From the NCBI GenBank assembly GCA_013398295.1, contig VZSF01006733.1, positions 918,923 to 982,922 on the forward strand: a stretch of DNA of 64,000 nucleotides, in the 5' to 3' direction. Numbering within the stretch: position 1 is the stretch's first letter; each line of letters begins with the position of its first letter. The translations under genes and the position numbers were made by a program. Positions 1-64,000 of the stretch are shown in pieces. The stretch comes from Chionis minor (taxonomy: Eukaryota > Chordata > Aves > Charadriiformes > Chionididae). The notes below the pieces were generated by a model. That model saw nothing but the letters and a program-made list of their open reading frames with translations. It had not been told where the DNA came from and made no database searches.

Positions 1-3000
1 TTTTTTTATAGAACTTGTTTGAACTTTTGATCAACTTTGTTCTAGTAAATACTCTCTGAGATGGAGTGACCACAAAGCATTCATGACCAGACATGATTTT
101 TCTTCATAAAGTCATGCTTGGCTGCTAATTGCCTAGACATATTCTATAGAAAATATGTAGTTTTTTTAATACGATCCTGTATTTTTCCAAGTGCTGAAGT
201 TAAACTAACTGTTAGAGAATACTTTGGTTCTTCTGTTGCCGTGTTTGAAAGAGACCTAAGACTTAGTGTGTGAAACCTGATTGTTTTTGATATCTCCCAT
301 TTAACATCTCAAATACTGAACAATTTCAAATGTCTAATAAATATAAGTACTCTTTAATCCACTTTTCTTCATCTGTCTTGAGTTTACATTTTTTCCTGTC
401 CTAATTGTGTCATCTGTCTGACTACATCTGACTTTGTTTTGTGAAGACTGCTGTTAAAAAAAACACTTGTGCCACCTCAATATAATGGTGTGTTTATCTT
501 TCCCACTCAGTAGTCAACTGTCTCTTCCCTGGGTTCTTTCTCTCTTAAGGCACTTAAGGAAAATTTTCTTGTCCATCTTTACACCCCTCGCAAGGTACCT
601 AATTTTGTATTTTTTGGTGTGCTTTCTGCAATTATCCACAGATGCTTATGTCTACTTATCTGTACCTAGCAATGTGGCTTAATTTGCCTATATCTAGGCT
701 TCTTGAGCCAGCCACAGCAGTCTCTTACTGACTGTCATCCTCTGTGCTGGCACAGTGTGTGGTTGTAACTATACTATAATTTTCATAAGAGTAGAAATTA
801 GACCTATTATATCATATTGCTTTTTATATAGAATTGCTTTGAACGGGAATGCTCTGAGTTTAACAATGACCTCACAATGCAGGACTGGACAGACAACCAC
901 AGTCCCAAGGATTTCTTTCCTCAACAAAATTCTGTTTTGTTGAAAGACCCCAATGCCATTACAACTTGCATTATGTGTGATTACTCTACCTGCTCACAAA
1001 AAGCTGCATGCACTTCATCTTCACAGCACATTTATCTGTAGAGGATCCTTGGTATGGCAATTGCCTTTATTACTTTTTAAAGAATTCCTGTAAGTACATC
1101 TATTTATGTGTTGAGGATCTCAGAGCTTACATATACATATTTGATATACATGGCAACACTTTTTTTTTTTCTGTAAAAGATGCATATTTTGCTACTAATA
1201 TTATGATCATGTAAATAATCCCTTTGCAAGACATAAGAGAGTAAATAATGTGAAAAATGTAAAAACTTCGGAAAAGAGTAACAGTGCGGACGTGCATATG
1301 GAATATTTACAATACTAGCTGCCTCCGCTGAAATAGTGTATTGTAAAAAAAAAATAAGAGTTCAAGAAAGAGCAAGGGAAATGAAACTGTGCACCATTAC
1401 ACCCAGAGACTCTAGCTCCCAGACTTTGATAACAAAAAATATAGTCTGTGTGTGTGGAAGGTACTACAGAAGGGGCTTCTCACTGGTTTCACTAAGATAT
1501 CAATACTTCACGAGGCTACTAAAAGGTTGCTCACAGATGCTCCAGCATACAAAGTACATTGGCTCCTTCTAAACCAGCACCTTGGAAGGAACTGCAGCAT
1601 CTCAGTCTCTAGTCAACTGGAGTCCCAGAGTCATCACATTTCTACATGGACAGTTTTCTTGAACCTTACAGCAGAACTCAGCTGTTCAAGACAGTCACTG
1701 CATTAATTTTGTTTCACATGATAAATACTGGTTTTCCTGAATTCCACTAGTATCAGCACCACCATAAGTACAACTTCAGGCCGTTCAGCTAAACTCATAA
1801 ATGGTGTTACCATTAAAAGCCACTGTTCTATTTGAATACTGTCCTGGTTTTGTTGGGAATGCGTCATCATTGCCAGTATTCAAGTTCACTCTCTATTCTT
1901 TGTGAGACTTCTATAACCTTTGTTAAAAGTCCTCTCATTTTTATGAGTGCATATCAACTGTTCTGCTTCACTATCTTTAGAGTATGTCACATAAAAGAGC
2001 ATTGGGACTTTTTGTCTCAGCATTTTGATCAACTGCCTGTAAAATTCTGAGATTTTCTTCCCATTTTTTAAGTACAGAAGCTTCTTGATTACATTTCAAA
2101 AATAACATAAATGCTAACATCTACCCTGAAGCTAGTGCTTTGTATTTTTTTGTTCAATTTTTAGAAACAGAAATAAATCCTGAAATTATTTGACAGTTAT
2201 CATCCTAACACAATATTCACATTTGATATAATGTCATCTGTTCTTAGAAATTTTCAATAATCATTTATCTGCTAACATCTGTATAACATTTTTTTCTCCC
2301 TGAGAAGCTTTTCAAAAGCAAAGTAAATGTTTGTCTTTAAGTAGTTCACATTCCATGTCACAATTAGTAGAACTAAAGCAGTAAAAACACCCAAACACCC
2401 TAACAACTTTATAAAAAAGTAACAAAATTCAAAACAGAAATAATACCAGGTGAAAGAGGAAATCCAAAAGTGATCAGCAATTACAGCTCATCTTCTATAA
2501 AAAAAAGAGAGTGAATGCTATTTTATTTCTTGATTATCTAAGTTGCATTTCTGGATATGAAGTTCTGTGTCAGCATTTCAGGAAAACTTTATAAGGAGCG
2601 AGCCCAAAGTATATTATAATACTTTTAGCTTCTAATGTGAACATCTTAATAATAAACTTTCTGTTCCAAAGGAAAAGTCTAGTGTCTGCTACTGTATGAG
2701 TTCAATTTCTAATAAGCCCTTCAGCATTAATGGAGAAGAGAATCATATTCCATATTAATGGATCCCAGAAGCACTATTTCATGACAAATGTGAAAGTAGT
2801 TTTATCTTTTGGGCAGAGCAGATGAATTTGTTTCACTTGGCATTTAAAGAACCAAGATCTTCTGGTAGCCAGAGTGCACTAAATGACGTTAGTACTAAAG
2901 ACAACAATCTGGGATCATCCAGAGAACAAAATCCAGGGTTACTGACAGAAGCAGAAAAGGATAAGAATTTTTTTCTCCACAGCACTTAGCTGGAAATGGA

Positions 3001-4624
3001 TTCCTTACTGTTATAAACAACTTTTTGAGGACTTGCACAGCCCTGATGAAAGGCAGTAAAAGGAGCAATCTTGGTAGTGCATATTTCTAAGGGTGCATTT
3101 CAAGAAATAAGTAAAGGTATCTCAGCTATGTACCAGTGGGCAGCTCTGAACTGCACAAGGTGTTTTCATGCCATGGGATTCAAGCAAACCTTTCCATCCT
3201 CAGAGATAATCCAGGAAAAACCCAGTAGTCATGTAAACCAATCACATCAAAGAGGAACCCCAATCTCCTTTTCTCACATCAAGCTTGATGTAGCTTCCTT
3301 AAACTTGCTAAAGAATAAATTTGGGTTATTACACATTATCAAGTGTGTTTATTCATTGTTATGTGATTTTAAAGGTTAGAGAACAATTTAACTGTAGCAT
3401 GACTTTATTTTCTTTTTCTAAGTGCTGCATCAAAGGACCAGTTTAAAGATTGTTGCATTTATTCATCTAAAACATGGACTAAACTGTATTTATACTGTCA
3501 TCGTGTTGAGTTGGGTTGGTTTTTCATTTTTTCCCCCGGAGTGTCGTGTTCTATCTTATATAGGTAACAGTATTTTAGGCAGTTTTTTCATTCAGATATG
3601 ATGTTTTGCCTTTAAGAGTTACTGCAAGTGCTGCGGCTATGGAGGTTTTATGCTCAGCCAACTACATTCAGTCACAGATTTTCATTTCCAAATGAAAGCG
3701 TTTCTACAGGTTACCAAAACTCTCTGTCCTGAGCTCCTCATAAATCCATCTAGTTATTTAATGCATATAGTCCCCAGTTTACACGATTTAACTTTGGAAA
3801 GGCCCACTTTATTTTTTTGCCGTGTCAGATAATATATTTTGTTCCTTTGTAACACTTCATTTAACAAACAGAATTAATCTCTGGAACTGGGCTGTGTGTG
3901 TCCCTAGCCCAGGAATGCTGGAGCGCTTGGGGGCTGTCTCTTTGCTGTAGCACTGCAGTTTCAAAGGGAGCAAGTGGGATCATTGCTGACTCCCCCTTCT
4001 CTCTGGGAGGGATGAAGGTAACCGAAAAGCAGTAACTTCAGATGACAGAGTATTTTGTGACCAAGGATCAGATGGGAGCACACTGTGGCCTTTCCACATC
4101 TGTATTGGTAAAAGAGAAGTGAAAGACCGAGGGAGGCACTGATGGTACTGTGGTAGTGTTGTTTGCATTCCCCACCAAGGGCAGCACAAACCAGCTCTGG
4201 TCCAGAAACCATTTACACACACAGCTGGAAACCCACATAGCCCATCAGAGCAGCCCTGCAGTCACCTGGCTCTGAGCACTGGGAAAACCAACACCTGCCT
4301 GTTTGCACTTGGCCATGACATGCCAGGAATGTATAGCGACCAAATGCACGGGCTGTATTTCTCACCTGCTTTGTTAGTTATGGTTTCATATGGACTGCAT
4401 TGCACTGGGAAATAGTCACCCGGTAAAATCCCCCAACATGGTGACCCTGTGCTGATCTGCTATAGAGGCAAAACCCTCCCAAAAACAGGGCTTGCAAAAA
4501 AAGTTCCTGCTCACTTAGTTTTCTTCCAAAGCCCACCAGAACTCATTCAGGCAAAAATCCTATTTCCAAAGTCAAGTTGCAACTGTTCAAGTTAAGGACT
4601 ACTTTTGCGAGCAAGATGGTGCCT
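1..4624. other. AT-rich non-coding DNA, no gene recognised
   Basis: Open frames here reach only about 100 codons and none resembles a family I know. There are short homopolymer runs, for example a T run near 1158-1170, and scattered poly-A. The part from about 3880 to 4620 is less AT-rich than the rest but shows no splice-bounded open frame or known repeat. Consistent with intergenic or intronic sequence. Confidence 0.6.
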
Positions 4625-4832
4625 TTATGCACTAGTAAGAGAAGCCTAGCCTGTGGCTGTCCTTTCCCTGGCATGGGGACGTCTATTGGACGTCCCCAAT
4701 AGAAGCCCCACCAACTCAGCAACTCCCTTTTTGCATTAGTAAGAGAAGCCTAGCCTGTGGCTGTCCTTTCCCTGGCATGGGGACGTCTATTGGACGTCCC
4801 CAATAGAAGCCCCACCAACTCAGCAACTCCCT
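4625..4832. repeat. Two-copy 104-bp tandem duplication carrying alternative hairpins
   Basis: Two head-to-tail copies (4625-4728 and 4729-4832) match almost base for base at a spacing of 104. The visible differences are near the left edge of each copy (GCACTAGT versus GCATTAGT). Each copy contains a perfect inverted repeat, GGGGACGTC, a TATTG loop, then GACGTCCCC (4675-4697 and 4779-4801). Overlapping it is a second one, TCTATTGG then CCAATAGA (4682-4703 in copy 1). The two hairpins cannot form at once. The high identity suggests a recent segmental slip or an assembly duplication. Confidence 0.9.
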
Positions 4833-7083
4833 CTCCCCTTTGGCTCACCTTGGCCCTGGTGACCTGCAGGGCTGCAAACCTCATTTTTTGTCCTGAGACT
4901 TTTTTGAACAGGGGAGGGAAATATAGAAAATTAGAAGAGTCAGAAATGTTGTCATTCGGATTGTATTTGAGCTTTTGAATTGCTAAGCCTGCAGCAGTGA
5001 AGCTGACTACATTGAGCTGCATCTTTGCTAAGTTTTGGTATTAATTTTTCTGAGTTTTAAGCAATATCACGGGGTTTTTAGAGTGTTTATTTTGGACATA
5101 AGTTTTTTTAAAAAAAAATGTGTATGTGAATTAATGAATAAAATGAAATATTCAGGCTCGTATTATTTTAAACTATCTGGTTTATGCAAGTTTTGCCAGC
5201 TGATATACAGCATGAAGCACACAAGTAAATGATAGCAACATTTTTCTCCCCATCCATTTTATAGCATACAATTTTATATTTTTATTTCTTGAGATAGATT
5301 TTCAGTCATGCTGTGATTAACCCACAGTCCTGGGGAGGCAGAACAGTATTCATATGTATTTAGCAGGCCCCCATTTAAATCATTGTCCCTTGAGATTACA
5401 TTGGAAAGAAGTTTTACTGCAAATGTGGAGGAATGAAGGCACTATTGTGGTGGGCAGAAAGCAGCATACATAGTTATTTCTAGGTAAGCAGATAGCTATC
5501 CTAATATATCATCTCATTAAAATATCAAAGCATGTCCACTGAGGCTCCGAGAACTAACATTGTGATGCCATCAAAATGTGAGATTACTGAAAAAGCACCA
5601 CATCATTTTGCCAATGAAGCTCATTTCCACACACGCTAGCATGGAGCTGCCATGCCAAATGGTATTACTGATGGCTTTTTGGCCTTCCTGGACTTTAGCT
5701 GTACAGATACGAGTTTCTGCTAGCAGACACCATATCTGTATGTACAGTTAATTTACATCTCCCATTTTTAATTCTATGCAATACCATTTTTGCCTATTTA
5801 AAAAATGCTTTGTGCTGTGTATGCTTTTCAGCTTCACTGTGCCTGAATGTTTTATTGGAACATTAACTCAGCTTACTTGAGAATTACTGGGTAGTAAATG
5901 CACTGGTGAGGGAATTTAGATGTGGTGGGGTGTTAATTTATTTTTCAAATAATGACCTAAGGTGCAACTTACTATTATTTTGTCTAATTATTCCTGTTTG
6001 AAGGCTATCAGTCATACTTTGCTACAGATTACCCTTGCAGATTTGAAGTACTTATAAAAATAAACCTGTGATTTCAGGAGGGGAGCACATACCTTTAGTT
6101 ATGCATGTGCTGCATGGTAGGAATTATTTTCATACATCCTCTGCTGTGGTTTTATTTCTAATTATTGATTTGAATAGACTTTTTCTTAAGCTGATCTCTC
6201 AGTTGTAATGAGTCATATTTGTCATTTGTTCTTGAGCCATGATTGTCTTCTGTTAATATTCCAACTACATCTAGGAATTAAATATTTGCAGCCATTCACT
6301 TGCCACAACTTTTCTGCTTTCGCAGTAGCTCTGATCATTTGAAATGTGTTTCCTTGAGGAGAACTCCAGTCTTAAAAATACCTTATTTAAAACTCATGAC
6401 TCAGGGTTTTTATTGGGTTCAGATCTTCAGGGATACTGAGCCACATAGGCCTTGCTGATTCAGTAGCATGCAAACTCTGTAGCGTTCAAATTACTGTCTA
6501 CAGATGTATAAACAACAAGTATTTGGTCCAAAAGACTGCTTCATTGTGTCAGCCTTAAATACTCAGGATCCCTATCCAAACATGGGGAGATGGCTCTCAG
6601 GAGGAAATTCCCAAAAGCTTTAAGACAGCACCTATCTCTGTAGTCCATATAAAGCACATATTTCCTAACAGGGCAATTCTGTTTCCCACACACCCATCAA
6701 GGAGCTGCTTAGAACCAGCCCAAAAGGGAGCCCAAGAATGGGATGGTCTGAACCATACCCAGACACAGCCCTGCACAGGGCCACCCAAAGTTCAGACTTA
6801 TTATACCAGACTGTTAATTTGAATTGGTTTTCTCCAAACGTGGGAGACTGAGGTAGTAATGTTTACCCATAAAAAGCGATCTGGTCTTCTGTGCGTTTTC
6901 AGCCAATGAGGGCTGGGGAGCAAGCACAACTGGTGCTTACAGCTCTTGGCAACTAACAGTTCTCCCTTATTCCCATGAAATTAATTACCTACAGACTTTC
7001 TAATCTCACTTTAGGTGATGCAAAAAAACAGTCTGATTATGGATCTGAGTTATTTAAACACTGTGGAAATCATTGCCATATGT
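4833..7083. other. AT-rich non-coding DNA, no gene recognised
   Basis: No coding sequence, RNA gene or known repeat was recognised. The stretch from roughly 5500 to 6420 is AT-rich, free of recognisable transposon sequence and rich in ATTA/TAAT cores. That is compatible with conserved non-coding DNA, but a single sequence cannot show conservation. Confidence 0.5.
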
Positions 7084-7746
7084 CTACATGTATGTACAAA
7101 TGCTGATTTTGAACACATCATTTTCTTTCTTCCTTAATGTACCTAAATGATTTTGCTTTCCCATTATGTGAGCAGGCTGGGAACTGTTTGCCGCAAAATC
7201 CAATTCTTTATTACATGAGACTGAAGCTAATTCAGGGACCATCTGTGTGTACTTACGACTTAAATCATTCCTTTCAACGTGCATTATATTGTGCTTGTCA
7301 AAGTTCAATTTCATCTCCAATGGTGTTGCCTGTTTACCTGGTTTTGCTCTTTCCCAATGGAGCTCGTCACATTCCTTCTGAGTTTGTACATAAATAATCT
7401 TGAGACAGCAGCATATTTTACAAGTTTTCTGCATTTTGGTGAACCACACAAAAAGGATAGTTTCTGCACAGCTACAGTGCAAAGGATGCCGTATTGGAAC
7501 TGCCACCCGTCCTCCTACAGTGTTCCTCTCACAGGGTTTTGCACCGCTGCCCCATGAAGCATACAACAGCAAAGTGGAATTTTCATCCTGAAGACAAATG
7601 AGGGATGGAGGAGAAGGGTGTCCCACCTCAGCCTCCCTGATGCCGAGTGATCCTAGTTCAGACCAGTGAGGAGGAGCAGGTGTCTGGTCGGATAGCAGGT
7701 GGCATTTTGAATAGTCCACTGAAGATTTATGTGACATACTGAGCAT
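7084..7746 (-). pseudogene. Ancient LINE reverse-transcriptase remnant within a 220-codon open frame
   Basis: The minus-strand frame is open for 220 codons. Residues about 105-210 resemble the segment just after the catalytic motif of CR1-like non-LTR reverse transcriptases. There is a MKLNFDKHNIMHVERN stretch (residues 145-160) where the family usually has MKFN.xKCxVxHxGRN. It is followed by a PELASVSCNKELDF piece matching the family's 'ELxxxxxEKDLG' block and a LGTLRKK piece matching 'LGxIRK'. The catalytic FADD motif is not present. Residues 1-100 show no similarity I recognise and are rich in Cys, Ser and Pro. The frame is probably open by chance in an old fragment; an exapted coding use is possible but unsupported. 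I am fairly sure of the LINE origin of the C-terminal half and not of any function. Confidence 0.55.
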
Positions 7747-10700
7747 CTTCTGATGGATGGCTTCTTTCAGCCAGTGCGACTATAGCACAGAGAGAGATAA
7801 TTAGCTCTAAGTTAGCTGTCTTGGGTACCAAGAGCAATGATGCCTGAGGCTTCAGTGCAGCTATACAACTGTTTACCAAAATTGTGTTGCTGTGAGTATT
7901 CTGCTACTGATATCTAAGCCAGCTGGACTTAGGGTACTGCAGCCATATCAGCTGCAACCCACATGCACAGGCACGTGAGTGCTCTTTGAGTTGCTTTCTG
8001 TACATTTGCTGTCTTTTCAGAGATGTCAATATCTCTTATTAGGCCCAACCACACTCGGGAGGTATAAAGGGCATGTGTTTCTCACCAAGGATTAATCTCC
8101 CTGAGCTCCAGCCCTCAAGTGCATGCAGCTGGAGCTGCAGTATTGGCTGCTGGTTCCTCTGCACCCTGTGCTGTCAGCTCCTTGGGTCTTATCATGCAAT
8201 TTCGTAGCCTTTGAGGATTTTCCTGAAAGTCCCAGTTCTCCTGTGACTTTAAATTTTTCATAATGCGAATATTTCTTTGTCACATGAAGAGCTGGAAAAT
8301 GTTAAAACTAAATCTGCAAGCACTGGAAGGGAAAGAAAAGACTAGCATTTACGATTACTAATGCCACATGATCTTTAAAAGCTTGAGTTACAGTTACCAA
8401 AAAATTGATGACTGCTAAATGTAGCCCCAAATCTGAACTGGAGACAACTCAGGCAGACAGTACATGCTGTGGTTGCTGTCAGCTGCCAAAATGCAGGGAT
8501 GCCCATGTCTTCTCAGGCTGAATCCTGGTCTTCTCTGAGAAAAGGGGCTGCAGGATTCACCAGCATCACAGGAGCCTGCAGCTAGAGAAAGGAAGGAACA
8601 AAAAGTAATCAAAATTGGAAACAAAATGGCTTAATGTCCGGTGTGAATGCTGAAAAAAGGAGGAAAGGGAAAAGTGGCAAATCATCAGGTGCTCTGAAAA
8701 ATGGAAGAACGTAAGCAATGAATGAACGTGGACACCAGGACAGGAAACAGTGAGGCAGGAGGGTGGATCTTTTAGGCAGAGCCATTAGTGTGCTGGTTCC
8801 CATCCAACTGTTCATCCTCTCCCACAGAGTCTTGCTAAACAGGAATCTGCCAGGTGGTGATCTGAGGTGAAGGAAAGCAAAATACCCTTAAATATTTGTC
8901 CAGGGACATTTTGCAGTTGGGGAGAAGGGACAGTCAGGAAGAATCCTTTGGGTGAGGGGATAAAATATTGGCAAGGGTTTACCTCTCTCATCTGTTTAGA
9001 CCGCACGTACATGGCAACAAAATCTGTGCCTCTGTATCTGCACAATGCCTGGCATATTTCAGGAGCTGCAGTCAAATAAAAGAAGGGAAATACAGTGAAA
9101 AAAGGAAAGCAGAAAGCATATTTTCTGTGTACCCAAGAAACTCAACACAATCCTACTGAATGATATTTTATCTATATTTAAGGGTATCATTTTTCCAATA
9201 TGTTTGCTAGATATCGTCAGCTGTCTTAAAACCTGAAAGGTGATTTTATGGAACGCAGATTTTTAGGTTTATTGTTTTGTGGAAGTGTATTATAGGCATG
9301 TAAATGTGCAATGAATGCCACACCAGCACCCTGTTTCATGTAAAACGTATTGATGTTCTGTTGTGCAGGTTTTCTTTCGTGGTTACTGGGCAGAACCATA
9401 CAGAGGCAAGCCATGAAAGGCAGAAGGAAGGTGCAGGGAACAAATACTCTTAGAAAGGACAGAAAAGACAAATGGAAAATCCTACACAGAAAAGAGAGAA
9501 AAAAGTAGCAAAATGTGAAGAAGAGGAAATAAAGACGAAGCCCAACAAGAACTACTTACCTACGTAAAGTTAAGCATGTGTAATCATTTTTTACAAGAAA
9601 CAGTCATTTTTTTAAAATAAATCACAAAATATTTTTGTGCATAAGACTATACCCTGCTATTAAGAGGGCTATGTAAGCCTGCTAACACTATTTCGCGTAT
9701 GTGCAAATATTTTCTTAAATATTATTTTATACCATCTCACTAATAAGTACAGAAAATCAGGAAAATGTGAGGTGTATTACTTAATGCATCTTCTTCCAGT
9801 GTGTAAAAACTGTATTTATACAATTTATTGCATATTGCTAAGGCTGCAAACTAGCACTTTGTCATTAAAAGAAAACTAGGAATGTCTGTAGCGTTTGCTG
9901 ATATGTGGTAAAATACATTTGTCGACATTAATACTGTTTCTAAGAGCCCAGAGCCAGCATGTAAGTCTGCTGTTTTCTGGAAATTCTGATTGTCAAACAT
10001 GGCACCCTTCAGGCAGAGCCTTTATCTCTGCGGCCACAGGGATCTGCAGAACTATTAAAGCTTTCCAGGCTTCCTAAAATATTTTAAGCAACATAAGATC
10101 TTCCCAAATAAGTGTACACTTATTAAAGGCACGATAATTTACAGAAAACTGGAGGTTATTGCAGGGCCTTGACTAGAGTGATGCAGTCTTCACTAGAGGG
10201 ACTTTCCTCTTAACTCCAATTTAATGCATTTTTCAGCAATAAAAAACAGCGAGGGAAATGTATTTAACAGCTGTAAATTTTAAGAGGAGCTTACAATATT
10301 CAGAGTCAATGTCTAACACAGTTCTGATTATGAGGTAAATGCTAGTAATTTACAATGCACTCAAAATGCCACTGTGTTACTCTGCTTGGTCATGTGAGAT
10401 AATTATAGCAAACAGGAGAGTTTTTCAGGTGAAAGGGTTGTTCAGCTTATCTCCTCTTATTGCACAGCTGTAATTTGAAAGTCAATGTGTCATGGTTTTA
10501 TCTCATTAGATAAATTAGTAATAAATAAATAAATCCATCACTGACTTGGGTTGTAACCTTAGGAAAGTTTCTGCTGCCTTTACTTTTCTTCTCATTTTTT
10601 ATCTGCCTTATCAATCTCATTAGATTTCCAAGGCAGGGACTATCTCAATACGTAATTTGCTCTCAGCTATGGCTCAGTATAAAAGACCTCGATCTCATTT

Positions 10701-13700
10701 AGAGTCTGCTCACTACTGTAATACACAGCAATGTTAATAAAGAGTTCAAAGTAGTAGTAGCTCTATCGCTGACATTGGAGACTATTCTAGAGACCAATAA
10801 TTCTCAGTTAAAGGAAGTTTTCCTTTTTCAGGTTTTATCACACCCTTTTCCTTCTCTACACAACTCTTTCTGTTCTCAGCTGTTCTGCTGAGTGCTGTCC
10901 TGAACACTCCTTCTCTACCTCAAGCATCCACTTATCAAAGATTTATAAATTGGATTAATGTTTCATCACTTCTTAAGTTAAATGCACTGATTTCCCTTTC
11001 TAAATCCTTCTTCAAATCCTGCCCCTCAGCCCCCTGATATCTTTTGGCAGTTTGCCTTTGGCCACCCACTGTTTCATGCAAAGGTACCCTTTTTCCCACT
11101 GACATCACAAACAAATATCACCAAGGTAATTGGTGGCCCTAAAATATTGCTTCACAAAGACCTGAAATAGCAAAGCATTCTTATTTATCCTGAACGTACC
11201 GTACTACAGGAAAGTAACATGGTTCCCCAGTGACAGACCATAAACCATGCTCCTACCAGTTTTACTACTTTTCTCAGAAGATCAGCTTCCATGTTTAAAC
11301 TTTAAAATAAATGTTTGATATATAAAGCAAAAAGATTCCTTCTGCCCTTCAGACACTTAGCCAGTCATAAGGCACGATGGGAACCCCTCTGCCAGCACCA
11401 ACATCCGGCTCTGGTGCTGCTGGTGCCACAACTGATTACCCTTTACAGAAACATGAGAACTGCTAGCAGCAGGTCCAGGAAGCATCAGCCTTCCCCCACC
11501 TTTTAAAGGCTTTGAGTCAAAATGTGATTCACAGCTCCTAAGTGCTTTTTCCCATGTGGATATGCAGTTATATCCACATGAGAAATATATATATGCCAAG
11601 CAAAAAATATTTGCTTTTCTTTGGGGGCAGTATGAATACCACACATATTTTTCAAATAAAATACCCCAGAACACTGTATTAAGTGATGAACTTTTTTCAC
11701 ACAGACCTACTTTCTCAAGGTTAAATCCTGTTCCCAATGAAATCCAGAGGAAATTCACAACTGATTGCAGTGGGATCAGGATATTGTATTTAAGGTCAGC
11801 TTCTCTTCTCGGTGCTTAGCTTTAAATATGCTATAAAATAAGTGGTCCGCACAAAGCATTGTGTATGTGACCATTCGCAAACTTTCGTATGGCTCCTAGT
11901 ATTTTTGTAACTCCAGGGTAGAGCTGGAAGAACAGGAACAAACACTAGCAGAATCCATCTACCTAAAATATTTAGTGAACAACAATCACAACCTATTTAA
12001 AAAGCAAAATAAGAGGGAAAAAAGCTTCATTTTCCTGTAGAGTCATTTGAGGAATTTTTAGTGAATTTTGCTTCCATTCTGTTTTTCTTTTTTTCTTTCC
12101 TTCTCACTCCGCCTCCTCCATTCTCTCTCCGTCTTTCCCCCTCCTCCCATTTCTGCCATCCTAATCGTTACATAAGAATATAAATATCCTTCTGCCCTTA
12201 AGTACATACAAGGGTATCCTTTGTTTTCCAAAGCACATTTCTGCTGAATAATATGGCATGTTCTCATATAATTCAATAATGGCTTTTCACAGATATTATC
12301 TGTGAGATTTCTGGTGGCTCCAGCTCTGAACAGCTTCACCTGGATAATTTCTATGCTCATGATAGCACAAGTGACCAGGAAAGTTACAAAAACAGACCAG
12401 CTGGTGTCAGTGGTATTCAATTGCCTAACCACAAGTGTCTAAAGTTGAGATATCCCGGGGTATCTGAGACACCCACATGGTGGTGGCGGACATGATAGAG
12501 GAACACAGCAACCTTCTGCCTATATTTGGACAGCAGAATGAAGCCTTAGGTACCACGGCCCATGTAAGGTGAACTGCTGTATGAGATCTGTTCCCAGAGC
12601 CAAGTAGGTCTCTGATGGTTGTAACCATTATATAAGTGAGCTTAGATGCTGTAGCTGTCATACAGACACCTACATATACGTGCTTAGATATAAATGTCTT
12701 GATTTAGAGGTGAATTTCATTCATATGGTTTTGATTGGCACGAGCGGCACTGTGATCATTGTCATATAATGCTGTTCCCTAAGGATTTCTTATTACTTGG
12801 TGACAATTTTTGTGCCAAAGCAAGGTAGGCTTTTACGAAGATTAAAAAAAACCCAAACAACCAAAACCCAACAATCTGCTACTTAACAACCACTTCTAAA
12901 TGAAGGAAGTGTCTACAGTCAGTTTAAAGATACACAACCAAAATCACACCATAGCAGGCAAGGTGTGGGAATCGGCTAATATCTTCAGTCTGCTGTGCTG
13001 AAATTGATTAAAAGACTGATCCTTATCCAGAATGGCAATGAAGCCTCCCTGTTGCGGCACAGCACAAACTGCAATTCAGAAGACTTCTGAGTCTTCTCAG
13101 AGAAGAAGATAATCAGGTGCTAGAATAAAGTCATTACTATCAATCCTGTGCTCAAAATGTAGAGACTGCAACGTGTATGGGATTATTGCCCTACTGAGTT
13201 TGAGACAGGAGTGTAAACAGTCTTTTAAAAAATAAACTCTCATTATTGCAGTTAGGAAACAACTGACTGGCTTTAATGAAGCCTAATTCAAAGATTTTGG
13301 TTCCATAAACCAATTAGACCATAGCAGAGCTTGTTTGGAAACATTGTGTTTTATCAACACAACAGTGCTAGATGAAAAGCAGTACTTTAAATGATGTTAT
13401 TTTTCAAGAGGACAGTGATTTATTTTATCTGTTACATACTGGAGATCATCTAGCAACAGACCTTAATAACAACTAGACCAGAAGTCCTTGATATGCAGAA
13501 AAACCAACTCACGATTGAATGTCACACCGCTATAGAAGATTCAAATGACTGCAGGTTCCAGAAGGGTCTTGAGGCAGAAAACCCTTCCATGGTGTCTTAC
13601 ATTACGGCCATTTCTGACTCTTCATGCCAGGCTTAGCTTTGATTCTACAAAGTGCTGAGAAATATGAAATAATGTTTAATCAAAGGCAGCTAGAAGTGTT

Positions 13701-16024
13701 TAGAATTTCATCTGCTTTTGATTTACCTGCACAAAGTGTTGGAAGAGAGTCCATTATATAAAGTGTTGGCCATGTTGATGCATGAGCAGTGTCTTCTTCA
13801 GAGAAGTAGAAACATGGGGCATTTATATACAACAGGAAAAGGACACTTCTGCTGATAAAAACCACTGCCTCCAATGTTTTATAAAAGCACCTACTCTGCT
13901 TTAACCCACTAGATTCCTCAAGACTGAAATCATAAAAAAGTATTGAATCTGGGGCACAGCAAGGCAGTTTAAATGTTTAGAAACTAGGGTTTGTAGAATT
14001 GCAATGGTTTTCTACCTTCCCTCATCTCAGTGGTTTTCAGTGTCATTTATAACTACTTACACAACTTAGGACCACACCAAAAAATTAAACTAATACGCTC
14101 ATTATTTGGGTCACGATCAGGGATGGTACATTTAGGAAGAAAACATTTTGAGATTATGTGATCTTGATTGTGTTTTCAGTGTCTGAAGTAGAGCATTTCA
14201 AGGAGGCACCAAAAGGAAATGTATAATGAATGGTGTCCTGAAAATTTCATGAAATGTGATTCTGATGGAGAAAACTGGTTTATTTGTGACTCTTTCTGAT
14301 CTGACACCACATGTCTAGGGCCATTTTAATGCAATCAGTGAAGCTTTAAACTGTGCAAAGCTAACACAGTCTTAAGATTGGACCCGTCTTGATTAAATCA
14401 TCTTTAAAATCAGCTTTAATTTATTGTATCTATCTCTACAGTGCTTTTTCAGTTTTAATTTCATCAATAAATTAGCGCTGATCACAAGTCTATTTTGATT
14501 AAAAACAAAAACACATTCAGACACCAAGATTGTTTGAGATGATGTCATGTACAAGTTCTATTAATGGAAGCCAGTGCTGCTGAATCCTCAGCTAAGACAT
14601 CAATTAAAGTATAATGTGTTGTTCTTTTAGGCTTTCACACAATGGAGGTTGTTACCAGCACTCCTTCAGTTTTATCAGATAATTTACAGGAAAAAAAGAG
14701 GAAATTGAGAAACAGTCAATAATAAGGAAAATTGCATAATTAATACAAAGAACTAAAGCTTCTTGAAACCACAGTTTCTGTAAAAACTCTTAATCACAGC
14801 ATCACTCTTCATCTCCACAGGCTTGCAAATAAACTGAAGTTTCAAACAATAGTCTTACCAACCAAGGAGAAGTGAAGGTACGGTAACTCAGCTGCTCCTT
14901 TACTTGTCATGGCTATGGGGCCCACGCAGCAGGCCTACGGTGCAGCATCGCCTGTGAAGTCTACATTCAATAAAATTGTATTTTCCGACCTATTTCATTG
15001 ATGTGGGTCAGGCTTCAGCCAACATCTGTGAAAGAAATGGGTAAGAACTAGAGAACTGTCTGAAACTCACCTGAGTATACTGGGAGAAGCAGAGAAAATG
15101 GTGATGCAATCTTAGCCTCTTTGACTTAAAGCTTGTGCTCCTTCTTAAGCAGAGGAGGATTCATACCAAGGATGATTTTAGACACTGTCACTTGGCACAT
15201 GCTGTTCATTGATCTGGGTACAGCATCCATTTTGCTATTTTGACCCAGGTAACAGGCATTTCTTTTAGGTATGATCTTGCTGTCTTTATCTCAGCCACGG
15301 ACACCTTCAAATTAGAATACCAAACCCAAGCATTACGTGAGGCTCCACCACAATGCCATGATGCTGGAAAAACTGCACTGGAGCTTTGAAAGAGAGTCCA
15401 GCATGTCTTTACCCACACATCCTAGCTGCCTCATGGTCTGCCAATTGTTTTCAAGGTGTGGAGCTGTGAGCCATGGATTTCTTGATAGCACAGAATACAT
15501 CCATTTGAAGAACACTTTATTTCCTTTGGATGTACTTGGAGGGGTGAGATGAGCTGAGTGATGCAAACTGGTTGCCTTTTATTTCAAGGGAAAGGGCATC
15601 ATCAGAAGGGCATTTCCCATGAAACGTGGAACAGATCTCACAAAGCTGCTGCGAGATCTTCTCATGCACGCAGAAGCTATTGATCTGACAGCTCTGGGGG
15701 AAAGCTTGCAGTTTTCATCAGAGAGAGAGGCAAAGGAAAGTTTCTTTTGTTGCTTTTCTTTATTGGCTGAATGACTGATGCCTTTATTTATACCTGGGGT
15801 TTTTTGTTTGTTTAAGTCGGTGTAAACAGCAACTGTAATTACAGGTCTATTAAATTAAAGTCCATAGAGGTTTTATATTGATACTTTTATTGTAATTTAA
15901 ATCAAAATAACTGCAGATCTATGTGATTTTCTCAAATGCGCAATTAGGTGTGAAATCCAGATAAGTTCCAATAATGACTGCAAAGGAATACCAGCCACTC
16001 CAGCCAGTAAGTCAGCTTCATCTG
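7747..16024. other. Long non-coding stretch without recognised genes or young repeats
   Basis: More than 8 kb without a CR1 or LTR copy that I can recognise. Open frames up to 133 codons (for example minus strand 11357-11758 and 12058-12432) have no family signature. AT-rich sub-blocks at about 10240-10560 and 14290-14650 contain many homeodomain-like TAAT/ATTA cores and look like unique rather than repetitive DNA. Confidence 0.5.
12076..12157 (+). repeat. Polypyrimidine tract
   Basis: About 80 bases of nearly pure C and T on the plus strand with few interruptions. It is the source of the Arg/Lys/Glu-rich C-terminus of a minus-strand open frame here, which therefore looks like low-complexity translation and not a protein. 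No flanking splice context was recognised. Confidence 0.75.
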
Positions 16025-17414
16025 GGGCCCAGCCTAAATTCCTCTGTGCAAACACATGTAGCATGGGGAATAAACAGGAGGAGTTAGGGAAGTGCACACG
16101 GCTGCACGGCTATGATCTTATTGGCATCATGGAGACATGGTGGGATGGTTCCTATGACTGGAGTGTAGGAATGGAAGGATACAGGCTTTTCAGGAAGGAC
16201 AGGCAGGGGAGACAAGGAGGGGATGTCACTCTTCATGTCAAGGACAAGCTGGAGTGCATGGAGCTCTGCCTGGGGATGGAGAGGACCCAACTGGGAGCTT
16301 ATGTGTCTAGATTAAAGGGAGGGCAGGGAGAGGTGACATTACAGTGGGGGTCTTCTACAGGCCACCCGAACAGAAAGACCAGTCACATGAGGACTTGTAT
16401 AGACAGATAGGAGCAGCCTCACCTTCACAAGCCCTGGTCCTCATGGGGGATTTCAACCATCCTGATATCTGGTGGAGGGATAACACAGTGGGCCATAAGC
16501 AGTCCAGAAGGTTCCTGGCATGCGTCAATGATAACTTCCTTCTCCAAGTGACAGAGGAGCCAATGAGGAGAGGTGCTATGCTGGACCTTGTTCTCACCAA
16601 CAAGGAAGTGGGGAATGTGAAGCTCAAAGGCAACCTTGGCTGCAGTGACTGTGAGATGGTGGAGTTCAAGATCCTTAGAGCCTCAAGGAAGGCACACAGT
16701 AAGCTTGCTAGCCTGAAATTCCGGTGAGCAGACTTTGGCCTCTTCAGGGATCTGCTTGGTAGAGTACGATGGGATAAAGCCCTGGAGTGAAGAGGGACCC
16801 AAGAAAGCTGCCTAATGGTCAAGGACCACCTCCTCCAAGCTCAGGAGAGATGCATCCCATCCAAGAGGAAGTCAAGCAAAAACGCCAGAAAGACTTCATG
16901 GATGAACAAGGAGCCCCTCAAGAAGCTGAAATTCAAAAAGGAAGCCTACTGAGCACAGATGTAAGGGCAGGTAGCCTGGGAGGAATACATAGAAATTGTC
17001 CAATCTGCCAGTGATCAGGTTAGGAAGACTAGAGCCCTGATAGAATTAAATCTGCCTAGGGATGCCAAGGGTAAACAGGAAAGCTTCTACAGGTATGTTG
17101 GTGATAAAAGACCGAGTAGGAAAAATGTGGGCCCTCTCCAGAAGGAAATGGGAGACCTGGTCACATGGGATATAGAGAAGGCTGGGTACTCCATGACTTT
17201 TTTGCCTGAGTCTTCACTGGTAAGTGCTCTAGCCATGCTGCCCAAGTTGCAGAAGGCAAAGGCAGGGACTGGGAGAATGAGCAACTGACCTCATCTCTGC
17301 AGACGAAGACCAGATTTGAGACCATCAGAAGAACCTGAATATTGCTGAAGGCAGGGGATTTGAACTAGATGATCTTTAAGGTCCCTTCCAAGTCTAACTA
17401 TTCTATGATTCTAT
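16025..17414 (+). mobile_element. CR1 LINE with endonuclease domain but reverse transcriptase deleted
   Basis: The element begins near the start of CR1 ORF2, runs through the endonuclease domain and the linker, then jumps at about 17350 into the CR1 3' end. The jump removes the whole reverse-transcriptase region. The last recognisable ORF2 piece before the junction reads like the 'DQVRDHLxxLNI' segment. The piece after it (AACTAGATGATCTTTAAGG then GGTCCCTTCC) is the typical CR1 3' tail, and the copy ends at ATTCTATGATTCTAT. It is unusual in keeping the 5' half of ORF2, because most copies in this window keep only the 3' half. Frameshifts and stops mark it as dead. The exact left boundary is uncertain by tens of bases. 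Confidence 0.9.
16063..16727 (+). pseudogene. CR1 ORF2 endonuclease domain, frameshifted
   Basis: The protein is an AP-endonuclease-like nuclease that nicks target DNA to prime LINE reverse transcription. Two overlapping frames (16063-16410 and 16344-16727) together cover the domain, separated by a frameshift near 16340-16400. Visible motifs are GNKQEEL, the ETWW motif with its catalytic Glu, FYRPPEQ, and MGDFNHPDIWW with the conserved Asp-Asn pair. The C-terminal SDH motif reads SDC (in LGCSDCEMVEF), so the catalytic His is lost. The frameshift and the missing His make it non-functional. Confidence 0.9.
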
Positions 17415-17656
17415 CCCATTACTCTGTGACTTTTTTTTACTTTCTCTAATGAAGCAGGATTACTGAGGTGAGAATCAGAGCATCAGAGAATGCAGACAAC
17501 ACTGAAGGTGTGTTCTTTTCTTTCAGAAAAATTTAGAGAGCAGTTAAATCTTTAAAGATGGAATTTTGATTAATCTTAGATTTCAATTCATACATAACAA
17601 ACAGGAACATGAAAACCCATTTCTACAAGTTCAAAGATACACACCATAGTTGATGC

Positions 17657-18265
17657 CCTTGTGTCATGGTTTAACCCCAGCTGGCAACTAAGCACCACAC
17701 AGCCACTTGCTCACCATCCCCGGAGGGATGGAGGAGAAAATCAAGAGTAAAAATGAGAAAACTTGTGGATTGTGACAAAGACGGTTTAGTAGGTGCAGCA
17801 AAAGCCACGCATGCAAACAAAGCAAAACAAGGAATTCATTCACTGTTTCCCATCAGCAGGCAGGTGTTCAGCCATCTCCAAAAAAGCAGGACTCCACCAC
17901 ACATAATGGTTACTTGGGAAGACAAATGTTGTAACCCGTCACGTCCTCCCCTTCTTTCTTCTTCCCCCAGCTTTATATATTGAGCATGATGTCACATGAC
18001 ATGGAATATTCCTTTTGTCAGTTGGGGTCAGCTGTTCCAGCTGTGTCTCCTTCCAACTTTTTGTGTACTCCCAGCCTACTCACTGGTGAGGGATGGGAGG
18101 GAGAGGGGGGGAGGGGTATGAGGAGCAGAAAAGGCCTTGACTGCTTAGCAACCAAAAACATTAGCGCTCTATCAATAATATTCTCATCCCAAATCCAAAA
18201 CACCGCACTATACCAGCTGCCAGCAAGAAAGTCAGTTCCATCCCAGCTGAAACCATGACACCTTG
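17657..18265 (+). mobile_element. Solo LTR of an avian endogenous retrovirus with 5-bp target-site duplication
   Basis: The LTR is 17662-18260 (599 bp). It starts TGTCATGGTTT and ends AAACCATGACA, a perfect 11-bp inverted terminal repeat with canonical TG...CA ends. It is flanked by CCTTG on both sides (17657-17661 and 18261-18265), a 5-bp target-site duplication. I see no primer-binding site, gag, pol or second LTR next to it, so it is a solo LTR left by LTR-LTR recombination. A TATA-like TTTATATATT lies near 17971. The body, with the TTAACCCCAGCTGGCAACTA segment near its start, matches an LTR family common in birds. A 5-bp duplication is typical of class III (ERVL-like) elements, but I cannot assign the class from the LTR alone. 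Confidence 0.93.
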
Positions 18266-18944
18266 TTGATAGAGAAGCACATCAGGTTGTTTACTATATG
18301 TGGTCTCAACCTTCCTGCCTCCTCGACTATCTACCAAAGTATCACAGATTTCAGGAAAAAATACTGTAGTAGTGATTTACTTGTTAATTCTGCAAGGGAT
18401 TCTTGTGCTCTGATTTTTTAGCATCCAAAATATTTTTAGTGGAGGGGAAGGGGTGCTATGTGTTCATTGAATATGAGTATCTAGTCTTTCACCACAACAT
18501 TGATCAGATGATGATTTCTATAGCTCTAATTTTCCTGTCTCTGTGTTTTGCTGTTTCCTCTGTTGTGACAGGTGAGCTTTGACTTTCAAATGGGAGGTGA
18601 TAATGTGCTAGTCACATCATCCCATTTGGTTACTTATTTCATAAAACTATTTTGATGACTAATCACTTTTACTGTGTCAAAATGAATCCTACTCAGTTTG
18701 AAAGGTACTGTACAGGCATAGTAGTAATGGATTAAAATTACATGTGGATAATGACTTTAAAATTTTTAAAATGCAGAAAGAATTAGTGCTTTACACAGTT
18801 TGTAAACCACACATATGTCTATGCATAACAATAAGGGAACACAAGACTGGTTCCTGAAGTCTAGTCATTAATAACACATATTGTATTATTCTTTTCATAA
18901 ACCAATATGACTTTATCTTAAAGTCAATTAGATTTTATACCTTT
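18266..18944. other. AT-rich non-coding DNA
   Basis: Nothing recognised. The sequence separates the solo LTR from an ancient CR1 fragment and holds only short open frames. Confidence 0.5.
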
Positions 18945-19345
18945 ACTCTTCTAATTGGAAGTCTGTTCCAGAATTTTGTTTCTCTCATGGTTAAAAATCT
19001 CCTCATATCCAGCCTAATTGCATTCATAGCTAGTTTATATGCATTTATTCTTGTGTCAGCACTATCCTTTACCATAAATAGTTTTTCCCTTCCTGATGCT
19101 TACCCATCAAGGATCTTTATAGAGCAGTCATATCCTCTCTGAGACTCCAACTGACAGAGTATACAAGCAAAGCTCTTTTAGTAACTTTTTATAAAAAGGG
19201 TCTCCATTCTACCGATCATCCCAGTAGTTGCTATGTTTCTCATCTGGTTTTTGATTCAACTTTTTAAAATATAACCCAACAAATCTGTAATATTTTACGT
19301 AGATTTCCTCCAGCATCTTGAACAATCACTAATACTTTTATGATC
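18945..19345 (-). mobile_element. Ancient CR1-type LINE fragment
   Basis: Read on the minus strand this matches the C-terminal ORF2 and early 3' region of old CR1 elements of the type shared by birds and other reptiles. Recognisable landmarks on the plus strand are AATCTCCTCATATCCAGCC, CTAGTTTATATGCATTTAT, ATCTTTATAGAGCAGTCAT and AAGCTCTTTTAGTAAC. They occur in the order and spacing of the reverse-complemented element. Divergence is high and there is no open frame, so this is an old, inactive copy. Boundaries are approximate. Confidence 0.7.
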
Positions 19346-21699
19346 CGTTACATCTCACCATTGCATTTTGCTTCTTTTTTATTGCCAGTTATGATGCTTA
19401 ATGTATTGATTGCCACATGCCAGTCTCAACTGTTCCCAGGACTTTGTCCAACTATTAGTTTGTGTGTGTACATCTGTGTTTTTTCTAAAATTGCTGTCAC
19501 TTTTGCTGTGATTAATCACTGAAATAAATGCAGAGTATCTGTTACTCTGCAGAGTATCTCTCTCCACACCTGTTTTATAAATAATTCAACTCTATGCTCA
19601 TCTGAATGATAAAAGCCTAAAACATTATTATTTCATGTTTTTGTTTCAGAGATTCCAAGTTCAAAGTTTCTGAACTTCACAAAGAAGACTTCACAGTCTA
19701 TTAGCAATAATCAAACCCACATCCAAGTTTGGGAAATGTCTTATCAGTACTTCATTTAAAGATATGACTGCTGACCCTGTTGATAGACTGTAGCAAACTC
19801 AGGTAGGTCACATACCATGGGAGACAAAGTTCAAACTGCGAAATCCACCTGCCTGGTAGCTTGGGTAGATCAGGCAGACACTGCTGAATGGCATAATGAG
19901 GCAACAACATTCCTCTCTGTCTTGGGGAGAGCAAATGAAAATTGTGTTGTAAAGGGAAAGCAATGTAGAAATACTCTTAGGCATCAACGTTCCATTAAAA
20001 ATCCATGACATGTGCATCTGACCATCTTAGACACAAGTAAAAATTCCAGTATCAAAGCTTAGGCAGATGGACTGAGTATAAAATATAGGTCAGAAAGATA
20101 AAATCATTTAAAATTTGTATATATATTTTTGCTTTCATTTTAGAAGAATATTGCAACTTGAGAAATAATTTTGCCAGAAAATATTTCAACTGAAAAACTG
20201 AGATAGACCTGAATACCTTTACTGCCTAAACTGTGGTTGCCCTTGATTTAAAAAAAAATCTGACTCAATGTAAAACAAAATCATGAGCCACTGAAATTCT
20301 TACAATTAAAAGTGATTGCTTTTGCAGTGAATCTCTGCACCAGTGTGCACACAGGCGGTTACTTCAAGAGCTTTGTCAGTTTGAATGAGTCCGCAAGCAG
20401 CTGTCACACATCTTTAGCCAATTTTTCCTTGTCATGTACAAAGAGCTATGTCACCAGAACCAGAATGACTGTCATTAGCAGTTATGCAAACCCCATAGAT
20501 TTCTTGTAATATTTTTAAGTGAAATTTCTGTAATATTTCTTGAACTTATGCAGGGTGGCAGCCTGGCATTATGGGATAGTCTGCCGACACTCAGGACAGG
20601 TGCAGCACAGGGGCATTTTCCCACACAGCCTTGCAAAGCAGCACAGCTATGTTTTATCATAGTGTGAGAACCTCTGGGAGGAAGGATGGGCTGGGGGCAT
20701 ACCTCTGCTCTATATTCCCTCTGTGACCAGGATCAAAAACTGTCAAGCAGAATTGAAGAGGTGATAATACTTTAGCACTGGGGGCTGTGGATACACTTTA
20801 ATGAATGACGGTGGGATGTTTGCATGGGGCTCTTACAGGGAAAGCTTTGATCATGGCTAGATGCAAACCAACTCTGGTCTAGAAGACATTTATCCACAGT
20901 AACAGCGGAAGCTACCTTGGGATACTGCCACAATAATGTAGCACTGGCTTCCAGAATGGAGATCACTCTTGTCCAGAAAACTCAGAACACAAGTGATGGA
21001 GTTTATAACTGTACAAACCTATCAGGCAGGAAGTCACACATCTAAGAAGACATGTTCAGAGAAATTTCTGCCTTCACTTCCATTAAAAGGCTGATTAATA
21101 ACATTTGGTGGGTTTGAACTCTTCTGTTATATTTAAAATGGTAAAACTGCCTTCTAGGATAGGTAGAGTTACACCAAAACAAAGGTATAACCTTTTCTCA
21201 TTTGTCGAAATCCTACTGCTAAAAAACAGCTCATGGTGGTGTAAGAGTGTCTATACTGACTCTTTCACCAGAATACTGATGTTTTAAAAATCATATCTTC
21301 TACTCTGTACTCATAAAGGTAAGGCTTTATATGCAGGTACCACAGACTACTCCCTTTCACACCAATTTCCCATGGAAGTGTTCTAATGAGCAAAAGAAAC
21401 AAACTTCTCGAAAGTCAGTTGGAACTGTTCTACAGATTAATGAACTTCCATCAGAGAGAAGTAGTTTTCAGTGATAGCTTTTCTCTAATACTGGTATTTT
21501 CAAAGATATACTAAGGCACTCAACTCCCATTAGCTATAGAGAGCAACCGGGTCAGGAAAATGATAGTCTAACCCTCGGCCACCTCACCACCTCTCTGGTT
21601 TCTCTGTGTTGTAAAAGAGGATTCCCTGAAGGCAACACTCTCCCCTTTCCTTTATTGATTGATAGAGGTAGAATGACTGAAGAGGTAAACAGATATCAG
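19346..21699. other. Non-coding DNA, no gene recognised
   Basis: No transposon, RNA gene or convincing exon was recognised. Open frames are at most about 70 codons. Confidence 0.5.
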
Positions 21700-22884
21700 T
21701 ATGTCAAGTGGCCTTCTACAATGCAGTGACTTCATCACTGGACAAGGGAAGAGCTATGGATGTTTTCTACCTCTAAGCCCTTTGATATAGTCCGCCACAA
21801 CATTCTTGCTGCTAAATTGGAGAGGTATGATTTTCACAGATGGATTGTTAGACGAATAAGGAATTGTCTGTATGGCTGCATCCAGAGTTACAGTCAATGG
21901 CTCGATGTTCAAGTGCAAACCAGTAATGAGTATTGTTCCTCAAGGGTCTGTACCAGGATCAAAAGCATTTAATAACTTCATCAATGACATAAACAGTGGA
22001 ATTGAGTGCACCCTCAGCAGGTTTTCAGATGATACAAAGTTGAACGGTGAAGTTGAATAACTTCAGGGAAGGGTTGCCATCCAGAGGGACTTCAGCAGTC
22101 TTGAGGAGTGGGCCCATGCAAAGCTTATGAAGTTCAACAAGCACAAGGTCCTGCACTTGGGTCGAGCAAACCCCAATATTAATATAGATTAGGGGTGTGA
22201 ATGGATGGATCAGCCCTGTGGAGAAGCACTTGGGAATACAGGTGGATGAAAAATTAGATACAAGCCAGCAACTTGTGCTCACAGCCCAGAAAGCCAAACT
22301 TATCCTGAGCTTCATATAAGAAGTGTGGCGAGCAGGTCGAGGGAAGCAATTCTACCCCTCTACTCTGTTCTGGTGAGACCCCACCTGGAGCACTGTGTCC
22401 AGTCATGGAGTACAGTACAGTACAGTACATGGACCTTTTGGAGCAGGTTTCAGATGAGGGTCACAATAAATGATCAGAGGGCTGGAACACCTCTCTAAAG
22501 GTGCTGGGGTTGTTCAGCCTGCAGAAAGAAAAGCTTTGGGGAGACCTTACTGCATTTCAATGTATAAAAGGAGCTCATAAGACAGATGAAGAGAGACATT
22601 TTACCAAGGCCTGTAGTGACAGGACAAGGGGCAACGGTTTTAAACTGAAATAAGCTGGATTTAGATTGGATACAAGGAAGACTTTTTTTACATTGAGGGT
22701 GGTAAGGCACTGGAACAAGTTGCCCAGAGAAGTTGTGGATGCTCAGTCCCTGGAATTGTCCAAGGTCAGGTTGGAGGGCGCTTTGAACAATCTGGTCTAG
22801 TGAAAGATATCCCTGCACATGGTAGGGGGGTTGGGCTACACCATCTTTAAAGGGCCCTTCCAACCATTCTATGATTCCATGATT
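21700..22884 (+). mobile_element. 5'-truncated CR1 LINE, reverse transcriptase to 3' end
   Basis: The copy starts inside the reverse-transcriptase domain and runs to a complete CR1 3' end at CCATTCTATGATTCCATGATT. Recognisable pieces are GGCCTTCTACAATGCAGTGA near the start, the FDIVRHNILAAKLERYDF block (about 21780), the PQGSVPG block (about 21940), the catalytic motif FSDD at 22022-22033 and the VLHLG-type block near 22150. Several frameshifts and stops interrupt the frame. A run of four TACAG units (22411-22429) sits inside the element where the family has none. Start position is approximate. Confidence 0.92.
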
Positions 22885-22972
22885 TCAAAGCTTGTTCTGT
22901 CCTGCTTCTGGAAACATAAATGATGCAATTTTGGAGGACAATAATGTCTGCACAGATTTTGTAATTACAACA

Positions 22973-23656
22973 GGATAGACCTGGGATTCCTGGCAGACAA
23001 CAAGTTGACTATGAGCCAGCAACATGTCCTTGTGGGCAAGAAGGTTAATGGTCTTCTGGGGTGCATCAAGAAGAGTGTAGCAAGCAGGCCAAGGGATGTC
23101 ATCCTCCTGTTTTACTCTGCCCTGATGAGGCCATATCTGGAGTACTGTGTCCAGTTCTGGGCACCCCAGTTCAAGAAAGACAGGGAGCTACTGAGGAGAG
23201 TCCAGAGCAGGGCTACAAAGATGATCAAGGGATTGGAGCACCTCTCTTATGAGGAAAGGCTGAGAGACCTGGATCTGTTTCACCTAGAGAGGAGAAGATT
23301 GAGAGGGGAGCTCATCAATGTTCATAAATGTCTATAGGGTGGGTGTCAAGAGGATGGGGCCAGACTCTTTTCAGTGGTGCCTGGTGACAGGACAAGGGGC
23401 AACGGGCACAAACAGGAACACAGGAAACTGCACCTCAACATGAGGAAAAACTTCTTTACTTTGATGGTGGCAGAGCACTGGAAGAGGCTGCCCAGAGAGG
23501 TGGTGGAGTCTCCTTCTCTGGAGATATTGAAAAGCTGTCTGGATGCATTCCTGTCCTACCTGCTCCAGGTGAACTTGCTTTGTGAGGGGTGTTGAACTAG
23601 ATGATCTCCAAAGGTCCCTTCCAAACCCTACCATTCTGCGATTCTTTGATTCTGTG
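22973..23656 (+). mobile_element. 5'-truncated CR1 LINE, different subfamily from its left neighbour
   Basis: It begins at the 'DLGFLVDNKLTMSQQ' part of ORF2 and ends at the CR1 tail (CCATTCTGCGATTCTTTGATTCTGTGA). Its sequence differs clearly from the copy ending at 22884, including a better-preserved C-terminal ORF2. It therefore comes from another, probably younger, CR1 subfamily, and the two are independent insertions in the same orientation about 90 bp apart. Confidence 0.93.
23005..23595 (+). pseudogene. CR1 ORF2 C-terminal fragment with one nonsense codon
   Basis: The frame encodes the connection/thumb part of the reverse transcriptase and the ORF2 C-terminus: MSQQHVLVGKK, LLGCIKKSVASRP, YSALMRPYLEYC, LRRVQSRATKMIKG and [13 protein letters not shown]. 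It reads for 110 codons to a TAG at 23335-23337, then continues in the same frame for another 86 codons ([26 protein letters not shown]) to 23595. The related copies have a Lys codon where this one has TAG, so a single change ended an otherwise intact frame of about 197 codons. Confidence 0.85.
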
Positions 23657-26600
23657 ACTGTACAATTCATAATCAGATTGAACTTTGGCAAATTGTTTTC
23701 TTTGCCACTGTCATAAAGTTCAGCCTTCAAGCAAGGTAAAGCTCAAGGAATCAATTTATCTAGGGCAAACATCTCTTCTGTGCTATAATTAAAAACTAGT
23801 AATTAGGCTTATGATACATCATTATTTGTGCTTTGAATCCTCATCACAGCAACACACTCTTCACTGGTGTTTTGATCTTTTCTTTCCCTATTATAAGCAA
23901 CATTAACTACAGTAGGCAGAGGATAAAATCTTCCCATCATACCAATTAAAAACTCAGTGGGAGATCCCCACATGTAATATCAGAGGGAAGCAGTACAGTG
24001 ATTGTAAAAATGGGAGAAAACCAGGGTTCTACTTCTGGGTCTCTCTCTAAGCTGACTATGCAGCCCCACTGCAAAGAGCAGAAGGGAAACAGTGAAGCAC
24101 TTGGTCCCCATTCATTTGTGTGGCACAAGTCTTTAGTCCAGAAGTACCTATTTCTTGTCTGCACATAGCAGCTTTGCCCTAGTCCCCAGCATTTGTACAA
24201 AGGAATAAGAAGGAAGCTACGCTGACAAACTGGTGACATGTGAAACAGCGTCTTTACAGCTGTGATATAGCAGAGAGAGACCACTGATGGAGTTAAGCTG
24301 CCTGGTTAATTTCTGCCTGCTGCTGTTATTAGTCCATTATGGTAAACAGTCACTTCACCACTAGGTCTCACTTCATCTTTAGATTATCAAGTCCCACGCT
24401 GTAGTAATTCTTACCTTATTATGTGCTCTCACTCAAGTACAGGAGGTGCATCTGAAATGTATATTTCACTAAACTTTTTTTTTTTTTCAATAAATTGAAA
24501 TGAACTTAGCCTCACTCTACCGTTTTTTAGATGCTTGGCTGAGGTGGCAGAACAGGTTAAGTGTGTAGATTCCTTTGATGTTCAGGTAGGTCTAACACCT
24601 ATTTGCTGGGCGCATCTGTGAAAATCTCATCTCTAATCATGGCTGTTAATCCACTACACTTTTTGGGTTATATGTCAGATAGTCCACATGACTGTATATC
24701 ATGTTCGAGGAATTATGAGCCTATAAAAGTTTGAGCTGAAGTTCATGTCAAACCCCACCTTTTTTTCAGTGTGCTTTCCCTGATGAACTCCCATTATGCG
24801 AGCTTCTACCGAGGGAAAGGAAGCTCAGTCAGAGGCATGCAATTTGTAGTCTTGAGCTCAGTCCACAATGTGTCTACATGCTTAGTTAATCATGAATCTG
24901 GGCCCATCCCAAGCATTCTCATGAGCATACACTCCAAGGCTGACTGAGGCAAAGTCTTGTGCTCTTCATGGTGCTCTACGGACAAATAAAGCACAGACAG
25001 CCCAATCCATGAGAAGCCACCTGAACTTGATTATTGAAAAGCATATTATAGATCTTTTGCTCATAACCTAGAGAGATCATAAAATATTTTGTTTGAGAAA
25101 GACAGCTTCAATACAGAGAATGGAAGTGCTTTGCAAGATTCGCTTCCATAACACTCTGCTGTTGCTGGTCTCCTAAGTGGAACTCAAATATGTGACACCC
25201 ACATCAAACCAAGACATGACCAAAATAAAACCAGGGGAAGGGCCCCTCTCATTAAAGTATCAGGTCACAGAGTGCAATTCAAACAGTGGTCTGCCTTCTT
25301 CCAGGGCCTAGAGGGGTGGATGGCTAAAGGGATCTGAATCTCAACACCCTGTTGCTCAGACCCAAAAAATCTTTCTCTCTAGCTTATTGCTGACCGAATC
25401 ATAAATTCATGAATGCTGTAAAAAACTCAGTCTGTGAGCTTTATTGACCCAAGCATGACACCCAGCAATTCAGGAGGGAACAATGTAAGCATCTCATTTC
25501 ATTTTCTTCCATGAAGCCAAGAGCCCATATCACTTTCAAGTCCATTTCAGCTTTCTTGTCTGCTTCAGCAGAAAATAACCCCCCCATGTACACTTTTGGT
25601 CCACTAAAATTGCATGAAATTTATCTGTGCTGAATTTCACTGAATTTCTAAGGGAAACATTATATAATTTTCCATACGGAGAAATACATCATGCTGAGGA
25701 AAAAGAGTGAAATTTATATATATAAATGTGTAATGCCTGAGTTATTGTATCCTTTAAATAAGAATAGACCTTGAAAAGAGTAAAGAACTGCACAGAGCTT
25801 CTCAGAGGCTGGCTCATTTTAAATATCAGGGATTCAGCAAGCACCCTTTCCTCCTGCCTGCTTGTTTGACACTATAGGGAGTCAAAAAAAATAGAAGNTT
25901 GATTCATTCAGGCATTCAGTTAGCAAATCAATCTTACTGGAAATATATTCAGTTTCCAAGAAGAGCTAACTGTACATTTCTGACTGAAGCACCAAAAATT
26001 TGACTAAGAACTTTTTCCATTATATATAGCAAAGTCATCTTGTATCTATGAAAAATATTACCTATAAGCCATAGCTTGTTGACACACAGTCTAAAAGTTA
26101 GTGTAAACTTGGGTTGAACATTTGTTAGTTAAATGGCATTAAACTTGTGTGAGTGGTTTAATGCACTTTCAGATGAAATAAGTGAATGTAAATTGCAACC
26201 ACTTGAATTCTGAATAAGGATGCCCAATCAAGGATTCGATAACATTCATCTTCTTTAAATTCATATTTTTAACTTGGATGAATGGCCCTGAGAGTCCTCA
26301 CAAAAAGAAATCCTGAGTCTATTTGGTTCACTGAAAACTCAGATGTTTTCAGAGTGGGAAGCTGCAGTAAATGATCAGAAGTGTTTTTAAAAGGCGATAT
26401 TAAAAACCTGTTGAGTATTCGTCATACGCATAAATTGAACATGCAGCTAGGGTAACAGATGAGGCTTGTTTTAGTATATAATAATAAAGTAACTGTAGCT
26501 GAATTTATCAGGAGATTTGTCTGCCGAAGAATAATAAGATCAAGTCAATAAATTTTAATGCTTGTGTTAGGAGAGTCACCTTCAGGTGAGCAATAAGAAA

Positions 26601-26789
26601 AACTCAGGGAGAGCTTGAACAGGTAACGGGGGACCAATAGATTTTGGGAGTATGGTGGGGTGTTTTTCCAATCAGCTATATAGGAGAAATAGCAATGCAT
26701 TTATTTCCCACTGCTTTTGCTCTTTTCCCAGCAACGTTCTTGCTCAAAACAAGCTTCTTATTTCAAGTCATGTAAGAATTTGAGAAACT
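23657..26789. other. Non-coding DNA, no gene recognised, one single-N gap
   Basis: No gene or recognisable repeat. A lone N at 25898 follows an A-rich run and precedes TTGATTCATTCAGGC. Unlike the gaps near 42 kb and 60.7 kb, I see no repeated sequence on its two sides, so nothing suggests an error in order there. Confidence 0.5.
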
Positions 26790-27205
26790 TCTTTTGCGTT
26801 GTCATGCGGCTCTAGGATTTCCACAGAGAACGGGTGGCAGACACTGCCCCAAAATGGCTGCCGCATTTTCTGTCACACGTGTCCAGAGCGCACACATGGA
26901 CCCTAATCTTCCTTTCTACCCCCGGGGCTCCACCAGCCCACCCATATCCCAGGAGCCCATTCCAGACCCCGGGGCTGTCAGTCCCTGCCTCAGAGAGGCC
27001 ATGGGGCACATCTCCAGCCCTGCCATGGCCCTGTCCTGCCCATCCATGGGCTGACGTCCCATCCCTGTCCTCAAGAAGGTGCCTGATGACCTGGGCTGGG
27101 GCTGCCCCAATGGCCCCCAGCCTGCTTTGCCCCTGTTTGTGAGCTTCTGCTCCTCAGCCCCCATGCCAGGGTGTGCAGAGGGGAGGAGTGGGGTCCAGGC
27201 AGCCA
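26790..27205. other. GC-rich block of unknown nature
   Basis: About 400 bp much richer in G and C than the surroundings. Open frames in both directions (102 codons plus, 108 codons minus) reflect the base composition. The translated products are Pro/Gly/Ala/Ser-rich with no domain I recognise. It abuts a tentative minus-strand LTR on its right, so it may be part of an inserted element; it could also be a small CpG-poor GC island. Confidence 0.4.
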
Positions 27206-27513
27206 TGAAAAATGAGCTAGCAACAAGAGAGGAGTAAATCACACTCTTTCAGGAGATTCAATACCTCGTCGAGCAAAAGGGTAGCAGGGATTCTCCTGGA
27301 TTGCTAATACGACAGAGCAGTTACAAGCTCTCTTTTATTTGGAGGACAGCAGCTGAAGCTGACTCATACAAAATGTTAAACCTTATACTGACCTACTATA
27401 CCCTCTATTACAATTACTCTGTCTCTACCAGGAGAGTTATGTTCACCATACAATATGTTCAGCTTATCAAAGTGATACATGCACACAAGCCTACATACTC
27501 ATGCTGACTTTCA
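27206..27513 (-). mobile_element. Possible LTR fragment of a second retroviral family
   Basis: On the minus strand a TATAAGG (plus 27381-27387) is followed about 45 bp later by an AATAAA (plus 27334-27339), the spacing expected for the U3-R part of a compact LTR. TGAAA...TTTCA ends at 27513 and 27206 form a short inverted repeat with TG...CA form. No matching target-site duplication was found and I cannot name the family, so boundaries and identity are tentative. Confidence 0.35.
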
Positions 27514-30500
27514 GGAATAGGTATATATATGTACATATATAAAAATAGATTCTTGAAAGTATATATATATACACACATTTGGATAGGACAAAATTCTCCA
27601 TGAAATATTTGCATGTGAAGTCAGGTTGTCTTTTAGGCGTACAGTTCAAGCTCACACAAATGCTGCCTGGAATGTGGCGGGAGCTTTATCAAACACGTGG
27701 CTGTCCAGAAAACTGAGATCTGTGCACATACAGTGTATTTGTAACGTGCAGAGGGAAATACTTCTTTGTGAAGATTTAAAGTAATCTGCTGGAAAGGTCA
27801 TCGATCAATTTTTAGGCAAGAAAGCCAAAAGTGAAAAGTCATTTTTAGCTAATGTCAACCTCTCTTTTTGAAAACGAACAGTCAAAATAATGAGATTAAA
27901 AGTAGCATCAAATTATCAATAACATTATTCCAATATGAATTTTCATTTTATTATCATTTTAGGTAAAATTCTTGATGTTTTCAGATCCAAAAACACTTAT
28001 AGGAAAAAGACATTGGCCACATATATTTATTTTTAATCAATGAATGAAATACTTCTGACTGTCTTCTAAAAAATACTTCCAAGTCTAAAATCAAACACCA
28101 TGATCTTATTTATAATAAGGATTTTAATCACTGTTCCCCAGCCAGCTCTGGAGCAAAGCACTACCATTGTATTTCACAGATCTCTCTGTGCTCCCTAGCA
28201 GAACGTGCTGCAAACATGCTCTTGATGACCTTTCATATGCAAGGGATCTATATTTTTATTTCTCTGGCCACCCTAAATATCTTGCTTTACCACTCAAAAC
28301 CTGAACTAAAAATAATTTACCATCAAGTTGACAGATCATCATGTTTCTGACTTGATTCTTCACTCTCACATTAAATTTCTGTCTCAGCAAAAGGATTGGG
28401 ACCATTGTTTTATAGACAAATGTGGCTAACTGGTGATAATCTAGTCTCATCAGGCCATGAAAAGTATTTACTTGCTCTCAGTGAATACCAAAATTCCCTG
28501 TCTAATTCAATAGGCTAGCAAATGAGGACACATTAAATTGCTTTCCTGTGTGTATATGTCTATTGACAAGAGATTTCAAGCTAACATCCTTTATTCCACA
28601 GAACTATTTTAATGGGTGAATGCTCCAGCCTTTGTCTCTGCTGGGGAGTGGAGGTAATCATGCTTTGTGTTCCATAATTTCTCTCCCCTGCCTGCGTTTG
28701 TACACAGGGCATTTTCTCTGTAAGTTTAATGGAACAACTTCACTTTTTAAAGAAAACGCATTTATTAATAATAACCAAAAAGCTCTATAAAGTTGATGCT
28801 CAGGTCCGGAATTCTGCATTTCCTCCGGCACCATCGCATACTTTCTGTGGTGTCGGGTCATATTTGCGATACCTCGCCCATCTGCAAAGCCTAACCTAAG
28901 GTATCTTTACTTGATACAAGGCCTTGCTAGAGATTCGCCAAGTTTCATCTAGCCGTCAGGGGGTTAGAGGCACTGTTCTGACAACTATCTGATCTAGGCA
29001 GTCAAAATTTTCAAGAGTTGTATGTATATCACATCAGGTACTCAGAATGTCATGGAAACCTGAAGTTAATCCTTCTCCCAGCCATCATGGACATCGTGGC
29101 CTCCCAGATGATAGGGTACAGTTAGGTCATACAATAGTTCACCACCACCCCAGCCCAAACAGACTGTACATGAAATGAATTATCCAAGACACACATGATT
29201 TCACTAGCATGGAAGCATGTTCCAGTAAGTCTCATCCACCACGCCAGTTCAGAGTCAACACCTTCATTACAGATTTGGCCAATATTTCGCCAGGTTGATG
29301 TGTAAGGTAAATTGGGCAGGACTATCTGTGAAGGATGTACCTATAGCATTATCAGCTATAATCATGGCATGGATTTTACAAGCATACCATATAATTTGAC
29401 TTTTCAAATTCAGGGATGAATAAGTAAATTAAAGAAATCCCAAAACTCACTGAATAAGTCATAGGACAGAGCTATCCATAGGTCCATGGTCATCTAAATA
29501 CCACCCTAGCATCTGATTCTTTATCATATACTACGAGAAAATAGAACAATATTTTTTTGCCACGCACACATAATGTTTGCTGCAGTAGCATGCCGGGGTC
29601 AGATAAAGCCTCTCAGTGCCTTTAACTGTTACAAATTTGTTTTATGTTTACTTTCTCATGTTAAGAATAATAATGTACCTTTACAATCAGAAGTATTACT
29701 AGCTTTATGTTAACAGGCTTGATAAGGTGGGTATTCTTTTTTTAAAAAAAAGTAATACCTAATGGCTTTTGAAAGACAGCCCTTCAATTCTTCAGGTGGT
29801 ATAATTCAGGCAGTATCTCTCTGTGCTACCATGGCTGTCTACAGGTTCGTATCCACATCAGGGGTGCTGATAAGATAGCCAAATAGTACAGGTCTGTGAT
29901 TTGTAAACATCTGAATCAAGGGCACTCTTACATTTTCTCGTCGCTGATGCAGTATAGTGCAGCAAAAAGGAACAAAAAAGCTCTTTGGAGCTCTGACTGC
30001 AATGCCCAGGGTTTAATAAATTAGTGGAATCTGTAGGAAGGTTAAAAGAAGCAAGCTGGTTTGATTCAAGTTATAATTATTTTGCTTGTATAATTTCTGG
30101 CATTCTCAAAGCTTGTTTATGCCCTAGAAAGGCATGTACTTCTTCCAGCTTCATGCAAATTATTACTCTATGCATGACCTTGTCAGGCAGCCACACTGAG
30201 CATTTCATTGTCTTTGGGAAAGCTGTTTTAATTCATCCCAATAATTGCCACAAAAGTGGTGCAGTGAAAAAATAAAATAAAATCCCAGGGCAGTCTGATG
30301 CTGCATTACCCCAATTTTTTTAGTGATTTGCAAGACATCCAAAGTGGATGTAAGATAGTCTTAAATCAAAATAGTAGTAATTTCCACTCAGGCAATTGCT
30401 AAAATAAAAGCTCAAGGCAACAGGGCCATACACATTTGTAATTTAATCAAGAGACTACGTGCTGCATCTCAAAAGGGACATCTGAGTTGTCACCAAAGAT

Positions 30501-32002
30501 GTGACTGCAGTCCTTGTTACCATGCTGACATGGAATTTGCCACTGTCTTCCCACTTCTGAACTTTTGCCTGAAACCTACAGAATTACGTGTATCAAGAAG
30601 AGCCTTTTACCCACTCTCTTCATTTGACAGTTGTCTCTTCCATTGGAAGAGTAATTGATACCCAAGTATCCCAAACATCGCTTGGAGTTTTGGCACAAAT
30701 ATTACAATGATGCTCTGTGTGGATTCATTGCCCCCAGAAAATTGCTTAACTTTAGAATATTAGGCAGACTTAATGGCAAGCCAGTTTTTCTTAACAAGCA
30801 AAAAGCTTTATGTCTTAACTATAAAAATGAATATTTAAAAGAAAGCATTGCTCCTTGGGGAGTGATTCAGTTGCCTGAACATTGGTACCTGACAATGAAG
30901 GGGCTGGCATGTGGTTTTCTTTCTCTTGGTTTTTTTTGGTTTGTTGTTTTGTTTTTCTTTTAAGAAAATAAAATATAAATGATACATTAATCTAATATAT
31001 TTGAGATATGGACCAAATCCTTTCTTTTTCTGTACACATAAACACCCTACATTTTCAGAATCTTTGTATTACACACACCCAAACCTTGTTTCACTTAGTA
31101 AGTTCAGGTGAACAATGTAGCTATGGAATAGGGTTCAGGGCACCTGCCAGGTCCTGGACTCTGGGTCACTACTGACCAGCTTAGCCCAGACTTAGCTCTG
31201 TGCTGCTGGAGATAAACTACCATTAACACTGAAGCTAATTATAAATTCCTGTAGGTCTACACGACCTGCTGTGACACCTTTGAACTGCAGAGCAAAGGTA
31301 CTATTAGAGCATGAAACCAGCATGAGAGGAGATTACAGTTGGACCCAATTCATTATGCATTCCCTACACCAAAGCATCCAGTACTTTAAGATGAGCAAAA
31401 AGGTCTTTGGGGTCCTGTTTACCTTGCACAGGTCTTAGCACTAAAGAACCCCACACTTTGCACTCTGGACTCAAGGCTTTCATACAACTTAAAGGCAACA
31501 CAGCAGCGATATCATTGCCCCTTTATATAACAGTCCTGTCTTAACAACCCTATGTTTATAAGAGTAAGTTAAGTGGGGTAGAAACAATACTGTGATCACT
31601 GTTCATTTTTAGGCTTATTTCATTTTAATTTTTATTTCTGGGTTTCAGAACTGTATGAATACTCTTCTTGATGAACTGTTGTATTGCACTGTAAATCTGA
31701 TAGCCTGTATCTTTACTGAAGTGCTAAATGTATAATATCTAATTTGATTCTGCTGGTTTAGGACTAAATTTATATTCTTACACCCAGCTTGTCTAGCTTA
31801 GTTTTTAATATATATTTCAGTCATTTACCCACTCTGGTTTTAGCAAAAAGAAAAAAAAAAAAAAGTGTAATATTCGATTGATCCTAAATCATTAATGTTA
31901 AGCAGCAAAATTTTCTTTGGTAATAAAGTAAACCACAAAGTTACATTTCTTCCCTTCAGGTCTTAAGTCCTGATAAGAAAGATAAATTAGATGTGAGGAA
32001 GA
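27514..32002. other. Non-coding DNA, no gene recognised
   Basis: Mostly AT-rich unique sequence. It holds two AT dinucleotide stretches around 27520-27572 and an A-rich run near 31849-31865. The longest plus-strand open frame (30655-30963, 102 codons) ends in a poly-Phe tract from a T-rich run and has no recognisable domain. Confidence 0.5.
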
Positions 32003-34320
32003 ACCTGTTAACTTTTTGACTCAGGTGGTGGAAGTGCCAACAAGGAGAGGTGCACTACTGGACCTAGTGCTGACAAAGAAAGAGGGATTGGTGGAGGACA
32101 TTAAGGTTGGGGGCAGCCTTGGCTGCAGTGATCATGAGAAGACAGAATTCAGGATTAGGTGTAGTGGGCATAAAAAACTTGGACTTTAGGAGGGCTAACT
32201 TTGATCTCTTCAAGAAACTGCTTGGAGAAATCCCATGGGTTAGGGCTCTAGAGGATAGGGGGGCTCAAGAGAGCTGGTTGATTTTCAAGTATTATTTCCT
32301 CCAATCTCAGGATCGGTGCATCCCTAAGAGCAAGAAATCCAACAGGGGAAGCAGGGGACCTGCAAGGTTGAGCAGGCAGCTCCTGGAAAAGCTTAAGTGG
32401 AAGAAGGAAGTTTACAGTATGTGGAAGAAGGGACTGCCCACTTGGGAAGATTACAAGAATGCCATCAGAGTATGCAGGGTCAAAACAAGGAAAGCCAAAG
32501 CCTCCTTGGAATTAAATCTGGCAAGAGATGTCAAGGTCAACAGGAAGGGTTTCTGCAAGTACATTGGAGGCAAAAGAAAACTAGAGAGAATGTGGGCCCT
32601 CTGTTGAATGAGACAGGTGCCATGGTGACTGATGATGCAATGAAGGCGGAGCTACTGAATGACTTCTTTGCTTCAGTCTTCACTACTCAGGCCAGCCCTC
32701 AGGACTCACAGACTCCCCAGGTAACAGGGAAAGTCTGGAGCAAGGAAGACTCCTCCTTGGTTGGGAAGGATCAAGTTAGAGACCAGTTAAGTAAACTGGA
32801 TATCCACAAGTCCATGGGTCCTGATGGGATGCACCCACGAGTGCTGAGGGAGCTGGCAGAAGTCACTGCTGGTCATCTCTCCCATCATCTTTGAAAAGTC
32901 CTGGAGAACAGGCGAGGTGCCAGAGGACTGGAGGAAAGCCAATGTCACTCCAGCCTTCAGAAAGGGCAAGAAGGAGGATCCAGGAAACTACAGGCCAGTC
33001 AGCCTCACGTCCGTCCCTGGAAAGATAATGGAACAGCTCGTTCTGGGAGTCATCTCCAAGCACCTGGAGGAAAAGAAGGTTATCAGAAGTAGTCAACGTG
33101 GATTCACCAAGGGGAAGTCATGTCTGACTAATCTGATAACCTACAACAGCATGACTGAATGGGTAGATGAGGGGAGGGCAGTGGATGCTGTCTACCTTGA
33201 CTAGCAAGGCTTTTGACACTGCCTCCCACAGCATCCTCATCCCTCAGCTTAGGAACTGGGGGTTCGATGACTGGATAGTGGGGTGGATTGAGGACTGGCT
33301 GGCAGGTAGATCTCAGAGGATTGTGATCAGTGGGGCAGAGTCTAGTTGGATGCCTGTGACTAGTGTTGTTCCTCAGGGATCAGTACTGGGTCCGGTCTTG
33401 TTCAACATATTCATCAACGACCTGGATGAAGGGATGGAGTGTCCCAGCAGCAAGTTTGCTGATGGCACGAAACTGGGAGGGGTGGCTGACACACCAGAAG
33501 GCCGAGCTGCCACTCCGCATGACCTGAACAGGCTGGAGAGCTGGGCGGAGGGGAACCAAATGAAGTTCAACAAAGGCAAGTGTAGGGTCCTGCACCTGGG
33601 GAGGAATAACCCCATGCAGCAGTTCAGGTTGGAGGCTGACCTGCTGGAAAGCAGCTCTGCAGAGAGGGACCTGGGAGTCCTGGTGGACAACAGGATGACC
33701 ATGAGCCAGCAATGTGCCCTTGTGGCCAAGAAGGCTAGTGGTCTTCTGGGGTGCATTAAAAAGAACATGGACATCCTCCGCCTTTACTCTGCCCTGCTGA
33801 GGCCACATCTGGAGTACTGTGTCCCATTCTGGGCTCTCCAGTTTAAGAAAGACAGGGAACTGCTAAAGATGGGACAGCAAATGGCTACAAAGATGATTAG
33901 GGGGCCGGAACATCTTTCTTATGAGGAAAGGCTGAGGGAGTTGGGTCTTTTACTCTGGAGAAGAGAAGGCTGAGGAGGGATCTCATCAATGCTTACAAAT
34001 ACTTAAAGGGAGGGTGCCGGGAGGAGGGGGCCACTCTTTTTTCCGTAGTGCCGAGTGATAGGACAAGAGGTAACGGGCACAAACTTGAACATAGAAAGTT
34101 CTAGCTGAACATGAGGAGAAACTTCTTCCCTTTGAGGGTGTCAGAGTGCTGGAAGAGGCTGCCCAGAAAGGTGGTGGAGCCTCCGACTCTGGAGACATTC
34201 CAAACACACTTGGGTGCCATCCTTTGCAACCTGCTGTAGGTGGACCTGCTCTGGCAGGGGTATTGGACTAGGTGGTGTCCAGAGGTCTCTTCCAAACCCT
34301 AACATTCTGTGATTCTATGA
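32003..34320 (+). mobile_element. Longest CR1 LINE copy: end of endonuclease through reverse transcriptase to 3' tail
   Basis: About 2.3 kb. It starts in the last part of the endonuclease domain (a VPTRRGALLDLVL-like piece near 32035, then the LGCSDHE motif near 32120 with the catalytic His kept). It continues through the linker, the complete reverse-transcriptase region and the 3' untranslated part, ending at ACATTCTGTGATTCTATGA. The 5' end is truncated, as is usual for LINEs. The ORF is split by several frameshifts, so the copy is dead, but nearly every ORF2 block is recognisable. Confidence 0.95.
32107..33973 (+). pseudogene. CR1 ORF2 reverse transcriptase, multiply frameshifted, catalytic FADD changed to FADG
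   Basis: The protein would copy CR1 RNA into DNA at a nicked target. Successive pieces are 32107-32607 (linker: FRRANFDLFKKLL, ARLSRQLLEKLKWKKE, KAKASLELNLARD), 32397-32894 (LLNDFFASVF, HKSMGPDGMHPRVLRELA), 32917-33204 (EDWRKANVTPAFRKG, YRPVSLTSVPGKIMEQ, RGFTKGKSCLTNL) and 33167-33973 ([18 protein letters not shown]). Each change of frame is a disabling indel, and the 33204 TAG falls at the YLD/KAFD boundary. The catalytic motif at 33455-33466 reads FADG instead of FADD, so one metal-binding Asp is missing. Downstream, [13 protein letters not shown] marks the C-terminal part. Confidence 0.93.
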
Positions 34321-35394
34321 ACTAAATATTTATCATGAAAACTACTGATTGTCTCTTTAAGTTCCTCAGACACTTATTAATTGAAATGTCTCCCAAAGCC
34401 AGACATTTCAAGGATGCAAAAAATAAAATTGTATCTTTTAAATTTTGTAGCCACATATCCCCAGTGTTTTCATATGCTCAAATCTGATTTCCTTGTAAAC
34501 CAACAAGGTAGTCCTTTGTTTGGTTAAGTAAACGTAAATAAAATTAACAACTGTGTGTTACCCGTCTCTACTCACATGGGAGATTTTCTGGCTTTTTAAA
34601 CCATAAAATTAAGCCTCAAACAATGTTATTATTGGCTAGAATTTCAAGACAGAAATGTTTTGCATTAACATGTGCCTGAGCTTTTTCTGTCATTTAATAT
34701 TCTCAGTTTGAATGAGCCTCTTTCAAGGGCTGCATGCTGGTTTTGCTGGTGGCATTACATGAGAAACTCCAGGAAGGCTCAGGGTCCTCAGTCATGAAAA
34801 AACAAATCAAAACATAGGCTTTATTCCCCTCCCCCAGCATCACATCTGAAGGAAAACATGAAAATATGAAATTATAAGTCCCTATGTAAACAACAATATG
34901 CCATAAAAGTACCCGAGGCTTTTACTGGAAAGACAATAAAATACAAGTCAGCAGTTAGATCCCCTTGCAAAAGCACAACTCACACTAGGTAGTAATTTAT
35001 CAGGAATAATTATCAAGTTGTATTTTGCACTGACGAGCGTAGCTTGGATTCTACATCTCACTTGTCATCTACTTTTAAAGAAAATATTAATAATTCAGAG
35101 AAAGACTAGAAGAAGGCAACAGAAGATAAAAAGTTTATAGACTATAAAAAATATTTTATGCAGATAAAATGGTAGGGAAAATGTTCTGCATAAAAGGGTT
35201 GATGATTTAGGGTCCAAGAAAGCTTGCTTCATGGTCCTCAGTTATGCAAGGTTTTGTGGACATATTCTAAGACATCAAAAGGTAGCTAAGAAAAATAGAA
35301 CCTACCAAAAGCAGCTTTCAGGGTACCATGCAAGGGTTCATACATTCACTGGAAAATCTTTAAGAGCCTCAAACTGAAAAAGGCTGAAAATTAC
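34321..35394. other. AT-rich non-coding DNA
   Basis: No gene or known repeat recognised. Confidence 0.5.
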
Positions 35395-35760
35395 CTTGAA
35401 AAAAAAAAGCTGAAAGGAGACATGGTAACAGCTTTACAGTACACAGCAGTGTGCCAGAAACTGGAAGGTGATCCATCATCTGTTCTCTTTGGTCGCTGGG
35501 AAGATGCCAACAACAAATCAGCTTAATTGACAACAAATGACATTTTTGATCGCTTGACCAACAAATGCTTCCTCAAGTGGGATATTAAGAAAAAACTTTC
35601 AAGCCACAAGAACAGTGAAGCAGATTCCTCATTTCCTCCAGATAGGCACTGAAATCAGCTGCAATCCATGGAGGTGGTATCTTTGTAACATATCCCTTAG
35701 ATGTCAGAAGTATCAAGGTACAAGTACATCACAGGATGCAGACTGCTATTCAGAGGCTTG
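35395..35760 (+). mobile_element. Ancient CR1-type LINE 3' fragment
   Basis: The stretch follows the order of the ORF2 C-terminus of old CR1 elements. It has GAAAGGAGACATGGTAACAG (the 'RGDMVTA' region), then CATCATCTGTTCTCTTTGG, AACAAATCAGCTTAATTG, AAGAAAAAACTTTC, AACAGTGAAGCAGATTCCTC and GGAGGTGGTATCTTTG. Divergence is high, with no open frame. Identification rests on the series of landmarks, not on one motif. Confidence 0.6.
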
Positions 35761-36849
35761 ATGTAGCTTGTTCCCTTCCCTAAGAAATGGGATGAGGACA
35801 GATCCCATGGAAAAATTTTCATGTACTTCGTTAGAGACTGAGTTTCAATTCTGAAGTGAAATCATGACTTTACCAGTCATATTCTGACTCCAAGCCAACG
35901 TCAAGGTTAAATTGTCTCAGACTGTCCTTCACAATAGATGGACATTAATGTTATAACCTGCTGAACTTCTTTTAACTTCTTCCTTATTTTCTGCTTTTTG
36001 TCTTCCTTTTCTTCACCAAGTTAAAATGCAGCTTGTTATAGGAACAATGGGAACCACAAGAACAGATGCAGCAAGGCACCACTATGGGAGGATAATGATA
36101 TGTTCTCCAGCACCTACTAGCAAATAAAAAAAGTAATCGTAGTGCCATTTTGGAGGGAACCCAGCAGAGCATTAAGACTTGCGTACGTCTCACTGCTCAC
36201 AAAGCAGCACAGAAAACACCTGATATTGAAGTTCATTCTCAGGCTCAAAAGAACCCCCACATTTATTATTAGGGACACAGAAACAAATCATATCTGAAAA
36301 AGACACTCAAAATGGTTGTGGAAAGAGAATCAAGAATCATGTTTGTGAGCACGATGTATTCTTGTAAACCAAGCCGCAGACAGAGTGAGATGAAAATGGA
36401 AACGCAGACCTCAGCAGCCCAGTGCTTTTTTAAATCTCCAGGAATGCCAAATCTAATCTACTCTTTTTTGAACAGCCAAAACTCTTCCAGAAGACAGGTT
36501 TCTCCTCCTAGGTTTACAATGCAACTGTTCTCCAAGAAGCTCCTTCCTCCATGAATCCCTGAGCTTCTATTTTCCACCTGAATTACATCCCTTTCTCAAC
36601 ACACATTATTTATAAAATCCTAACATAATCATTTTATCAATTTAACAGCCAGGGAAAACCAGTCCGACAAACACAGGCTGAGCAGAATTCCAGACTGAAA
36701 GAATTAAAGAATTTCTGGTTTTCCACATTAATTTATACCTTTGAGAGATTGGGTAAAAGTACTAAGTCATCTCTTGCCGATGCAGATCGTAGTTTTAAAG
36801 TAAAAACAAGCTGAAAAGTTCATTTACTATGATTGTAAGACCAGGTATT
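35761..36849. other. Non-coding DNA, no gene recognised
   Basis: No recognisable gene or repeat. Open frames are at most 80 codons. Confidence 0.45.
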
Positions 36850-38216
36850 GAATTTTAAAAATTTATTTCTGCAAAGGAAAGGTCAAAGTTTTGAAGCATC
36901 AGGGAAATGTAAAAATCGCAGGGAATGAGGCACGTGGCTGGAAACATTATGAAACCACAGGAAAGAATGCAGGAGAACTGCTTCTTTCTGTAGTTTGACT
37001 CCTTCAACATATTCTTGATGGTGAACACTGGGTCAGGTGTTACTCCAAACTGCATGAGTTTGGATCATGCTTTCATTATGCCATCTATTTGCTGCTTTGC
37101 TGTGGATATTTCCTGTACTAGTGCAGTTATGGTCTTCCTGACTTCTTGCCACTGTGATAAAGAACTACTTGTGCTGCAGTGTTTTAGGCCAAACTCCTTT
37201 GTCACCTAATTGAGCCATGGTTTTGAAGAAACCTTGGTAGGCACCAGAATTTGTCATACCACCTATGCTGTAGGGGAAATCCTAGGGCTGTCACCCTGTA
37301 GGCTGCCACGTTAGATATTCTGGATGACCTAGCATGATGTCCTACACCTGTGTGAAGGCCTGAGGTCCACCATTGTGCGTCCCACAGCCGCTTGTTTTCA
37401 TGCCATGCTGAGTGCTGCTGTAGCCCACCAGACCACGGCAAGGACCCATGAGAGTGCAAGTGCAAGACCACAGACATCCTTGAGAACATGATACAAGGAA
37501 CATCCAGAATATAAACACAAATGATGGGCAGTTGGCCTCTGGTGCCTAAAGAAACATTTCCTCGGAAGTTGGATAGAACCAGTTTTAGAGCATAGCAAAG
37601 AGAATAAAAAAAACGTTTCCAACAGGAAATGGATCCATTATTGGGTGAAGAAGCAAAGGTGGTAATGAGATGATAAACCAGTCATGCCTCCTACCAGAAT
37701 GAGAGCAAGGTAAGCGCAGGAACAGAGGAAGTGCTCCAGCCCTGTCTTGCCTGAGTAAAGGTGCTGCACCTGATCGATGCTACTGCAAATCTGCAGTGGT
37801 TCCTCTTGTCAGCTCCAGCAGAGAAAGGGCACTGGTGCTCGAATTGCCATTTGCCACATTCTGCCACTGCAACTCAGCAGTCATGTGCGAAGGGTTATCT
37901 CGGACTACATCATTGTGTTAAGGAAATCAGTATTTTAAAGAGCAATCACTGTCTTCTGGTCCAGCCTTCCAACACAACAAGGTAATTGAGGCCAAAGCAC
38001 CAAGGAAGAGTGTGGGTGCAACAGTGTATCTTACAAATCTCATTAAGAAAACCCCAACAGTACAGCATTTAGCTGTCTTGTTTACTAATCTGCGCATAGT
38101 TTCGTCTGACGTAAAAGTGACTGGCAGAAAGAACAGAAGACTAAGGAAAGGCTCCAGACACAGGCTTTTCCAAAGACAGAGTCCACCTCACCTTCTCAGA
38201 TATGAAGACGGAGATA
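36850..38216 (-). mobile_element. Possible degraded internal region of an endogenous retrovirus
   Basis: This lies directly downstream, in minus-strand terms, of a minus-strand LTR, where gag would start if that LTR were the 5' LTR of a provirus. Minus-strand translation gives several long but broken frames. One is a hydrophobic stretch of about 20 residues near 37410-37470 followed by basic residues. Another is a Gln/Lys-rich helical-looking piece (TALVQEISTAKQQIDGIM, about 37080-37130) that continues after a stop into a 66-codon frame ending at 36855. I cannot match these to a specific retroviral protein. Context suggests retroviral; unrelated host DNA is equally allowed. Confidence 0.25.
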
Positions 38217-38682
38217 GAGCTTACGCAGCGTCAAAGCCTTTTCTGCTCCTCACATGGCCCCACCAGTGAGTAGGGGGGAGTGCGCAATAGGTTGGGAGGG
38301 AGCACCCCCAGCTGGGACAGCTGACCCCAACCGCTAGAGGGATATTCCATATTATATGATAATGTGCTCAGCAATAAAAGCGGGAGAAAGCAGGGGGGCA
38401 TTCGGAGTTATGGTCTTTGTCTTCCTGAGTAACCATTTAGCATAACGAAGCCCTGCTTTCTTAGAGGTGGCTGAACACCTGCCTGATGGTGGGAAGCAGG
38501 GAATGAATTCCTGAGTTTACCTTGCTCACACATGCCTATTAAATTGCTTTACCTATTCAACTGTCAGTTCCTATCCACAAGTTTTCTAACTGCTGACTTT
38601 CGATTCTCTCCCCCAGCCCAGTGTGGGGGGAGTGAGCAAGTGACTGTGCAGCTGAGCTGCCCGCAGGGGTTAAACCATGACA
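38217..38682 (-). mobile_element. 3'-truncated LTR of the same retroviral family as 17662-18260
   Basis: The reverse complement begins TGTCATGGTTTAACCCC at 38682 and follows the 17662-18260 LTR block by block. Shared blocks are AGGAATTCATTCCCTGCTTC, GGCAGGTGTTCAGCCA, ATGGTTACTCAGGAAGACAA, the GTTGGGGTCAGCTGTCCCAG region and AGGAGCAGAAAAGGC, ending near GACGCTGCGTAAGC. About 130 bp of the LTR 3' end is missing. Divergence from the 17.7-kb copy is much higher than between the 17.7-kb and 50.6-kb copies. This points to an older insertion or another subfamily. Confidence 0.88.
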
Positions 38683-41255
38683 AGGGATTAATCCGATAAT
38701 AATCCTATATTTAATCCCATTGCTTGGCCTGAATGTATGAAGTATTGTAACACTGAAATGGAACACAGTGTTTCTTACGGCTCACATCCTTTAGCACTTA
38801 CTGGATTTCTGGATACAATTGCACCTCCTAGCTTAGTAACTGCTTGTGGAGTGGACTCAAAGGTCAGAACCCTTCAAATTCCGTGATATTTGTGGAGCTC
38901 TCTAGATCAAGAGACTATCAACCAGCTTTCAGTCAAAAACTCTTCATTTTATATGGATGAAAAGACGCACAGTTTTATTTAGTGGATGTTAGAACAGAAC
39001 TCAGAACATTTGGTTGTTCAGTTTTTGCCTAAGCATGGTTCATCACAGCCCAACCATTTCTGAAACTCCACAGGGATTATAGAGTATAAGAGATAAAAGG
39101 CCTGTTAAAACACCATGGTTCTTATAAATTCTTATCTTGCCGATTTGTCAATTTTTCATCTGTGAAGGATTTTATAAGCATGAAAAAGCATCCTAACAGG
39201 GTACAGAGACCATCAGTGCCCTTTAAAGAGACATGAGCCTTGTAACCATTCAGTATTGTTGTCTTTGAAGGATGGAAAAGAAAGAGCTAGAGGTTGCAAT
39301 GTGCAATGAAGATTAAAAGCACTTTTCCTGTAGAGAAGAGCACATCTGATATCTATTTAAAGATAATGATAGCAGTCTGAGAAAGGCAGGTGAAACAAAG
39401 GGACAAGGAAAAATGTGTCTAAATAAAAAATAATGGTCATGAAGCTTAAAGGACTTAAAAATAAACACACATCAAGTCACTAACTGGTAAAAAATAAAAT
39501 CTTAAGTGATATTTATCACATAACTGAACAGATATACATAAAAAGAACAATGTTCTTCACCTCAAATGGTAAATCAAAAATGTGCTTTTAACCAGGAACA
39601 GCCCAACAGAGGGAAACAGAGAAACTCTTGATTCACTCTTGACATTGCAGAGATAATGGCATCACCTCTCTAGACAGTGAAGACCAAGTCTGAAGTCCCT
39701 TCTTAGGGCCTTTTTGATTTAATTAAAAACAAAAGTACTTGAAAGGAAGACAGGGAGTTCGGGAAGTAACTTGTGTTTTATGCCAGGGCCTGAGTGACAA
39801 CTCCATCTAGCTGAACTGCTGTGTCTTAAATGATCTATAAAACTCTAAAAACTCATAAAACTCAAAGAGCGTTCCCAACCAATCTGGTCACCATGAAGAG
39901 TAAGACTCATTTCATGAGTTTTTTAATTTTCCCTCATTCAGGCTGTGCTAAGAAGATAAGAAGATACAAATACAGATTTCTGCCAGAGTGCAGTTCACAG
40001 AACAAATTCTCAGCTTTTATACATGGTTGCATCTTGTTAAACTCCACAGAGACGTACAGATTCAGAGAAGCTGAGTATCTTGTCCATCAAGCAAGTAATG
40101 CTGTTGTATTTGCGGAAAGGAACAGTTTATTTTAGGACTAGAAAAGGAAACTATTTTATGCAAGATTGCTCTAGCCTTGCAGAGTTTGGCTTGCAACAAA
40201 ATTTGCACACAGAAACTGGATTTGGTTCACCTACTTGAAACTCATAAATAACATCTTGCTCAACAGACCTGACCAAATTTCCTCAACAAGTTGTAGGGCA
40301 ACTTTTCTGGCTCAAATATCTTCCAGAGTCTTAAAACCTGCTGGCACAGAAGCTGCTTATACATGCTGGACAGCTGCTTCGTAACAAAAAAACCATTTAG
40401 AACTTCAACCTCTTTCCCTTTATGCTAAAGAAAGTGATTATTTGCTTGATGATTGATATAAATGTGGGCAGTTTTGATGACGGCCAGCAGATGGCAATGG
40501 TATGCACACACAGACACATGTACAAGCATGTGTGCGTACACATGCATCCATGCATGCCAGCCAATCCGTTACAGTGCTTTTGAATAATGTTTTGCATGTG
40601 AATTTTCTAAAATCCCACGTCTAATCCAGATGTACGAGCAGAAATTGAAAAATTCCAACGAAAAGCTGAAAGATGAATGTTTGGGTTCGTACTCTAACAA
40701 GCTTGGATTACCAAAACACACACTGCCAGTAAAACCGTTCAAGGTCTCCCATGAGAACTTAATATACAATTTCAGTATCTTTACTTGTCTGGTAATGTCT
40801 CTGGAAAGCTAGTCATAATCATAAACTTAATTAAAAGATGTCCAGAATTAGACTGACAGGACCATGAGCCTAAGTCTGTCTTCTATCACACTCACCATAA
40901 TATGTTCTGAAGCTATCCTATATCCCACATACTATCTTGCTAGTCACTATGTAGCTATTAAAGAAAAATGTTTTTCTTTCATTAGGAAGCACTGAAGCTT
41001 TCATGCATAGTAAATGCTACTTACAGAGGGATATTTTACAACCCTCAGTGTTTAAAAAAAACCCCATCGTTTCTATGCAGGTAATATATGTAAACCACTT
41101 AATGGAACTAGTCACAGTAATGCTTGCTTTGGTGTCAATTCCATTACTTTGATCAGTGCCCTTTCAAGGTAGAAAATAGCTTGTGGAGAACATGCCCTAT
41201 CCAGAGAAACAAATACTTAGAGAATTTGTGACTTTTGCTCCACAAAAGTCACAGG
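38683..41255. other. Non-coding DNA, no gene recognised
   Basis: AT-rich, without a recognisable gene or transposon. It includes the palindromic block at 40514-40544, listed separately. Confidence 0.5.
40514..40544. repeat. Alternating ACACATG / CATGTGT inverted repeats
   Basis: ACACATG (40514-40520), CATGTGT (40527-40533) and ACACATG (40538-40544) form two mutually exclusive 7-bp hairpins with loops of 6 and 4 bases. They sit in a longer stretch of mostly alternating purine and pyrimidine (about 40500-40556). Such sequence can adopt cruciform or Z-form DNA in principle; there is no sign of function. Confidence 0.8.
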
Positions 41256-41632
41256 TGTATTTGAAGGAAATGCTGAAATTAATCCAGAATTAAGAACGGA
41301 GAAGAAATAGCTAACGTCTGCTTTTTCAAATTTGCATTCTGTACATCAGGAAAAAATTCACTGAGGCTGAAAATAATTCACTGCAAACAAAATAGCGCGA
41401 ATAAGATTTGGCTCAGGCCTCCCTGTGTGTTACCTGTTTGCCTGACTTCACATTCTGATGATTTAATGTTGTTTCTATCTCCATTGCAGTCAAGTATTTC
41501 AGATTAATGAGCACATAGGACATACTGTTATGCTGGTTCTTAGACCCCTCTTGCTTCTTCCTCCATCTGCCCAGGACAGATCAGTGGAATTCTAGGCAAT
41601 GCTACTCTTATGCAAAATAATAATAATAATAA
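41256..41632 (+). repeat. First copy of a 377-bp exact direct duplication
   Basis: Identical by eye to 41983-42359, at an offset of 727. It ends in an AAT repeat exactly at the N at 41633, whereas the second copy reads through the same AAT repeat into new sequence. That is the pattern of two overlapping contigs of one locus, not a biological duplication. Confidence 0.93.
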
Positions 41633-41633
41633 N
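41633..41633. other. Single-N assembly gap (first of three in 1 kb)
   Basis: An isolated N after an AAT microsatellite, joining two contigs. See the finding on scaffold order. Confidence 0.95.
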
Positions 41634-41875
41634 TGAAAAACATCATGTGGGAAAGGTTTGGCTGGGAGCAGAGCAGAGGATTTGGCAGAAGGAGAAAGCT
41701 TTTTTTGCATGCTCCCAGCAAATCTGCCACCATCACCCCTCCTTCACTTCTCTTTCCCCCACTGAAGGAGACGCAAACTTTGAAGATGCCTGTGGAAAAG
41801 CATGGAAGAAGAAACGTTATCACAGAAAAAGAGTTTGAAAATCAGTATATCTTGGGCCACACTGCTCAGGGACTG

Positions 41876-41981
41876 AATCATATAATCATATAATGTTAGG
41901 AGTTGGAAGGGACCTCTGGAGATCATCTGGTCCAATTCCCCTGCCAGAGCAGGTCCACCTACAGCAGGTGGCACAGGATGG
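41876..41981 (-). mobile_element. CR1 LINE 3' end, cut by an assembly gap
   Basis: On the plus strand it begins with the reversed CR1 tail (AATCATATAATCATATAATG). It continues through GTTGGAAGGGACCTCTGGAG and CAGAGCAGGTCCACC to AGGTGGCACAGGATGG, where an N interrupts it. The next expected CR1 bases (GCGTCCAGGCAGGCTTGGAA) are found at 42603, after a second copy of the last 24 bases. The two pieces are one element. Confidence 0.93.
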
Positions 41982-41982
41982 N
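41982..41982. other. Single-N assembly gap (second of three)
   Basis: Joins the CR1 3' end piece to the second copy of the 377-bp duplicated segment. Confidence 0.95.
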
Positions 41983-42359
41983 TGTATTTGAAGGAAATGC
42001 TGAAATTAATCCAGAATTAAGAACGGAGAAGAAATAGCTAACGTCTGCTTTTTCAAATTTGCATTCTGTACATCAGGAAAAAATTCACTGAGGCTGAAAA
42101 TAATTCACTGCAAACAAAATAGCGCGAATAAGATTTGGCTCAGGCCTCCCTGTGTGTTACCTGTTTGCCTGACTTCACATTCTGATGATTTAATGTTGTT
42201 TCTATCTCCATTGCAGTCAAGTATTTCAGATTAATGAGCACATAGGACATACTGTTATGCTGGTTCTTAGACCCCTCTTGCTTCTTCCTCCATCTGCCCA
42301 GGACAGATCAGTGGAATTCTAGGCAATGCTACTCTTATGCAAAATAATAATAATAATAA
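41983..42359 (+). repeat. Second copy of the 377-bp exact direct duplication
   Basis: Matches 41256-41632. Beyond the AAT repeat it continues into unique sequence (42360-42577), so it is the more complete version of the same locus. Confidence 0.93.
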
Positions 42360-42577
42360 TAAAAAAGGCAGTACTGAAAGCTTTTAAACTTGCCTAGAGC
42401 ATACATTGATCTCTAGAAATTTATTGCATAGGTAGCCCTGAGCAGAAAATATTCTGTTTCCCATATCAGTCTAGATACACCAAAGTGAAATGCACATGTC
42501 TTGGTGAATCATGGATGTGTGCTCCAAGATAGTAAGTCTCCAGCTCACCAGGTTCTCAAAAGTGCAGGGTCCCCATC

Positions 42578-42578
42578 N
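42578..42578. other. Single-N assembly gap (third of three)
   Basis: Followed by CCTACAGCAGGTGGCACAGG, which repeats the bases just before the gap at 41982. Confidence 0.95.
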
Positions 42579-42690
42579 CCTACAGCAGGTGGCACAGGAT
42601 GGCGTCCAGGCAGGCTTGGAATGTCTCCAGAATCGGAGACTCCACCACTTCTCTGGGCAGCCTATTCCAGTGCTCTGGTATCCTAGACCT
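42579..42690 (-). mobile_element. Continuation of the CR1 LINE at 41876-41981
   Basis: Starts with the same 24 bases that end the earlier piece (41958-41981 equals 42579-42602). It continues in order through GCGTCCAGGCAGGCTTGGAA, TGTCTCCAGAATCGGAGAC, CTCTGGGCAGCCTATTCCAG and TGCTCTGGTATCC before similarity is lost near 42690. Encoded on the minus strand this is the end of ORF2 and the 3' region. Confidence 0.92.
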
Positions 42691-43984
42691 CCTGAATCAT
42701 GTCGGATGTATTTCCTATTTGCAGACCTCTGAATTGTGTCACAGCCTCTGCTTTGTTGAAGTTTGCACAGTATTCCTTACAAGAATAAAGTACTGTAGTC
42801 TAGCACAGATCAATTCTGTGTCTAAAATATTGTTCACAGAAGCAAGTGGTGGGTAGAACAAATATTAATACTCTGTAAAATAATGAAAAATGGTTAGTCC
42901 CAAGTTCCTAATGCACCCATCCATGCTCTATGTGGATGACTCGTGTCCCTTCAACCAGTTCTTCCTCTGGTTATACATGGGACCTAAGTTACTCAGGCTC
43001 CAAAACCACTTTGGTACTTTTGAAAAGGTTTCTCATTATGAACTGCCTCAGACTTTTTCCTGAACTTTATGAGGTCCTCTGGAATGGATGAACATTGAAA
43101 TGCCTTTGATACTATCATTGTCTCTCAGAGTAATAATTATAATTAGCTCTTTTCTAATATCCTCTTTTGGCTTTGGTACAGCTAAGACTATAAAACAGAC
43201 TTGAAATTTATCCCAGGCACTGTTGGGAAGTCTTTTGTATTTTAAGTCAATACCTAAATGTAATCAGCTTTCTTAATTTGAATGAAAAGTCTGTATGAAG
43301 TCAAAGGACTTTTATGATGTTCTACAAAGATATTAGACTCCTACTCCTGTGAAATAACCTTGATTAGATGCCTAAAGACTCTGGTGAGGGGCATGGTAAA
43401 ATGTTTCCTGTTTCTCTTTCCTCCTTCACCCGTTTCATCCCTTTATCCTTCTCCTACTCCTTTCCATCTACACAGAATCTTCCTTTACAAGTCCCCTAAG
43501 CCTCTCCCACATTCTTGCCTCTCCAAAAACTTACTCTCTTTTCTCCTTTTCATTTCTAAATACTTCGTATGCATCATTTACAGCCGCTGTGTTTCCTTCT
43601 GCAGTCAGAAATCATTTTTAAAGACATCTGCCCCTGGCTCCCTAAAAAACAATCTCATATCAAATTGTCTGATAACTGCTTCCTAAAAAGCAAGTATTCC
43701 ATCTCCACCACTCCTTGCTGAGGACTGTTTTGTCTTCTCATATTTGGGAATTGTTGCTCTCTTTCAGTTCTTAGGATTTGGCCTTTTGTTGGTCATGAAT
43801 GTATCTATAGGTGTCCTAGAGGGTTCAGTCATTTTCCACTGCTTTTTCCCTTCTCCATACTGTCACTGAGCAACAGAATTCAGAGCACCTTTGTTCTGAG
43901 GAGTCTCCATTTTACTTCTGTATGGAGTTTTTACCTCTGATACAGATGTAAACTTCATCTTGTGTTTCTCCACGTTCTTATCAC
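42691..43984. other. Non-coding DNA, pyrimidine-rich in part
   Basis: No gene recognised. About 43400-43560 is C/T-rich, giving a Ser/Pro/Phe-rich frame of 108 codons (43360-43686) that is low-complexity translation. Confidence 0.5.
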
Positions 43985-44165
43985 GGGTCTGTATGAAAAT
44001 TCAGATGGGAGGACACCAGGAGGTCTCTAGTCCAATCTCCTGCTCAAAGTAGGATCAGCTATGAAGTCAGATCAGTCTGCTCAGGGCTTTATCCAGCTGC
44101 ATCTTAAAAATCTTGATGGAAGGAGAATGTGCAGCCTCACTGGGAAGCCTGATGTAGAGCTGGAC
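43985..44165 (-). mobile_element. Old CR1 LINE 3' fragment
   Basis: The plus-strand order AGGAGGTCTCTAGTCCAATC, TCCTGCTCAAAGTAGGATCA, CTCAGGGCTTTATCCAGCTG, ATCTTGATGGAAGGAGAATG and CCTCACTGGGAAGCC is the reversed CR1 3' region of an older subfamily. No open frame; boundaries approximate. Confidence 0.75.
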
Positions 44166-46204
44166 TGCTCTTGTGAATCTCAGTTGCAACACCCTGAAGA
44201 GTACTCAGAGTGCTGCTTTTCTTTACTGCTCACTTACTATGAAAAAATCTATACTATTTCTTGTCATCAAATTCCATTACCAGGGTGCTGGTGATGCACA
44301 GACACTCAGAGACAGAATTCTTTGTGTAGAAATTAATTTCTTTGGATTGGGGCACAGGGCCATGCACAGGGCTTAGGGTATTGCAGCTGTCTGGTGGCAA
44401 GAGGAATCTCTGTTGCAACGGTCCTCACAGCAGCATCTTCAGCTGGATAGAGCAAGACTCACTGATTTGCTGTTCCGCTCATTTCATATAATCTAGCTGG
44501 CCTGTGGTTGTATGTGATTGCTTCAGCACACGTGTAATAAATTGTTATTGATCGTCTCAACTATATACAAAACATCTCTGAAACACCTTACCAAAGAGCT
44601 GTCCTACGTGACCATTTCTGCATCTGTAGGAACATTTTCTATTGCCTATTTACACTCTTTATTCACGTACAGTATGATCGATCCTGCAGCAAGAATCTCT
44701 GCGACACTCCACCCATGACATTAATCAATAGATTTAAGCAAATAAATGGGACTTGACACAGCAGGAGCTTCCTGGTGGGATCTCTAGGGCTGTCTGAAAT
44801 TCCCACCTGGAGAGCTCTTGCAACAATCAATAAAATACTTAATTTTCAAGGTGGCTGGGGTTTCAGACAACTACCTAGTTTTTTTAATTCTCAGTTGGAA
44901 AGTGATGATGACAGTGAGCTTAATTCCTAACTTTCATGAGATGGGGGAGTAATAAAGTCCTGGGAGTCTTTTGCTGTCACTAGTATGTATCTCAATCATT
45001 TCAATAAACCATTTATTCCTCCAGGCACTAAGTGGAAGTCTCCAGCTGGGATTCAAATTAGCAAATGAGTTTACTATAACACCATCACATTGACACAAGC
45101 ACAGGAATGGATTTTTCTTTGGTATTTTTTGGTCACTGTAGTTAACCGTGCATAAAGAAGAAGGACATTGTATTCATTCATACAGGACGGACAGGTCTGG
45201 TTTGTACACATTTGTTATTAACGTATTTTTGTTTCTTGTTCCAGGTATATTTGTTGTATTTTAGTCAACTCTGCTAAGCCAGGGTTGGTGCCTGATATTG
45301 TTGTTGTTATTTGGGGAAAAAATAAACAGAAAAAAAATCCTAAAACACCACAAATTTCTCTTTTTGTCTCTTACTTTGTATCAATATCTTATTTTTGGAA
45401 TGAAAGACTGAATGAAAATATTCTGATGTTACCTCATTAATGCAGATTCAGGGCTGAGGCTTGCTAAGCCCTATTTTCACTTACCCTGGTATGACACAGC
45501 AAGACCATTCATTTGATCAAGTTCAGAATACACTTAAAACTCAGAATTTATGCAGTTGAATTGTGAAGAGAGGGAGGGTATATGGTCCTATTAGAAAAAT
45601 TTTACACAAAATAAAACTTCAGGTCCTTGAGCTTGGGTATCTGAGGTGAAATGATAATGAGTGAAAGAAATTACGATCAACATAATTTGCTTTTACGTGT
45701 TACTTTAATCTTTCCCACAAAAACCACTGAAAATTCCTGGTTATGGCACTTGCTTGAAAGCTGCATAGGAAAAAGTTCATAAAATTAAATTTCCAAATCC
45801 TTCAGTCACTATTTGCTCAAACAGTTCATAATACTATAAATTTTGCTACTTCTAATGCGTGTGTGTGTGTTTTAATGAAGACAGTCCTTACACATTGGAA
45901 AACTGAAATATTAATAAATACATTTAACCTGACTGACTCGAAGCTTTACTTCAATGTCACTCTGAAGGCTGCAGTCAAGTTTGAGAATGAGTATACAAAT
46001 GTATGCAGAAAACCAGATGCTCCAGCCCATGAAATATTTGTGTTATTTATATTTTTACAACACAAACAGCTTCAGAATGTCTGTTGTTAGCTTTGCTGTA
46101 TGCTTTGGGCAAGGTAAATGTCCACTAACAGAAAGCTTACAGAAGCACCTCAGTAAAAACATAATGGCAAGTAGATATATCCTATATAAGGACAGATATA
46201 TGTG
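44166..46204. other. AT-rich non-coding DNA
   Basis: No gene recognised. A short GT run lies near 45858-45870. Confidence 0.5.
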
Positions 46205-46435
46205 CTAGAAGATAAGAACAAAAGTCCACACAGCCTGGTATTCTGTGGCTGACAGTAGCCAAAACAAACGCCTTGGGCATCTGGGAGAGAAATAAGCACA
46301 TAATGATTTTCCCAGAATATTTTTCTTCCTTCCTGCTGTTTGCAATTCAGAGATATCTTGGAAGAAACATGATATTTTTGTATTTAAGAGGACTGAGGTA
46401 GATGGATTACAGCCTGTATGACCAATATTCCATTC
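46205..46435 (-). mobile_element. Ancient CR1-type LINE 3' end
   Basis: The plus strand reads AGATAAGAACAAAAGTCC, CCTGGTATTCTGTGGCTGAC, AGTAGCCAAAAC, AATAAGCACATAATGATT, CCCAGAATATTTTTC and CAATTCAGAGATATC. This is the reversed 3' region of an old CR1 type shared across birds, turtles and crocodilians ('AGAACATAAGA...ACAGTGGCC'). Highly diverged and inactive. Confidence 0.65.
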
Positions 46436-48195
46436 CCTGCTAAAAAAAAAGCTGAGCACATAAAAACCAGTCAGCTGATAAGCATTTCTAGGGGGGCAAA
46501 ACAGTCTTTGTTATATTTCCTTTCTTGTAATTTACGTGGTACTACAAACACAAATCTTGCCTCTGTGGCCCTGTTGAGTCTAACAGTAGGTAGGAAAAGA
46601 GAGGATTTGGAGTTTCGGAATTAATATCTTTTTGTTTGGCAATACAGCATTTGGATGCGTTTCATGCTTTTGTGTCAACATCGGCATGCGTTTGGCAGGG
46701 AGCGCATGAAGATGTTCAGGGCAGCAAAGGTTCACAACTCTTTTCCAACAGGTTGCAGCTCACTGTGGCAAGTTATTCTGGTTTAAATTCTTCTGACTTG
46801 GTTGAGAAGGAGCATGCATATTCTTTTCAAAACATCTTTAAGTCTTCTGGAATGAAAATTACCTTGATCATTTAAAGTTTTCCTAAGGTGGAGACACTTC
46901 TGAACAGCACTTAAGGAGATTTTCTTCTTCCCATTACTTTTCTTTAACTAATATAGTGAAGAAAATCTTATCTGTTTAACCACTTTAATTAAACAAGTGT
47001 GATATTTTTGTGTGAACATTATTGTTTTGGATTAACTTAATTATCTAGTTTAAATATTCTGAATCAATTTATAGAAAAAATAATAATAAAAAGAGTATTG
47101 GACTGGAATTCTTGCTTACATACAGATTTCAGTGTTTGTCATTTAACTCCACAGCTCAGGTTAAGCTACTGTGATTTTGAATCTTGGGCAGTGTACGATG
47201 CCATTACACAGACTATCCAATTTTTGAGTCTATGTTTTCTGGGGTTGTATTTACTTCATCACCTATTTCCCCTTAAAAATTCTGCACTGAGCAGAGACAT
47301 TTGTGAACAACAAAAAAAAATCTAGAAAACTATTTTCATGATTAGCAACAGCAAAAAACACAATTGGAATCTACAATCATTGGGAAAATGCTTATTAGCA
47401 TTAAAATTTTGGATCTCATCCAGCAGACAAATCTTCAGAACCAAAAAAAATTTTGTGGTGACTAACACTTTACAAAATTAAGTTTTTCTCTTATTTGAAA
47501 TAGTAAAAAGAGCAGTTCCTTTAGGCTATTTTACAGAGCTAAGCATCGAAAGGATCTATAATAGCCAGATTTAAGCTATTAAAAGGGAATATTTTAAAGG
47601 CAATTAGTGAGGTTTTTTGCAAGACAGTGTCTTGTAATCTCCCATTTGGGACAGTTTTTTGACACTGTATTAAAGCTTTTTTATACACAGACTGTCAAAG
47701 GAAGCTTCTCTTCTTACAAACATTGTGTGTTAAAGCTTAGAGAAATTCTTGTTAGATGGAAATTATTGGCACAATAATATTTTTTTTTTTTACACCATTG
47801 GGAAATTACTTATCTTTAATTAAGATATGTGTCAAAATACTGTCTGCCCATACACAGCTTTATGAGGAACTCTTAGAAACTTTATTAAGACAAAAGACAG
47901 AGCTGGCGACTGCAAAAGATATTTGTACCTAAATATCAGGACCACTTGGGTCCTTTGTATGTACGGAACTGTATAAAGCCTCTTTGAGGGAAAATAATAT
48001 GAGCGCCTTTTGTCGTTGTCTTTAAAAGGAGCAGGGATGGGTCCTGATGAAGTGAGAGTGAGATGGCAGCAGGCTCCTATTCCTTGTGCATTAATAGTGA
48101 TGGAAACAGAGAAAAAAACTGCATGGGCAGCCAGGTCCACAGCAGGAAGGCCAGTGGCACGGACATGATGCCCATCATTGCTGTCATGGCTTCCT
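46436..48195. other. AT-rich non-coding DNA
   Basis: No gene or known repeat recognised. There is a T run at about 47780-47792. Confidence 0.5.
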
Positions 48196-48500
48196 GATGA
48201 GGGGAAGTGCAGAGGGAGACGCTGATCTCTTCTCCCCGCTATCCAGCGAGAAGATGTGTGGGAATGGTTCAAAGCTGCACCAGGAGAACTTTAAACTTCA
48301 CATTAGGAAGCATTTCTTTACTGAGACAGTGGTTAAACACTGGAACAGGCTTCCTAGAGAGGTGGTGGTTGTCCCAAGACTGTCAGTGATTAAAAGGCAT
48401 TTGGACAACACCCTTAAAAACATGCTTTAACTGTTGGTCACCACTGAAGTGGCTAGGCAGTTGGACTAGATCATTGTTGTAGGTCCCTTCCAACTGAAAT
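48196..48500 (+). mobile_element. 5'-truncated CR1 LINE 3' end
   Basis: Pieces in order are GACGCTGATCTCTTCTCCCC, TTAGGAAGCATTTCTTTACT, TAAACACTGGAACAGGCTTC, CTAGAGAGGTGGTGG and TTGGACTAGATCATTGTTGT, then GGTCCCTTCCAACTGAAATA. A 77-codon open frame (48197-48430) holds the ORF2 C-terminus (LHIRKHFFTETVVKHWNRLPREVVV). The expected tail units are replaced by a long pentanucleotide array starting at 48501. Confidence 0.92.
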
Positions 48501-48612
48501 ATTGTGTTGTGTTGTGTTGTGTTGTGTTCTATTCTATTCTATTCTATTCTATTCTATTCTATTCTACTCTATTCCGTTCCATTCTGTTCCGTTCCGTTCC
48601 GTTCCATTCCAT
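48501..48612 (+). repeat. Compound pentanucleotide microsatellite grown from a CR1 tail
   Basis: Three sub-arrays follow the CR1 3' end directly: GTTGT units (about 48502-48527), ATTCT units (about 48527-48566), then degenerate ATTCC/GTTCC units to about 48612. The CR1 tail is built of ATTCTATG-like units, so the ATTCT array most likely expanded from it. The Tyr/Ser/Phe/Pro-rich open frame crossing it (48502-48735) is an artefact of the array. Confidence 0.93.
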
Positions 48613-50550
48613 ATCTTAAAATATCTTATTTTGTCTATTCCTCAATGTCTAATAAATTACTGTTTATACTGTGATTCCTTAGCATTTGATGAAAGGGGCT
48701 GTATTGTTAGAAACAACCCAAATCCCCACCCTTAAAATCTAGAAAAGAGGGTAAAAAGTATCATCTTGGATTCAGTCCGGAATTCAGCAAATAAAGTTTT
48801 TAAAATAAAATAAAAACTTCATTCTTATACTAGATTTTTCAGAACATGACTTTTCTTTGAGTTCTGTCAGGAAAAAGGATAACAGTAGTTCAGCAATTGA
48901 AAATAAACTATTCTCTGATTAGTTTTTAGCCAGAAAAGTCACTCAGCTTTCCTAGCAGTCATGTTGTGAAGCCTCTTTACAGAGTTTTGCTCGCTCCCAC
49001 CTTGTGTACATTAGAACTAGCTCCAAGCAGAACTGCAGAATGGAGAAAATATTGCATGCTTTCAGATACCTCGTCCTCTTGTTCCAAAACTTACTTTCTC
49101 ACCAGGCAAGCCCATGAGAGCTCATTAACGCAAAGCCCAATTCTTGACTGTCTGTCAACTTGATGCCACTGAGTCCACAGACATACTCCAGAGCAAAATC
49201 GATGTAACAGAGTGAAAATAAAACCCCTACTCATTGTCCACATCTTGTCTCTTTTAATAAAAAACTATACATTTCTTCGGTATTCCTTTAAGAAATTTAT
49301 ATTTGTTGCGTATGAGACTTGAGGTTTATAATATGACCACATTATTATTCTTTCTCCTGCTTTTTTTTTTTTTCCCCCTAACCTAAGTTAAGCTGAAATT
49401 TAATACTACACTGTTATGTTTCAACTGTAGAAGTCAGTTGTACTTTTCATCTTTGATGCTTGGCTGGGAGGGGGGTCCCAGAATCACAACCCTCTCCCAG
49501 CATTAGTGGAGATAGTCCAGAGCCATTTCTGCAAACTGTGGCAGTGGTATCCTTTTTTGTCCATTCAGAGCACTTTATGTCAGCACCTGTCATAGTTCTG
49601 CTCCCGCTATGTAGCGGTCAAGTGGTGTAAACTGAGTTTAAACAGAACCCAATTTTGTTCCTGGCACAGGCAAGTGCTGGAAGCAGGATCCATTTATTCT
49701 CAAGAGGATCTCAGAAATCTCTTTACCTCTTGTTCCACGCTAGAGTCAGTTTGGTTGTATTTGTGTGCAAATACCAAAGCAGTCTTGGAGAAGGAGTTAG
49801 GCTGTGGTCTCAGTGCTTGCCTTTTCTCAGTTCTCTGGAGAATCTGCTGGCAAGAAACGGTAAAACATGAAGATCCCTCGGTTTTATTTATTGTCAATGT
49901 TTATGTTAACTCAGTCGTTTTAGCAGAATTTAACAGCTGTGAAACCCCACCACAGAGATGTTCCTGGAATAATTATCTCCTGCTGCAGTCTAATCAGAGT
50001 AGAGAATGTGACTGGGTCAAGGCTTTGGAGTTTGCTAAGATGAGATCCATGCAATGATAAATAATGTATGTGTCTAATGTGTTGCAATAAGATGTAAAAG
50101 AAAATTAATTCCAGAGGCAGTTTTTGTTATTCTCAAATCTGTAACCTGTCATCTTCACTGTGAGTAAAATGCCAACTTACAGCTAAAATCCTGTTCTGCA
50201 AATGCAATCCTTTGGTTATGCTAATTTTAATTTTAAATTTAATTGTTTGCATTTTACAATTCTTATTATTAGCCTGGAAGCCAGTTCTACCTCCTAAATT
50301 TTAAGACACACAAAAAGCTATTTTCCTGTTCTAGTACTGCAGATGCAAATGATGATGTCGTAGCTGTATCTCAACTGTTTTTCAGGAAGGCCATTGATAA
50401 TGAACTGAGGAGGAAACTAGGGGAAGGTTTCTGAGGAGGAAACTGTTAGGAAGGCCTGTAGGAAGTGGGGGGCTTGGGACAGGAAGGATCTAGATACCTT
50501 TGGTAGATATAGTATGTAGGCTACAATGCCATAGAAAACTGAATTTCATC
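48613..50550. other. Non-coding DNA, no gene recognised
   Basis: The longest frame (49674-50057, 127 codons) has no domain, codon or splice evidence. A small direct repeat, CTGAGGAGGAAACT, occurs twice around 50404-50443. Confidence 0.5.
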
Positions 50551-51137
50551 AGTCATGGTTGAATTCCAGCCAGCAACTAGGACGACTCAGCTGCTCACTC
50601 ACTCCCCTCTGGAGGGATGGGGGAGAGAATCAGAAGAATATAAGTGAGAAAAAACTCATGGGTTGAGATAAAGATGGTTTAGTAGGTACAGAAAAAGCCA
50701 CACACTCAAGCAAAGCAAACCAAGGAATTCATTCACTGCTTCCCATCAGCAGGCAGGTGTTCGGCCATCTCCAAAAAAGCAGGCCTCTTATCACACATAA
50801 TGGTTACTTGGGAAGACAAATGTCGTAACTCCTCACGTCCTCCCCTTCTTTCTTCTTCCCCCAGCTTGACATATTAAGCATGACGTCACATGGCATGGAA
50901 TATTCCTTTGGTCAGTTGGGGTCAGCTGTCCCAGCTGTGTCTTCTCCCAACTTTTTGTGTACTCCCAGCCTACTCACTGGTGGGGAAGGTATGAAGAGCA
51001 GAAAAGGCCTTGACTGTTTAGCAACAACCAAAAACATTAGTGCGCAACCAACAGTATTCCCACACTAAACCCAAAATATAGCCCTATACCAGCTGCTAGT
51101 GAGGAAGTCATCTCCATCCCAGCCAAAACCAAGCACA
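50551..51137 (+). mobile_element. Second plus-strand LTR of the family seen at 17662
   Basis: Aligns end to end with the 17662-18260 LTR. Shared blocks include AAGGAATTCATTCACTGCTT, CAGCAGGCAGGTGTTCGGCC, ATAATGGTTACTTGGGAAGA, TCAGTTGGGGTCAGCTGTCC and CTCCCAGCCTACTCACTGGT. The ends are decayed: AGTCATGGTT for TGTCATGGTT at the left and AAACCAAGCACA at the right. No clear target-site duplication remains. No internal retroviral genes flank it, so it is also probably a solo LTR, somewhat older than the 17.7-kb copy. Confidence 0.92.
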
Positions 51138-52894
51138 GTTACTGTGTCTGACACCTGGGGACAGTAACTTCCTACCAGCTTTAACACTATCTAGCTCAAG
51201 TGCTCCTCTTCAGCTTTTGGATCTGGTCCTGAACTCCTAACGCTTAAGCTTCAAAATGACTTCAAGGCACTTCACCAGCCAAAAACACTAAAAGATTCAC
51301 TTTCCCCCTTAATGAAATGACTTTGGAGTGAAATATGACTTTTTTTCACAGAATGAATCAATTCTAAACAAGATTTTATTAGGGGGAAATGTAACATACC
51401 AGGTGGAGCTGCAATGGGAATTTTAAATTGGAAATTAATCAAACTCCAAATTCGACAGGTTAGTAGAGTTAATATAACCTGACTTTTAGAAAATGCCCAC
51501 TAGTGAACATTGTGCAAGACTTACTTTCCAAGTGGGAGAAAAAATGCAAACCATTTAGCTAGGATCTGCTACATGCTGTATCTCCTTACACCCAACAAGG
51601 TTACACCAGTGCATTCCATAACAAGTGACTGGACATGTACAAATGGAATAGGTTAATCTTTTGCTCTAAAAATTCACTAGCTCCAGGCAGACCTCTGTCT
51701 GGAGCAACTGCAAAAGTGGGTTTAGGTGACCTTGATGTACATACCGCTGAGTACAGAGATAATAATCTGAGAATATATATCTAAATCCAAACTACCAAAG
51801 CTAAGTGCTAGAGTTCTATGCTCAGCTGAAATTTGTTTAACGTATTTGCAAACCAGCTTGGCTAACACCTAATTTTAGCAGCAGAATTACTGCTAATTAG
51901 TTCAGTATTCAGCAACTCAGCTTTCAGACACCCTTTTCCTATTGACATAGATATGAAATGCATAGACCAGCCTATGAGAAGACAAGTTAGCTGGACAGGG
52001 AAAAATAACTGGTATCGTAGCACACAACATAACTATTGATCTGGCAGCTGATAGTTTTGAATGTCTAACAGGACATTTCTAATAACCTAAATAAGCAACA
52101 GCTGAAAATACTTATCAGAGAAATTAAAACAGAGGAAGAGAAGACAAGGACAAAATTCACTGAGTCATTCAGCACGTGAAATGAAAGAAAAACTGAGTGC
52201 ATATAAGGTTAAATAGGAGAGATGATAGAAATCTTTTATTGAGGTGAATGTAAGAATTTTTTTTATATCTATTGTACAGTATTCTTTGAGACAATCCTCA
52301 GCTGTCTGACTGCCATTAGGTTGTCCTGGGATTCAGTAGTTAATAAACTGGTAAAGTGAGCAGTATAAAGTACTGGTTTAAAAAACTCACTCCCTTGGCA
52401 AGGGACATTCCTATCACAGAACTAGCAAAAGAGATTATACCATTTGCTCACACATGCCATTCTGAAAATACAGTATACTTATTTTCACTCAGGGCCAACT
52501 GCATATGTAAAAAAAGCGTGCAAGATCTTGAGTTTTTGGACTGGACAAATTGCTCAAAGCTAGGTCAGATGAGATATCTATATCGAAAACTCTGACTGAA
52601 GGAAATCTTTCATGTTGACCACCCTACAGGAGCACTTAAGTCAACACATACAAGCCCATCTTACTCTGACGGTTCCCAGGCACCTGGATTTCTGTTTTTA
52701 TGCATGTCCAGTGTCACGCCAGTGCCAGAATCTGGGTGCCAACCTTCCACAGACCTGGGTGCAAGCCTGGAGGCTCAATGGAGTGTTACCCACCTTCCCC
52801 AAGGGACTCTGCTAAGATTTTGTTTCTGTAAAACTGTAGCTCCAGCTGCTTCCCTTTAAAATAGACCTGGAGGAGGCATTTGACCCTGGTGCCC
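51138..52894. other. AT-rich non-coding DNA
   Basis: No gene or repeat recognised. Confidence 0.5.
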
Positions 52895-53402
52895 CACGAA
52901 AAAACACGGACCCTACACTTGCCTTTGTTGAACTTCATTTGGTTCCCCCCTCCGCCCAGCTCTCCAGCCTGTTCAGGTCTTTCTGGATGGCAGCAGAGCC
53001 TTCTGGTGTGTCAGCCATCCCTTCCAGTTTTGTGCCATCAGCAAACTTGCTGACGGTACACTCTGTCCCCTCATTCCAAGACTGGAACCAGTACTGACCC
53101 CTGGGGAACATTGTTAAGTACAGGTCTGGTATTCCTGAGGGCCATCCTTAGCAGCAAAGACCGAAGCAAAGAAAGCATTCAGTAACTCCACCTCCTCTGC
53201 ATCCTCTGTCACCGAGGCGCCTACCTCATTCAGCAGCGTGCCCACATTTTCCCTAGTCTTCCTTTTTCTACTGATGTACTTGAAGAATCCCTTCTTATTG
53301 TCCTTGACATTCCTTGCCAGGTTTAATTCCAGGTGGGCCTTAGTCTTCCTCTTTGCATCCCTGCATTCTCTGACAACATTTCTATCCTCTGCTACCAGCC
53401 AC
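52895..53402 (-). mobile_element. CR1 LINE with both ends missing and an internal deletion
   Basis: Read on the minus strand from 53402, the copy contains the ORF2 linker (53404-53114: KTKAHLELNLARNVKDNKKG, FFKYISRKRKTRENVG, LLNAFFASVFA). Near 53110 it jumps to the PQGSVL block, then skips again to the [11 protein letters not shown] block (53034-53045) and the [19 protein letters not shown] block. It stops near 52905 without a CR1 tail. The fingers and most of the palm of the reverse transcriptase are deleted. The catalytic motif reads FADG, as in the 32-kb copy. Lacking a 3' tail is not usual for a LINE insertion, so it was cut after insertion. Confidence 0.9.
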
Positions 53403-54894
53403 AATGTACATTGGGTCTGTCACTTACTGTGCGGGGACTCTGCATTCACTATATAGTAGCCCCAAGGGCTTACTGTTTAATACGTTTGTGTATTGAAGGT
53501 GGGTGTCTTCATTTCAACAGTGCTAATACTCCTTTGTGTCTCCAACTTTGCATATGTAAAAGCTTCACAAAGCAAGAGCTATTTTTGGTGCTTTGGGTAA
53601 AATAATGTAGACATCTCAAGAGAATTGAGATGCTAGTGGCTGTAATCATAAGATAATAATAAATTAGCATAACCTAAGAATCAAAACTTATTTGACGCTG
53701 GTATGCAGGCATACATTTCTCTTATAGATTAGAATCACATATATTTCTACTGCATGCATTTGCAGAATTTAACATAAGATCTTAAAAAGACAAAGTAGAT
53801 GAAAGCCAGAAGAAAAAAAAAAGAAACTTGTGTGTTGCTGTTTTCCGTAACATACAGTTCTATGTCAATGAATTCCTTAAAACATAAATTGCAATAAAGC
53901 CTCCTGCTATTCTCATTGTAGGTTGCATATGCAGTAAGCTGTATACAAGTCATAAAATAGCTCTTGATTCAATGGTCTAATGTTTTGGTATTTAGAAGGG
54001 GACGTTTTCTGGGAGTAATGTTGCAGTACATTGCTACACTAAAATATGAACCACTTTTATGAGGTTAGAGATCATTTGGATCTTTTTGTAAAACCTCTCT
54101 TGGCAAATGCTTCCTATCATATTGATTTTTGAAGAATACTTGAGATTCTCATGCTCTCATCATGGCTTATTAACATACAGTAATTCAAAAAATGCATCTA
54201 TTTTTGGACATTTTTTCTATCAATATTAATTAACTCCTGGCTATGCTAGAATGATTGAGACAGAAGACAGTTTTATTTAGCCTTGTCTCTGGGAATCTTA
54301 CAAACTTTGAACTACATACGTGTAGTTTAATGAAGAGGAAAAAATAATAAAAATTCTCCCAACTTTCCAGGCTCAAAAATTCAGAAGAATAACGAAGGTA
54401 TGGAATTCATATTTTTAATAGCAGATGTGGGAGAGGAAGGATGGCAGAAAAATCATTCCATGTAAATACTGTCAGTCATTGTTATGTGCGTCAAAAAAAG
54501 AGTACAAATAGGCAAGGTGAAAGGAAGACTGGAAAATGAGATTTTACTGACCACTTGTGAACAGGGAGGTCATTCGTCTCTGTGCCCTTAAATATTGTTC
54601 TTCGCAAGACACTGTAATACTCGGTCCTCATTAGAAATCTGCTGTCAGCAACAGCCTGAAGGTTTTTGCTCTTCAAGTTGTTGAAATGGAAAGTACAGAA
54701 GACATAATATAGCCGGCCCCCTCAGGTCTGACAGACTGGTGCATACAACTTTTAACAACCAGCAGAGAACAACGTTAAATTTCTTAAAGGATTCACTTGT
54801 GTACAGTGTATTCACCAATCACAACTGTTATAGCCATGATGACGGAAAGAGTCTTCTAAGGAATAATCTTGAAATGAAGGTTTAGAGAGAAAAC
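53403..54894. other. AT-rich non-coding DNA
   Basis: No gene recognised; an A-rich run lies near 53810-53825. Confidence 0.5.
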
Positions 54895-55300
54895 ATAAAA
54901 GGAGCCACTAGAGATAATCAAATCCAGTATCTTGTGGTGCTCATGAATGAGTCGTTGTTTGATATGTTTTTAAAAGCCTGTAAAGAGATTTTGCAGCCGT
55001 CTTCTATGACTTTAAATAGATCATTTTCACAATGATTAGAAAGTGTTTCCTAACATTTAATTTAAATTCCTCTGTGACAAAAGTTAATTCACTTCCTTAC
55101 TTACTTTAGGCACGTAGAAAAATAGCTTATACTTCTTTACTATAACCTTTGACAGACAAATCACAGCATTATTATGATTTCCCCTTTATATCTCTCTTTC
55201 TTAGACACAACAAAACTGATCCCTTTATGAGTCTGGTTTTGATCCTTTTAATATTATTTTAATCACTGCTCTGGATAATACTGAGTCTCCTTAACAAATG
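54895..55300 (-). mobile_element. Ancient CR1-type LINE fragment
   Basis: The plus strand gives, in the order of a reversed old CR1: GTGTTTCCTAACATTTAATT, TTTAAATTCCTCTGTG, TTCTTTACTATAACCTTTGA, ATTATTATGATTTCCCC, TTAGACACAACAAAACTGAT, CCTTTATGAGTCTGG, TGATCCTTTTAATATT and ACTGCTCTGGAT. This spans the end of ORF2. Highly diverged, with no open frame. Confidence 0.7.
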
Positions 55301-55818
55301 CTATCATTAGTAATGGTGAGATTAATATTTTTTGTCTCATATTCCCATTTATAATGCTTGGAAGACAAAAGTTTATTTGATGTCTAAACATTGAAAGAAG
55401 AAGAGTGTTTCCAGATGACCAGAACAAAACTGTTCAACTACCAAAAAAGCTTTCTGCCCTATTGTCATGGATTTGTAAGAAGTCCCTTGGCATCTCCATT
55501 GCTGTTCATAACATCCAAAAATATTTTAGTTTACAGACAACCTACAGCACATGTGAAATGTTGGCGTCCCATGCTCAGAAAAAGATTTTTTTTCTTTTAT
55601 GGTATGAAAAGTAAAGCATCTGTCCATCAGTATTCTCAATATTTAATAAAGGTTCTTAAAATTAGGCATATCCAACATCAAGAAATTGTCATTCTAGTCC
55701 CAAGGTCAAGCTCTCTCAGGGGACACACAGCTTGAACTACCTCATCCTTCATTAATACATGACATCGCTCAAAAAACTCCCTGGAAAAGCCTCTTGCACA
55801 CCACAACCTGCATGGTAA
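55301..55818. other. Non-coding DNA
   Basis: Nothing recognised; a 114-codon open frame (55391-55735) shows no domain or family. Confidence 0.45.
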
Positions 55819-55853
55819 CAATAATAATTAATAATAATAATTAATTAATAATA
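55819..55853 (+). repeat. AAT/TTAA-rich simple sequence
   Basis: Irregular ATA/ATT units directly to the left of the AAAAG array; probably part of the same unstable tract. Confidence 0.85.
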
Positions 55854-55956
55854 AAAAGAAAAGAAAAGAAAAGAAAAGAAAAGAAAAGAAAAGAAAAGAA
55901 AAGAAAAGAAAAGAAAAGAAAAGAAAAGAAAAGAAAAGAAAAGAAAAGAAAAGAAA
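55854..55956 (+). repeat. Perfect (AAAAG)n microsatellite, about 20 units
   Basis: About 103 bp of uninterrupted AAAAG pentamers. The lack of interruptions suggests a young, length-variable array and a likely place for sequencing or assembly length error. Confidence 0.96.
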
Positions 55957-56741
55957 CAAAGACTTTGCCTAGAGCTGATTCTTCTTCTTAACAAGCATGT
56001 CAACCCACCCTCTGTAGCAGGAGCTAGACTTGATCATAGAGGACCAGATCACCTTGTTATCCATTGCTTACATATATAACACCCTACATCCTGCCAGCAT
56101 GAATTTGTGTTACTTTTCTATAGTACTCTAATTTTAAAATGGGAGAAAAAAGTATTTTATATTAATTCGCACGTCAGCCAACAGTAGAAGAAACCTTATG
56201 ATCATGTGAAAAAGGTATTTACAAATGTTTCTGTTTTGCCATTTTAAATTAGATTTCTGAATATCTGATGGATTTTTGTATTTAATAGGTATCATAGAAG
56301 CAGCTGCCATTATATTATAATGAAAAAACACTTTTTCCTTCAGGGTTCATATCACCATTTGTTGTATATTCACTATTTTAAGCTAGCATTTTCTATCACT
56401 TTATTCAGACAATGTAATTCAGTCTTTTCAGTCTATATAATGGCATTCAAAATCCCAACAAACTTTAAGGACAAAACAATATAAAGCCTCCAGGGGAAAA
56501 TATGTTTACTTTATATGCTTTTAATATATGCTTTTATATGCCAGTTTCTTTACTATGACTCAGCCTGAAGAAACTTTACCTGTCATCTCATACACTGGGA
56601 AGGTGAAAGGATGATCAAAGGCTTAGATGCGTATTAGGGTCAAACTGCCCACAGAAGAAATCTGTACATAAAATTTATGAATCTGTGAGTGTACCCCAGA
56701 AGTATGTTTCAGAGAAACTAAAACAAACATGTAGACTGAAG
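55957..56741. other. AT-rich non-coding DNA
   Basis: No gene recognised. Confidence 0.5.
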
Positions 56742-57160
56742 CAGAATGGCATCCAGGCTGGTTTGGAATGTCTCCAGAGTTGGAGACTCCAACACCTCTC
56801 TGGGCAGCCTGTGCCAGTGCTCTGCCACCCTCAAAGGAAAGAAGTTCCTCCTCATGTTGAGATGGAACTTCCTATATTCGATTTTATACCCATTGCCCCT
56901 TGTCCTATCACTGGGTACCACTGAAAAAAGACTGGCCCCCTCCTCCTGGCACCCTCCCTTTAAGGAATTGTAGGCATTGATGAGATCCCCCCTCAGTCTT
57001 CTCTTCTCCAGACTAAAAAGACCCAACTCCCTCAGTCTCATAAGAAAGATGCTCCAGCCCCCTAATCATCTTTGTAGCCCTTTGCTGTCCCCTTTCCAGC
57101 AGTTCCCTGTCCTTTTTGAACCAGGGAGCCCAGAACTGGACACAGTACTCCAGATGCGGC
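56742..57160 (-). mobile_element. CR1 LINE fragment lacking its 3' tail
   Basis: On the minus strand this is the ORF2 C-terminus: [20 protein letters not shown], then a [23 protein letters not shown] block and [20 protein letters not shown], open for 107 codons (57041-56718). The 3' untranslated part and tail, about 80 bp in the other copies, are absent at 56742. The 5' end is truncated near 57160 (ATGCGGCC). It is among the less diverged copies here. Confidence 0.92.
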
Positions 57161-58969
57161 CTAAATGTTTTAGACTTGCTTTTTTCTGTAAAATACTACC
57201 TTCTTTCTCAGGAATAATAATTTTTATATTTATTAATTTAATAAATTATTTTATTTTCTTATTATAAATACCCCCCTATACTTTGTTGGACAGGATTTGC
57301 ACCATTTGTTGGAAAGAAAGTGGAAAAATTGAAAATATATTATGGAGCAAAAGCCAAAAGGTCCCTTGAAATTAATTCGCAGTGTGATGACTACCAAAAA
57401 CTAAAAAAAAATAAATAAATCACAGGGTTGTATAAGATAAGTGGGACAAGAAACACTGATGTGGATTTTCACTTTAGCTTGAAATCTAACAAAAAATAAC
57501 TCAAAAATTTACTTGAAAGAAATTTGGACAAGATAATGTGGAAATGTATTAAATAGTGGAGTTAGTAGACAAATCTGGTGAGTTTGAAACCATGAAGTGT
57601 TCAAGTATCTGCCTGTGAATACATCTGAGCTGGTAAAGACTGAATTAATGGTGAAGCAGAGAGGAACCATTAAATCTAAAGGTCATAATTTTGGGTCAAA
57701 GAGAGATGGTGTAGAATCTATTTTAAATTTGAGTGCAAAAATATTTCCTAGTAGGTATCATGTCAAAATACAATACCGTGTGAGTAAAATTAATTCAAAG
57801 CTGGTCATATGGCCAACCTTAACTCAACTGTGCAAATCCAGCTGCAGTGATGCAGAAGAAGAGTTAGTTAATACCAAATCTTCACATCATCTGAATTAAC
57901 TGAAATTATGTTGCACTGTAAAGATAAAGGGACAAATTGGAAAAAGAAGTGCATTGGACTTAAGAATCAAAATACCGTTCTATGGAGTGCAGTTGTTTAC
58001 TGAAGCATAACTATAAAGTTTATTGCATTTGTTTGGATGGCTTCAAACAGAAATTTCCTGTAACACATGAAAGGATTTGATTCAGGACTGTGCTTTAGAA
58101 ACAAATGCTCCCAAAAAGGCTGGATAAAACTCTGAATGCAGAAATGCAGACCCTCAAAAGGGCTGCAAAGTTCCAGGTACATAAGTACAACTTCACTTCA
58201 GCATCAATAGGTCACTTGAGATCTTGACAGTTCTGCTACCATGTTGTGCTTTAAAGCCACGGTAAATAAGAAAATTGCTACATAAATGACCCTGTAGCTA
58301 AAAGGCAGTCACTTCAAAAATATCAGGCAAAGTGAAAGAAAACTAGAAAAAAAAGCACAGCCGACCAAGGTCTTTAAAGAAAAAAGTGATAGTAAAAGAA
58401 ATTATATTTTCCATCCATCACTACATTGTCTGGAAATCATCAATAGTGTTAGAGAACATCACATAAAACACAAGAAATAAACTTCACAGGATGAGCATGA
58501 TGGCCACTAATTTTTGCAAATATAGACTGGCACACATAAGAATAATCAATTTATTTTAACAAGTGTGTAAGGCAGTGAATGGTCAATATGCTTTGCTTCT
58601 ACTGCTGTATGCTCTCATCTTTAAGTTGATATTTACTCTTCTGAGGTTCTCTCAGGTATGACTCTTTATTTTGTTTGAATTAATGGATCCTGTGATGCTG
58701 TGAAATAAGATTTGGCCAATTCTAGTGGAACACAAAGCAGAAGCAGAAGCAATTGTAGTTCCATAAAAAAAGTTTTGATGTCAAAGTTAAATAAATAATA
58801 ATAAAAAAAGATAAACAAAACAAAAAATAGTTAGAAAGAAGGAATTCAGATCATTCAGCCTGCAACTGCTCAAAGTCAAAAGTGTTAAGATATCCAAGAC
58901 AACAGTTCTGTAGGAAAGGATACCACATCAAAGAGAACCTACAAAACCAGGAAAATGTATTATTGAAAC
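57161..58969. other. AT-rich non-coding DNA
   Basis: No gene recognised. The open frame 57597-57899 (100 codons) has no known domain. Confidence 0.45.
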
Positions 58970-59757
58970 AAATGATTGACAGAGTAGTTATCAAAGGTTC
59001 ATTGTGCAAATGAAAGGGTTTATTGCACGGGGTTCTGAAAAAGTCTTTTGTGGATTGAAACTAATTGATATTTTCAAGAATGACTTGAACGATAGAATTA
59101 AGCATATTTCTTACGTTTGCTAATGTCACCATCCTGGATGGAACTGCAAGTACATTAACCTAGAATTCAAACAATCTTGATAATTCAGGAGATTACTTGA
59201 AGAAGGTAGCGTAAGGACAGCATAAGCGTGTCCTACAAAATAGGGCAGGAGTAATCAGCTATGAAGATATAGGAAGGGGACAACTGAAGGGAGCAGTTCT
59301 GCAGGGGTGTATGGTTTAGAGAGGATTACAAACTGAACCTGAATCAATCAAGTGTTGCTGTTGCAAAAAAAAGACAAATACCATCTAGGACGTACAAAGA
59401 GGAATAGTTTCCAAAGTACTGGAAGCAGCACCCCAGAAATATCAGCTGATGGATATTCTTGGCCTCATGCGTGGTAAGAATCAGTCAGACAGAGTCTGGA
59501 GAAGAGGAATGAGACAAATCTGTAGTCATGCACACAGGATCACTCTGGAAAAAAAATAAACCATAACATTAAAATTAAACAGCAGAGAGTATTTTGATAG
59601 AAATGGCAGTGAAACACTGGACTTGAGGAAGTAAGATTACCTCTGTGTCTGGAGATCTTTAAGAACAGGTTAGACAACCATGTCACAGTGGTCTTGGTTT
59701 GGCACAAGAAGATGAAATAAATGACCTCTCGAGGTCCCTTTCAGCACAATGATTCTA
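58970..59757 (+). mobile_element. Ancient CR1-type LINE, reverse-transcriptase part to 3' end
   Basis: Landmarks in element order: AAGAATGACTTGAACGATAG ('NDLND' region, 59080), TTGCTAATGTCACCATCCTG (catalytic region), GAATTCAAACAATCTTGATA, TGCTGTTGCAAAAAAAAGAC, TGGAGATCTTTAAGAACAGG, TAAATGACCTCTCGAGGTCC and the tail CAATGATTCTATAT. The 3' end is convincing; the middle is poorly conserved and may include insertions or deletions. The left boundary is uncertain. Confidence 0.6.
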
Positions 59758-60589
59758 TATTTAAGGTGTTAGAAACAACGTGATACTGCGATAAAGTGAG
59801 ACTTGTCTAAGGGAATGCTCAGGGAATTCTTGAAAAAGATTATGGGAAATAAGAACTAATAAAAAAAACAGAATGGGTTTTATCCGTATAAATGTAAAGA
59901 CCCAGAGAAAGAAAGAAATAGGGTTTAACATAAGAAAAATAAATAGTTTTTTAAAATAACATTGAACTAGAACAGATATGCCAAATAAATGCTGAAAAAG
60001 TCATTGAAAATCTAAGTTACAGCAGGATGGCAAATTTTTCATCCATGTGGAAGTAAAAAGGTTTAGCATTTTAGGAGGACTGGGCAGTCACAACTGCAAA
60101 ATAAATAAATAAAAATCTGGACAAAATTCATGATAAAGTATAAAATGTTTTTGCAAAAATGCAAATGCCAAAAGTGCATCTTTAAGAATAATGAAAATAA
60201 AAACCATATGCCACAGGAAAAATATATATCAATAGTTACAAAATCACTTTTTCTGACCTTAATACTGTGCAAGACTGTAGAACAAATTTTTGGAAGAAAA
60301 ACTAGTTGAAAAGAATTAAAAATCAGATAAAACATAATCTGCATTAAGCAAACAACAGATTGTCCAAGGCTTGCCTGATATCTCAGTAAGAAACTATTTT
60401 TATACGAAAATTTAAATATAGTAGGGTTTATTTCTAACTGGTCTTCAAATATGGTGCTTTATGGAAAACAGTTTGTAAAGCCTGACTGCGTGGGAATTAG
60501 TAAATGAATTCTGACGGGGAAAGGAAGTTACTTATGGAAAATGACACCTGGTCGTGCTTGAGGGGGAAATGCCAAATCTGGATAGAGGT
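59758..60589. other. AT-rich non-coding DNA
   Basis: Nothing recognised with confidence. Confidence 0.45.
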
Positions 60590-60860
60590 TACCATTCTCT
60601 TTTGGAATGTTTTTCAACAACCTAAGCACCGAGCATAGTGGTGTGCTGCTGAAATGGGACACGGTCAGCACAGCAGCTCATGAAAAGTAGAAACGGNTGG
60701 TCAGCACAGAGAAGGATTGGGATATCATAGGGAAAGAGCAAGAAAGCTGCAGCTCATGAAAAGTAGAAACGGGATGAAATTCAAGAGTAAAACATACAAC
60801 ATAAATACAATGCATTTAGGGATAATAAGCATAAATTTGCAATGTAAATTAGCAGAGAAT
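60590..60860 (+). mobile_element. Possible second ancient CR1 fragment, interrupted by an assembly gap
   Basis: TTTTTCAACAACCTAAGCAC followed by GTGTGCTGCTGAAATGGGAC resembles the block before the CR1 catalytic motif. GGGATGAAATTCAAGAG then CAATGCATTTAGGGATAAT resembles the 'MKFN...LHLG' block. The spacing fits if the duplicated bases around the N at 60697 are counted once. Weak evidence because of high divergence. Confidence 0.4.
60697..60697. other. Single-N assembly gap with duplicated flanks
   Basis: GCAGCTCATGAAAAGTAGAA plus four more bases occurs at 60673-60696 and again at 60749-60772, and GGTCAGCACAG occurs at 60663-60673 and 60699-60709. The left side lacks the 39 bases between the two motifs on the right side. 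Confidence 0.93.
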
Positions 60861-61829
60861 GAGATAAAGGACATCAGATGATGATGATAAAAACTGGGTC
60901 TCCCTCCTCTCTTCCCTCTTTTTTTTATCCCATCAAACAAGGATTCTGCCCTCTTAATTCATAAAATATGCCCAGAACTGTCACTTGGTTTTCCTTTTTT
61001 TGGGAAGCCTATCAAAAATTCTCACACTGGCACGTCACTGGCCAAACAGCCGGAGGAACTCAACTCAGGGGCTGTGGAAAGCACTAGGACACAGAGTACT
61101 GGCTCCTGTTGAATGCAGGATCCTTGATATGGCACAGTATCACACACCAGAGACTCGGCTACGTAGCTCTCCCATGCCCTTGCCATGCTGTAAGGTTTCT
61201 GACATATATCTGTTCTGATTGCTACACACACAGTTTAGAAAACCACGAGCCTAAGTACCCCGGTTTAATTACAGGTAATTTCTTTAGGCACTTACTCAGA
61301 TATGTCCATTTTACCACTGTCTGTACAGCTTCCTTTTGTAGATCGACATAATCGTCTGCACAGCCTCACCTCTGCATCTTGAAGTCTTAACATTTGACAT
61401 GGATACTCAGTTGTGTCTAATTAGGCTCATCTCTGCAGTGAAGAGAAGGATCTGACCAGTCCAGCCAGTCTTGGGAACACTGTGCTTTGTGACCACAAGA
61501 GTGGTCCCAGTCCTGGGACACACATGCCGTCTCCTGAGGAAAAATGATAAATCCCTGATGCCATTGTAAGGTAAGTAAGATATCAAGTGAAAGTCTATAT
61601 ACTCTCATTGCCTGTATTCAAGAAAGATCAGGTGTAGAGGTCAGTTATTAAGCTTATTTGGTATTATGATGTTAGTGTGTCTGCATTAGCATTTAGTTCT
61701 GATCAGGAGTGCACTTCTGTAGCTAATCTCATCACTCTCATTCACTGTGTCTGGGTTCACTACCCAGAGGCTCTCAAAGCACACGAAGAAGAGTATTTTC
61801 AAACAAAAGCAGGCAATACCCAACTAGTG
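60861..61829. other. Non-coding DNA
   Basis: No gene or repeat recognised; open frames are at most 80 codons. Confidence 0.45.
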
Positions 61830-62200
61830 GGTGTTCAGTTCATGGGATCGGGGTAGAGGTCACATGAAGTGAAGCCAGAGGAGCAGACAGGTTTGGCATG
61901 CACTGGTACACTAAGAGGAGTGTTACGGGGTGGACGTGCCCCACTACACACTTTCTGGTTTGCCTCTGAAGGGTTGTGTTGGTGCTGGCCATGGTGAGAA
62001 GTCGCACTGCAGCCCAGCACACCCTGCACTGCTCAAACCCCTTGGAGCCAGCTGCCTGTCCCAATGTGCACAGCCCGTGTTGGTGGTACCACGGGAGGCC
62101 TGCTCAGGCTCGGTGGCACAGAGATGGAGAGTGGCATCTCCTTGGGACATGACGTGCGAGCAGGGGAGTGTTAAGTTCGCAAGCGGATGACTGGGACGCT
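61830..62200. other. GC-richer block without a recognised gene
   Basis: More GC-rich than its surroundings, with overlapping short frames on both strands (up to 86 codons) and no domain that I recognise. Could be part of an unrecognised repeat. Confidence 0.35.
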
Positions 62201-63744
62201 GACTAGGTGCTGGCCTCAGGTTAAGCTAAACGAACAGGATGTGAGAAACTGCTGGACAAGACAAGAGAAAAAAACTAGGTTTAACAAATAACAGTGTGAG
62301 AAGCTGACAAAAGTAACAGCACTGTGAGGAATGGCTAGATTTCAAAAAGGTATAAGAAGGAGGTACATGAGAAACAGACAGACTTAACAGATAATTGGTG
62401 AGGGAATAAGGGGGACCTTTAGGAAACAGAGGCTCACCAGACTGCCAGTGCCTGAGAGACATAGTAATACTATGTAAGGTTGCAACCTTGTTATCTGGGG
62501 ACCTATCAGAAATACTAACTATGGATAAAGATGCAGCAAAAGTGGGAGAAATGGGGAAAAAGTAATTAGGGGCAGGTTTTTTATGTTGGATGGGATAAGG
62601 GTGATAAATGGGAAGAAGAGTGGGGCAAAAAGGGGACAAGAATAGATAGAAAATGCTGTCAGAAAATAAAAAGAAAATTTTAAAAATGTCTTTTTTTTTT
62701 TCTGAAGAAACAGAAGAAGGAGATTTGTTGACTGCCTTCTGACAGAAAAGGGGACAAAATTTTGAATCTGCAAAACTTTGATGTTATCCATTCAAGACTG
62801 TGGGTGAAATGTCTCTGTGTAGTTCTGGTGCGATGTCCTGACAAAAACATTAGAAAAGGGAAAGGCTGACCCAGTGAGAATAAGTGGCAGAAGGAGCTGT
62901 AGAACTGAGTAAATAGAAAAAAATTGCTTTCACTTCCCAAAGGATTCCAACAGCCCTGAAGCTATGCAAATCAGTGTCTTCCTAACCTCAAGTAATCTAA
63001 AGCAATGCTGCACCTGTCCTTGCTTAAATTGTAAAACCAATACAACCTTGCAAGAAACAACTGCATGCTATAATAAGCAAGATCATTCAACTGCAGCCCA
63101 GTAACTGAAGCAATTAAAGACTTACGTGTTCAAAAAGAGCTCTGTGCCAACTTAATCAAATTTGGGAAAAGAGTATAATCTGGATGAGCCCCACCTTTAT
63201 ACACATTATAGAGAACTTGCCTCTCAGACTTAGGAACAGCTAATATATTTTTGCTGAGCGTGACAAGAGCTATCTCACACTGCAATAGCGGTGATTTACA
63301 GTGGCTAATCAGAAAGAGGAAAAAGTGTTACTGATATACCTCCTTGCTTTTTCAAAGAACTTGATAAGGAAAGAACTTGCATCAGGGAAATATCCTAATC
63401 CAAATGGATCTATTCCTCACCAAACTGATTCACTCAACTCTAACAGTCCAAATGGACACTAAAGGAAGAAATTGAATTGAATTCCAATAGTCTTATATCA
63501 ATAAAATTGATTAATGAAAGTTTTCTAGCATTGGACAACCTGAAATTCCCAAATGATCTGCAATAGCATTTACATTTTAAATGCTTAAACGCCACCAAAC
63601 AATTTCCAGTTATTCTGGAGCCATCTGTTCAAGACAAAACCAAACTCAACAGTCTAGCAGAGGAAACAGGGGAAAAAAAACCACATTCTTTTGTTTCTTA
63701 TTTTAGCATGTAATAATTTCCAGATTAAGGCATTCATGAATGAG
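62201..63744. other. Non-coding DNA, purine-rich in part
   Basis: About 62230-62700 is A/G-rich on the plus strand, which creates a Ser/Pro/Leu-rich minus-strand frame of 137 codons (62639-62226) with no domain. No transposon recognised. Confidence 0.45.
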
Positions 63745-63825
63745 TGATGGTAGGGATAGAGTATAGTAGAGTAGGGCAGGGTGAAGTAGAATAAAATAGA
63801 GCAGAACAGAACAGAAAGAACACAT
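63745..63825 (-). repeat. Degenerate pentanucleotide satellite
   Basis: Imperfect TAGAG/GTAGA/CAGAA units; read on the minus strand they are TTCTG/TTCTA-like, close to the units in the 48.5-kb array. No CR1 body is recognisable next to it, so origin from a CR1 tail is only a suggestion. Confidence 0.65.
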
Positions 63826-64000
63826 GCCCTTGTCAAAACATTCAGGTTGCACAAATGAAGCCAATTAGGAACTCAGCTGAAAAGATCTCCTTTCCCAGGC
63901 AGGGAGAATTCTTTCTGCACATATAGCTTTATGTTTTCAACAGATAGAGGAAAAGAATATACATTTCTAAAGAAAGTAATAGCAATCATTGCAGCTAAGT
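63826..64000. other. Non-coding DNA to window end
   Basis: Nothing recognised. Confidence 0.4.

Follow-up and report, generated by a model that had tools for sequence, protein, structure and literature searches.

A probable contig-order error producing a false duplication and a split CR1 element in a Chionis minor scaffold

Introduction

Two exact repeats lie interleaved among three single-N gaps in a 64-kb window (the whole stretch of Chionis minor DNA that was analysed, positions 918,923-982,922 of contig VZSF01006733.1), which raises the question of whether they reflect a real event in this genome or the way in which the assembly was put together. We consider it very probable (roughly 0.94) that the locus carries a local contig-order error yielding a false duplication, an assembly artefact in which the true order would be A-C-(gap)-B-D, the letters denoting the pieces listed below. 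A preliminary description had read the locus in the same way, and from the sequence this reading appears strongly supported, short of proof. The artefact is of an ordinary, well-described kind, and there is no biology in it.

False duplication by overlapping or contained contigs has been described for chicken, chimpanzee, cow and dog, with most of the duplicated overlapping contigs shorter than 2,000 bp (PMC2864568), and false duplication is also reported for zebra finch, hummingbird and platypus, where gaps between copies on the same scaffold are given as a main mark (PMC9516828). SOAPdenovo2 is reported often to insert gaps between overlapping contigs (PMC5368935); the subject there is gaps, not contig order.

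Exact repeats bounded by single Ns

Five Ns are found in the window (25898, 41633, 41982, 42578 and 60697), every run being a single N. Cutting at these positions gives six pieces, in order Z, A, B, C, D and E (25,897, 15,734, 348, 595, 18,118 and 3,303 bases, respectively), of which Z and E are cut by the window edges. The features of the locus are as follows.

25899-41632, plus strand: contig A, which ends inside an (AAT)n microsatellite; the first copy of the duplicate lies in its final 377 bases (41256-41632)
41633: single-N gap; its neighbours as deposited do not overlap
41634-41981, plus strand: contig B, 348 bp; carries the CR1 3' end; its final 24 bases are the first 24 of D, and its place would be directly before D
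41876-41981, minus strand: CR1 fragment in B; final ORF2 codons with the stop, followed by the 3' UTR and by ATTATATG units at the end; left edge placed by eye and approximate
41982: single-N gap; its neighbours as deposited do not overlap
41983-42577, plus strand: contig C, 595 bp; its first 377 bases (41983-42359) are the probable false duplicate of the end of A
42360-42577, plus strand: unique part of C, 218 bases; extends A beyond the (AAT)n repeat, so that the place of C would be directly after A
42578: single-N gap; its neighbours as deposited do not overlap
42579-60696, plus strand: contig D; starts with a 24-base repeat (42579-42602) of the end of B
42579-42684, minus strand: CR1 fragment in D; codes for a C-terminal part of ORF2 and lies upstream of the fragment in B; right edge taken from the alignment to 34135-34320

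The bases at 41983-42359 are identical to those at 41256-41632 (377/377), and the bases at 42579-42602 to those at 41958-41981 (24/24), both equalities having been reported earlier with exactly these coordinates. The first copy of the 377-base repeat ends at the N at 41633 and the second begins after the N at 41982; the first copy of the 24-base repeat ends at 41982 and the second begins after 42578, so the N-bounded copies of the preliminary description are as it gave them. Contig C starts with TGTATTTGAAGG and finishes with AGGGTCCCCATC.

A scan of the window for exact same-strand repeats of at least 24 bases, with copies no more than 2 kb apart, returned only the 377- and 24-base pairs, a 24-base pair at the gap at 60697, a 104-base tandem at 4622-4832 and short-period arrays. 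When the whole assembly (1,146,497,876 bases, or 1.146 Gb, in 4057 contigs) was searched with the 377-mer, it was found at two places, both at this locus (41256-41632 and 41983-42359), the search skipping very common words and giving counts that are lower bounds. The assembly size, together with the CR1 content, points to a bird. A 28-base word from the 377 bases had no exact match in prokaryote genomes, nor had a 30-base word from the unique part of C in viral contigs, as expected for vertebrate DNA, and Rfam gave no match in the window at its gathering score.

One order of the contigs keeps both overlaps

All ordered pairs of pieces were compared in both orientations for exact end-to-start matches of at least 8 bases. 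Just two exact dovetails exist among the six pieces, one of 377 bases from A to C and one of 24 bases from B to D, apart from their reverse complements. B and C can be placed between A and D in eight ways, and A-C-B-D alone, with B and C both forward, retains both overlaps (377, 0 and 24 bases at the successive joins); in the deposited order, A-B-C-D, the three values are 0, 0 and 0. This single arrangement out of eight is the order proposed earlier (sequence up to 41632, then 42360-42577, a gap, 41634-41981, and 42603 onward). The only gap-free path starts in A, crosses the 377 bases and enters the 218 new bases of C, in keeping with the earlier claim that C continues A through the AAT repeat, and the two joins needed by a real duplication (the 377 bases into B, and B into the 377 bases) are both Ns. 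The further opinion that a biological duplication is unlikely is upheld by exact, N-bounded overlaps and by there being one order that keeps both.

The join of C to B would be placed by elimination only, with a gap between them, as local alignment revealed no inexact C-to-B overlap above shuffles (local score 17, shuffled mean 16.7, with 81 of 200 shuffles scoring as high). When inexact overlaps within 300 bases were sought at each of the five Ns, only that at 60697 beat its 100 shuffles.

Set against the published description of false duplication, the locus has aligned ends of nearby contigs (A-C 377/377 and B-D 24/24, end to start) and gaps between the copies on one scaffold (Ns at 41633, 41982 and 42578); the description further names a lowered read depth and mate-pair distances that agree better once the contigs are merged. 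To these we added a criterion of our own, outside the published definition, namely that reordering should restore a known continuous element, and here CR1 is restored.

A and C might instead represent two alleles, differing for instance in the length of (AAT)n, both of which were kept by the assembler, so that heterozygosity would be combined with the swap and the deposited locus would still be wrong. Many false duplications in the chicken and zebra finch assemblies stem from split haplotypes (PMC2864568, PMC9516828), A does end within the (AAT)n repeat, and the failed overlap at 60697, described below, shows a 40-base length difference. We nevertheless regard an allelic origin as improbable, given that all 377 bases are identical, against a reported median of 98.1% in falsely duplicated contigs, few of which exceed 99.5% (PMC2864568), and that the whole-assembly search found the 377-mer on no other contig.

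A CR1 element probably divided between B and D

According to the preliminary description, B holds the 3' end of a CR1 element and D, from 42579, the next part of it in the same orientation, and both points agree with what we find. Read as D then B on the minus strand, the joined piece gives 31 protein letters in one frame, followed by a 3' UTR and a ATTATATGATTATATG tail, and hence has the ORF2 C-terminus, stop, 3' UTR and octamer-repeat tail that define a CR1 3' end. The octamer letters and the ORF2 ending matched to the joined piece are those that we take to be typical of CR1. The presence of an octamer microsatellite in the CR1 3' UTR is described in PMC4316615. This copy is 5'-truncated and too short to include a reverse transcriptase domain.

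The joined piece aligns without gaps to 34135-34320 (186 bases, 84%) and to 23471-23660 (190 bases, 79%), and its tail takes the same position as in both of these copies. Overlaps of B and D of 0 to 59 bases (60 values) were then assumed in turn and scored against the two copies, and an overlap of 24 bases scores best with each (126, next 123, against 34135-34320; 112, next 110, against 23471-23660). The deposited order reaches local scores of only 78 and 64, respectively. That reordering restores one continuous CR1, as had been claimed, is therefore borne out by the gapless alignment to two copies and by 24 being the best of the 60 lengths, which supports B and D as probable adjacent parts of one CR1.

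Beyond this locus, the joined piece has matches at six places in the window, with 66-86% identity. Four of these were left out of the overlap test: 56742-56831, which stops within the 24-mer; 22707-22884 and 48338-48495, which are CR1-like and cross the B-D junction only with 6 gap openings each at about 66% identity, a point against the proposed order; and 17350-17414, which matches the B side alone. At 32848-33973, on the plus strand, there are ORFs matching RVT_1 (PF00078), with the CR1 3' end aligned at 34135-34320 lying downstream of them, and we infer that 32848-34320 represents one element.

With CR1-like sequence so common in the window, one might suppose that the 377 bases were simply duplicated nearby and that the match between B and D is a coincidence of two different CR1 copies. 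The chance of this seems to us close to negligible: at the 66-86% identity of the six other matches one would hardly expect 24 bases to match exactly, and to do so right at the ends of two contigs, the 24-mer (41958-41981) has no further occurrence on either strand of the window, and no comparable repeat exists in 238,922 neighbouring bases.

The restored CR1 bears also on the earlier statement that three features agree independently, which needs to be qualified. CR1 continuity and the 24-base overlap are mutually dependent, and both would be seen as well if a real insertion had produced a target-site duplication of 24 bases; the feature that decides is the 377-base overlap ending at an N.

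Such an insertion would be real and very young: 595 bases copied from 41256 onward would have entered the CR1 as a templated insertion, giving rise to a target-site duplication of 24 bases. The continuation of A would then be hidden in the gap at 41633, and all three boundaries would be concealed by assembly gaps. In the deposited order C does sit in the CR1, with an exact direct repeat of 24 bases on either side, and taking C out leaves the CR1 continuous to the base. Class 1 templated insertions bear target-site duplications (PMC5110952), of at least 5 bp by the definition of the class; a direct repeat of 24 bases is present here, but it can equally be read as a contig overlap. Class 1 inserts typically also carry poly(A) at one of their ends (PMC5110952), whereas neither end of C shows a run of poly(A) or poly(T); class 2 insertions do not need poly(A), but they have no target-site duplication. 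The TTTT/A insertion preference in the same source is stated for human LINE-1 (PMC5110952). For a templated insertion, moreover, Ns would have to lie exactly on both insertion boundaries and where the first copy ends, and the gap after A would have to lack the 218 unique bases of C, whereas a swap of two contigs accounts at once for the N positions and the 218 bases. We therefore hold a templated insertion to be highly improbable.

Neighbouring stretches and the gap at 60697

As a control, 24 stretches of the same scaffold (L003-L026; 238,922 bases) were read separately, so that matches across stretch boundaries are missed. They contain seven gaps, six of which are single Ns and one a run of 97. 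At none of the seven do the facing ends overlap exactly by as many as 4 bases, and when the 200 bases on each side were aligned locally, no gap scored above its shuffles. Contig ends were also compared with the facing 2 kb (a shorter span close to a stretch edge), and the longest match at these seven gaps is 8 bases of poly(A). Exact same-strand repeats of at least 24 bases with copies 7-2000 bases apart number two in the control, both short tandems, at offsets 25 and 62, and within a stretch there is no exact repeat of at least 24 bases with copies 63-2000 apart. As the control gaps are without overlap and the control repeats are short tandems only, what is seen at 41256-42602 stands out as an exception within this scaffold.

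Homopolymer runs of 7-15 bases are found at five of the seven control gaps (L005:656, L006:7692, L009:2715, L010:1444 and L013:1949), and the scaffold breaks mainly at homopolymers in the sampled part. We also considered whether a single N could serve as proof of a negative gap, and rejected this, as six of the seven control gaps are single Ns and none of the seven overlaps.

The gap at 60697, between D and E, is a case of its own. The last 24 bases of D (60673-60696) recur in E at 60749-60772, and E has 10 further matching bases before these, then a 40-base stretch, absent from D, between. The arrangement resembles an overlap between neighbouring contigs that was interrupted by a difference in length, a second, smaller false duplication (60673-60772), and suggests that overlapping ends do go unmerged in this assembly. 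The gap-linked exact matches at 42578 and 60697, two of three such matches, are each exactly 24 bases long; as a guess, 24 bases may be the graph overlap length of the assembler.

Putative origin of the error

A swap would have set the short contigs B (348 bp) and C (595 bp) in the wrong order between the long contigs A and D, presumably where distances to two short contigs were imprecise. A may have broken in the (AAT)n repeat, and B and D inside repeated CR1 sequence. The swap would part both pairs, A/C (377 bases) and B/D (24 bases), so that matching ends were no longer neighbours and were left unmerged; in that event both copies would be retained, with a single N at each junction. For one scaffolder, overlaps of adjacent contigs are described as being aligned and merged only after placement (PMC9326850).

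The locus resembles the false segmental duplications of PMC2864568, in which nearby contigs with overlapping ends are laid side by side and the overlap is doubled. It differs from the cases given there in its identity (100%, compared with about 98%) and in that the overlapping contigs are non-adjacent, one other contig lying inside each pair and the two pairs being interleaved. It is also like the homotype false duplication of PMC9516828, with copies on the same scaffold, a gap between them and no differences; read-depth and k-mer criteria also belong to that class. The likeness to a class 1 templated sequence insertion polymorphism, as described in PMC5110952, lies in an insert flanked by a direct repeat that can be read as a target-site duplication; unlike that class, C lacks poly(A), has its boundaries at assembly gaps and sits beside its supposed template.

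Other repeats in the window

Elsewhere in the window, a 104-base unit at 4622-4832 is present in two tandem copies at 98% identity with no N, and may be a real tandem duplication. Pentamer arrays occupy 48502-48612 and 55816-55956 (TTGTG, TTCTA and TTCCG; AAAAG, about 20.6 copies at 100%), with a TAA-type repeat at 55816-55854. A dispersed repeat pair at 17663-18200 and 50552-51076 is identical at 451 of 516 aligned bases, and the TGTCATGGTT start near 17662 presumably resembles a bird retroviral LTR.

Significance

The finding serves as a quality flag only: 377 bases would be falsely duplicated, a CR1 falsely interrupted and 218 bases misplaced, and counts of duplications, young insertions or CR1 breakpoints at this locus would be misleading. 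With nothing but the sequence, any scaffolded draft can be screened for the signature, namely end overlaps between contigs that lie one step apart.
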